In this document: positions 1 through 64,000 of the stretch, in pieces
Layout of the letters: each line of letters starts with the position of its first letter
How positions within the stretch are numbered: position 1 is the stretch's first letter
Notes under the pieces: generated by a model
Seen by the model: the letters and a program-made list of their open reading frames with translations, nothing else
What the model was told of the DNA's origin: nothing
The model's database searches: none
Made by a program: the position numbers and the translations under genes
Assembly (NCBI GenBank): GCA_935421135.1
Contig: OW285190.1
Span: 13,712,501-13,776,500 of the forward strand
Reading direction: 5' to 3'
DNA: 64,000 bases
From: Bugulina stolonifera
Lineage: Eukaryota; Bryozoa; Gymnolaemata; Cheilostomatida; Bugulidae

Positions 1-171
1 ATAATTCAACAAAATATCAGATCTTGCACTATGCTGAATTCAACCAAAGGCTAGAGAGTTATTCCTGCTAGCCAATTTACTATTGTGACCCAACTAATTG
101 TAAATTTTTAGCCATCAATTTCATAAAGAGGCTTGAGATATGTGTGCTGCAAATTTATGATATATATATAA

Positions 172-292
172 GTGTATATTATACATGTATATACATGTAT
201 ATACATGTATATACGCATATACATGTATATACGCATATACATGTATATACATGTATATACATGTATATACATGTATATACATGTATATACGC
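172..292. repeat. ACATGTATAT simple repeat
   Basis: About ten tandem copies of a 10-12 base unit, ACATGTATAT with occasional ACGCAT variants. The unit is nearly self-complementary (ACATGT is a palindrome), so the array can fold on itself. The long frames read through it on both strands (Tyr/Ile/His-rich) are repeat translations, not genes. Confidence 0.9.
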
Positions 293-701
293 ATTGTGCT
301 TACCAAAATATGTTCACACCACAAATATATGATAATATTATAATAACCCTTCATTTTAACTGGGGTGATAGGGCCTTCAACATTGTAAGTTATATTAGAA
401 TTATAAAATAATTATATTGTATAATTATAATCTGTATTAGTAGTGAGGGTACCCACCTCTAAACTTGAACATATAAACTGTAATAGACTCTACCCTATAA
501 TTAGAGATACAGTGTGCCAACCTCATTGTTTTTACTAATCATACCACTTGTACTGTGTGTTGGTGTATAATGGGAAACTTGGTAGACTTGTTAGAAGTTA
601 TCTTCTCTCTGTAATAAAGGGGGAATAACTCCTCTTGATTAGAATTTCCAAAGTTATTCATTAATGTTAGTAATGTACTGAAACAAAAAATAATCAACCA
701 G

Positions 702-761
702 AGTGAAGGCAGCATGAACTTCATGACAAAATCTTTGGGTGAGCATCCACAACCGCTGTGG
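702..761 (+). CDS. Possible internal exon of an unidentified plus-strand gene
   Basis: A 60-base open stretch lies between an acceptor (ATCAACCAG) and a donor (GTATGT). It reads in one frame only, including FMTKSLGEHPQPLW, with phase 0 at both ends. I do not recognise the product. It cannot be joined in frame directly to the next candidate exon at 1050-1128, so at least one of the two is wrong or another exon lies between them. Weak call. Confidence 0.2.
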
Positions 762-1049
762 GTATGTATAATTATAGCCTTGTAACCCAGAGTTGTTCTC
801 TCCTTACTCCTTTTCATCCCAGTAGAATAATAGGCCCCCTATCTGAGTTGAGTGTGCAAGTAAAGAAATTTTGGATAGCCTTTGGACTTCATAACAACAA
901 AGGCAGAATTAAGTCTTTTCTCTATAAATATTGTTGGTTGACCCTCAACCACTAACAAGGTGCTACTGCTGCATTCATTAGCTATTGTTTTAGATAAATT
1001 TTAACTAACTGTAACTAATACCATAATATAGCCTACTGATTTGTTACAG

Positions 1050-1128
1050 GCTAGGTAACAATTTAGTGTTCATTACCAAGTCATTGCTCAGAAGAGTGTA
1101 CAAGCAGAATGCTGACTGGGCTAAGCTG
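1050..1128 (+). CDS. Possible internal exon of an unidentified plus-strand gene
   Basis: Acceptor TTGTTACAG and donor GTATGT bound 79 bases that read LGNNLVFITKSLLRRVYKQ and then NADWAKL. The first base completes a split codon and the exon ends in phase 0. The composition is protein-like (hydrophobic followed by basic residues), but I do not recognise the family. Its phase would allow a join to the candidate terminal exon at 20060-20152. In that case the whole IAP cluster would lie inside one 19-kb intron on the opposite strand. That is inference only. Confidence 0.3.
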
Positions 1129-2082
1129 GTATGTACAATCATTATAATTGTTGTTCTTGCCAAACAGTATTATTGTAAAACTTGATTTATGTCATTTCTA
1201 ACATGTTAGAACTATAACTGCTATTTTGATATTTCCTCAAAGCAATTTCATTGCACATGTCAATACTCCATATTGATGATATGGCGTTGTATATAATAAC
1301 AAGTCACTATCACTATGTTGCTGAAGTAATAGATCTATGGTTAGATAACTACTACAATATATAACTTTAATTGGGTATAACTGTGATGTCATGTATTGGT
1401 ACATGTACACTATTTCCTGTAAACTTTTGTACATGTAATATATAAAATTATTTATCATGCGACAAGTGTTTTCAATCAAGCAAGTACAAGTTTATTTGTT
1501 TGTTTGATCTTGGTTTGATTAAATATAAATATATTTCACAATTTGATTGAATTGGATAGTAAAGTTGATTAAAATAAGATAAACTTATAATATTATAATG
1601 CTAAACATGTTTTGTATAAATTTTTATCAAAAAATGGTTTCAAAAATATATTATTCATAACAAAATAAATAAAAAAATAAATCTCAAATGCGAGCTACTG
1701 ACACTGCGTACATCATTTAAAAAGTTATATAACTGGGCATAGTATATTACCAATAATATTCGAGTATAAAATATTGTAGTCACCTTTGCACAAAATTTTA
1801 AATTGATGAATGCTAAATAAAAATATAAAACAGATGTTGCATATACTGAGCAAATAATACAAAGCAAATTCTGAGCACATAAAATACAGGAGTATAAAAC
1901 TACCAAAATACAAAAATAATTTTTTTGAGATTTATTGCTACGATGTAAACATAGAACTAGTAAAGTGAGGTAATAATATAAATACCGAAGAATTGAATTG
2001 CGCAGGCTAAAGATATGAAATAATGTCGATTGTCGAATGTGATAAAAGTCTAATGTAGGTAATAATTACTGCTCCACTGGCT

Positions 2083-3867
2083 TTAAGCAAAATAAACTCT
2101 AATAGAACCAGTAAGTGGAGCACCACATCTGTGAAATGGACACTTAACTACGTAATTAGAGTTACTACTTTTACGTTTTTCTTCATTGTTACAAGATTCG
2201 CAATATATTAAATGTCCACAGGGGAGACCAACATGCGTAGCTGGTACGAAATTCTCTGTGGTCAATTCACATTTTCTACAGGCCATTTTGTGGTGAGGGT
2301 GAGTTTCATTTCCATTGAATGTGCCTGGTGCAGCGGATGCACCTTCTTGGTTTTGAAGTTTGTGAAGATCTTCCTCAGGACAGGTTAGTGATAGCGATCG
2401 TGGTGCTAATAGTTGAGTAGACTGCTCAACAATAGCCTCGGTTCCATTTGAGTCGTCACTATACAGAGCGTCTATCATAGCACTAATATTGTCAAATGGT
2501 TTACCATTTATTCTGAGAACTCGGTCTATAGAATTCGGACTGTGCCCAAGACGTAGGCATACTTTACGCATGTCCTGTAGTGTGTTTTTATTGTCTATTT
2601 CTTTAGCCTCAGCTGTTTTCTGGGACTTAGTCTTTCTTACACTTTTCTTATTAGATGGAGTTCTAGCGTGGACCTCGTTGATATACGGTTGGCCTTTCTG
2701 TTGAGCCAGGAAAGCACAGTCTGGAAACCATCGAGCATGCTCCTCCCAAGGGTCATCTCTTTCACTCCACTGTTTTATACCTCCAGAGCAATAAAAACAT
2801 CTCACTTGATCTTCAAACCCTGTGTAATAGAACCCTGCATCACACATTCTCCGTGCTGTGATTGGACAGGATGCTGGCCATCGGGCAAATGTTCGTAGTC
2901 TTGTAGCATCTGGTGCGTATCGAATCAAAGCCGCTTTGGTAGTTGATATTCCAAGTAATCCGCTGTCAATGGATTCACTGTGAGTCCGACGCTGCCTTTC
3001 ATGATTTGTTGGATTTTGAAACCGTGTGATATTTGTAATATCGTCCTCAGATAGCATATCTGATCTATATTCTCTGTTTCCACATTCGAGTCCCTTAACA
3101 AACCTACAGAAGGTAAATGATCTTGCATGTTCAATCATGGGGGTATCCCCAGAGTCCCACCTATGGAGGGAACCTCTACAGAACACACACTGTACTCTGT
3201 CATAGGCATCCAGAGAGTAGAATCCAGCTTGAGCCATCTTTATACCTGACCTTTGGTCATCGTATGGCCAGTTTACGAGAAATGTTTTCCTTCGTTGTCT
3301 TTCATCCACCATTAAAGACTCCCTTTCCTCCAATGTTAAGTCTTTAAGGACATAAGTTAAGAATTCTCTTGGGTTCATGTTGTCTAACTGTTGTTGTAGA
3401 CTCAGAGGTAAGAAGGGATTGTGGTTCTCTGGGTACCTTGGTACGGTGTATACCATTAGATGAGTGTTCGATGGTTTCCACCATTTTCCACCAATGATAC
3501 TGGAAGACAGATCAGCATCGGAATCGTCTTCCCCTTTCTCTATATTTTTGGTTTTCCTACTTTTAACTGGTGATTTCTCTTCGTAGATAACTGATGTAGT
3601 CCTCGTTGTAATACTATGGGTTAATATCATTAGTGAGAATATAATATATATAGTTTCCACTATCCAGTTATATCCATTGAAACTATGCTGAGATTCTGTG
3701 TTGTAATCAGAGGTCGGGGGTAGATATGAGGTTGTTGAATGTAGGTGTAGATGGGCAGGTTCCAGGCTATGTGAAGGTGAACTCTTGTCTATCAGTATAA
3801 CTCCTCCAAATATAGCCAGAGAGAAAATACGGAGTAAGATGCACTTAGGAAAGAGCTGGACCTGCAT
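2083..3867 (-). CDS. Membrane-anchored IAP: two BIR domains, UBA-like segment and RING (copy 1)
   Basis: A 594-aa intronless frame. BIR1 (about 190-258) has Zn ligands C227, C230, H247, C254; BIR2 (about 323-388) has C357, C360, H377, C384. Both fit CX2CX16HX6C. BIR2 keeps the DPWEEHARW groove seen in XIAP/cIAP BIR3, where the Trp contacts N-terminal IAP-binding peptides. A UBA-like helical stretch lies around 429-468. The C-terminal RING starts at C530 and keeps the IAP-style LPCGHLIYC core, but its last Cys pair is spaced CX4C (576, 581) instead of CX2C. Hydrophobic segments at about 10-26 and 68-84, the second followed by a Lys/Arg-rich stretch, suggest a membrane anchor with BIRs and RING in the cytosol. 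Inferred role: caspase or signalling E3 ligase at a membrane. Near-identical to the copy at 6126-7919. Confidence 0.93.
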   Translation of the reverse strand: MQVQLFPKCILLRIFSLAIFGGVILIDKSSPSHSLEPAHLHLHSTTSYLPPTSDYNTESQHSFNGYNWIVETIYIIFSLMILTHSITTRTTSVIYEEKSPVKSRKTKNIEKGEDDSDADLSSSIIGGKWWKPSNTHLMVYTVPRYPENHNPFLPLSLQQQLDNMNPREFLTYVLKDLTLEERESLMVDERQRRKTFLVNWPYDDQRSGIKMAQAGFYSLDAYDRVQCVFCRGSLHRWDSGDTPMIEHARSFTFCRFVKGLECGNREYRSDMLSEDDITNITRFQNPTNHERQRRTHSESIDSGLLGISTTKAALIRYAPDATRLRTFARWPASCPITARRMCDAGFYYTGFEDQVRCFYCSGGIKQWSERDDPWEEHARWFPDCAFLAQQKGQPYINEVHARTPSNKKSVRKTKSQKTAEAKEIDNKNTLQDMRKVCLRLGHSPNSIDRVLRINGKPFDNISAMIDALYSDDSNGTEAIVEQSTQLLAPRSLSLTCPEEDLHKLQNQEGASAAPGTFNGNETHPHHKMACRKCELTTENFVPATHVGLPCGHLIYCESCNNEEKRKSSNSNYVVKCPFHRCGAPLTGSIRVYFA

Positions 3868-6125
3868 GTTTTGCTTGTGGTGTGTAGTCTACTAGTGTTA
3901 CTATTTATTGTGAGGTGTCTATAAAATTAATTCAATTTTGAACTCAGAATTACATTTTGCTGAATATAAAAATTGCTAGATTGCCTTTTGTAATACCGGA
4001 TTTGGAAAATTACACGATTGTAATGTAAATACTTACAAATACCCGATTTGAAAACTTACTGGAATAGTAGGCTCTTTAACACAGGGCATCCTTATTAGGT
4101 GCACGATTACAATGCATAGCACCCTCATTTACACTTTAGGCACTTTAGGCACATTGATTGAGCACATCAATTATGTATATGTATAAATTATATTTACTTT
4201 GTACCTCTTTCACACTAGTTGTAGTCTAATAGTGGAACACATTGTAGAAAATCCTACACAATGATGGTTTTATGGGCGTTTAGTTTAGTATTCAAACAGA
4301 CAAACACCAATACAATTAATAATGTATCAGGGAAACTTACTGGTTATTCCAGGGGAATCCTCCATCTACTGTCAGTTTCACTGTGAGTAATGCTTTGAAT
4401 ATGTTGAGCACCATATTTATATACTATTGATATTTTGGAATTCCCAGTCATGTGATAATTATAATACAACGTACAATGTACAAGTAGTGGTGTAAACAAA
4501 TACCATAGCTTCATTCATGCTTATAGTCACGCAATGAGTTGACGTTGCATAATACATTGTAATATTGTCATATTTGTTGATTGATTAGATTACTAGTAAG
4601 TAGTAGATAGTTCTAGAACTTGCCCTCACATTCACCGGCTATAGAGTTGGTTATGACAGCAGTATGCTGCACTAATACATCAAGTAACTGATGTAAGTAC
4701 TATGTAATAATCACTAATGTAGCAACAGAATTGGAATTACTGCTAGTCATTAAGACATTGACCAATTTAGAGCTACTAGTTATTGAGACATTTACCAATA
4801 GAGCGGAAACCAAGGAATATGAATGATAACTCCAATCAGAAAGTTTATAGGCCTGCACTTTAAAACACGTATGATGTACACAATTTGTAGCCTGCTGGAA
4901 AAACTGCGTTTATGACAACATCGGTGGCCTGTTTAGATTGGACAGGCCCACATCTCGATAAATTGTAATGCTACAAACCACTAAGATATCGAATCTTAGA
5001 ACAGATATTTGTAATCAGCTAAGACTTGATTGGTTAATAGCCACCGAGACGCTAGTATATTTTCTCAGAAGAAAGTGCTTTAATATTTATATCATTGTCA
5101 ACAATGAAATACTGAAGTATGATAAATTACTGAATTGTAATACATAATGATAACAAAATAAAAAATATTGCTTACACGTAAATGTATATAGGCCTACTAA
5201 AAGTTATCTCTACAAAATAATGTAGAAGACATTAAACTTTAGATTATGAAGGAGAGCTTACGAGATGATTGATTGAAAATAAAATAATCAAAAATAAAAT
5301 AAAAATATCATCAGTAAATAACTTTTGTTTGTAGAAAAATTTTGGTAGAACATATGGCCAATAGACCCACTTTCAGCTTGCGTATAATATGCACAGTGTC
5401 TGGGAAATGAAGCTGACCAAAGCATGGATAGCAGCTGCCAAATAAAAATGTGTAAAAGATACAATACATAATATGGTGCTTAGCATATTTCGTCATACTG
5501 ACTAATTACTACCATAACACATTCCATCTAAAGATGGAAAAATTAGTATAAAAATTATATAAATGCTAAAAAGCGGACTAATAATATTAATTATTGTAAT
5601 ACTGAGGTAATACCAGTGAGTTATGCCATGATAGGCATATATATATTGTACAATGTAGGTAGTAGGTATAGTAATAGTAGGTATAGCACTAGTAGTAGGT
5701 ATGGGAGTAGTAGGTATAGTAGTAGTAGGTATAGTAATAGTAGGTATAGTAGTAGTAGGTATAGTAATAGTAGGTATAGTAGTAGTAGGTGCAGTAGTAG
5801 TAGGTATAGTAGTAGTAGGTATAGTAATAGTAGGTATAGTAGTAGTAGGTGCAGTAATAGTAGGTACAGTAGTAGTAGTAGGTACAGTAGTAGTAGTAGG
5901 TACAGCAGTAGTAGTAGGTACAGTAATAGTAGGTATAGTAGTAGTAAGTATAGTAATAGTAGGTATAGTAGTAGTAAGTATAGTAGTAGTAGGTATAGTA
6001 GTAGTAGGTATAGTAGTAGTAGGTATAGTAGTAGTAGGTATAGTAGTAGTAGGTATGGTAGTTAGCTACAGTAGGAAGTATATGATTTTACATAGAGATA
6101 GACACTAATTACTGCTCCACTAGCT
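3868..6125. other. Spacer between the two near-identical IAP genes
   Basis: No gene is seen. It is upstream of IAP copy 1 and downstream of copy 2, so it should contain the copy 1 promoter; no convincing TATA element was found. The right end (about 5646-6062) is a GTA-based tandem repeat. The homology between the two IAP copies extends only about 17 bases past their stop codons into flanking DNA (TTACTGCTCCACT near 2067 and near 6108). Confidence 0.6.
5646..6062. repeat. GTA-rich tandem repeat (TAGTAGTAGGTATAG units)
   Basis: About 420 bases of a 15-18 base unit built from TAGTAG, TAGGTATAG and TAATAG. It ends about 60 bases past the stop codon of IAP copy 2. Because no unit contains a stop in two frames, it gives spurious Ser/Arg/Tyr-rich and Val/Gly/Ile-rich open frames that should not be annotated. 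Confidence 0.93.
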
Positions 6126-7919
6126 TTAGGCAAAATAAACTCTAATAGAGCCAGTAAGTGGAGCACCACATCTGTGAAATGGACACTTAACTATGCAATT
6201 AGTAATACGACTTTTACGTTTTTCTTCGTTGTTACAAGATTCACAATATATTAAATGTCCACAAGGGAGACCAATATGTGTAGCTGGTACGAAACTCTCT
6301 GTGGTCAACTCACATTTTCTACAGGCCATTTTGTGATGAGGGCGAGTTTGACTTCCATTGAATGTACCTGGTGCGGCGTATGCACCTTCTTGGTTTTGAA
6401 GTTTGTGAAGGTCTTCCTCGGGACAGGTCAGTGATAGCGATTGTGGTGGTAACAGTTGAGTAGATTGCTCAACAATAGCCTCGGTTCCATTTGAGTCGTC
6501 ACTATACAGGACATCTATCATAGCAGTGATGTTGTCAAATGGTTTACCATTTATTCTGAGAACTCGGTCTATAGAATTTTGACTGTGTCCAAGACGTAGG
6601 CATACTTCATGCATGTCCTGTAGTGTGCTTATATTGTCTATTTCTTTAGCCTCAGCTGTTTTCTGGGACTTAGTCTTTCTTACACTTTTCTTATTAGATG
6701 GAGTTCTAGCGTGGACCCCGTTGATATACGGTTGGCCTTTCTGTTGAACCAGGAATGCACATTCTGGAAACCATCGAGCATGCTCTTCCCATGGATCATC
6801 TCTTTCACTCCACTGCTTTATACCTCCTGAACAATAAAAACATCGAACTTGATCTTCAAACCCGGTGTAATAGAATCCTGCATCACACATTCTCCGAGCT
6901 GTGATTGGACAGGATGCTGGCCATCGGGCAAATGTTCGTAGTCTTGTAGCATCTGGTGCGTATCGAATCAAAGCCGCTTTGGTAGTTGATATTCCAAGTA
7001 ATCCGCTGTCAATGGATTCACTGTGAGTCCGACGCTGCCTTTCATGATTTGTTGGATTTTGAAACCGTGTGATATTTTTAACATCATCTTCAGATAGCAT
7101 ATCTGATCTATATTCTCTATTTCCACATTCGAGTCCCTTAACAAACCTACAGAAGGTAAATGATCTTGCGTGTTCAATCATGGGGGTATCCCCAGAGTCC
7201 CACCTATGGAGGGAACCTCTACAGAACACACACTGTACTCTGTCATAGTCATCTAGAGAGTAGAATCCAGCTTGAGCCATCTTGATACCTGACCTTTGGT
7301 TATCGTATGGCCAGTTTATGAGAAATGTTTTCCTTCGTTGTCTTTCATCCACCATTAAAGACTCCCTTTCTTCCAATGTTAAGTCTTTAAGGACATAAGT
7401 TAAGAACTCTCTTGGGTTCATGTTGTCTAGCTGTTGTTGTAGACTCAGAGGTAAAAAGGGATTGTGGTTCTCTGGGTACCTTGGTACGGTGTATACCATT
7501 AGATGAGTGTTCGATGGTTTCCACCATTTCCCACCAATGATACTGGAAGATAGATCAGCATCGGAATCGTCTTCCCCTTTCTCTATATTTTTGGTTTTCC
7601 TACTTTTAACTGGTGATTTCTCTTCGTAGATAACTGATGTAGTCCTCGTTGTAATACTATGGGTTAATATCATTAGTAAGAATATAATATATATAGTTTC
7701 CACTATCCAGTTATATCCATTGTAACAATGCTGAGATTCTGTGTTGTAATCAGAGGTTGGGGGTAGATATGAGGTTGTTGAATGTAGGTGTAGATGGGCA
7801 GGTTCCAGGCTATGTGAGGGTAAACTCTTGTCTGTCAATAAAACTCCCCCAAATATAGCCAGAAAGAAGATGCTGAGTGAAGTAACTACAGCACATTTAG
7901 GAAAGAGCTGGACCTGCAT
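6126..7919 (-). CDS. Membrane-anchored IAP: two BIR domains, UBA-like segment and RING (copy 2)
   Basis: A 597-aa intronless frame when started at the Met aligned with copy 1 (MQVQLFPKC). The frame stays open upstream to 8060, adding 47 residues with no counterpart in copy 1, so the nearer Met is preferred. Domains follow copy 1 with a +3 offset: BIR1 ligands C230, C233, H250, C257; BIR2 keeps DPWEEHARW; the IAP-type RING has the same CX4C ending. The protein differs from copy 1 at only a few tens of positions. The main change is in the first hydrophobic segment (AVVTSLSIFFLAIFGGVLL), which stays hydrophobic although the sequence differs, as expected of a selected signal or anchor. The two genes lie head-to-tail about 4 kb apart, a recent tandem duplication. 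Confidence 0.92.
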   Translation of the reverse strand: MQVQLFPKCAVVTSLSIFFLAIFGGVLLTDKSLPSHSLEPAHLHLHSTTSYLPPTSDYNTESQHCYNGYNWIVETIYIIFLLMILTHSITTRTTSVIYEEKSPVKSRKTKNIEKGEDDSDADLSSSIIGGKWWKPSNTHLMVYTVPRYPENHNPFLPLSLQQQLDNMNPREFLTYVLKDLTLEERESLMVDERQRRKTFLINWPYDNQRSGIKMAQAGFYSLDDYDRVQCVFCRGSLHRWDSGDTPMIEHARSFTFCRFVKGLECGNREYRSDMLSEDDVKNITRFQNPTNHERQRRTHSESIDSGLLGISTTKAALIRYAPDATRLRTFARWPASCPITARRMCDAGFYYTGFEDQVRCFYCSGGIKQWSERDDPWEEHARWFPECAFLVQQKGQPYINGVHARTPSNKKSVRKTKSQKTAEAKEIDNISTLQDMHEVCLRLGHSQNSIDRVLRINGKPFDNITAMIDVLYSDDSNGTEAIVEQSTQLLPPQSLSLTCPEEDLHKLQNQEGAYAAPGTFNGSQTRPHHKMACRKCELTTESFVPATHIGLPCGHLIYCESCNNEEKRKSRITNCIVKCPFHRCGAPLTGSIRVYFA

Positions 7920-8123
7920 TCTATGGATGTAGGCTATTGACTGTTCTCTCCTAGTAACTGAAGATATAGAAACATTCAGATGGTTCACTTTACTGATATA
8001 GCAAACCACTTTAGTCAGCATTCCGACATATATAATTGTATGCGTGTTATGGTTGCACAAATTTACATAGAATTGCCCAGTTAGCTCCTGTCTTCCACTG
8101 GACTAACATCAGCCCGATAAAGG

Positions 8124-8342
8124 GACAGTTCGAAACAGGACGTTTCACAACCAGACAGTTTGAAACTGTGTAGATTACATTTAGAAGGACGCAACTCACA
8201 GATAATTAATTTTACTTAACTAATTAAATAAGAAAGTAATATTAGAAGTAAAAATTAGTTGAAGTCTGGTGGTTGGGGTTAAGGGTTTCGAACTGTCCGG
8301 CGTTGAACTGTCCAGTTTTGAAACGTCCTGTTTCAAACTGTC
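8124..8342. mobile_element. Fold-back / MITE-like element with about 40-base inverted ends
   Basis: The left arm (8124-8164) and right arm (8303-8342) are inverted copies with a handful of mismatches. Both contain GAAACAGGACGTTTCA flanked by iterated ACAGTT motifs, and further ACAGTT/AACTGT copies lie inside. About 140 bases of AT-rich DNA separate the arms. No transposase frame and no clear target duplication were found. It sits just upstream of IAP copy 2, where its GTTTCGAAC-type palindromes could affect the promoter. Confidence 0.7.
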
Positions 8343-8707
8343 TTTTTCGAACAGTCGCAAGTTCCATGAGCCCAATGGCTCCCACAAGTGGTAATTGCTT
8401 AACTAGTCTGCTGTAGCTCTACTGCCAAACCACTTATGATACCACTGTCAGTTACCAAGCAATACAACAATACAATGTCATGTAGTTGAATAAAGTTGGT
8501 AACATACATCTGTACTTACATTACATAAACATACATCCCTGTTGAATACAGCGGGTAGTTCACAATAATAAGAGAGTGGGCAGCAGCTGTGGCTGCCTTA
8601 CTGGTACATACCTCATAATTAGAGATCAAAAATACCAACCAATCAGAGTTATATACGTATTGCGCAACAACATGTTAGTGGCGACGGGACGACAAATGGT
8701 GGAAATC

Positions 8708-9432
8708 CTGCTTGGTAACGCTAAAATCAGCATTGTAAAAGGTTGGCAACTAATTGCTACTAGTTTATGAACGTCCTTAACTACAAAACTGGACAATCGT
8801 TCACATCTAAAGACTCTATAGGAAAATCCACAACACATGTACATAATTGTAATAGTATGTGTTTATACTCTCGACCTCACTTTTCCCAGTTTTCAACTAA
8901 CAGTATAAAATATAAAATGATTCAGAGCTCATCAATGATTGTACTGTATCAGATGTTGATGTTTTGCTCAATGCATAGGCTATGCATGTGTCTATGACTT
9001 GTTATCAGTGATCCGCTTAATAACATTAGGTTTTATCAGTCAAGAGCATGGATATACAATAATATAAACACAACATAATATGTCTATATTATACTCATGG
9101 TCAACAGTAAACACGAAGTGTTTTCTATCTGGCTGTTATTGTTGAAATGCTGACTCACTGGGAATTCCCATATTTACATTCCTGAATGCTATCGTTAGCA
9201 TTGCCACATCAATAATACAATGTATATGGGAATTTCCGATGAATAATTCTATTCATCTACACGTAACAAGTAGCCCAACGCCTAGTTACTATCACTGGAG
9301 ACTGGAGTTTTAGTATTACATGTACTTGTGCATGCGTTTGCCATAGCTCATAAATATATGGTACTTGGATTTGAATTTCCTCATACTTCCTATATCGTTA
9401 ATACTATTACTATATCAATAATACACCAAGGA
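8708..9432. repeat. 725-bp tandem duplication, copy 1
   Basis: This segment is followed directly by a second copy at 9433-10157. The only difference I saw is C/T at 9427 versus 10152. Both copies carry the same 76-aa open frame (8767-8997 and 9492-9722), which is not protein-like and is identical only because the DNA is. Each unit includes a small inverted repeat (GGGAATTCCCATAT near 9160 against ATATGGGAATTTCC about 65 bases on). Confidence 0.95.
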
Positions 9433-10157
9433 CTGCTTGGTAACGCTAAAATCAGCATTGTAAAAGGTTGGCAACTAATTGCTACTAGTTTATGAACGTC
9501 CTTAACTACAAAACTGGACAATCGTTCACATCTAAAGACTCTATAGGAAAATCCACAACACATGTACATAATTGTAATAGTATGTGTTTATACTCTCGAC
9601 CTCACTTTTCCCAGTTTTCAACTAACAGTATAAAATATAAAATGATTCAGAGCTCATCAATGATTGTACTGTATCAGATGTTGATGTTTTGCTCAATGCA
9701 TAGGCTATGCATGTGTCTATGACTTGTTATCAGTGATCCGCTTAATAACATTAGGTTTTATCAGTCAAGAGCATGGATATACAATAATATAAACACAACA
9801 TAATATGTCTATATTATACTCATGGTCAACAGTAAACACGAAGTGTTTTCTATCTGGCTGTTATTGTTGAAATGCTGACTCACTGGGAATTCCCATATTT
9901 ACATTCCTGAATGCTATCGTTAGCATTGCCACATCAATAATACAATGTATATGGGAATTTCCGATGAATAATTCTATTCATCTACACGTAACAAGTAGCC
10001 CAACGCCTAGTTACTATCACTGGAGACTGGAGTTTTAGTATTACATGTACTTGTGCATGCGTTTGCCATAGCTCATAAATATATGGTACTTGGATTTGAA
10101 TTTCCTCATACTTCCTATATCGTTAATACTATTACTATATCAATAATACACTAAGGA
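9433..10157. repeat. 725-bp tandem duplication, copy 2
   Basis: Second copy of the 8708-9432 unit, directly abutting it at constant offset 725. The near-perfect identity means a very recent duplication, or an assembly artefact at a heterozygous or collapsed locus. Left boundary CTGCTTGG; the match breaks immediately after 10160. Confidence 0.95.
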
Positions 10158-10322
10158 CTGTACAATAGTTATAGGCACGTACATGCCATATCATCTAAGT
10201 AAAACTGCTAATTATATGGTATTATAATTGTTGCCCACTCTTGCAATTTAGAGGTATACATTGTATTTTACCAGGCACATCATAGTATTTACAAAACGAC
10301 CAGTGTATTAATATCTCACTGG

Positions 10323-11121
10323 TAAATATTGTAATGGTTTCTGTGATTTGGTGCGGTCGTCCTTGGACGACTATCGACCCAGAAATGAAGTGCCTATGAG
10401 TGGTAATAGGACTTCGCATTACATGAAAGATCGAGCGGTCTCAGTAGCCCAATAACTACCAGAGACGACCCATCTGGTCCCAAGTCTGACCTTCAGACTA
10501 TACGTTGAAAGAGAGTGATCCGACCTAGTAGGCGGTTCGCTAAGCGAATGACCTGACAAAAGGAAGTGAAAGTCTCTGTATCAAGTATAGATGTGTCTTT
10601 ATTGAAAGCCAAGGGAAGACTGAGACAATGAACAGTAAAACAGTGCCCTTTATATAGTATAAGGACTTCCGGCCGACGTAGTGTCGGGAAAAGACGACGT
10701 GAGGTCGTCCGGAAGTTGCGCAACAGGATGGCCGCCGGAAGCCCGACGGCCGACCCAAAATAGGTCGGGTTATACAAAAGTTGCTTATTTTGGTCCAATT
10801 CATGTACAAAATGAATATCAATGGATTCTGAGAGGTCGGGCCTCTGTACATGAGTATAAAAGGCATAAAAGACTTAGTAATAATCATACATGAATGCACA
10901 TCAGTATGTAATGGGTATAAACACATGAATACACGTATATAGACAGTAATTAAATGGTTTAACATGCAATACAATTGAATGTGGGTATATGAGCAGCTAA
11001 TTATGAGAGTTTGAGTGTCAGCTGAGTAGCGCTGTGACAACTACTAGGCACTTAGGGTGCTGTAGGTCTTTGTCCGGTAGCTGGAGTCGTATACAAATGT
11101 CCTGTACCATTACAATATTTA
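10323..11121. mobile_element. Element with perfect 16-base inverted ends and internal promoter/poly(A)-like signals
   Basis: TAAATATTGTAATGGT at 10323-10338 is exactly inverted at 11106-11121. The outermost bases are TA on both sides, which would fit a Tc1/mariner-type TA target duplication with 14-base ends. The interior is GC-richer than the surroundings, with repeated GTCGTCC motifs and a 16-base palindrome at 10356-10371. On the minus strand a TATATAAAGG box is followed about 60 bases later by AATAAA, and TGTCACAG starts a possible LTR at 11039, so an LTR fragment is an alternative reading. No transposase, integrase or reverse transcriptase frame was seen. Confidence 0.5.
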
Positions 11122-11178
11122 GGGATATCTGAGAACAGGGTAAATAAAATTACAGATTTACGTCACATTTATGTAATT

Positions 11179-11565
11179 CTCAGTGCCCCACCAGAAACTT
11201 GGTAGCATGTTTATACTGGGTAACTTGACCAGTGTTACAAAGAACTGTGATGCTACATCCTGTGCCATATAGCACGACCATATCACTGAGATTTTATGGC
11301 ATTCTGAAGATAAGTTAAAAAAGTTTTCTATTTCTAATACAAATAAAAGTTAGAAAATAAAATAATAAACGACTACAACCTAAATTAAACATTCAACCTG
11401 AAATGTGAATTAGTCTTATTGGTTGATGGGCCACCGAAACAATATTTTTCAATTTACTTTCTCGGTGGATATATTGATTTTAAAAATTGCTTAGTGAGAT
11501 CAGTTTAGACAACATAAAGCTAACTCATAAAAATAATGATCTCCAGGACCTGGTGGGGCACTGAG
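11179..11565. mobile_element. Short inverted-repeat element (ends CTCAGTGCCCCACCAG)
   Basis: A 16-base sequence at 11179-11194 is exactly inverted at 11550-11565. CAGTG at the start of the repeat resembles hAT ends, but the 8 bases outside do not match each other, so no target duplication is visible. Between them is a second smaller inverted repeat (CCACCGA near 11431 against TCGGTGG near 11461). Non-coding; a degraded MITE is the simplest reading. Confidence 0.5.
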
Positions 11566-12741
11566 CCGGCGCATAAAGGGGTTTGAGAGAATATTTGCGG
11601 GTTCTTTAGAATATAAGTCGATCCATTAGAATTGGAGAAATTGTTACACAACAATCTAATGTATCCTAATGTAACCTGAGGTAATAGTAATTTATTTGTT
11701 TGTCTTTGTGAAATGAGTATAATGTATTAGTATTACTAGAGGAATTTTAACATGCATATGCAGTTGCACTTTCAGTGCAGTTTCGCTTTTTAGTTATTCA
11801 TACTGCATTGTATAAGAAGGTATAAGTATAATAATATAAGTAAGGAGACTTACCAGCTAGAGTTGAATTCTAGTATGAGTGACTGCTAACTCAAAAATGG
11901 CATGATCTGTTTACGATGACTACTATAAATATAACAATCATTACTCAGATTGTGTATACATAATGACTATAACTATGACTATGAACTGCTACTGTATTAT
12001 GATAATTATAAGAGTGTGACTGTGAATCAGACTTCACAATGATTTATTATGTAGGTGTACATGGGTGTGTGCTGTGGGTGTATATCATAGATATTATATG
12101 AACATACATGTATAATGTATAATATTATATAATTATATGGTGACTGTATATCTTAAACAAATTAATCATAATGCTAGCACTCAGCTCAGGGTTGTACACC
12201 CACGTGTATTGACTAAGTGGTACTGAACAATTATACTAGTAATTAATGATGTGATTCAGGGACAGGAAGAGTATAATAGGGGTTGGTAGGTGGGGCAGCA
12301 TGACAAATACATGTATGTAATTGTAGTGCAGTGTAATTTGTAGTTCAAAGTCGTAAGTTTAGAGCAATATGATATGTTTAGGACTATAAACTGTGTTAGA
12401 AGAACTGAAGGTACATGGGAAGTATACAGTGTGTACTTGCCTCTTTTTCACTGGGTGCATGATCACTTTATTGCTTCTTTCACTATAGCCTCAAGACTGC
12501 TTATATTTCATGTTTAATACCAAATCTCAGGCTATTAGCTAGATAGGATTATGTTATTCCAGTAACTCACATTTTTCACTCCAAATATGCTGAACAGGCT
12601 CTTCAAGAGACCCAACACCCGCTGAACTCAGCTGTTTAGGCTCAAGTGGGCAGTTGGTTTACTTCTAACACTAGCTATAAATAATTCACATCTTACTTGT
12701 GACAGGGGAAAATAAAACTTGTTAGACTAAAATAAAATGCT

Positions 12742-12841
12742 TTTGCAGAACAAAAGCTGCAACGCTGCCCCAGGTGCGCCAAGGCGCACTAATAAGTGCT
12801 GTAGGGAACGAAGCCACCAAGACCTCCTACCTCTGCAAACG
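12742..12841 (+). other. GC-rich open stretch bounded by splice-like sites
   Basis: After an acceptor-like CTTTTGCAG, about 100 GC-rich bases are open in two frames and end at a GTAAGC donor-like site. One frame reads LPQVRQGALISAVGNEATK, which is protein-like. Its phases do not join to the exons at 1050-1128 or 20060-20152. It may be an exon of an unknown plus-strand gene or a fragment of a repeat. Confidence 0.2.
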
Positions 12842-14372
12842 TAAGCCTATTAATATACATGTATATATAAATAGGTCACTGATCACGTGATTGCTGTTGC
12901 TGAACTGCAGGGTCTGATTCCCTAGCGTTGTGATAATTTTTTAATAATTACGATCAGGATTTACTAGTTTCCAACTTGTCAGACCATTCTGATGGCTAGA
13001 ATTGGCTGGTTCCCATATTATTGTGGCTTTGGGGAATAGAGTGATCGTAGGACTAGTACAACCAATTTACTGTCTATCCTCTAGGAAGATGAAGTGAGTG
13101 CGGAAAGAGGACACATGCTAACCAAAGAATCAAACTGTTCTGCTCATCCATTGCTAAGAGAATGGGTAGACTAACACGCTATCAGTACGCAGAAGCACAG
13201 GCTAAGATCGTATATAGGCACTAACAGATGTGGAGTTAGGTCCACTCATAATAATCTTGCAGTTCAGCTATGAACCTAGTGTACAGTGCATGTGTATAAT
13301 ACTGTTATAATATTATGTAGGATAACATAGCTTCTCAGACTAGTCATGGTCTAGTCTCTATTACTATGGGATATACTTTGACATTTTGTCCTACATGTTT
13401 ATAACAAGACCTCATATCTTGTACAAGGAAGTTATGTCATATGATAAACCTGTGTATCAATTTGAACAACGTGTCAGCTTTTTGGTGCAGTTGTGGAAAC
13501 AATACTATTGTACTATACTGTAAACAGTAACTAACTATAAATTTCCTTTTATGTACATGTGGATGAATTTGACACGCCCATAAATGCTATCATCTGAAAC
13601 ATGTTATTATGAATAGCAGCTAAGTCATCTCATAACTCTATTCAGGAGTTGTGGGCCTTCTGCTGCTGGTCTTATAGAACTACTGTATGTGGATAAAATA
13701 GTTTTATTATGTTACCCAATAACACCAAATAATGACTGATATAAGGATATATGAATGTAAGGATGTTACAACACAAGGCATAAGGCTTTGGGCCTACCGT
13801 CATATAAATATACCACACTTACCATAAAAATACGGAGAATAATAAAAGGGAATATTACTTGGTTAGAGTCTTACCACAACCATTCTAACATATGTTATGT
13901 TATATTACATTATTTTATATCATAAAATTTAATATTATGTTATAAGAGTATATAATATATAGGGCCTAGGTACATTGTATTACATTATTTTATATCATTT
14001 AATGTAATATTTAATAATTATTATAATATTGTGTTAAATCATGATTAGTATTACATTGTATATTATGCACTTCCATATAATGTTCCGGTATCCGATAGGA
14101 ATATACACATACATGTACATGTATATGTATTAGGAATTATAATGTAGAAGAAGACAAATACAATACATAAACACAGGCCTACATAAAAGTATACATAAGC
14201 TGGTATGAGCTCTATTAGACTGTACCTATTATTGTGTTATTGATTTTCAATAAACACAATAGCCTACATAGCATAAGCTAAAGTACAGGCAAAAGTAGAA
14301 TAAGACATAAGTACATTAGTACATAAGACATAAGTACAATATGACATGTGCATGTAGACCATAGAAAGCAAC

Positions 14373-15686
14373 CTACTGCATTTGTGATTTAGCAGTAGTA
14401 GCTATAGTTCGTAGGCAGCGTGTGATGGGGCAGCACAATGAAGTCGGGTTTTCAGCTCGTATTTCATGATTGCACCTTTCACAGTAAATCAAATGTCTAC
14501 AGGGAAGTCCGATAAAGGATGCCAGGGTTGGTTCATTGGGCCGTATCGTCTGACAACGCTTACAGTAGCCATCTTGCTTTACTTCCTTCTGTGTAGCAGA
14601 TATTAAATGATGTGTTCTTTCTTCCACCAGATGTCCTTCGTTGTCCCGTAAAGGCGGATCTACATTCGATAAGCATTCATTATTGGTGAATAAACTTGGT
14701 GTAGCACAACTCTCGGTGTTCCAGCGAGAAATGTCACAATCAGCTGTCCCATTTACAGTGTCACAGTCTGCTGTCCCATTTACAGTGTCACTGACCTGGA
14801 GGTCGCATGATAAAGTGACTTCTTCTTTAGCGAGGAAGGGGCATCCTCTATTTACCTGTGCATGTCGCAACCACGGATCGTCTCCAGCTTTCCACCTTCT
14901 GATAGTGACGGAGCAATAGAAACAGACGACTTGATCAACCCAGCCAGTGAAAACGAATCCTGCATCACAGAGCGGAGCACAGGGAACTCTATGGCGTGGC
15001 CACTTTTTTTCTATGAATGTTTCCCGCCGTCTAGAACGAATTGCATAGTGGAGATGTACGGGCATGGTGGTGGATATCCCCAAAGCATCCCTGAGTTCCC
15101 TTTCGACCACATCTTCTCTGTCTATAGCATTAGCACTCGAAGCGATAGACTCTTGAGTGTTAAATGGTGTGAAGTCCTTCAAATCGGAGTATCGAAGTGT
15201 GGTGTTATTTGTAATGAAAGGCTGGTCACATTCTATATTACCATTTTCTGTTTCAAGCAGAAAATGACACTTTTTATTTAATTTAACATGTTCATTTAGT
15301 GGTGAATCATTTGGTTTCCAATGCCGCTTTTTTTTAAAACAAAATGCACATTGCACTTCATCTCCATCATCCACTTTGTAAAAGCCAGTCTTAGCCATTT
15401 GGATGATGCCCAGACGTCCAGTTGTCCCATGCGTCCAGTTGCCAATAAATGTTTTTCTTCGAAATTGCTCATGAAGTAGCACTTGGTACTTTGTCAGTTT
15501 CGGAATTTTGTGTTGTATGTAATACTTAAAATCTTTTGGACTAAGATCTTTTAGCAGTTTTATCAGTGAGTTTGACAGCTCCGGCAGGTCATAGTCACTC
15601 TCAGTGATTGGTGAATGTTGGTACGATGGGTCATACGCCACCACAACCATCTCTAGTATTTCTATGGAATGTGTATTCCAATACAA
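14373..15686 (-). CDS. IAP protein with two BIR domains and RING, no membrane segment (third family member)
   Basis: A 437-aa intronless frame. BIR1 ligands are C113, C116, H133, C140; BIR2 ligands are C255, C258, H275, C282, both CX2CX16HX6C. The RING starts at C375, keeps LPCRHLIYC (His398) and ends with CX4C (C419, C424), the same spacing as in the two long copies, so this is a family trait. It lacks the N-terminal hydrophobic segments and the UBA-like stretch. In BIR2 the groove Trp of copies 1 and 2 (HARW) is Val (HAQV), so binding of IAP-binding-motif peptides is probably altered. The linker before the RING has a 9-residue tandem repeat, DTVNGTADC, from a 27-bp duplication. Diverged paralogue of copies 1 and 2; probably cytosolic. 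Confidence 0.92.
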   Translation of the reverse strand: MYWNTHSIEILEMVVVAYDPSYQHSPITESDYDLPELSNSLIKLLKDLSPKDFKYYIQHKIPKLTKYQVLLHEQFRRKTFIGNWTHGTTGRLGIIQMAKTGFYKVDDGDEVQCAFCFKKKRHWKPNDSPLNEHVKLNKKCHFLLETENGNIECDQPFITNNTTLRYSDLKDFTPFNTQESIASSANAIDREDVVERELRDALGISTTMPVHLHYAIRSRRRETFIEKKWPRHRVPCAPLCDAGFVFTGWVDQVVCFYCSVTIRRWKAGDDPWLRHAQVNRGCPFLAKEEVTLSCDLQVSDTVNGTADCDTVNGTADCDISRWNTESCATPSLFTNNECLSNVDPPLRDNEGHLVEERTHHLISATQKEVKQDGYCKRCQTIRPNEPTLASFIGLPCRHLIYCERCNHEIRAENPTSLCCPITRCLRTIATTAKSQMQ

Positions 15687-18118
15687 TTAGTAGCTAGTTC
15701 AAATGTAATGGATTACAACTTATTTTCTATATAATATGTTTGTTGTAAGCGAGAAATTTCCTAAGTTATCTGATATCAGCTGGATGTGGTGAACACTCGA
15801 TGGAGAACACAGAACAGCTCTAGCAATTCAGTAGCAAGTCTTTGTTGACACAGATTTTCAATACATGATGATGATAATGACGATTCTTCACATTTCTCTG
15901 CCATTCTGTTAAAAACTGTGGTTTAAAAGCGTCCTTTCGGATAAGTTGAAGTAATTTCGTAAAGCAGAGCTTGACTTTCTAGTCAAGCACAAGTACAGTA
16001 GTTGATCTCCTAGTAGTAGCAGCAGCATGAAGGCAATGAAAATATGGATCCCAATGGGATTTCCAAAACCAGACCTGCCAATAGCACTGTCACTAGCTCA
16101 CATGACCCATTGTACATGTACCTGTACAATGATAATATTATCATTGCCCTGTATAGCCTATTATGCTATTATACCTATTATAATATTGAAAAAAATGTAA
16201 TGAATGAAGTCGATCTATAACTAATGACAGGTGTGCAATGCCTGGAATATACAACTCTGTACATTGTATATTGGATGCTTCCAATAGGGAACAAATGTTC
16301 ATATAAATAACTACTAGTTGTTACAGTAACCGCAGACTTTCCAAATTACACTGATGTCTGATTAGCATCAGGGAGATTCAGCATTGGGGTACTTACATGT
16401 ACATAACTTACATACATATTACATGATGTAACTTTTGCCTTTAGGGTATGAGTATTATTTTGTGGGTTTATGGCAATAGGAATCTACATGTACACGTACG
16501 TGTACACTAATGTAGAGCACTTGTTTGGAGTTGTCACACCTTGATTTGATTTGAACTAGAGACAACCCAAGGGCACCTGTGCAAGTAAGTACAGTCTCTA
16601 CCTACTAAATCTTTTCTTATTTATGTTTAATATTCCCCATTATCAATACTATACATGCACACAATTTTTGGGTGCACATGCACATTCTTTCTATCTACTA
16701 CAATAATATGGGCACTCCAGCTATTGGACATAAAAATTTATTCCTCTCATAATAGGCTATTGAACATAATAAGAGATTATGCTCTCAAATCTTGTATACT
16801 ACAATGCAACACATAGTAAGTCATTTCAGCCCATATACCTTTGCTTTTGAAAATAGCAATTTACTTTTCAAAGGTGAATTGCAGAATACTAACATTTGCT
16901 ACATTCTATTGTTAGCTAAAATGTTTATCTGCCAAAAAATTGTAAACAAATACAATGTAAACAATGTTGCATTGTGATTATGCATGTTCAATAAGTGAGT
17001 TATGCTCTCTAACATATTTGCTTATGATACTAATGCAGTACTGCAGGGAGACACCATACATGTATTATTATACCATAACATGAAGCAATCAGTTAGGACT
17101 ATAACTTGGTGATCACCACCAAAGTATGCATGTATACACTGAGGGTATTAGCATGCAGTTGATAGTAGTATCATAGTATTAATTATAGTTACTTGTTCCA
17201 AGGAAATGCAACTCCTAAACAACCAATAAGAAGTACATGTAGTATAACATACACTGTACATGTACATGTAGTTATCCTATAGAAAGTGAACAATGATTCG
17301 TGCCGGTAACTATATGCATGTGAAATGGAACTGATAGTTATTTGCATATCAACATTGTGCAGATAGGTAGAGAGATCTGCGAGCAGTGAGACATTATTCA
17401 ATACTATATTTATTATCTTATATTACATGATTATGTATAGATTTTAAAAATAATAGAGTTTTCTTATTATGTGGACCTACATAATATACAAATGTTGTGT
17501 AAGTCATAAAAGGGGAACAATAATTAATATATATATAATATGTGTAACTTGCACATGCATGTACATGTAGCATGATAATATATAACAGCACTATATGATA
17601 GATAATGGAGTATTGTGTAGCCTAGAGCAGGGATACCTAAATTAAAATTCTTCAAAATATGAAGCAAGTATCAATCATAATAATCAATTATAATATTGGA
17701 TAAAAACTACAAACACTAACAGGCACATTCAGGTACATATTGTGTATATTTGAATACAGAGTATTTGTCCACATACAGTGTATAACAAACCTATTCTGAT
17801 AACAAAAGATACTAGTCAATGGCTTACAATGTACGAAGTAATGATAAGTACTAACTAGTCCAGCAGTTAGTAGATTACTAGTTAACAACAATATTATCAC
17901 AAGACAAAATTGTAAATAACACATACTATGTAGATGCAAAGCCAAGGGTTTCATTTGCTATTTTCACATTCAGTCATCTCATTTGTAGATTTGCCTATGT
18001 TTAAATTGGGAGAGTTAACAAACCTAATATACATAAAAAACAATAGTGTACAATATATTATTATATATAAGAGTATATTATTGTTACAGTTTCATAAGAA
18101 TGATGTTTTCTTCATTGC
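15687..18118. other. Intergenic DNA between IAP genes 3 and 4
   Basis: No gene is supported. It is AT-rich with scattered TACATGTAC motifs and a 16-base palindrome GTACACGTACGTGTAC near 16492. It should contain the promoter of the third IAP gene (next to 15687) and the 3' end of the fourth (below 18119). I searched the minus strand below 18119 for a RING-coding continuation and saw none. Confidence 0.5.
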
Positions 18119-19168
18119 CTATCGATTATTTGCTAGGAAGCTACAGTGTGGGTTGATTTGAGCATGTACCTGCCAAGGGTCGTCCCCTGCTCCCCATCTC
18201 CAGATCCCTATAGAGCAGCAAAAGCAACAGACTAAGTCATTCACTCCAGTAAAGTAAAATCCAGCTTTACATAGCAGTTGTTTAGAAGGTTTTTTTCGAG
18301 GCCATTTCCCAATCCTGTAAGTTTCTAACCTCTCTGATTCGAAAGCGTATTGACGCCCATCTCTCTCGGTGAGCACATGGAAGGTACGTATTCCAAAACT
18401 AATTCTGTGAACATTGTTAACAGGCTCATCAAAGTCAGAAGAAGTAAAAGCATTGGAACCGTATTGTGTAATACTTCGCAAGTCCACGTATTTCAACTGG
18501 GAGTTGAAGTCGATTGGCTGATCTACCTGGTCATATGGGACATCTCCAGAAGGCAGTCCACAAGCAAATCTACACTTTGGACTCAGTTGGAGGTGAACTT
18601 CTATAGGGTCATCTCTCGCTGTCCAATTGCTGTTTTTGCGTTGACAGAATGCGCATTCTACAGTGTCCATGTTGTCTATTACATTTCTGAAAAACCCAGC
18701 TTTTGCCATAGCAATACCATTCAATGTTCTATCCGACTCGTGAATCCAGTTAGCTTCAAATGTTTTTCGTCTATAGTGTTCATACAGCAATAGGTGCTTC
18801 CGAGGTAAATCACCCAGTTCGTACAAAACGGAGACTTGAAAATCTGTTGGACTCTTGCTGTCTAGACATGCAACTTGTTGACGGGTCATATGTGTAACGT
18901 TTCTGACTGGTAAGACAACTACAACATTTACCACCTGCACATTGCGTTGATTAACATACCAGGTCGGTGGAGGAAATTTCTGTAAGTCATTATACAAATC
19001 CCATTTGGAATAAATGTCGCATTTCCTGTCCATGCATTTCTCAAACTCAAGTCTTTTTTTTGGTTCACGCACTCCACTCCACTTTCGATACCAGCAATAT
19101 AGGAGGCACTGGAGAACAGCATTACATGCATGTAGAACCAATAAGCAGTGAAAACTGTAACCAACCAT
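18119..19168 (-). CDS. RING-less IAP-like protein with two BIR domains
   Basis: A 349-aa intronless frame. A hydrophobic N-terminus (about 3-26, Cys-rich) could be a signal or anchor. BIR1 ligands are C172, C175, H192, C199; BIR2 ligands are C315, C318, H335, C342, both complete. The frame stops seven residues after the last BIR2 ligand (SFLANNR), so there is no UBA and no RING and hence no E3 activity of its own. BIR2 has Ile where copies 1 and 2 have the groove Trp. The inter-BIR linker keeps the family pattern (KYVDLRSITQYG). A GTACATG donor-like site inside BIR2 (after PWQ) could allow splicing, but no downstream exon was found. It may act as a decoy or adaptor, or be a 3'-truncated relic; intact zinc sites argue against a pure pseudogene. 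Confidence 0.85.
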   Translation of the reverse strand: MVGYSFHCLLVLHACNAVLQCLLYCWYRKWSGVREPKKRLEFEKCMDRKCDIYSKWDLYNDLQKFPPPTWYVNQRNVQVVNVVVVLPVRNVTHMTRQQVACLDSKSPTDFQVSVLYELGDLPRKHLLLYEHYRRKTFEANWIHESDRTLNGIAMAKAGFFRNVIDNMDTVECAFCQRKNSNWTARDDPIEVHLQLSPKCRFACGLPSGDVPYDQVDQPIDFNSQLKYVDLRSITQYGSNAFTSSDFDEPVNNVHRISFGIRTFHVLTERDGRQYAFESERLETYRIGKWPRKKPSKQLLCKAGFYFTGVNDLVCCFCCSIGIWRWGAGDDPWQVHAQINPHCSFLANNR

Positions 19169-20059
19169 ACTCCACTACTTGTTTAGTCTAATAATTACCT
19201 AAGGTGGTTCCTTGTCAACCCCTAGTAAGACAGAATCTTAAAAAGTGTCCATGGAGGTTGTAGAAGAGTTCTTGTAAGGCAGTAGCTAGCCTTTGCTGAC
19301 ACAAATGTTCAGCTTCTCCAGAGGGTGGAAAGTTACACTTTTTTAGATCTACCATCCCAAACCGATGCAGTTAAAGATTGTAATGTACAGTCATGTGTCT
19401 ACTTGGCTGCTAGTGCCAAATTATATCCTGGTTGTACCCATAGAGGTAACAGGGGAGATAACTCTATGGTTGTACCTTTGCTGTTAACAGCCCAATTAGA
19501 AATGAGGGATTCCTGTTTCCCAACTTCTTATTGGCTGTTACTCTAGCCAATAAAATTCATTGAATATAGACATGCAAATGAATAAATTGGAATTCCAGTA
19601 CTAATCAATTGGAACGTTCTAGAATTCTAGAACACTATGAGCGTTCAGGAATATAGTACATACTCGTAAATCATTTGTGTCACTGCTCAGTGCACACTCA
19701 CTATCATATTATACTTGTCAAGTTCTTGCTGCTCTAAATAGTAACAACCCATGCAACCAAAAGTTTTTATAAAAATATGGTTTCAATGTTGCTTACCATG
19801 AAAATATTAACACCAATCTGCAACCTATCACCTAATCTCATCAGGCCTAAAGATGTAGTATGGCACAGTTAGTATGACCCAGTGTGACACAGTTAGTATG
19901 GCCCTGTATATAGATTACTGTCATGAGAGGGAAATTCCAAGTTGCATGTAATGGATGAGGAGGTTGTTTATTTCTCTTACTAAACAAAGTAAAACTATCT
20001 AAAAAGTAAAATGTGTATCCAACCTATATTGATTATTGTATAATATTGCGTTTATAGCT

Positions 20060-20152
20060 GGATAAAGCTGATTCCAGTTCAGTTGGTGCTCTAGACAAGG
20101 CTGGTGAGGAGAATGAACCTGATTTCTATGAACAAGCTTACATGCCAAGTTA
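20060..20152 (+). CDS. Possible terminal exon of an unidentified plus-strand gene
   Basis: Acceptor GCGTTTATAG is followed by a 31-codon frame, acidic and Ser/Ala-rich, ending NEPDFYEQAYMPS and a TAA stop. It begins in phase 0, which fits the end of the candidate exon at 1050-1128. The family is not recognised. There is no strong poly(A) signal immediately after; the sequence beyond 20280 is AT-rich. Confidence 0.3.
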
Positions 20153-20930
20153 ACCTACTAGTTACAAAGTAAGGTGGCGGTTACCTGTACATATTATTCT
20201 ACAGTATACAAACAATGCTTGGTACAACTACAATTATGCTAAGACATATAAGTATACGACTTGTTAAACTGTATTATATTACTGCGTTTTAGATTGTATC
20301 ATAAAGTATTATTTTTAATATATTTCAATTGTAATAATATATTATTTTCAGTAAAGTTGTATAATGTAGCCTATCTGAACTTATATTGCGTATTATATAG
20401 TAATAGGTAGGCCTATAGCTGCCAATCATTGCTACAGTTTATTAATCTTTATATGAAAGATGCGAAACAAAATTTTTTGAAGTGCATTGCTATAGGCTAC
20501 TGTAATAACCTTTTTATAGTGTGCTCATTTTGGTGCAGGAAAATTTGCTATTTCCAGTTTGTCTCTTTAGAATATCTCTATGATTTATACAAAAATGAAA
20601 ATATATTTTAACTTTTCTTTGACTTATGGTATTGCGTTTCTACATAAATTGATCCATTCCTTGTAGTCTCTGTTTTATTCTTGTATATAAATATAGCAGA
20701 TGAGTTTATTTATAACAAACATGAGCATATTGTCCTCTTGTACATTGTACTGCGGTTCAGCTTCACCCATGGATGGGGCGGGGGAGGGGGTAGCAACTCC
20801 TATCACATGGTAATATCATACTTTTTGAGAAAAAAAGAAGAGGAAGAGAAATTGGGAGAGGACAACTTCTTATTATGATCAATAGCTTATTAGTGCCCAT
20901 GATGTATACTCTATCAAAGCATACTCTATG

Positions 20931-21085
20931 AGAGTATGACACAGTTATTTTGGCCCAGTGTGATGCAGTTTTTTTTGGCCCAGTGTGACACAGTTATTTT
21001 GGCCCAGTGTGACACAGTTAGTATGTCCCAGTGTGACACAGGTACTTTGGCTCACTGCGACACAGTTAATATGACACAGTTTGGC
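20931..21085. repeat. CCCAGTGTGACACAGTTA minisatellite
   Basis: About six imperfect copies of a 24-25 base unit (GGCCCAGTGTGACACAGTTATTTT). Two more copies lie 1 kb away at about 19862-19906, so the unit is both tandem and dispersed. Confidence 0.85.
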
Positions 21086-22779
21086 CCAGTACAATAGTAA
21101 TGATCTTTCTAACATCCTGATCAATCACCCCCTCCTTCCATGAGCCACAGAATATCTCACTTGCAAAGCAGAGTTTAGTTTAGTAAACACTAGATGCTAA
21201 ACATCTCATGGTTATTGATTTTTTGGGAAAATACTTTTTCCTCTTTTGTTGTATTTTACCTGAAAGGTGACAGAAGCAATATAAACATCTAGATAGTAAA
21301 TACTAAATGGAGTGCAAAGGGTGTGGTGATAATATTATGAATATTGATATAAAAATAGCAATGTATCCCACACTTCAGTAATATATTAATATAATATGTA
21401 GATGTGCCTACTTTTACATGTATATCAACGGTTACAGTTCAAACAAATAGAAGGAACAATATTAGATATTAGTATATATTAGAAAAGTGGCCTATATAAT
21501 ATTGGTAACAGATTTAGATAATATACATGTATATAGATTTGACTTGGTAGAGTCAACAGTAACATTGATGCAGCACCTTCTAGTTAGATATTCAATCAAC
21601 ATAACTCTAGTTAGCATGTTCAGTGTTCAGTAGAAGTACCTTATACCAAGGTCTCTGGTATCTCTACTAGTTTAATGCACTACTACACATAACACATGTC
21701 ACTGGGAAGTAAAATGTATTACAATTACATAGTGCCTTTATGATATTTTAGTATGGATAAGTTACTATTCCTTGTATAATATGTATGAACGTTTAGAAAA
21801 CAGAACAGAGAAGAGTCAATTCGATGTTCTCTGAATGCCAGAAGTACAACCAGAACCAAGAGCTCTGGAAGAGCGGATGGATATGAGTAGTAAAATACTG
21901 ATTTGGAGTAGTGGAAAGAATGGCCAGTTCATGGTGTCGCCATCACAATGTATCCACATTATCACCATCACAATATATCCATGATGTAAGGGACTGCTGC
22001 ATTTAGCCACCATTATTGTGATCCAACCCTCCACCTTGTCTGAGCGAATCTAATAAAATATAACCATAAATAAAACAATATTATCATTAGGTTAGGGGTC
22101 AATCGGCTGTAGGTCAAAGGTCAATCATCCTATAACTGTAGGTCAAAGGTCAATCATTCTATATAGCTACAGTTTCTATAAAATATATGCAAGCAGTGAG
22201 CAGCCTTTATCAGCTAATAGAAGGTGGAAAACTCAGTAGATATGAACAAAAAATGACCAAAAAGATTCAAAATAAGAAATTGGAGAAACACCTATTTATT
22301 CTGTTAATGAACGGTGAAGTGAAACATACATGTATCAATACCCACTAATACAATTTACTGTCTCATGTCTACTCTAGTCCCAAACAGTAGAGTCAATGGT
22401 ACAAGCTTAGCTTGGGTCTATTTTCATGTTCATTTTTCTGAAAGTCATCGCCATACTTGAAGGTCAAACTACATATCCTGTGGTCTCATAGCCAATTTTA
22501 CAATGCATATGCTTGTGGATCCAAGGTTAAAAGCAAAAACCAAACTGGTTCAGAAGCAAAGGTAAAAGTTAGCATTGAAACTCATGTTTTAGTACAAGTC
22601 TAAAGTTACTTCACTGCATGTATGTATTCACAGTTAGCATCAGAAAATACTGGGCTACCAAAACACTGTGTTCTGTCAGTTGTTGTTCCCAGCAAAACAG
22701 AACAAGCTAATATTTTCTTGTAAGGGATTTTATGAGCAGGCAGGGGTTTAGTTTGACATCTGTAAAAATAACCCATCCC

Positions 22780-22855
22780 TGACTAGGGTTTGAACCAGAA
22801 GATCTAAGGCTCAAGACTCTAAGGTACTGCACTATTAACCCGACCAATGCAGAGT
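22780..22855 (-). repeat. tRNA-like (possible SINE head) sequence
   Basis: On the minus strand a stretch about 75 bases long contains GGTTCAAACCC, close to the polymerase III B-box, preceded at tRNA-like distance by an A-box-like TTAATAGTGCAG. The T-arm does not pair well, so this is not a working tRNA gene. A degenerate tRNA-derived SINE is possible. Confidence 0.25.
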
Positions 22856-22860
22856 AACAA

Positions 22861-23071
22861 CTACTGGTAGCTATTACTGGATTTAGTCCCCAAGACTGCC
22901 TCCATGATGGTTTCAGTTATGGTTGCGGATAGAGTGATGCTAGTTGCTAGGTTACAAGCTGCGCAGAACTGAAAGGTGCTGTTAGCGATGGTGACCTTAC
23001 CAACAGGACGTAATAGCAGACGCCGACTTTCCTGTGATAGCTGCCTAGGCAATGCTACTGGACGATTGTTT
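22861..23071 (-). CDS. Candidate alternative last exon of the PLC-gamma gene
   Basis: A strong acceptor (TTTTCATTCTCAG) is followed by a 69-residue frame and a TAG stop. The first base would complete the split codon left by exon 30 of the upstream gene (phase 2), giving an in-frame alternative C-terminus beginning NNRPVALPRQLSQESRRLLL. Exon 31 (23719-23932) has the same phase and its own stop, so the two would be alternative terminal exons. The peptide is not recognised. It could instead be the end of an unrelated gene or chance. Confidence 0.35.
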
Positions 23072-23354
23072 CTGAGAATGAAAATGACATTATTCAATTT
23101 CAACTATGATGGAAACACTCAAACAGCTAATCAAAATCAAACTAGTAATTGGAAAGAAACTTGATATAGAATCAAACTGTAAACGTGGTAAATTTTCATT
23201 CAACAATCCATAATCTGAATAAATAGTGTAGGAAAATCTAATGGGTGAAGGAATCAGTTGCATAATAATGAGAGTCATGAGTGTTAGAGACTTGTCTCCT
23301 ATGGATGTTTGAGCAATCATGTGGGTTAGTTGATATCAAAGTACTACGTGTACT

Positions 23355-23465
23355 TGAATATTTATTTGTACATTGGACCTGGTACTTTGTACAGTGGACC
23401 TGATACTTTGTACAGTGGACCTGATACTTTGTACGTTGGGCTTGGTACTTTGCACATTGAACTTT
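23355..23465. repeat. 21-bp minisatellite (ACAGTGGACCTGATACTTTGT)
   Basis: About five imperfect copies downstream of the PLC-gamma exon 31 stop. TTTATT at 23361-23366 just before it is a minus-strand AATAAA and a possible poly(A) signal of the exon 31 transcript. Confidence 0.8.
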
Positions 23466-23718
23466 GCATTTACCCCATGACCAGTAAGATTGTATAAATT
23501 GGTATATTGGATAAGTAAGTATAAGAAGTACATCATCAAACTTATAGCCAATGTAGGTAGGTACAAAGTACATTACACATCGAAATTTAGTGTACTTTGT
23601 ACCTATCCTTAGACTTGAGACCCAGAAGGAATTACACTTGGCAAACTGTTCATATATGTACATGTACATGTACATCACTCACAGCACACTAATATTAGTC
23701 ATCCACAGGATTACATAA

Positions 23719-24481
23719 TCAGAATATGGCTATACTGAGGCCATCAATCAACTGAGAAACTTGATTCTCTTCATCTAATATTGCAATGTTGTTGCAAGTG
23801 CCCTCAAGTGGCAATAAATTTCCATTAGCTGTCAACTCGACACCCGACACAGAGAAACACTCTTGGCTTTCCTTTATAAAAATTAATACGTTACGGAAAT
23901 CAAACGGATTAAACTTAATCACCTCTTCCCTCCTGTAAAAATTAGGTAAAAAGAGAAACAGCTTTACTGTGGAGTGTGGTATGAAGTTCTTAAAGCAAGA
24001 AATGGTGTGATCTTGAGATAGAATGTGCAAAAAAAGCAAGGGGGGATAATTGTTGTGCAGGTGACTATAATATTATAATAGCCTCTCTATATCTAAATTA
24101 CCTGCTGCTACTACTGTTAGCATTCTGTGACCTGAATGGTGAGACAACTCCAATATTATAAACAACTATAAACCAACTAGCATTTGATTTCTTCAAATTA
24201 GGAACGTAGTCATCAAATGATTGAATACAGTAGACAAAGTCTTGAAGCAAAACAAAGACATTGTAGAGCTATATATCATTGTAAGTAACAGTGATCTCTC
24301 TAGATAATCACCTCTTGCGTCTCGTGTTCAGCTGTTCCTCGATCTTGCTGTTGACGACGGAGAGTTTCTGCTGAAGGAGTGTCTGCTGATACTTATCAGA
24401 AGCTTCGTTTGCACTCTCCTCAATCTTCTGCTTCTCGTCACGCAAGTCTGATAGCGTTGTGTATATATCCTGGTGGACATC
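23719..24481 (-). CDS. PLCG: PLC-gamma exons 30-31: coiled-coil and C-terminal tail
   Basis: Exon 30 is rich in Lys/Glu/Gln with heptad-like spacing ([20 protein letters not shown]), which suggests a short coiled coil after C2. Its acceptor (CTATGAAG) is weaker than others. Exon 31 follows a strong acceptor (TTTTTACAG), reads [20 protein letters not shown] and ends IDGLSIAIF with TGA at 23719-23721. I do not recognise this tail in other PLC-gamma proteins. Confidence 0.75.
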
Positions 24482-27400
24482 CTTCATAGACATAGAGAGA
24501 TATGGTTACTATACACACACTGCTATTACATTGTACCATAGACATAGATATGAGTGTTATGCACATGTTAGTTTTATACTCTTTCAAGTCTCATTTACAC
24601 ATCACTGAGTACTAGACCATAGAATAGACATAGAGAGATACAGTGGTAGATATGGTAGGTGTACTATTATACTATGCCAGTCCGTAATTACTGGAATGAT
24701 GTATACTGCACTGTTGAAGATAACAGGGAAATTGTGTGAGCAACTCTAGCTTCTATACAGTGAAGACAAACCAACAACGCTAATAAGTAGCCTAATGGCT
24801 CAGCAACTCACATTAGGGTTGACTATCTCTATCTTCACTAAGAGAGAAGCTAACTCCAACTCCTGACTGTAGTCATTGTATAGAGGCACGCTCCTGTAGC
24901 CTGTGTTACAGTAGAAGTAATTAGTAAATAAACTATATACATGTATATATATTGTACCATAGAGTAAGGGCTTATACAACATACTATGTATACAGATTAT
25001 TTTGAATAGTTGATCTTGACCTTGAGCAAGTCAACATACTTACTAACCAATCAGTGTTGCAATTTAGTGTTTGGAGGTGAAGCATAGACATAGTAGTAGA
25101 TAACAATACTATTATTAACACAGTAGTAAATATTGTTCAATCACATCTAATCATATGATGAAATGCCATATGGCTACATTCCACAATGTACATGTTAGAG
25201 GGTGTAGTTATCTATAAATAGGAAACGCTTGCATTATAGTAAAACACTAATACCTTCTTACTTACCCCTAGTAATACAACTAAAAGTAATACAACTAAAA
25301 GTAATACAACTAAAAGTAATACAACTAAAAGTGATATCTTTGTTTTATAGAGTACTCATGTACATGTAACAGAACGATGTTCCTACTGTATACAATATAC
25401 ATGTACTCCATGTAAAGTGTAACACAAAGAGTAACTAACAGTAGCATACCATATAGTATAACTAGCAGGAGTATATCACAAGGTATAACTAACAGTGGCA
25501 TACCATATAGTATAACTAACAGTGGCATACCCAGTGCTCAAAGTGTACCGGCTCGCCCAGGCTCGGCGAGCCTGTAAGAGATCGTCATGACTTTCTTCTA
25601 GGCTCGCCGAGCCCATTCGACAAAACGCGCCAAAGTCGGGTTTTCCCAAACGCAGTTGCTGGTAAATTCTCAAAAGCCGCTACTCTGGCACAGTGCTCAT
25701 ATGAAATCGCTTGGTAGCGTTAGTCCAACGATAAAGCTAAGGGTCGTAGCAATGCTCACTAAATGCCTTTCAACTATCGTTATAGGAAAACGTAAATAGC
25801 GATAATTTTAAGTCCAGGGAACAGCTTATGCATTCTTTCCGGAGCATTTTCTATCATATTCATTCTATCTTCTATCTATCTTAAATTTCATTCAAAACTA
25901 TAATTACAGCAGTTACTTATTAGTTATTATGCAGTCAAGTTTGCAAAACTGGTTAACTAGGTGAGTCAGTCGTTTCTAGAGTTCCAGAATGCTCTGTGTG
26001 GCCCTGTGTACTATTTAATTTAAAAGTTCTTTTGTGATTGTTTGGTCATAAGTCGATAAATAATAATTATAAATTAAATATTTGAATATCATATCATATG
26101 ACAATCACAAGTGAAAGGACATTATTTATAATTATACTATTAATTAATTATTATATTATTAGTTATTGCATTTATTATCATTATTAATCATTAATGTGTC
26201 ATTCAATATTAATATATAATAATATAATGTAATTATAATAATAATAATATTTTATTATTAGTAAGTTATTGTTGTTAGAATAATCATAATCTAATAATAA
26301 TATTTATATTATAATTATAGTAATTAATTATTTTATAATTATTATGAAGTAATTATAATCATTAATTAATTACTATTTTAATCATTATTATAACTATTAT
26401 TATTGCTAATAATAAAAATAGTTGATAGTAAACAGCAATTGAATTTGTAAGACTGCTGGCAGATTAGTTAGCAATACTTGGTTGCTGTCCTGAGTTTCTT
26501 CATTATGTATTTTTCTATTATTAATAAAAAGACCATTTTATAAATTATTATTATTATCATTATTAAACATCATATGATGATTATTGTTATGACAACTCGA
26601 TTTGAGGTACTGGAGGCTGGTTGTTACTGCATGAGTAATAATAGTTATCCTGTGTAATCTTATACAATATCGAGAAGCTATAGTGGAAAATATACTATGA
26701 ATTTCAAATACCTCCCAGATGAAACCAAGCATCCACCAGGCTATGTTTCTTTCTTATTTGTTGAAATTAGGTATTATTTTAATAGGGTTAATAATTATTC
26801 TAAAGCAAATTATCTCGCTAAAACCTTAATTATTTACAGTTACTAGCTGAATGAACTTTTTCGAATTCAAATGGGAATCTTTCACGACACAATAATACAA
26901 TTGACTTCTTCTAAGTTGCCTGAAAATTACTTATTGATGTTCTTTGCAACCAACATCACTCATTCTATTCCAATTATATTCTCTTGTGTGTGACCTGTGT
27001 TTGAATTTTTCTTTTGGTTAAAAGTAAATCAGTTAGTGAGAAGAAGCTAGGCGAAAGCAGTGGTTTAACACAAACAGCAGCCAATGCAGATGAGAGTATC
27101 AATCAAAATGATATCATACTGGTGGAAGGTTTGTTAAATGCGGATGCATGAACAAAATTCATTCCTCGCTTTCTGTTGTTTTGTTCTAGCTCTTTGTTAT
27201 TTGTTGTGTTATAGTTGCTGCTCTGCAAAAGTTCTAGCTGCCTGCATGTTTGAAGACACGACCAGAAATAAAATTAGGAACTTCTGTTGCATGTGCTGCC
27301 TTACCTTCTTTCCGCTGATGCTCCATTGCCCCATTGACTTATACTGAATTTGGCACTGTAAGTAACCTTTTAAATGTCATCTATTTTGCTGTTAGGGTTT

Positions 27401-30400
27401 TCATATTTTGTCATTTAGATAATACTGCTGACAACAGCCTACCATCAAATGCAGAAGATGTCATAGAAGAATCTGACCTACCTGACATATGGACTGACAA
27501 ACTTTTTCGTGATCACTTGAGAACAAAACCATGGCTCTTGTGTTCAAATGGCAAAATAGGGTGCAAAATATGTCAAAGTATTGGTAGCTTTCCTGAGGTG
27601 CACAAAAAGGGTAAAGGCCAAAATATTAGTCCTCAGTGGGCAAGTGTATTAGTTGAACCCAATGGCAATAGCAGGGAAACGAGACAAGCAAGTCTCAGGA
27701 AAAAAATGCGTGAACATGCTGTGTCTGCTGCTCATTTGAGAGCTCAAGAGTTGGGCAAAGAAAAAACCTTGCAACCATTAAAACGGAAGTTTGATGAGGG
27801 GCATAGTGTCTTGCATGAAACAACAAGCCGGGTGTTTTTAACAGCATATAAATCAGCAAAGCACACTTGTTCTTTCAGAGATTTTGAGGTGGATATTGAA
27901 ATGCAGCAACTTAATGGCCTAAAAATGGGTCGCATACTGCATTCTGATGTAACATGTGCCAATATTGTGTCACATATAGCCAGTGAGATGCGTGAAAATC
28001 TTCTAAAAGCAGTAATTGAGTCAGAAACCAAGTTTTCTGTGCTATTGGACGAGAGTACATCACTTAGTAAGAAATCTTGTTTGATCATATACATCCGTAC
28101 AATTCTTCCAGGATGTGACTCTCCAGTGACATTTTTTATTGAGTTACTTGAGTTGGAAAGTGGAACTGCTCAAGGGATTAAAACTGCATTGCTGTCATCT
28201 CTGGATAAAGCTGGCCTGACCCATGAATATAGAAACAAGCATTGGTTGGGAATTGGTGCAGATGGTTGTAGCACAATGCTTGGGAAGCAGTCCGGTTTGG
28301 TGACTCTGCTGCAAGCAGAATACAAGTCACTGGTTCCATGGCATTGTGTTGCCCATCGACTGGAACTGGCAGTGGGGGATGTTTTGAAAGATATTACTGA
28401 AACTAATCATTTCAAAATTTTTCTTTCAAAGCTTTACAGCTTGTATTCCATGAGCCCAAAAAATCAAAAAGAATTGATGGAGGCAGCAGAAGCTCTGAAT
28501 GCTGAAATATTGAAAGTTGGAAAAATCTTTAGCATTAGATGGGTAGCTTCAAGCGTTAGAACTGTTAGAGCAGTGTGGCAAAATTTTCCTGCACTCTTCA
28601 AGCATTTTACTGATGCAGCACAAGATAATTCACGTTCTAGTTCAGAACGAGCAGAATTTCGAAGCTTAGCTGACCACTTAAGATCTCACAGCTTTGTTCA
28701 GAACCTGGCTCTGATGTATGATTGCCTTCAACAGCTTTCTATCTTGTCACAAGGGCTACAGTCTAATGATGTGTCAATTTTGAGTGCACATACAAAAATT
28801 AGTTTGACTCGACAGCTGTTTGTATCTATGAAAGATAAAAAGCTGAAGCATGAGAACAGTGTACCAAGCTTACAGGATGTTGAGCCTCTGTTATTCAAAG
28901 GTGTGGAGTTAAAGTGTGATGTACGTGGTGTAAAACTGATTAATCGTGGCCAGTTTATTCAATCTCTTATCAACCAGCTGGATAGCAGAATGTTCACCAA
29001 TGTGTCACATAAAAGTTCTAACACAGAAGACAACAAGCTGTTTTACAGTAAAATCATTGAAAGTCTGAAAATACTAGAGAAAAGCAATTGGTCTGCTGAG
29101 CAATTGTGTGATCCCACTTTTGGTGATGAGGCGGTCGAACACCTGTCAAAAGTTTTTGGGGTGAACCCTGACTCTATGGTATAGGCATTTAGGGAGTATG
29201 CCTATAGTGGTGGGAATGCTGCATTTAAAAGCAATATTGCAAAGCTGTTTCAAGCTATTGAACTGATCCCCGTTCAAACTGCTGAGTGTGAGAGGGGATT
29301 TAGTGCTATGAATAGGATTTTAACTCCTCAGCGAGCATCCATGTCTATCTCCAGGCTTTCTCACTGCTTGTTCATTCAGACCACTGGCCCTCCTCTGAGT
29401 ATGTTCTCGCCAATGACTTACGTTAAAACATGGCTCAGGCAAGGTAGGCACACAGCAGATGACACCAATGCATTAGCAAAAAGAACCAAAAAAATTGAGC
29501 ATGAGCACAGAAAAATATGGAAGTATTTGTAAATTGCATATTATTGTACGTCACCCGTAATAGCTTCTGATTATAATAGACTTTTATTCCTTGTTGTATT
29601 ACTTTTAATCCGCCTTACTTGTTTATTGTCACACTCCAAAGATTTGCAAATAACTAGTATTTTTGGCTAAGCGTCATACTGTGGAAAGTAACTAGATGTA
29701 CCTAGTGTTATTGCATTTGTAATAGAATTGATTTGTTTTGCTGTTCAGTTTTTCTAATAAATGCATTCTGAGCCAGCCTAGTTGCATCTTTGTTGCATAA
29801 GAATTATATGGGTCTAATGGTTTTATGTGGCAATGTTCTCTGGAGTTTAGCAAGGTATCATTCCTGCATTCCTGTGAAGTTTTAATAGTAGTAAAATGCT
29901 CTCAGTTTCAGAATCGGTACTTTGGAGAGGAGTGCCTAATATTGAGTGTTGAGGTGAGGAATATCCACCACTTGGTTGGCTACTGTTTCTTTTGTTGGTT
30001 TATTCAATTGTGAAATATATTGGTAAGTTGAAATACTATAATTATTATTCCTGTAAATGAATATTTACTCAGTTAATCTCATAAACGACTGATTGTACCC
30101 TAGAATTTTTAGGATGCCTAGTCCTAAGGTGCCTAATTACATCATATTAATTCCATCTCCCAAATATGTCATATTTTATCCTTAAAATATACTTCAGCTT
30201 GCTTGTAAGATGTTGAATTCTCAAAATTTTTCGCTGCGCGAGCAAGGTGGGGGGTGCCCGCACCCCACCCCCCGCACCCCCTCCCACCCAATCTCGGAGC
30301 CTGTAAGAACTGCCATACACTTTGAGCACTGGGCATACCATATAGTATAACTAGCAGTAGTATATCACAAGGTGTAACTAGCAGTAGCATATCATATAGT

Positions 30401-33400
30401 ATAACTAGCAGTAGCATATCACAAGGTGTAACTAACAGTAGTATATCACAAGGTAGAACTCAAACTGAAAGGTAATTCGCTAACCTGATCTCAGACACTT
30501 GACAGGTATTGTAGCCTGCCCGAGGAAGTTGGGGTCTCCAAACACATCTTCATCCTGCACACAGAACCTGATCATAGCCAGGTCTGGGTTTACTATGTCA
30601 AAGTCTGTAGCCTCATTCCATACAGGGGTGAGAGCATTCTGACCTGTATAAAGATGTAGGTTATACACATATAGCTAGTATGTGCAGCACTAAAGTGAAT
30701 AGTAAATACCATGTTATTCCCCAACATCTATCCTTCTTTAGACTGAGCAACAGGCATTACAGAGAGCGTAGACCATTATATGGACAGCAGATTGGTAACA
30801 ACCCGACAGAATGAAATACAGCAAGTAATAAGTTCACATATCCCAAAACAATTTTCTCAACAAATCTATTTTATCCCAATCTAGAATCCAATTGATCACA
30901 TGGATTTGTATCACAAGAACCAGAGGCTAAATAAAAATCTTTAACAGCAGTGAATAAATTGGAACATGGTGACCATCAACAATCACTTGATGCAGCTGAA
31001 ACTACAGCTTGGTTACAAAATATGGTTACCATGGAAACAAAGCTACACACATTCAATCAGTGGTGGAAAGATGTGTAAAATAGAGTTGAATTTATTGTGA
31101 GAGTTGAAAGTGGGACAGCGTACCCAACTCTTGATATCAAGAGAAGTTAGGTATACATGCACATACACATTGTAGGTACGTGTAATATGATTGTAAAACG
31201 TCAACATCATCTGAGTGAAATTTAGAAATGAAACTTGCCTTCTTCTTTGCCTGTCAAAATAATTGTGTTGAAGATTTGATAAATATTTGAAATAGTAGTG
31301 CATTGCAGTCAGCAATTACAGGAACTACTTACTAGTGAGTGAATACTAAGTAGTTTTAAGTCACTACAGACAATAGTAACTAGGTACTAGTGAAACACTA
31401 CAGACACCTACTATTTAGTATCATTGTTTCAAGCTTTTAACACAAAAGCAGGCAAATGTAGGTCTCTGTTAGTTCCAATACACAACAACTCTCCACTTTA
31501 CCTTTCTTTTCAGTTTTAAACTTTTTCGTATCTTCATAGTATGAACCGAGTATTTCCACCTCAACAAAAGGACTAGGAATTCCCTTTCCCGGTCGGAATA
31601 GATGCCGACCTGCTAAAATCTAGGAAATAATATGGATATTGATAATTCATGGTTAAAATTTCAACACTCTTTAGTCAAATATCCTGTGCATCTTCACTTA
31701 GTAGCTGTCATGCAGATGCATATATTGGACTATATATTGGAAAGCTCGACTATAGCAATACTAATTGAGTATCCAATTCTTATTATACTTGTAGTAGGTA
31801 GTACTAGGTACTACAGTGGATAAAATATAGAATACTTACAATAAGTGATATGGTCATTGGGTTCACACCAACTAGTGACCTTTTATCGAAGGGGTCATAT
31901 ATGGGGTCATTGAGACAGTGAGGTTGTAGTACATAGCCACACCTATAAGCATATAGAAAAGTAAGTTGAGAATCGAGTAATGTCGGCCATCTTTATTATT
32001 CATATCTCAGAAGAAGTAGTTGAGCATTGAAAAAGGCTGATGAAATATGACACGTGTACATACCGGCAGAGTACACGTGTACCTGTACACTAGCCAATAA
32101 CACATTGACACGTATACATACTCAACAGAGTACACGTGTACATGTACATTAGCCAATAAAACATTTGCCACGTATACATACTCAGAAGAGTACACGTGTA
32201 CATGTACACTAGCCAATAAAACATTGACACGTCTTGGGTGATTTACATATGAATCATTACGATAAGATAAAAGATAAGAAACATGATTTTATAAACTTCT
32301 TATCCATAATGACAGGTCAATCAAATGTTTACACCTCATGTACTGGTATTGGAATTCCAATCTCAGGAAAATAATAACTTAAAAAAAATAGTCAGTCTAA
32401 TGCACACTTTTAATTTATTCAGTCACAGTGATGAAGTTATAGAGTTAGTGTTTATCACTTGGATTGAATTTAAATAGTCAACATCTCTGTTAACGCAGAT
32501 GGACAAGGCAAAACTAGATAGCTGGTAAAATAGCTGTAGTACAACTCACAGTCCATTCTGCATAAACCGTCCCTGGTTGATCTGCATTGCCTTGTCAGGT
32601 GTCTGGTAGTTAAGGGCAAGCATATGAGCTCCACAGCTCCAAGGCATGATCGGATCATAGTTAGAGCTGTCTATCCTCTGGCCTGTATGTTTCAAACAAA
32701 ATCCATTTGGCTCAATAGTGGACAGGGATTGACTTAGTCATAAATTATTGTAACAATAGGAAGGTGAAAGTGGCCCGATATTTTGCTTTTCAGGATTGAG
32801 CCAACACAACGCATGAATTTATGACCAACAGTTGTAGTGTGACTGATATATCGTTTCAGTGAAGTTTCTCCATAAATAGACACGGGGAGTGGAGATCCTG
32901 TACCTAATATTCAGGCTTTCGGGTGTATTAACTATTCACCACAAGGCACTACTAAATTGACCATAGGAATGAACCATAGCATGCTATACACTTACCCTTG
33001 GGGTATAGTATACGAATGAACCATAGCATGCTATACACTTACCCTTGGGGTATAGTATACGAATGAACCATAGCATGCTATACACTTACCCTTGGGGTAT
33101 AGTATACGAATGAACCATAGCATGCTATACACTTACCCTTGGGGTAAATACGACTGAACTGTATCATGTTATAGTTGAGGAATTGCTTCCCCTTGTTATC
33201 CTTCTTGGTGCAAACTTTCTCTGCCCTCAGTTCAGAGAAGGAAGTCATGTCATAATATGAGCTCGGACCTAGAATACAGACAACACACCATATAATACAG
33301 TTGTAATACACACTGTATTTATGTTCCCCATAAGTATATCTCCAGTGCATATGCTGTCTGTAGCATACCACACTGTAGTAAACATGTAGCACCAACCCAT

Positions 33401-36400
33401 AATGCATTGGTTATAAAATAAGTATTACATAGAAGCTCAATCTATTTCCTCCTTTATTCCAAAACCCACACATTTTCAAAGTGTTATCAGATTTCCTAAA
33501 ACTATTTTCCTTTCTACACGTACCTCTCCAACTGATACTTTCCTTACTTTATAATTATATAGAGGAGAAAAAGAATAGAACAAGAGAGAACAACTTCAAT
33601 ATCTAACCAGTAACCGTGAATGCACATGACATGGGTATTACAATATGGCTTAGTACAAGAAATAGGTAGACAAGGCATGTGACAATACAAGGGAACTGGA
33701 TGTTATGTACATGTAGTAAATCAAAGCAGACCATGAGTAAAAGGTAGGTAACTCCGTACTGAGCAGTTGCAATGGATAGACAACTTATAATTATATCTAA
33801 TAGTTTAGTAAGATAATAATAGCCACAAATAGCTTGTTTACACTCCTATAAAACATCCATTTGAAACTTTTAATCTATAGAAATATTATTTTAAACCTGA
33901 AATTTCAACATTGAAATGGTGAATACACAAAAGAGTATAACAAATGGCATACATGCAGATAACACTCCTAGAGGATAGTAGAAAACAGTCAGAGATTTGT
34001 TAAATGAGTCAGAGAGGCAGCTCACACGCTGACACAAACACTAAGCACTACTAACAACAGCAGGCAATGACAGCAGTATTCACAGCACAGTAGCAGGCAG
34101 TCTACTAATACACACCATAGAACTAAGTGTGTATATCCTAACACCAAGTCCAACTGAGATACACACAGTACACTGAGTACAGCATGAGACCAAAACACTG
34201 TACTCTATTTCATTGCGGTTTACTGTTGTAAACAAATAATCATGAGACCTTGATAACTAAAGCAAGAAGGTAGCCTAATAAAAGCAACTATTATTGCATT
34301 TACTATCTTCATCCATTGTAAAGTTAGAGTGTACATCAGGTACACCTACAGTGTGCAAGTAATAAAAATAATAACGAGATAATACAACTCCAAACCACAA
34401 CATATAACATGAGAAGTACCTACAGGTATAACTGCTTACTGCATCCTGCTGAGTTTTTGTATTCAATCTACTGCCTTTACCTACTGACAGTAAATTGTGG
34501 GCTTTAGTATTCACAGCTAATATTTATAACTGTTAAGCAGTTGAAATAGTCAACTGGCAAATACTAACTTTTTATATGTGAATACTTTATGCAAGTGAAT
34601 ACAAAAGGTCACTAGGATAGTTAACTGCACACAATACTGTTACATCACCTTCACCACAATCCTCATGGCTACAATGTATTAACAGCTTACATGTCAGCGC
34701 ATGTACAGACTTATAACCTTGGGCAACTAAGGCTAACAACGCAGAGGTTGTCATTCTAACAAAGAAGAAATGAACTGTAAATCCAGGTTGCCAATTTCCA
34801 CACTTTTGGTCTTCGTGTTAAGAAATATCATGCATTAAGTGTTAGCACATTAGCATATTGTAGGTATTCACCAACCTACATGTACATCTAAGGTTATATA
34901 ATACAGTAGATATACAGTAACTTACCCTCTGGGTTATATGGGGTAGATCGGCAGTATATGACAAGGTTAGAAAACTCCTCGGCTATTTGCATTCTCCTCT
35001 GTAGATTTCTAATCTTCTTGTCCTGTAAACCATAATAATGATAACATTAAATCCAGGCTGGCAGAAGCAGGCTACATGGGAGACCAGTTAAAGACCAACA
35101 GGTTGGTTTTACAGATAGAGCACATGCTCACGATGTCACAGGGACACAGGCACATGGACAATGAAATAGCACTAGTTCAGCACTATAACTACCATATACC
35201 TCGGCTATAGCCTGAGATCTACAGTTATCTATCTCAACCATCCAGTCCTTGACTTCTTGGGGATCGGCACAAGCAATCTTCAGGTGCTCATTGCCATCTT
35301 CGTACTGAAGCTCAAAACAATAGAGCAGCTTCTCATGTATGGAGTCAGAGGTAGAGGCCTTGAGGGAACCGTCGGGTACTAAAACACAAGGGGAGATAAT
35401 AAACAGCTGGAGATAACAGCTGGAAATTGTATGCACAAATATCATAATGATGAAACACAGCAGTGACCAATGCAGTGACCATTTTAAACATATTTTACAT
35501 TGTATATAAAGTCAATGTTTTAGATATCTCTGGCAAAATATTATCCTGTAACCAACATAGTAAAGAGAAGACAACCTCCAATATGTGACACACTGTACCA
35601 TGCACTATACTACCATACTCACTCCTATTCAAACAATCTGAGGTTTAGTTTGATAATTAGTAGATGATATTTTAGTAACTGACTAACCAATGTAAATACG
35701 CTATACAATGATACTACATTGATTCTCACACTAGCTACCTAGAGAGATAACAAGAACATTTAACAGAACACAAGATAACTGATAGCCTAGGTTCCAATGA
35801 CATCAAGAGAACAGGTGGGCTATGCAATCAATCATAAATACACCTCTAGTCCTTCAAGAGAGGTTAGGAACCGAGACTATGTGGTTAGGAATCACATGAC
35901 AGAGAAGAAAGTTTGGTATGAACTCAACGTTTACCTAGTTGACCGTCGACGTTGATGGCCCTGAAAGACCTTCGACAGGATATATGGTTTCTAAGGTGCA
36001 TGCGTGAAATATAACCATTACCTTCCATTTCAAGTTTACCCAGATATGCTAACAACACACTAGATGAACTATTTGCAAGTTCTCAGATATCATGTGTTAG
36101 ATTTGAGCAAAAAACTATAAACAATTAAATTATTACGGATTAGAAAGTAATATTGCAAAATGGTTGTCATGTTTGAGATAGTCCAATTACATGTAAGTGC
36201 TCTAAATATGTTGAATTTATGAAAGATAACAATTTGTGAGAAGTTGGTCCCATCAATGGGTCTTACCCACAAAGTCAGTGTCTTGCGAATACGTCACCTA
36301 CTTTTAAAATGTAAGACCGCAAAATATAACATACAAGAATTAGTGCTTTGAAGTTGTCCATACATTGCTGTTCTAGCTTTTGTTCTGTAGTATAGACAGA

Positions 36401-39400
36401 CAGTGGACATCATCATTGTAGGCTAAGGATTAGATACAGATGAGCAAGAATATACTTACTGCACTTGGTAGACCTGGAGATATTGATGGATCCCTGCTGT
36501 AATGACCCCAAACCATCTTCAATCTGTTCCACATGGTTGCTAGGAAACCATTTTGCCATTTGTTCTCCAAGGTCACCTTGCCACCTAAAAATATATACAA
36601 ATAAATATGAACTATTTGACATATTATGTTATGGAATATACACTAATTTATGCCTGATGAGAGTACATGTAAGTGTGGTACTGAGGTAAAATAAGGACTA
36701 AAATAACCAATAGCAGACAAGTATACAATTTACACACTGGTTCTATTCCGAACCAATCATATGATATTACTTCCCATCACCGTCCAATCAACAGGATGAT
36801 TGGTTTCTACCTGCAAACACATGCATGACGTGTTAAACCTACATGTACATACCAATCTGGAGTTTTCTTTAGCACATTGGTGATTACATCACCCTTAGAG
36901 AATATGAGCTCATCGCTTCTGTCTGGTTTCCTGTTGTGGACAGCTCTACACTGTATATTGGAAGGCTGTACTTCATTAGGTTGTGTGTAGATACCGCCAC
37001 CATATATGGATACCTCAGTGTCACTCTGTAGAGATACAATATACTATAAGATACACGGAATGTGTGCGTGTGTACAACCCATACAAGACTTACACATGTA
37101 TAGATAATAGATAATTTATGGACATGGAAGTGTATTATAAACATTTAATATCTATATCCATATAATAGTGGGAAACAATGACTAAATCTAGTGTTATTAG
37201 AATAATAATGATAAAGACACAGAATATTCCAGTATGTGTATTTCAAATGCAACTATAGCTTTAGCCCAGGTTTTAGTGCATTAAACCCATCTATAACCGA
37301 ATTCTCACAGTCATAGGCTATGAACTGATTGACTGACTGACTGACCTCACCGCACTTGTCCACGAGTGCTTTATTCACAGCGTATCTCAGCTTCATCTTA
37401 CGATAAAGTGGACGCTTCTGATAGTATGACACCAGCTCAGGAAGTGACTCAAATGTGGCCGAGCCAATCGAATACGAGGAGCCATCCGGAAGGATACGGC
37501 AATGTTTTATCTTATTCTCAGCTCTAAGGTACAGAAATAGTGTTACATTAGACGTCATTGCTGCATAATGAGAAACAACAAGAATGTAATAACACAGCAA
37601 TGTTGAGGCATTGGGCCGTTCTTTCTGATAGTCAAGGTTTTGGAACAGTTATTAGTACAAAGGTATATAAATACAAAGGTGTACTGTAGTTGATCAATCT
37701 ACACACCAATGGTAACACGAGCAAACAGAACATATCGTCTCATAGAGTATTCTCGAAAGCAACAGGATGATAGGCTTACCTGAATGAGATGGCAAACGAG
37801 TTTTTACCGTCATCCTTGAAACGCTGACGTATCAGGAAAGCACCATCTTTAGGTATCTTAGAGAGCCACTCCTCAGCCTCCTCTCTGTTCATATTCTGGT
37901 GATACCAGCTAAAAGAACACCAGACATGAGCAGTAGCCATACATAAACAGTAGCAATCAATTGGTCATTTTTATATAAATTTATATGCATCTGCAGTGGA
38001 AGAAGAGAAGAGAAAAAGAGTAGTGGCGGCGGAGGGGAGGAGTAGCAGTGGTGGCAGAGGGGGAGGAGTAGCAGTGGAGGGAGAGGAGTAGCAGTAGTGG
38101 TGGAGGGGGAGGAGTAGCAGTGGTGAGTGTTGTAGGCTAAAGTAGCTGGATCCTACTCTGTCAAAAATCGTTCCATAGGATACTAAATAAACAAATCACT
38201 TTTGAGCATAAAAGATTTTGAGCATAAGAAATCATGTCCTTTCGTGGTGATGCTGGCACCTTGTTTAAAATAGATATAAGTAACATGTACATGTATATAT
38301 TACATATTATATTATACATGTATACAACATAACAACTTACTCTTTGCCAACAGGAGAAGGGATCTTCGGGACAGGCTCCCTCAGACACAACTCAAAGTTC
38401 TGACTGCGTAGTTTATTCTGTTTATAGAACTCTATGAGTTCATACAGGCTATCAAATACAAGATTCTCAACCAGACAGTACCTGGTCCTACCCTGGTCTT
38501 GTCTTGACTTGATCCTACAGTGATTGGCCTTGTCATGCTGCCTATAACAACAAAAGTCAGCTAATATAGTACTTCACAGTATGTAGTTGTACTATTGCAC
38601 AACCTTATGTGTGATGACACTGACATGTTGTGGATAGCCCCATGGTCTCTTCTTGCATTCCCTTTGTCTTTATATTTTCAATTGGGAGTTCAACCGTTCT
38701 GATCCTTTTTCCATTACACTTACATAACAGATGTCTGAAGACAAACAATTTACTAAAACCTATAATAAGCTGTTAGAGTACATGCACAAACACAACACAG
38801 TAGCATGGAAAACACTTCAGCATTGACTAGCAAAAGGGAATTAGTTTGAAATAGCACAAAGTATATTTGAGCAATTGCAGGAACTGTAATAGCAGCATCA
38901 ACTAAATATTAATGTGAAAAGACAACATGAATATTCACACATTCAGCAGTGTAGTGAATCTTAACTCCCCAATTTCCTATTTACCAGCATAAAGGCCTAA
39001 GTCAGCACTAACAAAACAATCCATAGGGTTCATACTGCATGCTAATGCTAGGGATATGCATAGCAACTGGTGTCTTCATGTTTAGGGTGAGGCTGCTAAC
39101 AATTCCATGTTGTTTGTACTGCTAGTTCACTATAATACTACTCATATCCTATATTAAAGTGACCTATTGTATTTGTGTATACAAAGTATCTACTATTCAC
39201 TGGTAGTATGTTTATGCGACTCTTTCAACATCCTGCAGAGATCTTGAAAACCACCTTCTAGTTTCCTGTCTACAATATCTCACTAAATACTGCAGCAAAG
39301 CACTGCCCATAATTCATAAGCGACAGGGGCTTGTGGGGAAACTAACATGTACTATGGGATAATGGTTAAAACTAGCTCCAATTGACAAGCACATGCTTCC

Positions 39401-42400
39401 TCACGCCAGGCTTAGACCACTAAAATAAGACAATCAACTCAATCAAGTCCTCCATGCTCACAAAATCGTGCTTGATAAGAAAGCATGCAAGTCATAGGGT
39501 TAGTCTTCCATCCACAGGTTAGTGTGTCATGAGGTAACCAGGAACCAGGGCTATATTAGCCACATACAGATGGACTTGGCAACACAAATGGTAGAGCACA
39601 ACAAAGAGCTGAAAGATAGGTGTTAGCCTCTAGATAGACAGACAAAATATAAAATAATATTAGCCACAAAGTAGCCCACATCAACTATCTACCTCTCTAC
39701 ATACCAAAAACTCAGTGTATAACTGCCAGGGAAAGTGTCACTCTCTCTAACTAAAAATGTAGCAGGACCGAGATGTTGATGAGCTGATAGCAGTTGATCT
39801 CCAGTGTTACGACCATCAGGAAGTCGGCCATGATACCACGGTTCGTATTGATGGCGCTGTTCCAGTGACACATTCTACAATATACAATGCGAGCAGGATG
39901 ACTTGGTGACAGTCCAATGGGTAAATAATCACCTACCAAAAGGTAATGGTATAATTCCCAGGCGCAGCATTGCTCTCCCTGACCAAGAAATCACCATGAC
40001 TCAGCTTAGACCTGTTGGAAAGAAGTAATTGCACCGCGGCCCTCTCTTTACCAGCCAGCTCAGGATGGAACCAAGGCTCATTCATGTACCTTCTCTCCTG
40101 GAATAACAATACGTCAACAAACAAGCTGATGACATGTTATAACAGGTGCACTGTGCCTACCCTCTTCTCCACCAGGAAATAGGACTGTTCTGCAAAGTTG
40201 TAACATATCCAAACGGTTGGATTTTACTGATACAAGTGTTTGGGGAATTTCAAACATCAAGTGCTATCAACTTATGTATTGTATCTTGTATTTTTGTGAC
40301 TTAATGCAATTAGTTTACACTTGTTATACAGCAGCACACTTTAACTAAACTCAAGGGTGGATGAGAGGTCAAGGTCACCCTCTCTGAGATGACATTTTAC
40401 CCTCACCACTATGCATAGTCATATCCACAAGGACACATTACTATACCTCTAGACCTCCATTTATATCTAAGCTGGCAAGAGATAGATTGTCATCATCGTC
40501 ATCTTCTGTCTTCACTTCAGTTTGATCCGTGAAATACAGACCTGTGTTGGTAAGCATGAAGAAGTGCTGATTCCACTCCTACCAATAATAACAAGGAACA
40601 ATATAATTATAATAGTGCACCAGTGTTGCAGGTTCACACGGAATTACCTGCAACTGATGTTATGACTGATTTCATTGGCTAACTGATGTTATGACTGGTG
40701 CCATTGGCTAACCGATTCTTTAGGTTTGTTACTATTTGAATCCATTGAAAATTTCTCCCTACAGGTACAAGGGAGACAATTCTGACCTAAATTTGGCTCA
40801 TATGAAATTGATTCATTGTCTGCCATTCTCTGTCGATCTCCAATATTCTCCATATAAAAACTAGATTGGTACAAAAGCCATGACCCTTCTTAGCAATAAA
40901 CATCAGGCATATGAGAATTATACACCAGTACATACATAGAGTAATAGATATATTCACATTAAAATCTAACGTCAAGTTATCACGATAGATGAGGGAGGCA
41001 GGATAGGAAATGGTGTGAGCAATGAGCCATCATATGATCAATCGGAGTCCAGAATTTGTAAAATAATATATAAACACAATTCATCGCCAATAGTAATGAT
41101 TGTTTAGTATGAATCAAATTAAAATTTCAAAAAAGTAGAACTAGAACTAACCAAGGAACTTCGGACCAAAAAAACTTGGAAACTATACCCCTCTAAAAGA
41201 ATGACACAATTATTAGTGTGTGGCACCAATATGTCTACATGTATATAGACACACCACGTAGGTACATTTGGGTCTACATGTATATAAACATAACATGTAG
41301 TGTAGTATAAAGGTTTAGTAATGTATACTGAATGAATCTTTAGTTTACCTGGATAGCGCTTCCTATCTGACAGAGAGCTGTGCAAATACAAATACTTACT
41401 GTACCATACAGCATGTAAAATATATGCCTACCACCAAATTACCCCTCTATACCCATTAAGAGTAAAAATTGTCTGCGAGTTCAAATTTTCACAAGTTTTG
41501 AGTAATTGTTTTCTCCTTGTATTTTTTCATCCAAAACTACTATAACTGACAGACTTCTGCAGGTGCTTTACCAGATTATTATAAAAATACATATATAGCT
41601 CTACAATTTGTACCTCTCTGTTGACAGCGTTCAGCAGGTGCCTTACTATACTATAATATAAATATTATACCTCTTTATTGACAGGATCCTGCAGGTATAA
41701 TAAACCAGTTTTTCTGCTCTGACTAATGTCACTCTGGTTTATGTCTCCAATCTCAATAAAGTCGTCCTCCTGGACTCCCAGTTTCCAATCATTTCCTAAC
41801 TTTTTATGCTGCAAGTATGGTACAAAGTACATTGATCATACTGTACGTAAATGCTTTATGGAGATATCCTGATTGAGTGAAAGAAAATACATAAAGTTAT
41901 GTAGTATAGCACATGTACACGGGGTGAGAAAACTTTAATCGATTTCCCAAGTTCGTGCAGTAATGGCCCAAGGTTTAAAGCTACATACAGAAAACATATA
42001 CTTTGCCATAAAAAGTAATTGGCATGAAAACACATGGTACACAGACTAAGCACAATTTCTATGAGAACTCATAAGCTATTGTTCATAATAAGAAGTTATG
42101 CTCACCTGTACAAAGAGAAAACAAATTAGAGAGGACAACTTCCTATTACGACCAGTGGTAGATGCCACACTACTTACCTTGAGTATGAACTTCCTTTTGA
42201 GTTGATTTGGAGAGGGTAGTCTAGCAGCATCTTTATCTACAGGGGCGACTAGTAGGTCATCTGTAAACATAGACCAGGTATTACATTGATCTCAGGCTAT
42301 ATTTAGTATCAATATGCAGCAACAGCAACAGAATATTTCATGCTAATAACTGACCTTATGCATTGCACAGCTGGTGCAGTCAAATGGTTCATCAATTGAG

Positions 42401-45400
42401 AGAACTGGTTCCTATGACTAAATTCCAGCTACTAAAACTTTCAGTAAATGTAACCAAAATGATGCTTTATCAGAAACTGTCTACTCCCGAGATGGTATCT
42501 ATTGATCAGTACTAAGGAACAAACATGAGTCAACTTTCAGGGTAAAGTATTGTTTGCAATTTGCCAGACACAGAAAATGCTCTAGTTCACCCTGGCATTA
42601 GGCTAGTTGTAGTGAAAACATGGAGAGCATACTCACCTCCTAACACCTCTGTAAACACTTCTGCCATTCTCTTCTGTTGACTGAGTGAACAGTGGTTCTC
42701 TATTGAAAGCACTATTGGATAACTGCAATGCACATCCCACAACGTACCATTACATGTATATTACCATCATCTCATGTAAATGTGGTATATAATATTACAG
42801 ACTATGTAGTATATCACAAAGTATAAGCAAATGCATAACAAATTAATAACTCAGAGATTACAAAATCCGTTTAAGGTCAAACGACAAGACGATATTAGCT
42901 GGAGAATGTTTGAGCACACTTAGGTAACTAGTATAACTAGTAGTTAAATGAACTCAACGATATAATGATCAAAATTGGCCACTCTCCCATACTGATCTGA
43001 ATACACTCTCTAGTAGAATGGCTCATTGTGATGCTCACAAACAATGAGACAGTCAAGAACTCATTTCCGGCTTGATAGTGTTTGGTGAATTGCTAAATGG
43101 ATGATAACTTGTACATGCACTGAAAATGAATATATCCACTGTAAGTGCGCATGTACTGAAAATGAATATATCCACGGTAAGTACACATGTACTGAAAATG
43201 AATATATCCACTGTAAGTGCGCATGTACTGAAAATGAATATATCCACGGTAAGTACACATGTACTGAAAATGAATATATCCACTGTAAGTACACATCTAC
43301 TGGAAAGGAATATATCTACTGTAAGTACACATGCACTGAAAGTGTATATATCCAATGTAAGTACACATCTATGAAAGCGTATATATTCACTGTCAGTGCG
43401 CATTTACTGAAAGTGTATATACCCACTGTAAGTACACATGTACCGAAAGTGAAGATAACTTACTCTGAGAACTCCCAGGCATATTTCTTTATACCTTTCA
43501 CAACATCTACAAACTTTATTTTGCTAGTCAGAGTTCTACCATGGAATATGTGCGGGTAGCCATCAGGACCATCCCAACAATCCACTAAAACAGTAGCAGA
43601 TTTATAGTTACATTTGTATTGGACAATTAAACATCTATGAGTAGACTAGAGTTTTTACGTTTGCTGCCAAGCACCTCCGTGTGTGGTCATACAGCTGCCT
43701 AGTCTATTATCTTATTGAAACCATCTATCAAGCATAGATCACCTAGCCTGTGGTCCAAACTCTCCAAATCCAACCTCAGACCCAAGTTCTTCCTTCAACC
43801 AACAACATACCCTCAAACAATATTCACTGACCAATCTAGTCCCTACACTTATACTGTCAATAACCAACCCAGTCAGGTAAAACACATTGTAGCGAATCCA
43901 TTATTTACTATGGTAAGGGTGTTAGTATGGGTAGCTGCATTATATATAGTACATACTTAAGATAGACGACATGTTAGTTTAATTCAACTTACACTCAATG
44001 CACCTAGCACCCATTCGCAGGCACTGGATATACGCCTCCACTGAGGAGTTACTTTTGAATTGGTCACCTTGTAGATATCTATAAATCAGTCAACGTTCAT
44101 TATGAGTTGCAATAACTTGACGTAGAGCGCAGTATGCAACAGACCAATGACAAATATAGAAATATGTACTTGATATGAATTGAACATTGTATGTACTTGA
44201 ATGTGACTAGACATTACACTTGAGTACATACTAATACCCTGGTACATGTACTTGAGTATTATTTATATATAACATTGTTTAGATGCTATACTATTACCAA
44301 AGTTAGATACCATATAAGTGAATGAGTGTCAACATAATAATTAAGTTACAAAACCTGATCACAAGGGTCGATTAGCATAACACCTCCATATAAAACATCT
44401 TCCTTCTCCCTAATCACTACTGTACCTACTCTTCCTGATGGCTAATTTTCACAACAAAACAAGCAGCTGAATGCTTATAATAACATTATACTAGTCTAGA
44501 GATATTAGCAGAGCAAAATATGATGATTTAGTATTGCACACAATACATGTAATAGATGAGGACATTTAGCTTGAGACTCAAGCCCACCACAGTAGAACAC
44601 ACTGCCACTGATATAGTGGAGTAAATCAATTGTTTTGAGAATCTAGACTAATCCACTGTATTAATGCATAGAAGATACCAGTTGTAATAATAAATACAAG
44701 TAGTGAGAGACGACTCCCAGGTGAGGGGGGATAATATAAAATACTGCTAAAGTGTTTATCATACAGTAATGGCTAGACATACGTGTTGTGGGAGGAAGCT
44801 ATGAAATAATGAGACAGAGGCTGGTCCATATCCTGGTACAGGTTCCTTGTACTCTCGTCCCAGATAGAGTTCTCCGCGGAGAACAGATAGTTCAGGAACT
44901 ATGAAAAAGTACAAGACGCATACCTTTATTGTATGAATCAGTTGCAGAATGACAATCAATTTCTAGCCTTATCTATAATATTATAGATCAAGAGACACCA
45001 TGACACAGAATCTAAACAAAGCTTGATAAAGGCATTATGTAGACTTGTAAAGGATCGAGAGAAGAAATATCCATCAGCAATCTGATGCATCATGGGATAT
45101 TGTATAAGACCTTTTACCTCTATAGATGAGAATTTGATGTTACACGCAGACCTTCTGGGATCATCGAGGAGAGATATCATGAGTCGGCTAGCTGCCAGCT
45201 GATCCGTGCGTTCGTGATTCTCTGTGGTTAAGAAAGACGCGAGTCGCTCTGAGTTGACTGTTGGCAGTGAGCTATGGAGAGAATATAGATGCATGTATAT
45301 ACATTTACATGCCTGTGATATATACAAATAGATAGGGTAACATACTGTATGATACCTTCAGGAAGTATACCCCTCTTTAGAAATATCTTGAGATAGAATA

Positions 45401-48400
45401 TACTGATTGTTGGTTTGAACATAGACTATCATTAGGTCCATCATAGGCTTACTAGAGATGTATTTAATCGTTGGGTCGCATTGTGTGCATTATTAGACCA
45501 CACTGTCTGCCATGTGTTCAACTAGTACTGGACAGCATGGAAACAGAAAACAAGATGGAAGTATGAGTTAAAAAATTTTGGTTGAATGCAGATGTCCTTG
45601 AATGATGACTAAAAATTGACCTCGTCGGTCAGCTTCTCTCAATTACTGACCCCTACAGTCAAGTAGCACAAGGTACAACAAATTGTAGCCTAAAGACATT
45701 AACTATAGGGAATAGCCATAGAAATTCTATAACAAGTATATCTAGATGACAATAATACTCACTCGTGAGAGTCACGGCTACTGTAGAGATCAAAGTAATC
45801 ACCGAAGAGTTTGGATGGATACATAATTCTATGGTAGATAGAAGCAAAGTCTTCGTATAGAATGGGGTCATCAGGATTTAACCTACATGCCTACAATAAC
45901 ATACTATATAATTATCCATAGAAAGTCAATATATTATACAATTGATATTACATACTAGATCCCAGGTGCATGGTGCCACTACAATGAGCATATATTGTGA
46001 GTATAAAGTATCCATAAATGCATGCATGTTATGTTAGATTGAATTTCACAATGACTTATAATTCCCCATAATAATGAATTGTGTTTTAGCCACCAAAGGG
46101 TTGCAATAGAGAGAGGAGGATTATTGGTGTACAAAACAACATAAAGCAGTAGAAAATATACGGATTGTATTATATAACAGTTCGTATACAACATCACTAA
46201 GGTGTATACTATTTAACACTCAAATAGGCCTATAGACTGCACTGCACTACGTATATTATATGATAACTACACTACATGTACTTCCTCTTGCTACGATAAT
46301 TGTTACACATAATGCCCCAAACTATATGACACAGCAGAACGTATCAATAAATTACTGCTCTGTCATAAAGTTTAGGAAACAAATACATTTTATTGTTTTG
46401 TATTCCTATATGATTTTAGCTTAGAGTGTTTGATAATACAATCTAGAATTTTAGGCAAGATTAATGGTGTATGTTGAAACACAGAAATATTGTGGACTAA
46501 GATAGTGGTTCTTAGAAAATTGAACTGTTACTCACTACACCAGCTAAGTATACAGACAGAAAGACTTAGTGTGGTTGATATCATCATGATGATATGTAAG
46601 ACTGGACACCAAAGCCAGGGAAATAATGCATGTACAAATATCAACACCAAGTCAGGTGAATGGTGTATAGCTTGGTAGCCTACATGAGTTTCCTGGTTGG
46701 CGACTAACATCTACTACTGACTAACAGCTACTACTGGCTAACACCTACTACTGACTAACAGCTACTACTGACTAACAGTGCTACTGACTAACAGCTACTA
46801 CTGACTAACAGCTACTACTGACTAACAGTAACTACTGACTAACAGCTACTACTGACTAACAGCTACTACTGACTAACAGCTACTACTGACTAACAGCTAC
46901 TACTGACTAAAGGTGATTACTGGCAAACAATTACCAATAGGAGGGCTGCAATGTTAGTAAGTAATATTAGTAGCTGTTGTTAGTAGTGAGCAGTAAACAT
47001 GTGCAGAGTACTCATTTTTAACAAGCTCTATAAAAATTCTGAGAGGTCAGCAAGAAGGAAGGAAAGAAGGGCTCTAAATACAAACAGCGGCCAAGAAGTT
47101 TGTTATGAAAGATCATAGCTTAGCTTATCTCAACTGTGGGTTGCAAGTCAAAACATCAGTTGGAGTTACACCATCTAGAGTTTATCTGCCTTAAAATATA
47201 CCTTGATATGATCCTTGAGCCTGGTACTGCTGATCTTACAATAAGATTTGGACAGCCACTTCTTGATGTCACTGAACATAACCGACTGTGACTTCCCTCT
47301 CAGTTCATAGAACTCTTTCCTCAACCACCTGGTAGAATACAGAATAGTGGATTCATCATATATTTTAACATGTACACATGTATATCTTATACTCAGAATA
47401 ACGAGTCCATATGCAAATGTCTACTAATATTCTATGTGCATTCCAACTACTAGATTCACCGATTCAAGTCCATTTGAGCAACTTTTCAGTCGGAAGATAG
47501 AGAACCGTGATAATGAATAAGTTTCACACAAAATAAAACACATTTGAACAAAACTTTACTACATGACTGATATCTCCTATCAAAGCCAAAACATCGTAAC
47601 CATTTATTACAATTTGCATTGCCCTGTAGGCCTATATAATAAAGTTTACATCACCTTTCTATTTTCAGTGGGAAAGGAGCATTCCGAGTTGTTTCCGACA
47701 GGTACTGTAGTCCGTCCATCAAAACACTCAATTGATATTGTGACTGGGCTGTTAACATGACATATTATGTGAAATACAGTGTGATTTCATTGTGTAACAG
47801 GTAACACTACATAATACTACTACTGCTGATGCCAACTCTATCAGTGAAATGCACACAAAAACTCAAATTATTCTCTGTCTGCCAAATAGTGAAGAGTACA
47901 GAGTGATACCTTTCTAATGGCTCTCCAAGAAGAAGAGAGATTAGGAAACTCTTAGACATAGGAATTTGTACAGCATACAATTAACCTATATACAGGACGG
48001 TGACAGCGAGGAGTTGTGTACACTTATACATGCAGCTTGACACAGTATATATGGCAGATTCATGAAAACAGCTAATGATAGAAGACATGCTAATTACCAA
48101 CTACATAGTACATTGCTATACATCCACACTACTGTCGGTATTAGAACTGTCAGTACTCAACATAATGTAATTAGTATATTCGACAGATGTTGAGCTTTCT
48201 AGAAATGTAGAAAATTGAGTAATAAGTATACTATAGAGACTGCTAATACCCTAGTGTAGTGGTAGTGTTTGTAGTCTAAGTTATGAGTACTAGTTCCTAG
48301 TACATATAAGCCTACATGTAATAATATGAAACATGTATAGCTATATGGATACATCGGATTATTATATACGTCATGTCGTTGCAACATACCAAATTTTATA

Positions 48401-49717
48401 TAAAATATTGTAAACTCCAGTAGTTAGGATGTAAGGGTGAACTATCAAGTCAGTCCATGGGTTTCCCCCACAAAATATCAAATATTGTGATTACAATAAA
48501 TACAACTATTCGTAGATCTACATGTAGCTATATATAATAATAATATGACATTTTTGTTTGCTAGTTTTCTCTATGAAGTATTTCCAGCTTTTTTACATTA
48601 ATTAATTTACATGTACTTAGTTAGATAGAGCACACCGCTATGACTAATAACTAATTGCTTATAGCTGGACACACCTTGCAAAGACAGATGTTTGAGGACA
48701 AATTCATCACCATAATGAAGAGAAAAGCAAAGATTGCTTATAACTGTGTCAGGGGGAGCCTTGTCAAACTCTTTCGTTTCTTTATCGTCTGCATTTTTTA
48801 GCCTTATTTCCTTAAGCAGTCGCAGATCAACTAAAACAAAATGCAATGTACATGATATTCCAATGATTTGCAACACTTACTAAACTAAAACAACCAAACA
48901 GTCAATAATTTGAATATTAGGACAGCGTTATCATACGTGCTACTTTAACAACAACATTGTAGTAATTTAATTTAAATTTAACTGTTCAACCCTGTGAGTA
49001 AGGTCTATAAAGAGAGGTTCCTAATAAACAAACCCACATTGCAGCATACTATAACTAGTCTATCTCATGCACAGATGTATATCTAAAAAGCTGTGTACTA
49101 CATCCAGACAAAGTAGCAAGAATTTCATTGGTCTACCTATGAATTATCTTCTGATATAAAGGTTTACTTGGAAATCACATCAAGATTAATTAATTCTAGC
49201 AAGCATTTAGAGGAATTGAAAAGGATACAAGAAAGGCGTGAACTATAAACACATCTATTTATTCACATAGGCGAACTGGACGATGTGGAATTCCCCATGT
49301 GATAGTCACAGAACAATGTACACTTACTGCCAGAGAGCAGGAACAAAACATTTATATACACACCTGAGCCATCTGGTTTGACCTGATTCTCTACGTGTAT
49401 CCATATTAGTTCCCTTGTCTCGAGGCGCACTTTGAATGTTAGCTTCTCCGGACGTCTTTTCATAAAAAACCTATAAAAAAGGAATGATTCTTAATAAATG
49501 ATACGAGTTCCATAATTAATACCAGTTACCGAGCACACCTTTCAAGTTTGAAGGATAAAATTGCGAGAATTTGAAGTTGAGGGAAGGCGACTACAAGTAA
49601 GTGATAAAACACACCTGTAGATAAACACTTTGAAATATTTTTCAGAGACCAAACTCACCTTGTTAAGACTAGCCCATCCTCAAGGATGCGTAGGTTTTCT
49701 TCCATGTTAGCCATCAT
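23719..49717 (-). CDS. PLCG: Phospholipase C-gamma, complete gene of 31 coding exons
   Basis: Hydrolyses PIP2 to IP3 and diacylglycerol downstream of tyrosine kinases. Exons, 5' to 3': 49659-49717, 49364-49470, 48675-48830, 47655-47748, 47202-47328, 45763-45890, 45118-45271, 44783-44898, 43993-44078, 43464-43584, 42637-42722, 42178-42260, 41671-41808, 40447-40578, one of 39937-40097 or 39705-39874, 38341-38541, 37780-37908, 37346-37523, 36853-37025, 36460-36584, 35935-36048, 35200-35378, 34926-35022, 33137-33268, 32550-32682, 31840-31942, 31502-31619, 30485-30643, 24812-24900, 24312-24481, 23719-23932. With 39705-39874 the frame is 1,357 codons with stop (1,356 aa), and every phase matches. 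Order: PH, EF-hands, X box, split PH, nSH2, cSH2, SH3, split PH, Y box, C2, coiled tail. Both catalytic His are present. Confidence 0.95.
24812..31619 (-). CDS. PLCG: PLC-gamma exons 27-29: C2 domain
   Basis: Exon 27 [20 protein letters not shown]; exon 28 [20 protein letters not shown] and [15 protein letters not shown]; exon 29 [20 protein letters not shown]. The motif order is that of the PLC C2 domain. Exons 28 and 29 are separated by a 5.6-kb intron because a hAT transposon has inserted there. Confidence 0.93.
25262..25531. repeat. Minisatellite on the left of the hAT insertion
   Basis: Five copies of AGTAATACAACTAAA (about 25262-25331), then copies of a CATATAGTATAACTAACAGTGGCATAC unit (from about 25440). 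The same second unit resumes right after the transposon (30332-30460), which shows that the element inserted into a pre-existing repeat. Confidence 0.85.
25929..29532 (+). CDS. hAT transposase, three exons, interrupted by one in-frame TAG
   Basis: Exons 25929-25960, 27025-27128 and 27419-29532 chain with matching phases to 750 codons. N-terminus MQSSLQNWL. Zinc-finger-like region with C94, C97, H145, H151. Catalytic-core motifs LLDEST (D256), GADGCSTM (D327) and [10 protein letters not shown], then the hAT dimerisation segment [11 protein letters not shown] near 666-676, close to KIAA1586/ZNF862-type hAT proteins. Codon 634 is TAG (29182-29184); the frame continues open for 115 codons after it. 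So the element is either freshly inactivated or makes a product lacking the dimerisation domain. The rest shows no frameshift. Intron 1 (25961-27024) contains a 400-bp AT-rich run. Confidence 0.9.
26030..26420. repeat. AT-rich low-complexity run inside transposase intron 1
   Basis: Almost pure A/T with TAATTA, TTATTA and AATAAT motifs in both orientations. It lies wholly within the first intron of the transposase gene, so it belongs to the transposon, not to the host gene. Confidence 0.8.
30332..30460. repeat. Minisatellite on the right of the hAT insertion
   Basis: Alternating CATATAGTATAACTAGCAGT and ATATCACAAGGTGTAACTA units continue the array seen before the transposon at 25440-25531. 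Confidence 0.85.
31840..35022 (-). CDS. PLCG: PLC-gamma exons 23-26: catalytic Y box
   Basis: Exon 23 [20 protein letters not shown]; exon 24 [15 protein letters not shown] and FSRIYPKG; exon 25 [20 protein letters not shown] and [18 protein letters not shown]; exon 26 CGYVLQP and [10 protein letters not shown]. These match the substrate-binding Y box. The donor of exon 24 lies in the last unit of a 47-bp tandem repeat. Confidence 0.94.
32048..32228. repeat. About 60-bp minisatellite in PLC-gamma intron 25
   Basis: Three copies of a unit with GACACGT, CATAC, CAGAGTACACGTGTAC and ACTAGCCAATAA. The ACACGTGT core is palindromic (E-box-like), and GCCAAT is a CCAAT-type motif, both probably incidental. 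Confidence 0.85.
32967..33146. repeat. 47-bp tandem repeat that multiplies the exon 24 splice donor
   Basis: 3.8 near-perfect copies start at 32967, 33014, 33061 and 33108. On the gene's strand each contains CCAAGGGTAAGTGT, the last bases of exon 24 plus its donor. The true donor, at the end of exon 24 (33137), lies in the fourth copy; the other three are intact decoys further into the intron. Confidence 0.92.
35200..36048 (-). CDS. PLCG: PLC-gamma exons 21-22: second half of the split PH domain
   Basis: Exon 21 (35935-36048; acceptor TGTTGTTAG, donor GTAAAC) reads [18 protein letters not shown] and [10 protein letters not shown]. It has no long frame of its own but is needed to keep phase between the SH3 and exon 22. 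Exon 22 reads [20 protein letters not shown], then [13 protein letters not shown], the C-terminal PH half ending in its Trp helix. Confidence 0.87.
36460..37025 (-). CDS. PLCG: PLC-gamma exons 19-20: SH3 domain
   Basis: Exon 19 reads [16 protein letters not shown]; its two Tyr residues sit where vertebrate PLC-gamma has the activating phosphotyrosine between cSH2 and SH3. It continues [20 protein letters not shown]. Exon 20 has [20 protein letters not shown], the SH3 core with the split Trp codon at the junction. Confidence 0.92.
37346..38541 (-). CDS. PLCG: PLC-gamma exons 16-18: rest of nSH2 and C-terminal SH2
   Basis: Exon 16 gives [10 protein letters not shown] and [16 protein letters not shown], the second half of nSH2, followed by the inter-SH2 linker. 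Exon 17 begins the cSH2 with [15 protein letters not shown] and FLIRQR. Exon 18 completes it ([23 protein letters not shown]). The donor of exon 18 is GAG|GTCAGT; an alternative G|GTGAGG five bases upstream would break the frame. Confidence 0.92.
38010..38130. repeat. Purine-rich GGAGGGGGAGGAGTAGCAGT repeat in intron 16
   Basis: Several degenerate copies of GGTGGCGGAGGGGGAGGAGTAG-like units. On the transcribed-gene strand this is a pyrimidine-rich tract upstream of exon 17. Confidence 0.75.
39705..39874 (-). CDS. PLCG: PLC-gamma exon 15b: alternative first half of the N-terminal SH2 domain
   Basis: 170 bases, phase 0 in and phase 2 out, acceptor TATATTGTAG and donor GTATGT. Reads [20 protein letters not shown], then [18 protein letters not shown], very close to vertebrate PLC-gamma nSH2. 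It splices to exon 16 through a shared Trp codon (TG|G), exactly as 15a does. Confidence 0.93.
39937..40097 (-). CDS. PLCG: PLC-gamma exon 15a: alternative first half of the N-terminal SH2 domain
   Basis: 161 bases, phase 0 in, phase 2 out, flanked by acceptor TTATTCCAG and donor GTAGGT. Reads [18 protein letters not shown], then [19 protein letters not shown], with the SH2 phosphotyrosine-binding Arg of FLVRES. It is less like vertebrate nSH2 than 15b. Its length is 2 modulo 3, and it is separated from 15b by a 62-bp intron. Joining 15a to 15b would shift the frame, so only one can be used per mRNA. Confidence 0.9.
40447..40578 (-). CDS. PLCG: PLC-gamma exon 14: first half of the split PH domain
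   Basis: 44 codons, phase 0 at both ends, reading [19 protein letters not shown], then an acidic run (TEDDDDDN). This corresponds to the N-terminal half of the PH domain that is interrupted by the SH2-SH2-SH3 array in all PLC-gamma proteins. Both alternative SH2 exons follow it in phase 0. Confidence 0.9.
41671..44078 (-). CDS. PLCG: PLC-gamma exons 9-13: catalytic X box
   Basis: Exon 9 [20 protein letters not shown]; exon 10 [20 protein letters not shown], with the second catalytic His (IFHG); exon 11 [20 protein letters not shown]; exon 12 [14 protein letters not shown]; exon 13 [13 protein letters not shown], at the entry to the split PH domain. All are close to animal PLC-gamma, so the barrel half is intact. 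Confidence 0.94.
43105..43450. repeat. 36-bp minisatellite with acceptor-like sites in PLC-gamma intron 10
   Basis: At least nine units of GTAAGTACACATGTACTGAA followed by AATGAATATATCCACT, starting near 43105 with the phase mark GTAAGT at 43141, 43177, 43213, 43249, 43285, 43321 and 43357. On the gene's strand the best-conserved units contain TTCATTTTCAG, an acceptor-like site. The array abuts the donor of exon 10. Open frames read through it on both strands are artefacts. Confidence 0.92.
44783..47328 (-). CDS. PLCG: PLC-gamma exons 5-8: EF-hand region and start of the X box
   Basis: Exon 5 begins [14 protein letters not shown] (family WLRKQFY); exon 6 [19 protein letters not shown]; exon 7 [20 protein letters not shown]; exon 8 [16 protein letters not shown], then [11 protein letters not shown], which includes the first catalytic His. 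In exon 8 a different frame is also open; splice phase and homology select this one. The EF-hand loops look degenerate for calcium, as is usual in PLC-gamma. Confidence 0.92.
46701..46915. repeat. 17-bp minisatellite CTACTACTGACTAACAG in PLC-gamma intron 5
   Basis: About twelve copies with minor variants (ACTGGCTAACACC, CAGTAACTACTG). On the gene's strand the unit reads CTGTTAGTCAGTAGTAG. There are no spacers, so this is not a CRISPR-type array. Confidence 0.9.
47655..49717 (-). CDS. PLCG: PLC-gamma exons 1-4: N-terminal PH domain
   Basis: Start ATG ATG at 49712-49717, then [16 protein letters not shown]. Exon 2 carries [20 protein letters not shown], matching the PH-domain core of animal PLC-gamma; exon 3 carries [14 protein letters not shown]; exon 4 (47655-47748) carries [13 protein letters not shown] and FPLKIER, the end of the PH domain leading into the EF-hands. 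Exon 4 gives no long open frame of its own but is required by phase and by family alignment. Confidence 0.92.
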
Positions 49718-49731
49718 TAAAAGAATGGCAT
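49717..49731 (-). promoter_or_regulatory. Five-codon upstream ORF overlapping the PLC-gamma start (TAATG)
   Basis: In the leader just before the PLC-gamma start, an upstream ATG at 49731 reads MPFF and stops at TAA, whose last A is the A of the first PLC-gamma ATG (TAATG). Ribosomes initiating upstream would end exactly on the main start, so the uORF may set translation by reinitiation. Seen directly; the effect is inferred. Confidence 0.5.
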
Positions 49732-51686
49732 CTCCTCAGTTCAATAACTAGCAATTTCGTCTACAGTCCTGCATTTAGTAAAACACGGTAGTAATTTCAC
49801 AACAATAATAATATTGCCAAATCATAAAGTAATATTTTTTAAACAAACTAGTTCAAGTCTAATGTTATAACGTGCAGTAAGTCAAGTTTTATAATAACTT
49901 TTATCTTTTATAAAGGACTAGGTCTAAGTAGTAAAGTTATTTTCAAAATTTTGCTCTAAAATAATATAGTCATGTCAAGTAGACTGCACAGATTTCAAAA
50001 ATATATGCAGTAGTTTAACACACTACGACTACATTGTTTGGAACAATCAATAGCTTTCTAGCTATTGCCGTAACTACATATATTTATTTATATACATGTA
50101 TTATGCATTCAATTCATTGCAAAATTTTAATTTTCATTTGGAAAAAATTTCCATGCTAATTCTACTTTAATTTAAATTTTGGCTAAATTTGACAAGTCTT
50201 ACTTGCATATAAAAGTTTTACCATTGGGTTTGTGATTGAACTTACAGAAAAACACGAGTTAGGAACTTTTTACCCTAGCCTCTATCTAACCATATGAAAT
50301 TTACTTATGTTTGATAGCTTCTAAAATTCAATTTAATTTGTACATGATATTTAGTCAAGGAATTTAATTTCAAATTTGGTTTGAACTGCTTAAACAAGTC
50401 TAGTCTTCAAGTCTAGTGAACTGAAACTCAAACGGAGATTCGTATTAAGCAAGGAGGAGCGACAATAGTAAAGCAGATAGATTCTAGTGGAATTATATTA
50501 AAAGAAAATCAGGCTCCAAGTCCATACTCGCGGCGTTACCTAATATATGATGGTTTTGCAGTCATTACAGTTATCATGTTTAATTGATCTTTCCCTCAAC
50601 TCATTTTCACTTTAACTTGAAACAGGAAATAAATGAACTTCCGCTTTTACCTTCGACAAATCAACTATTTTGGCCGGGGTGGTGAATATAGAGGCTATTA
50701 AATATGCTTTTTCTAACCTTACTAAATTTATTAAATGTTATAAATATAATTTCTTTTGCTGCAAAAACATCTTTGTAATAAAAACTTAATATTTTATACT
50801 AAGATATTTGCAAATAATAATACATTTGACTACATTACCACCCCCTTTTATAAGCCAATCAACTGCGGTTTAATGAGCCAACCACCTGTTGGTTGCACGT
50901 TGAAAGAGTGGAGACAACTCCAAATAGAAAGATTTATTTTATATTACAATCATGTACATTACATGAACAATCCCAGACCATTGATAGAGCACTGTAACTT
51001 AGTAGTCAGGCACAATTTGGTGCCTCATCCTCACTGAACAGCACACTCCAATTTCAATGTCACAGTGAAACTAGGCATGCTCTATATACAGTTTCAATCA
51101 AATACAAAAATGAACATTAAAAAGCATGGCTAGATATTTCTAAAAATGTATTTTAGGCTAGGGAGAATTTATAAATGCTGGACTATACTGTAGTTTATTG
51201 GATCAAGGGATGAAACACATAATAAAAATATAATCATAATAGCACATGGAAGGGCTCTAAAGTGGAACCATTAATTTGTGGAAATATGGAAAGTAAATCC
51301 AGATATAAACATTTATGAGCAAACATAAACTGAGATTTTAGATTAATCTTATAGAAATAATTTTTCCGAATAATATTCTACTATAAATAACCACAGATAA
51401 TATATCAATATATCAGCTTATACAGAACCATATGTAGTATTGATATGCACATTTATGGTAATTGAGATGTACATGTAAGTTACAATTTTATAAGTCAGTA
51501 TTGTTTGGTTACAAAATAAAAAAGTCTAAACAATATATAAAACCAGTGCGTAGATCTGCATTAATAAAAGGTTAAGAAATTCTGAAAAAACCTTGATATT
51601 ATTTTAAAAACCGGGTAGCAAAGTAAGTTTTCTAAGACAGGGAGAAAAAATAGCCTAAGCACCAAACGTAGAAAAATAGTGTGAGA
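49732..51686. other. Intergenic DNA: PLC-gamma promoter side and SLC6 3' side
   Basis: No gene is supported. PLC-gamma starts at 49717 (minus) and the SLC6 gene ends at 51687 (minus), so this is a head-to-tail spacer and should contain the PLC-gamma promoter. No TATA box or CpG-rich patch was recognised. The plus-strand open frame at about 50756-51037 has no protein-like motif. Confidence 0.5.
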
Positions 51687-54600
51687 TCAAGTAGGCAGGT
51701 CAGCCTTTTGTAGAGTGATGTCAGTTAGATCTATGCTATTCCTGCTGTCAGTAGTGCCATATGAAGTATTATTGGCTGTGGTGACACCATTGGCTATACT
51801 ACTACCGTTCTCTGTCGGCGGATTGATGATCTCCTGGTCATATTTAATATAGGACGGCATCCATTTACTAGACGGACTTATCAACAAGCCAAATCTCTAC
51901 AATAAACCAAAGTGCAGTCTATAACACAGAGGTAATACTGCAATGTTTGTTTTACTAAATGAAAACCTGAAGAGAATTTTGGAGTTGTCATCCCCCAAAC
52001 TCTAGTTTAAGAAAAGACAACTCTTGATTGTGTCAACGTGAAAATTTCTGATTTATGTTTATGTATTATGTAGGCATGAAAAACCAACATTAGTTTTCAA
52101 AGTGAATCTGAATATACATGTACGATAGCCAATGATAATCATACTATGATCATAGATCTCATATAAATTGACTGTTTATTGGTCAATCTGTTATACGAGG
52201 ATAACCACTGTTCAATGTGTACACTGGTGAGTATATAATCACAGAATAATAGAGGAGAAACAAACATACCTGCCTGACTGTGAGCACTTCATAGGGGTTG
52301 TCAGCTACATGCCTTCTATAAGTAACGACAGCAGCTATAGGTACCATGAGGAATGGAACCCACACTGTCAACCAACCAAACAGCTGGGCCCAGTCAGGCA
52401 GTATATATCCATGGTAGTCTATTTTAGTTACTGATATAAAGTTGAATATCAATATAATCTAAAACATAAAGTACAATAAATTTAACATTTGGGAGCATTT
52501 CTGAGAATATTTGAATAGATATTATCATATTGCAAATTCAGCACTACAAGTTCAATATGAATAGCTTCCCACAGATATGAGTCAGAGATATTCACCGTAA
52601 TAATCAGAGGTGCCAGAATCTTCCAGAGAAAGAGTAAGATCCAGACCAGAGTGACTGGAAACTTAATGTTGATCATGTGCTGTAAATGGTCTATCAGTTT
52701 ACCAGCACCTGGATAAAGGGAGAGAGACTGAGTATAGGGCTGATGTAGGTACAGTATGTGGATTACACCAGCTGTACTACATGTATAAATAATCTAAATC
52801 CTTCTTTATTACTGTAATAGCACTGGACTGGTAATTGGAGGGTGTTCTAAGAGTGGAAGCGGTTGTTCTGCCTTGTATAATCTATTGAGTGAAGAGTAGT
52901 CAATACACTGTACCACATTACGAGTACACACTACATTTTGTAGCCTCTGTACCATGTATACTATACATGGTGCAGGGGCTAAAAATTGCATACACACTAT
53001 ATGTAGCCCCTGTACCTTGTATACACACTACATTATGTAGGCCCGGTACCATGCATACATGTACTATATGTAGCCTGTGTACCATGTATACACACTGTAT
53101 GTAACCCCTGTACCATGTATACACACTATATGTAGCCCCTGTACCATGTATACACACTATATGTAGCCTCTGTACCATGCATACACACTATAAGTAGTCC
53201 TAGTTCCATGTTTAAACACTGTATGCACTATGTAGCCTACTCACCATACACCCAACCATAGACAATGGAGTTGATTAGAGCTAAGACTACAGTAGCAAAT
53301 CCAGAGTAGTAGTTAAGCATCTCCTCCCAGTATATTCCTGCCTGTAAAATGAGTCACTCAATCACTTATCACAGCATAGAGAATGGTAGTTCTACTCTAC
53401 ATCATTGATTACCTGCTAAACTTGTCAACAGATGACAGTAAAACCAGGCCATATGAGAACATCAAAATGAAAGATAAAAATATCACATTGGAAGTACATG
53501 TAATATTTACATCAAACCTGTATAGGTAAATAGTAAGTAAGGGTTTATTTGCAGTATACTGACAGTATAACTTGAGAGCCACGTACAGATGCTCAGAGAC
53601 CATCATCTGACAGAAAGCATGATTTATAGTCTTGTATTATATTGTTATTGACTGCAGTTGATTATCACATCAGTAACAGGAAGAATGGAAGACAATCAAC
53701 TAACCATACATAGAGCATATAATTATACCTTCCACAACAGAACCTACCTGTGTAACAGTAGATAATCCAGCCACACATATAACAGTACATATCAGCAGGG
53801 CTATTAGAGGCTTCTTTGGTAGTAACTTTGGTTTCTTGTCTAGAATTGCAGTTAGTAGCGTCTCCAGTGAGCCAAACTGAAATTCACAATGTATAGCATC
53901 AGTTATAAAACACAGCATACTGCATGGAGAGGGCAGATAACAGAGATAAGTAAATATTAACCTTGTGTAGGATTCACCTGCAGCATACTTGCTCATCAGC
54001 ATACTTGTCTGACTCTTTAGAATTAAGTCTACTAAAAGAATGACGTTGTAGTATGAAGTAGCCCTACCTGACTATCTAATCCTAGAGAGACCAGCATGAG
54101 GAAGAAGAGAAAGCACCAGAACTGAGGTCCAGGTAGTTTATTTAGCACTTCAGGATACACAATAAACACCAATGCTGAACCTGTAAAGTACAAAATAAAC
54201 AGTAATTCTAAAATACTAAAATATACAGTATTATTTATTCAAGTCAAATATAGGAGGAAAGCAAAAGAGAGGGAGTCCCAAAAAGAAAGATGGAAAGATT
54301 GCTTGAAAGATAATATGGCAACAGCAGGATTGGTAGAAGACGCACAAGACAGGGTTAAATGGAGGAACTTGATGGGAAAAGCTAGAAGAAGAATTCACTT
54401 CAAATACAAACAGAAAGAGAAGTACACGTACTAGAGTAATGTAGCTGACATACCTGATTTGACGACAGAGTTAATGTCAGTATTTAACCTCTTAGCCATG
54501 TATCCTAACACACAGAAGACTGGGAACCCAGCGTAGAAACTTGTAAATGAGTTACCCAATCCTACTATTAGGCAATCCCTGAAATTACATAACAATTGAT

Positions 54601-57600
54601 ACAATGACCAATTTATTCTAATAAATGGGTACAAAATTAAACATATTATTCTGAATGCTAACCTAGGATTTGTTATTTTGGAATTTAAATCAACCAGTTG
54701 AATTCCTACAAATAATTAACAAATTAATTTGAAATTAAATTAGATAATTATATTGTAGTGTGGAATTATCAGCATGATCAAGAGATAGAGAGAGTAAATC
54801 CTAGTAGTAGTAGTAATCTCAATTGCAAGCTTATGTCACCTATAGCACTTCATGTGCATGTATGTATATTATTCCCCTTGCATACATTACACTGTTAGGA
54901 GATTGATAACTGAAAGTGACTAAACTAAGTGGTGAGAGAACAAATCATTTGCAGATCTGTAGAGTATATAATATGTTGAGTGCATGTATAACACAGTGAT
55001 AATACTATAAATCAAACCTGACGTTATCCTAATCATCTACCAGTAATTAGGCCTAGTTCATTCAACTCTGAGGATATGACCTGAGAGCTTCCATTATAGA
55101 TTAACAAACAATATCTAATAGACAGAGGATAGTGAGTGGGCTAGATATTCTAAAGTATTGAGCAGTTAGCTACAGTATGGTGCAGCTATGAGGTGGTGCT
55201 ATATTACCATATCCACATCCTCAGCTGTCCTTGTTGTTGAATCAAGCAATGTTATACTCTCCTTTGTCAACTATTGAACCAAATTATATTATTAGATACT
55301 TTTCCCTATAATTATATATGAAATATTCTAAACAATCCTTCAGATGTAACGTTACTTACTGGATAATTTGTTCTCATCTATTTCTTATGTTGTTATCCTA
55401 AATATATTGTTTTATGGGAATAAGTAATCACCACATAGCTACAGTTAGATTTGACTCTTTAACCCTCACTCTCACCTCAGTATATTGTTGTTATACTTGT
55501 TATAACTAGCATAAGTCATCACTGATCCACCACTCAGACCCAGAGAGTAGAATATTTGTGTAGTAGCATCAACCCATATCTACAAATACAGTAGATATAC
55601 ACAGGTGTAACCTACAGCTATACACAGGTGTGACATGCAGATATACACATGTGTGACAAGCAGATATACACAGGTGTGACATGCAAACATACACAGGTGT
55701 GATCTACAAATAATAGACTGTTTAAGGTTAAATGTAAAAAGATCACCAAATGGACTTCAGTAGACTATATTTTATACATTTACCGTCAACTTTATAATAT
55801 ACACAAATAGGGCAGCAATGTGGTAGCAGCAATTTGTGAAGTAAGATGACACCATAGGGAAACTTTGTGGATAGATCAACCATGGCCCTAACTATGTAAA
55901 TCTAAGTACATGGACTGAACTAATCCCCTTTACTCAGCTACTTACCCAGCTACTGTATATGTATTATTACCTTATGATCAGTGAGCACAGACATATTAGC
56001 TGGGGGTTTGAGGTAGTAGCTGACACCATCGCTAGCTCCATCTAACTGTGCTGCTACTATAATTAACCCAGTGATGGCAAGATATGGAAACAATGCTGTG
56101 AAGTACACCACCTGTAAATGTATGCATTATATAATTTAGATTCTGCAAACATTGATAGTATTAAGACTACACCATGTTGCTATCAAAAGTGATTAATTTC
56201 CTCCTGTCTTACAAAAGGAGATGATGACAGCCCTAGGCTAATGCACTGAACCATGATTAAACTACACAGTATAGTGTAAAGGTAGGAGTATGATTCATTT
56301 ACTTACCTTACCGGATGACTTGATTCCCTTACAAATACACAAGTACGCTATGATCCAAGTAAAGACTAGAGTTAAAGTGATGTCCCACTTGGGAGCTCCA
56401 CTGTCCTCCATTGGGCGAGGGGATACGCTTGTCTGGTTTAAATATATTTCATACATCTTTCGGCTGGAATAAAAATAATAGTAATCATTGCAAATAAAAT
56501 CGAAAACAAACAATTGGAAGCCAAGTCCTTAATGAGTAAATCCATACAGATTAATGAATCCCTTAAAATTAGCATAATCAAGGTTGAACTTTAGATAATG
56601 TATGTGCTGTTAGATAGAATAATATGTATATTATTGTTATCAACTAACTTGAAGAACTCATCAGTAGAAGACACTCTGGTGGTGTTCATATACTGGTTAT
56701 ATGTCTTATAGTTATCGACAGTTTTGGGTAGACACATGTGCCGTACATATAGAGTGTCATTAGCTACACAATCTTCTTCTTCATCCTTGCTGTAGCAGTC
56801 TGTAATACATCATAGCAATATACCATACCACTGTAATATATCATAGCAATATACCATATCACTGTAATATATCATATCACTGTAATATATTATGGTAATA
56901 TATCATGGCAGGATATCACACCACTGTTGTATGTTATAGTGGGGTATTATATGACTGTAAATATTATATACATGTATAATATAATTTCATATTTTTATAG
57001 CCATGAATTTATTTTAGAGAACCCTGCCTATGTTAAATTGCATCTACAATAGATCTTCGGCTTTGTTCCCATATGGTACTTCCACTTACATTGGAACAGT
57101 GCATGACCATCATATACAACAACAACAACCTTAGAATATTCTCAAACAAGTGAACAGTGATACATATGATAGATCAATCCAACAATCCCACATTACAAGC
57201 AGAGAAATATTCGAGTACCGACTTACAGTCTGAGTTCCACTCATTGCTGCACCCTATCCATGGTAGATGTTTCTGGAACGATGAGAACATGTAGTATATA
57301 GCCCAAGTTATAATAGTTATGTAGTATGTGGCTCCAAGAAAGGCTCCTGCCAACACACACCAACCTAGACCTAAATCAAACAAATCCACATGATCAGTAC
57401 AGTTCAGAAAGTTTAAAAAGTTCAGCAAGACTAGTAACAACAGTCTCTATTCGATAACACACAGGAAGCAATTACAATATGAATCTGTTACATGCATATA
57501 GCTATGAAGAGTTTAGCTCATAACTTAAAATCTACACCTTTTATACCAACCTCTAAACAAAGGTGCAGCTTCAAACACATTTCCTGGCCCTGAGCCAGAA

Positions 57601-58208
57601 TATTGACCAATAGTAAGCTCCATTAAAAACAGTGGTAATCCACAGAACATCAACATGAAGAAGTATGGTATCAGGAACGCCCCTGTAACAACACCATACT
57701 CATGTACATAGGTGAAGAATATCATTAGCTACATTACCACCTGTTATTGTGCAAAGTAAACACACCATAAACTATTGTGCAGCGCTTTTATTCTACCGGA
57801 AGGTAAACAATACTTATAATATTATGCAGCTAAAGCTAATGAATTCTTACCTCCACCATTTCTAGACACCATCCAGGGAAATCTCCATACATTCCCCAAA
57901 CCTACAGCTAGACCGAGTAAAGAAAGTACAGATTCTACTTCATTTGACCAGAAACCTCGTGGGGGTTCTTTCTGTCCTGCACCTTCCCCTTCTCCATCCT
58001 ATTTATATTATTAACAATAGGTCTATGAGAATATGATTTTTGTTAATTATAATTATATATATATATTAACTATATCACCTGAACAGACCTTCTGCATAGG
58101 AGTCCTAGACTTGAGGGTAAATTTCCTCTGGAGTAACAGACGCCACCAGGGAATTTTAGCATAAACTATCTCCTCCTGGTCAACAGAGTCTATAATAGGA
58201 GTGGCCAT
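51687..58208 (-). CDS. SLC6: SLC6-family Na+/Cl--dependent transporter, complete (690 aa, 15 coding exons)
   Basis: Neurotransmitter:sodium symporter, plasma membrane, 12 predicted TM segments. Exons: 58089-58208, 57851-57998, 57551-57682, 57227-57370, 56649-56799, 56307-56463, 55971-56111, 55476-55579, 54454-54578, 54068-54180, 53748-53876, 53245-53341, 52596-52708, 52270-52458, 51687-51896; all phases match (691 codons with stop). TM1 has [14 protein letters not shown] and NGGGAFLIPY; TM6 [22 protein letters not shown]8 to exon 11 GLDSQFGSLE. Gly replaces the TM1 Asp that marks monoamine carriers, so an amino-acid-type substrate is likely; a Ser in FYSLG fits the chloride site. The large second extracellular loop has N-glycosylation sites NDT, NTT and NQT. 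The first in-frame ATG after a stop in the upstream exon was chosen as start. The cytosolic C-tail is Ser/Thr/Asn-rich. Confidence 0.95.
52925..53235. repeat. About 33-bp minisatellite in SLC6 intron 12
   Basis: About nine units of TATGTAGCCCCTGTACCATG followed by TATACACACTA. The array ends about ten bases from the donor of exon 12 (53245). Open frames through it on both strands are repeat translations. Confidence 0.9.
54252..54434 (+). mobile_element. 3' end fragment of a non-LTR retrotransposon (LINE)
   Basis: A 60-codon frame on the plus strand ends in TAG and reads [16 protein letters not shown], then [16 protein letters not shown]. The pattern RW-DC-K-DM--AG---EDA-DR--WR is the characteristic C-terminal tail of reverse transcriptases of many invertebrate LINE elements. 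Upstream domains are absent, so this is a 5'-truncated copy. It lies in SLC6 intron 9, antisense to the gene. Confidence 0.75.
55597..55703. repeat. 23-bp minisatellite (ATATACACAGGTGTGACATGCAG) in SLC6 intron 7
   Basis: Four to five imperfect copies, each containing CACAGGTGTGA. Confidence 0.85.
56801..56915. repeat. Minisatellite with CACTGTAATATATCATAGCA units in SLC6 intron 4
   Basis: Four degenerate units of about 30 bases, starting right at the acceptor of exon 5 (56799). Confidence 0.75.
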
Positions 58209-59006
58209 CTCATCCGACGAGGCTAAATAAATATAAAATCATATACCGTGTGAATAATATTAATAATATAATACAATATACAATGTATACAAAATAAGAC
58301 AACTTTAACCAGAAAAAATATGGCAATTAATAACAGAAGATTACATTTACAATTATTATAGGCCTACACATTCATGTTCTCATATAGAAGTCCTGTTATT
58401 CAACAAGTTTAATCAAACATTACCAAGTTCAATCAATGGGAAACAAAAGAAAAATTGACAATTTGTTGAGCACACAACTCCATATTCCCTGCATCTTTTA
58501 CAACATTTGCGGTGTTAGGTTACTTCAATCATTAGCCCACTATGACTATAATAAGCTGACCAATGTGAAAGTGATAATATCCTATGTTTATTGAAATTAC
58601 AACGGGGCAATTAGGTTTCAAGAGCTGGAAAGTGGATATTTAGGCCTATTCATATTGAAAAGACCAGTAATCATACAGAATTAAAAATCATGCTAACAAG
58701 TTTCACTCTACTTACCTTGTAAGACTGTAGTTCGATCACTTATGACTTCACTTGCAAACACGTCCTTCAAGACTTACACTGCTACTCTCTCTTGCTTTTT
58801 CCAGCTGTGTTCGTAGCAGCCCTGTTTATCAGTGTAAATGCAGGCCTGCTTGGTTTAACATCGACCTCTCCAATTGCCAGGGCAACAGTTGTTCAGATTT
58901 TAATTTAATCCGAATATGAACATCTTAAAATAAGGAACATACATGTACTTACTGAACTAATACTTACTAAAATTATGTTTCATGTAATGGTTATAAAATT
59001 ATTTTA

Positions 59007-59131
59007 TAACCATTCATATACTTTACTAATAGTTTATTTTATATGAGATTAATTTTGTAATTATTTATTTTAAAAATAATTACAAAATGAAAATTAATCT
59101 CACATGAAACAAATTATTAGTATATGAATGG
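59007..59131. repeat. Long imperfect AT-rich palindrome
   Basis: About 60 bases beginning CCATTCATATACT are inverted to end at AGTATATGAATGG, sharing GAGATTAATTTT and TTTTGTAATTATTT in the inner arms. It resembles a fold-back MITE. No target duplication was recognised. Confidence 0.7.
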
Positions 59132-59276
59132 CTATACATTCAGAATGTATAACCAAGGAGTAACTGGTATAGGCCCTAACTAATTTTTAATTTAATAAAT
59201 TAAATTTGAAATCAAATTAAAAAGTTTAATTTCGTTGAAATTTAAATTATTTATAATATCAGTATGAATATGAATA

Positions 59277-59321
59277 ATTAATATAAAAATAATATAATAA
59301 TTATATTATTTTTATATTAAT
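59277..59321. repeat. Perfect 45-base AT palindrome
   Basis: 22 bases beginning ATTAATATAAAAATAATATA are exactly inverted around a single central A (59299). A second perfect 28-base palindrome follows at 59351-59378 (TTGAATAATTATTA and its complement). Such sequences form cruciforms and are often unstable. Confidence 0.9.
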
Positions 59322-59946
59322 TTGAATAATTATATTATATTCATATTCTATTGAATAATTATTATAATAATTATTCAAATATCAATTCACAATAGCCATC
59401 ATAACGTACTTTTATTATATTGGTATCAGCAAAATCATTTTATTTTGAAAATAATCATAGGTCGTCCATAATCAGAGTTACCAGACCAGTGACCATGTGA
59501 AGTATTGCTTTTGACCAAATTCCTCTACTTTGTTATTACAATTATTTTAAAAAGTGGCTAGGAAGTAACATGTTAGTTGGCGTTTTTGGACTTCAGGCAA
59601 TGTTGATTGGTCAATGGTCAACCAATCATGATGCCTTCAATATTGAAACCAATGGCTAAGTTTGTAACAAAACAAGTAGAGTTTTTCATGGAGTTGCCTC
59701 TTCTTGACAAAAGAAAAGGAAGATTAATCGAGAGAAGACAGCTTCCAATTATAATCAATAGCTGCTAATGAGTGTCCATGCACATTGTGCATTGTACATG
59801 TACATAGTGTAGTAATTACACAGTATTCGAACAGAGCACATGCAGCCATACTTTCCAAGTGTCCAGATTTTGTCAGGGCACCTCCTGCATTTTGAGTCTG
59901 TCACCACTAAATTTTCAGCTGCTCTGATTTTTACCTATGGTATAAA

Positions 59947-60933
59947 GGTATTGGCAGGGGTGGGACTAGCGCGGTTGAAACGCTATTCGATTGCGCTAAT
60001 CTCTTCTTTTGCAGCAGCGAACTGCTGTGACACGCTTCTTTCAATTTCTGTCAATTTTTAATAGCGGTTCAACCAATACGCTTTTATTTTCAGCCCAACC
60101 TGCTAATAGCTAGTAGCTAGTAACGAGTGCCATTGCGGCTGCAGCCATTCCTGGCCGTCTTAACTATTACACTTGGTGAAATTGCTAACCAACTCAATTT
60201 AATATCAGGATTATATGAGTGTTTAAAGCTTTTTAACTTCAAAAACACAGTCTACACAAAGAAAAAACATACAAAGAATAGATTATAGTATGTGTGGAGA
60301 ATACTTTTATATTAGAAGTTTAAAATACTACCGATTTAACCACAAATATATAATATTTTAGACATTGACAGAAAATCATGGGGAGATAAGTCTAAATTTT
60401 ACTTTGTACATGTATTACTACTCCAATAGTACATGTACAACTGTACAACACTAATGCTTCTACAATTTCCACAGACACAATTTGAAAGCTATATATGTGA
60501 TGCCTAATACACATGCATTTGACTTGGCTATATTACATTGAGTATGTTGCTGCTACCCTGATACCTTCTTATCACGTTATCAATGATGTTTCAAATCCAT
60601 GACGAAGCCCTAGTGTGCATTGTAGAAAATAATATACATGTAAACACAATATGAACTCTGCAAAACAATGTAGCTGAAGAGAAGTAAACAAGAAATAGCT
60701 GTGTTTGTGCTTTTTAATTTTCATGGAAATAAATGGGCACCTTTGAATTGCTCTCTCAAATCTAATTTGAGAGAAGACAACTTCTAATTAATAGCGATTC
60801 AGCGGATATAAAAGCTATTCTCTATATTTAAATTTCACTAGCACATAGGCAGATTCTTTATTCTTGTAGTGAATAGCTAATAGCACATATTTCTCTACTT
60901 TTAAAACTATCGACTCCCACCCCTGGGTATTGG
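59947..60933. mobile_element. Non-autonomous hAT-like element (971 bp) with 8-bp target duplication
   Basis: The element is 59955-60925. The ends are CAGGGGTGGGACT (left) and, inverted, CAGGGGTGGGAGT (right), one mismatch in 13. GGTATTGG occurs directly outside both ends (59947-59954 and 60926-60933). An 8-bp duplication and CAGGG ends are the hAT signature. The interior has no transposase frame. The ends differ from those of the 4.8-kb hAT at 25532-30331, so it was moved by another hAT subfamily. It contains one copy of the dispersed GAGAAGACAACTTCTAATTA motif. Confidence 0.88.
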
Positions 60934-61847
60934 GTTACTCCAATAAATAGAGTTGACAAATCATGTTTTTGCTTTGCTATCAACTATCATAAGACAAGAC
61001 TACTTGGAATTACGGAGTTACTCTCCCTTGCGAACCTACCAAGAGAGAGTAACTCCATATCAAGGGTTCATATTATTTTTTAGCTACGTGATTGCACCAA
61101 TAGGGGCATCAGGCCTTCATCTAGGGCTAGACAGTCAGTTTTCATGTAGAGAGTAATAATTTCTAAAAAGTAGTCACGTGCACTTGGAGTACCTGGCTGA
61201 GAAATTGATTGGTTGTACTGTGATTAAGAAGTAAAATGTAAAACAGTGAAAAATGACGTGTATGTGAAACTATGCACCAATATGACAAGTGATGAAAGCA
61301 TGCTTATACATGTAAGAACAACATCTGCAATTCCATTGGTTCATTAACTATAGTCTGGTTCCCATTATTCCTAAAGAAAATGTTTATTCGACACAATTAT
61401 CAATCATTAGGTTTTGGAAAATTTTAATCTACATTGTAGGTATTATCAATGTTTCTTCTACAAAGTTTAGTGCAAAATAAAAATAACACTTATATGTTAA
61501 CCCTGTCATTAAATAATGAAAGATATACTTATTAAAATATACTTGAATATATATAATTGGAGTCACTGCATCTAATATTAACTAACTACAACAGAGCTCC
61601 ATGACACTAGGGGCTTGAAAGACCAAACATGTTGGTCCTTGCATAGACGAACAAACGAACTCTGTTTGACCTTCGAACGAGGTCCTGTTGGCCAAAACGG
61701 AGCAAATAGCCTCTCATGTAACCGCAACTTAAAAGAAACAGTTTTTACAAAATGTAGCTACAGGTGACATTCACTGTAGAATCTAATCTACATCAAAATC
61801 TAAGCACACAGTACAACAAAAACAACAATTATTTGGGATTCCAGACT

Positions 61848-63379
61848 TTACACAAACACTGGATGACGCAATGTCGTATAGTTCTTTTTGCGAATTGATG
61901 GCGAAATTGAAGCATGGTATTGGAAGCGCTTGTGCTTTGGAGTTAAAATTGGGCTCTTCTGAGTGGCTAGTTCTTCTAGAATTTTACTTTTCCACAAAGA
62001 CTTTGAGTTAGTGTAAGAGGCTGGTTCAGTTTGCACTAAACTCTCTCTCGCTGCGTTCTTGCAATGAGCAGGAGAATTCGATAGGCTTGGCCACGATGAC
62101 ACACTCTGCAAATCATCATCAATGTTTATTAGCTGGTAGTTATGTTGGCATTCGATAGGAGAGGATAACTTCAAGTCATCCACAGGTAGTTCATACATGC
62201 TGAGCCTAGAAGTGGAAGCATTTACTGGGAGGGTGGGTTGAAGAGGAGGATTAGCTTTGCTTGGAAACTCTTCGTCATCCGAGTAGCAGCCCTCCTCTAG
62301 TTCCAAAGACATCTCCATTATTTCCTCATAAACCCCTTGATATTCAGTGGGATCTTCCTCAGCTGCTACTTCTGACTCCGGGTTCATCGATAGAGGTTTA
62401 GGTTGGGGCAAATCAAACAAGGGAGACAATTTCTTTCCCACTGGCTGAATTGGACTGCTGTCATCAGGGGAAATTGGATTATCAGGTGTGAGGCTCAACT
62501 CTAGATCAGTTAAATCCCAGTCTAAATCATGAGTTTCTTCTACAGCCATATCCAAGTTCAAGGACAATCGGTTTCTCATTAACACACTGTCTCGTTTTAA
62601 TTCACTCATGGGCCGACTCTCATCGCGATGGGAAGTAGGCCCATTGGCACTATCATTTGGCATGGCTTTACAAGCTAATATAAAATCTTGAACGGATTTT
62701 TTGTTCAGCCAAGCTTCGGCTTCCTCAATGGCGGCTAATTCTTGTAGGTTATATTCCCTCTGCACAGAGAAAGTCTTTGAGATCCTTTGAATAGCTGTTA
62801 TTGTGGTATGAATGTAGCGGATGATCTTTTCTAAATCTGCATTTGGTGATGAGTACTGCTCCACAAGTGTAGCCAACTGAAATAATAATATGATGTGGCG
62901 CCTTAGAAAAACGAATAGAAATAAAACTATATAGTGTTCGTTACACCAAATACCAATTCTTCATAACAGACTGTCATTGCGTAATGTTCAGAACCAAATT
63001 TTTCAACACGCCTTACGAGTCTATGAAGCCTGAACGCATGGAATAATGAGGAATGCGGGCTAATAAGTAAAAAGTGATGAGCGGATCATACAATTATATT
63101 ACGTACTTCTTTGCACAGCAATATTTGCAAATTACTCTAGCAGTGTTACAATCATTTGCTACATAGAGCCCTAAACCATGTATCCTATAGAAACTTGACT
63201 GGTGATGTGCAAGGAAAATTGGAGTTTTAATAAAAAATTAAACATCTGGATTAAAATATATTTTGTGGTCACAAAAATGAGATACAGATAAAAGTTCCAT
63301 TGATACTTACCCTGAGTAGGAACTTCCTGTCACTTGCTAGTCCAATGTTATCCGGGTGTCTGGAGTTAGAAGAAGACAT
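61848..63379 (-). CDS. Two-exon gene for a 365-aa protein of unknown function
   Basis: Exon 1 is 63311-63379 (ATG, MSSSNSRHPDNIGLASDRKF, donor GTAAGT); exon 2 is 61848-62876 (acceptor ATTATTTCAG), joined in phase 0. Residues about 20-100 look helical (DLEKIIRYIHTTITAIQRIS, then ELAAIEEAEAWLNKK). The middle is low-complexity and acidic, Ser/Pro/Asp-rich (CYSDDEEFPS). The C-terminus is basic (TPKHKRFQYHASISPSIRKK). No signal peptide or membrane segment. I recognise no family; the build suggests a nuclear or cytosolic adaptor with a helical head and disordered tail. It is divergent from the plus-strand gene starting at 63872, about 490 bp away. Confidence 0.8.
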
Positions 63380-63871
63380 GCTGACTGTTAGATGTCACGG
63401 CTTCGTATGCGAGTGTAATGTCAATATATAACACAAATACATTACAGTAACATATATAATAAACCAGGTATATATACACTGTACAATATAATATATACTG
63501 TATTAGTGCATATGGTATGGCTCAAGTAGACAAGTAGAAGCCTACCAATTTACATACAATGCAATACAACAGTATAGTCTACACTATTTGTTGCTAGATG
63601 TAACTTTAGTCTAGGCTAAATCAATATAATTTATATGATTTCACAACTAATATTAGTAATTAAATGAAGAATTAATGTTCATGTGCAATGTATATAATAA
63701 TATGCTGCTTTTGTACGTCCAGTAATACTGGTATATTTCATCACTGCAGTATATAAAACACATGAACAATTTTTAATGGAAAATTTCAAAAAATCGGTTG
63801 TCCCATTTTGGCACTTTTATCTAGGCCTAATGTAATATAACTCATTAGTTTGAAAAGGCAGCAACGATCTA
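63380..63871. promoter_or_regulatory. Probable bidirectional promoter region
   Basis: 492 bases lie between the start codons of two divergently oriented genes (minus at 63379, plus at 63872). AT-rich, no clear TATA element placed for either side. Shared promoter use is inferred from the arrangement only. Confidence 0.4.
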
Positions 63872-63991
63872 ATGACAGCAAAGGTGAAAGACATGTAAGT
63901 AAATTAACTTTGATTATAAGCTGGTATATAATATTCTAATACTAAAATCAATGCTTCTAGCTGGACTAACGCTGCCACAGTTCAAGTGACG
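63872..63991 (+). CDS. First two exons of a plus-strand gene running off the window
   Basis: Exon 1 63872-63894 (ATG, donor GTAAGT), a 66-bp intron with a CTAATAC branch-like site, and exon 2 63961-63991 (acceptor GCTTCTAG, donor GTATGT) join in phase to 18 codons, MTAKVKDIWTNAATVQVT. The product is not recognised from so short a piece. Consistent phases and good splice sites support it; the start could lie further upstream, since the frame is open back through GSNDL. Confidence 0.5.
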
Positions 63992-64000
63992 GTATGTAAT

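What the first reader, a model, noticed from the sequence alone, without database searches (positions are those of the whole stretch)
39705..40097. Mutually exclusive exons for the phosphotyrosine-binding half of the PLC-gamma N-terminal SH2 domain
Two adjacent exons (39937-40097 and 39705-39874) each encode the first half of the nSH2, including the FLVRES phosphate-binding Arg. Both enter in phase 0 and leave in phase 2 through the same split Trp codon. Their lengths (161 and 170) are both 2 modulo 3, so including both or neither breaks the frame. The 62-bp intron between them may be too short to splice efficiently. They differ in residues around the ligand pocket ([13 protein letters not shown] versus [13 protein letters not shown]) and in the first helix, so the splice choice would switch receptor specificity. 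I know of no such SH2 exon switch in vertebrate PLC-gamma.
Basis: partly seen in the sequence, partly recalled or inferred. Interest (0 to 1): 0.9.

Follow-up and report, generated by a model that had tools for sequence, protein, structure and literature searches.

The report
Swappable phosphotyrosine pocket in bryozoan PLC-gamma
A bryozoan gene for the signalling enzyme PLC-gamma carries two alternative versions of the exon that builds the phosphotyrosine-gripping half of its receptor-docking domain, and only one can be spliced in at a time if the protein is to be made; this is a familiar splicing trick in an unfamiliar place, still without RNA proof.

Summary
In a bryozoan genome (probably Bugulina stolonifera), one minus-strand PLC-gamma gene has two adjacent exons, 15a (40097-39937) and 15b (39874-39705), 62 nt apart. 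Each encodes the first half of the N-terminal SH2 domain, with equal phases and the same split Trp codon. Joining both makes a TGA at the junction; using neither makes a stop after two codons. 15b is the conserved form (89% identical to Watersipora). 15a is divergent (44% to 15b); no other relative was found in the genome or the protein database. It does not look like a relic: silent sites are saturated, amino-acid sites are not, and 0 of 4000 neutral simulations kept that identity. The 62-nt intron is far shorter than 63 others sampled (minimum about 117) and below the branch-point spacing proposed to block joint splicing. Best reading: a tandem-duplicated, mutually exclusive pair. 'Receptor specificity switch' is not shown: the canonical specificity pocket lies in the shared next exon; the swap changes the phosphate pocket (BC loop TF to AA). 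I favour two docking strengths. No RNA data and no second bryozoan genome were at hand; the annotated Watersipora protein is 15b-type.

The parts
40447..40578 (-). PLC-gamma exon before the pair (end of first half of the split PH domain), ends in phase 0 ...GGLE
   Evidence: splice borders; 80% identical to Watersipora P0001 484-527
39937..40097 (-). exon 15a: first half of nSH2, divergent form ([53 protein letters not shown] + TG)
39875..39936 (-). 62-nt GT-AG intron between the two exons; only yUnAy match 15 nt from the 5' splice site
39705..39874 (-). exon 15b: first half of nSH2, conserved form ([56 protein letters not shown] + TG)
   Evidence: 89% identical to Watersipora P0001 528-584
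38341..38541 (-). shared next exon: completes the Trp codon and encodes the second half of nSH2 (betaD, EF loop, alphaB, BG loop by homology)
   Evidence: 88% identical to Watersipora
37780..37908 (-). cSH2 first-half exon (WYHQNM...), phase 2 in and phase 2 out
37346..37523 (-). cSH2 second-half exon
   Evidence: Watersipora match
36460..37025 (-). two SH3 exons (37025-36853, 36584-36460)
24311..49714 (-). extent of the PLC-gamma gene as matched piecewise by Watersipora P0001 residues 1-1246 (PH, EF, X, split PH, nSH2, cSH2, SH3, split PH, Y, C2)
   Evidence: tblastn; domain list of P0001

Best explanation
Exons 15a and 15b are an old tandem-duplicated, mutually exclusive exon pair in the one PLC-gamma gene found in this cheilostome bryozoan genome. 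Shown from sequence: either exon alone keeps the frame; both together stop at the joint (TG|A); neither stops after two codons; 15a bears the mark of protein-level constraint. Inferred: the 62-nt intron is too short for U1 and U2 to assemble together, so joint splicing is disfavoured, and leakage is removed by nonsense-mediated decay. The choice swaps betaA, the betaA-alphaA loop, alphaA, betaB, the BC (phosphate) loop and betaC of the nSH2, leaving the specificity-pocket half unchanged. Most likely effect (inferred): two PLC-gamma forms that dock on phosphorylated receptor kinases with different strength or off-rate, 15a probably weaker or differently timed, rather than forms that read different peptide sequences.
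For: Phases, split codon, open frames and stops. Constraint on 15a: 52 aligned codons, identity by codon position 0.54/0.63/0.29, pS 0.95 (saturated; about 35 silent sites) against pN 0.39; neutral drift of 15b to the same nucleotide identity (window base composition, transitions twice as likely) kept an open frame in 254 of 4000 runs and reached the observed amino-acid identity (23 of 52) in 0 of 4000. 15a fits the PLC-gamma nSH2 profile better than four other SH2 pieces of the genome (50.7 against at most 39.5 bits). 15a and 15b enter in phase 0, whereas the cSH2 and SHP-like nSH2 half-exons enter in phase 2, which favours copying within this gene. 62 nt against 25 introns of the 15b form (min 177) and 38 myosin gaps (min about 117). 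Short spacing and frame incompatibility match human pairs: potential steric interference in 57 (9%), lengths not divisible by 3 in 377 (60%), of 629 clusters (PMC5740500, passages). nSH2 is the kinase-docking domain and its betaA/alphaA loop is rearranged to take pTyr766 of FGFR1 (PMC7004563, passages). In 15a the BC-loop Thr-Phe (99% conserved each in 120 homologues) is Ala-Ala.
Against: No RNA. The annotated Watersipora protein is 15b-type, named without an isoform tag, cluster size 1. No 15a-like protein at E <= 1e-3 (9 candidates). 15a departs from 12 of 30 conserved positions, more than any of 120 homologues. The 15a donor is weak on a small matrix made from this gene (3.5 bits; below 24 of the 25 others, 3.2-12.1), and the 15b acceptor is among the weaker ones (3.5; range 1.4-10.2). 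The tree does not place 15a and, as drawn, sets it beside SHP2 and a second non-PLC SH2 (92/78); AU rejects neither its union with all PLC-gamma nSH2, nor with 15b and Watersipora, nor with SHP2 (p 0.385, 0.365, 0.495). Alone, 15a matches SHP2 and SHC in the PDB as well as PLC-gamma1. The 50-nt rule is from vertebrates.
Confidence: 0.65

Rival explanations
1. 15a is a once-used exon now silent or nearly so; all working PLC-gamma uses 15b.
For: Only the 15b type is seen in the one Watersipora protein; the 120 listed homologues all score higher with 15b; no 15a-like protein found; weak 15a donor and most deviant of the nSH2 halves examined.
Against: Open frame, GT-AG borders and correct phases kept at saturated silent divergence; 0 of 4000 neutral runs keep this identity; FLVRES, EPWFH and LL core kept; 15a acceptor is fairly strong (8.2 bits; 25 others 1.4-10.2).
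Confidence: 0.2
2. The pair mainly controls dose: splicing 15a to 15b makes a stop at the joint, so regulated double inclusion would switch PLC-gamma off through decay, and 15a acts as a poison exon as much as a coding one.
For: TG|A stop exactly at the joint; frame-incompatible joins do occur in validated exon pairs elsewhere (PMC5740500, passages).
Against: A pure poison exon needs no coding constraint, yet 15a shows it; the 62-nt intron should splice poorly.
Confidence: 0.08
3. 15a was not copied from 15b but captured from another SH2 gene (for instance an SHP2-like one) and then fitted to the PLC-gamma frame.
For: 15a alone matches SHP2 in the PDB about as well as PLC-gamma1 (best single stretch 26.9 against 27.6 bits, SHC 28.3; whole-chain E 1.1e-11 for SHP2 from two SH2s against 2.5e-5), whereas 15b alone finds PLC-gamma1 first; the tree puts 15a with SHP2 and another SH2 of this genome, support 92/78; the mid-SH2 phase-2 intron is shared by SHP-like nSH2 and PLC-gamma cSH2, so the 3' phase is not diagnostic.
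Against: Phase 0 entry and the EPW start match 15b, while SHP-like nSH2 and cSH2 half-exons enter in phase 2; better fit to the PLC-gamma nSH2 profile than the genome's own SHP-like SH2s (50.7 against 35.0 and 17.1 bits); 15a has a very long branch (3.6), so its place is unsafe.
Confidence: 0.1
4. The exons are mutually exclusive and the swap does change which phosphotyrosine sites are read.
For: A single pocket mutation in SHP2 nSH2 changed sequence preference (PMC10369915, abstract and passages); PLC-gamma1 nSH2 uses an extended surface on FGFR1 (PMC7530234, passage).
Against: EF loop, alphaB and BG loop, the canonical specificity pocket, are by homology in the shared exon (PMC7530234).
Confidence: 0.25

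Closest known systems
Mutually exclusive exons made by tandem exon duplication (human atlas PMC5740500 and OGDH 4a/4b PMC7969005, passages; muscle myosin heavy chain PMC3912159, search listing only)
   Same: Adjacent homologous exons of like length in the same phase; frame break on double inclusion; intervening intron short enough for steric exclusion
   Different: Not confirmed by RNA; the swapped unit is half of an SH2 domain; 'SH2' occurs 0 times in the main text of the human atlas (its supplements were not read)
Fyn-B/Fyn-T alternative exons (PMC3044655, passages; exon position relative to SH2 recalled, not read)
   Same: Alternative exons in an SH2-bearing signalling protein; tissue-biased forms
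   Different: As I recall, the Fyn exons cover the end of SH2, the linker and the start of the kinase, not the FLVR pocket
PLC-gamma nSH2 domain (PLCG1 4fbn, 3gqi, 7nxe; PLCG2 2dx0)
   Same: With the shared exon, 15b and 15a both match it first (E 1.1e-41, and 5.7e-38); FLVRES Arg and domain order kept
   Different: 15a changes G of WFHG to P, BC-loop TF to AA, and has one more residue in or near alphaA; without the shared exon 15a no longer finds PLC-gamma first
SHP2 (PTPN11) SH2 domains
   Same: 15a alone resembles them about as well as PLCG1 nSH2
   Different: Different exon entry phase and poorer fit to the PLC-gamma profile

Membership tests
PLC-gamma | PH-EF-X-split PH-nSH2-cSH2-SH3-split PH-Y-C2 order in one gene | tested here: met
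   piecewise tblastn of Watersipora PLC-gamma along 49714-24311; of five PLC-type loci only this one was matched by the nSH2 exons
PLC-gamma nSH2 | FLVR Arg (betaB5) and SH2 signature in both forms | tested here: met
   FLVRES in both; Pfam SH2 in both; fold itself not modelled
PLC-gamma nSH2 | alphaA2 Arg (column 100% Arg in 120 homologues; the name alphaA2 is my reading) | tested here: inconclusive
   kept in 15b; in 15a an Arg is one residue further on and aligns only if the one-residue gap is put in the betaA-alphaA loop; MAFFT puts Glu there
Mutually exclusive exon cluster | adjacent homologous exons, similar length, same entry and exit phase | tested here: met
Mutually exclusive exon cluster | double inclusion or double skipping breaks the reading frame | tested here: met
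Mutually exclusive exon cluster | junction reads bridging each exon, none joining the two | not testable with these tools
   no RNA reads at hand
Steric type of mutually exclusive splicing | 5' splice site to branch point under about 50 nt | tested here: met
   by length: any branch point 15 nt or more from the 3' splice site of a 62-nt intron is at most 47 nt from the 5' one; sole yUnAy at nt 15; real branch point not mapped
Docking-selector RNA type of mutually exclusive splicing | strong pairing between intron elements | tested here: not met
   best pairing score 16.5 reached by 41 of 60 dinucleotide shuffles; no relatives for a covariation test
Pseudo-exon or relic | decay: stops, lost splice borders, neutral divergence | tested here: not met
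Captured SHP2-type exon | groups with SHP2 SH2 and not with PLC-gamma nSH2 | tested here: inconclusive

The most novel reading that the evidence does not exclude
Bryozoans switch the phosphate-binding half of the PLC-gamma docking SH2 by mutually exclusive splicing, giving one gene two receptor-docking settings (the conserved 15b and a diverged 15a with an altered BC loop and betaA-alphaA loop), perhaps by zooid type or stage; vertebrates instead have two PLC-gamma genes (recalled; both appear).
Probability: 0.42. Interest if true: 0.65.

Novelty: new variant of a known kind. Interest (0 to 1): 0.5.

Why it matters
SH2 docking strength is a main control of receptor signalling. A natural exon switch that exchanges only the phosphotyrosine-pocket half, on an otherwise identical enzyme, would be a ready experiment on how pocket and specificity surface divide the work, and on whether PLC-gamma signalling can be retuned by splicing. 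It would also add a deep-diverged exon pair in a phylum for which I met hardly any splicing data.

Tried and rejected

15a as a piece of a second PLC-gamma: no second PLC-gamma nSH2 was found in the genome (best candidates only). Origin by capture from another SH2 gene is kept as a rival because the tree cannot place 15a.

RNA pairing as the selector: best pairing is no better than shuffles. Other exon pairs in this gene: none at E <= 1e-4; the remaining self-matches of the window lie in tandem repeats, in direct duplications near its low end (about 2-10 kb), in the IAP array, and in one weak pair near 21.0 kb that I did not follow. A possible 60-nt intron inside a myosin match (C2:19596069) was fetched and read; I saw no intron there.

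Other bryozoan DNA: none reachable; the genome search says the genome has no relatives there and metagenome scans are capped at 0.

Literature: searches (0 papers; 25 listed of 748; 11 of 11; 6 of 6; 8 of 9) on mutually exclusive exons, SH2, PLC-gamma, alternative splicing and Fyn showed, by title and start of abstract, no paper on an SH2-pocket exon switch; of the 11 I opened one (PMC9132324). That is the open-access PMC library only. Passages seen: PMC10213821, PMC13326412, PMC7534450, PMC5740500, PMC7969005, PMC9132324, PMC4463651, PMC10369915, PMC7530234, PMC7004563, PMC3044655. No paper was read whole; PMC3912159 and the rest were seen in listings only.

Full report
What the window is. 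The window is C4:13712501-13776500 of a 234,951,659-base eukaryotic assembly in 27 contigs. The minus strand from about 49.7 to 24.3 kb carries one PLC-gamma gene. The best protein relative is PLC-gamma of the cheilostome bryozoan Watersipora subatra: 80% identity over the query stretch from the split PH to the SH3; the other 119 listed are at most 51%. The size (235.0 Mb) and longest scaffold (36.8 Mb; here C1 is 36,811,656 bases) fit the published Bugulina stolonifera assembly (PMC10213821, passages; it reports 30 scaffolds, not 27). The species name is therefore an inference. Four other PLC-type loci exist; neither nSH2 exon matched any of them.

Checking the observation. All coordinates, lengths, phases and peptides in the finding are exact. 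Exon 15a (40097-39937) and exon 15b (39874-39705) lie between the exon ending the first half of the split PH domain (40578-40447) and the exon for the second half of nSH2 (38541-38341). I spliced the combinations: 15a alone and 15b alone are open; both together give TTT TGA, a stop made by the joint itself; neither gives Ala-Ala-stop; retention of the 62-nt intron gives Trp-stop. So only mutually exclusive use makes PLC-gamma.

Which exon is the conserved one. Watersipora's protein matches 15b at 89% over 57 residues and 15a at 41% over 54. The 120 proteins listed all score higher with 15b. Among all 169 proteins fetched, 10 do not score lower with 15a: 7 tie (6 of them with no match to either exon) and 3 score higher with 15a on weak matches of at most 30 bits (P0153, P0154, P0140). 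15a, used alone as the search region, found no protein at E <= 1e-3 (9 candidates); the search with the 15a form of the PH-to-SH3 region found 49 shorter proteins, the best-scoring one 43% identical over the whole query.

Is 15a real coding sequence? Over 52 aligned codons (aligned by hand) 15a and 15b share 23 residues and 76 of 156 bases. Identity by codon position is 0.54, 0.63 and 0.29: the third position is near chance, the first two are not. By a simple Nei-Gojobori count pS is 0.95 (saturated; about 35 silent sites) and pN 0.39. When 15b was drifted without selection to the same base identity, the frame stayed open in 254 of 4000 runs and amino-acid identity averaged 0.21 with a maximum of 0.37, against 0.44 observed (0 of 4000). 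The copy thus looks both old in silent sites and long constrained as protein. This does not show that it is used today. Against a profile of 120 homologous half-domains 15a scores 50.7 bits, 15b 89.9, and four other SH2 pieces of this genome 39.5, 35.0, 19.8 and 17.1 (the genome has 48 SH2 matches, the rest untested).

How different is it? Of 30 positions at least 85% conserved in 120 homologues, 15b keeps 23, 15a 18, and every homologue at least 22 (the homologues themselves define the positions). 15a has Pro for Gly in WFHG, Ala-Ala for the BC-loop Thr-Phe (99% conserved each), and one extra residue in or near alphaA, so the invariant Arg that I take as alphaA2 is matched only if the gap is placed in the betaA-alphaA loop; MAFFT's own alignment has Glu there. 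FLVRES, EPW(F/Y)H, the LL of alphaA and the final Phe-Trp are kept. Names of SH2 elements are assigned by alignment to PLCG1 and recall.

Origin. 15a alone matches SHP2 SH2 domains in the PDB about as well as PLC-gamma1 nSH2 (best single stretches 26.9 and 27.6 bits; SHC 28.3), and because SHP2 has two SH2s it ranks first (E 1.1e-11); 15b alone finds PLC-gamma1 first (4.2e-10). A tree of 47 rows and 57 columns puts 15a on a branch of 3.6 beside SHP2 and another SH2 of this genome (92/78), but AU tests reject neither its union with all PLC-gamma nSH2 (p 0.385), nor with 15b and Watersipora (0.365), nor with SHP2 (0.495). Gene structure helps: 15a and 15b enter in phase 0; the cSH2 half-exon and the SHP-like nSH2 half-exon enter in phase 2. 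All four leave in phase 2 at the same place, which looks like an old SH2 intron (the SHP-like cSH2 frame runs on past that place), so the exit phase is not diagnostic. Tandem duplication inside this gene is the simplest account.

How exclusion would work. The intron between the exons is 62 nt. The 25 introns of the 15b form run from 177 to 1657 nt (introns next to the first and the last two pieces matched by Watersipora were not included). Of 90 myosin-head matches, 38 neighbouring pairs gave intron estimates from about 117 nt up (raw gap 87 nt for the shortest); by the numbers one further match holds about 114 extra bases inside it. None of these is near 62, though very short introns hidden inside a match could be missed. 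In a 62-nt intron any branch point 15 or more nt from the 3' splice site is at most 47 nt from the 5' splice site; the only yUnAy match is at nt 15. Human work treats under 50 nt as potential steric interference and found it in 57 (9%) of 629 clusters, with lengths not divisible by three in 377 (60%) (PMC5740500); OGDH 4a/4b is a worked example (PMC7969005). Whether that threshold holds in bryozoans is unknown, and ultra-short introns are spliced in some human genes (PMC4463651). Splice-site scores from a small matrix of this gene: 15a acceptor 8.2, 15b acceptor 3.5; 15a donor 3.5, 15b donor 5.5. I found no RNA pairing above shuffles (41 of 60 as good).

What the swap would do. [quoted passage not shown] The pair swaps the first group up to betaC; betaD, EF, alphaB and BG are in the shared exon (placement by homology to PLCG1). 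[quoted passage not shown] I therefore expect a change of docking strength or timing first. A change of sequence preference stays possible, since one pocket mutation in SHP2 did that (PMC10369915).

What speaks against. There is no RNA evidence; Watersipora's annotated protein is 15b-type with no isoform tag; no relative of 15a besides 15b was found; 15a is the most deviant of the half-domains examined. A silent relic is the main rival to the splicing claim (0.2); the specificity reading is the main rival to the function claim (0.25, overlapping with the best explanation on splicing).

Verdict. Observation confirmed. Mutually exclusive exon pair likely. Specificity switch unproven. Known mechanism, new site: I found no described exon switch of an SH2 pocket in the listings.

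Noticed in passing
window 32963-33146: A 47-bp repeat, 3.9 copies, 99% alike, begins at the donor of the Y-box exon 33268-33137, so that the 5' splice site CCAAGG|GTAAGT stands there in four copies; alternative donors would add multiples of 47 nt.
   Followed up: partly
window 2086-3888, 6129-8102, 14376-15686, 18122-19174 (minus): Four long single-frame ORFs with BIR (inhibitor of apoptosis) domains in a row; the first two are 93% identical over 597 residues.
   Followed up: partly
window about 8546-10151: Stretches 725 bases apart are 100% identical in translation on both strands, a recent direct duplication.
   Followed up: no
window 53703-54071 (minus): Weak match to sodium:neurotransmitter symporters (SLC6-like) upstream of PLC-gamma, below Pfam's cut-off.
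   Followed up: no
P0042, P0043 (Scleropages formosus): A fish PLC-gamma-2-like protein model holds two nSH2-cSH2 pairs in a row; could be a real domain duplication or a gene-model error.
   Followed up: no
L003 (G000:C7:8861000-8868000) and window 37523-37908: The mid-SH2 intron is in phase 2 at the same codon in SHP-like nSH2, PLC-gamma nSH2 and PLC-gamma cSH2, as if inherited from an early SH2 gene.
   Followed up: partly
G000:C3:13825498-13826625 and 13839642-13840596: Two SH2 two-exon matches of like layout 14 kb apart, probably a tandem gene duplication.
   Followed up: no
window 43113-43457: 36-bp repeat, 9.6 copies, in the intron after the X-box exon 43584-43464.
   Followed up: no
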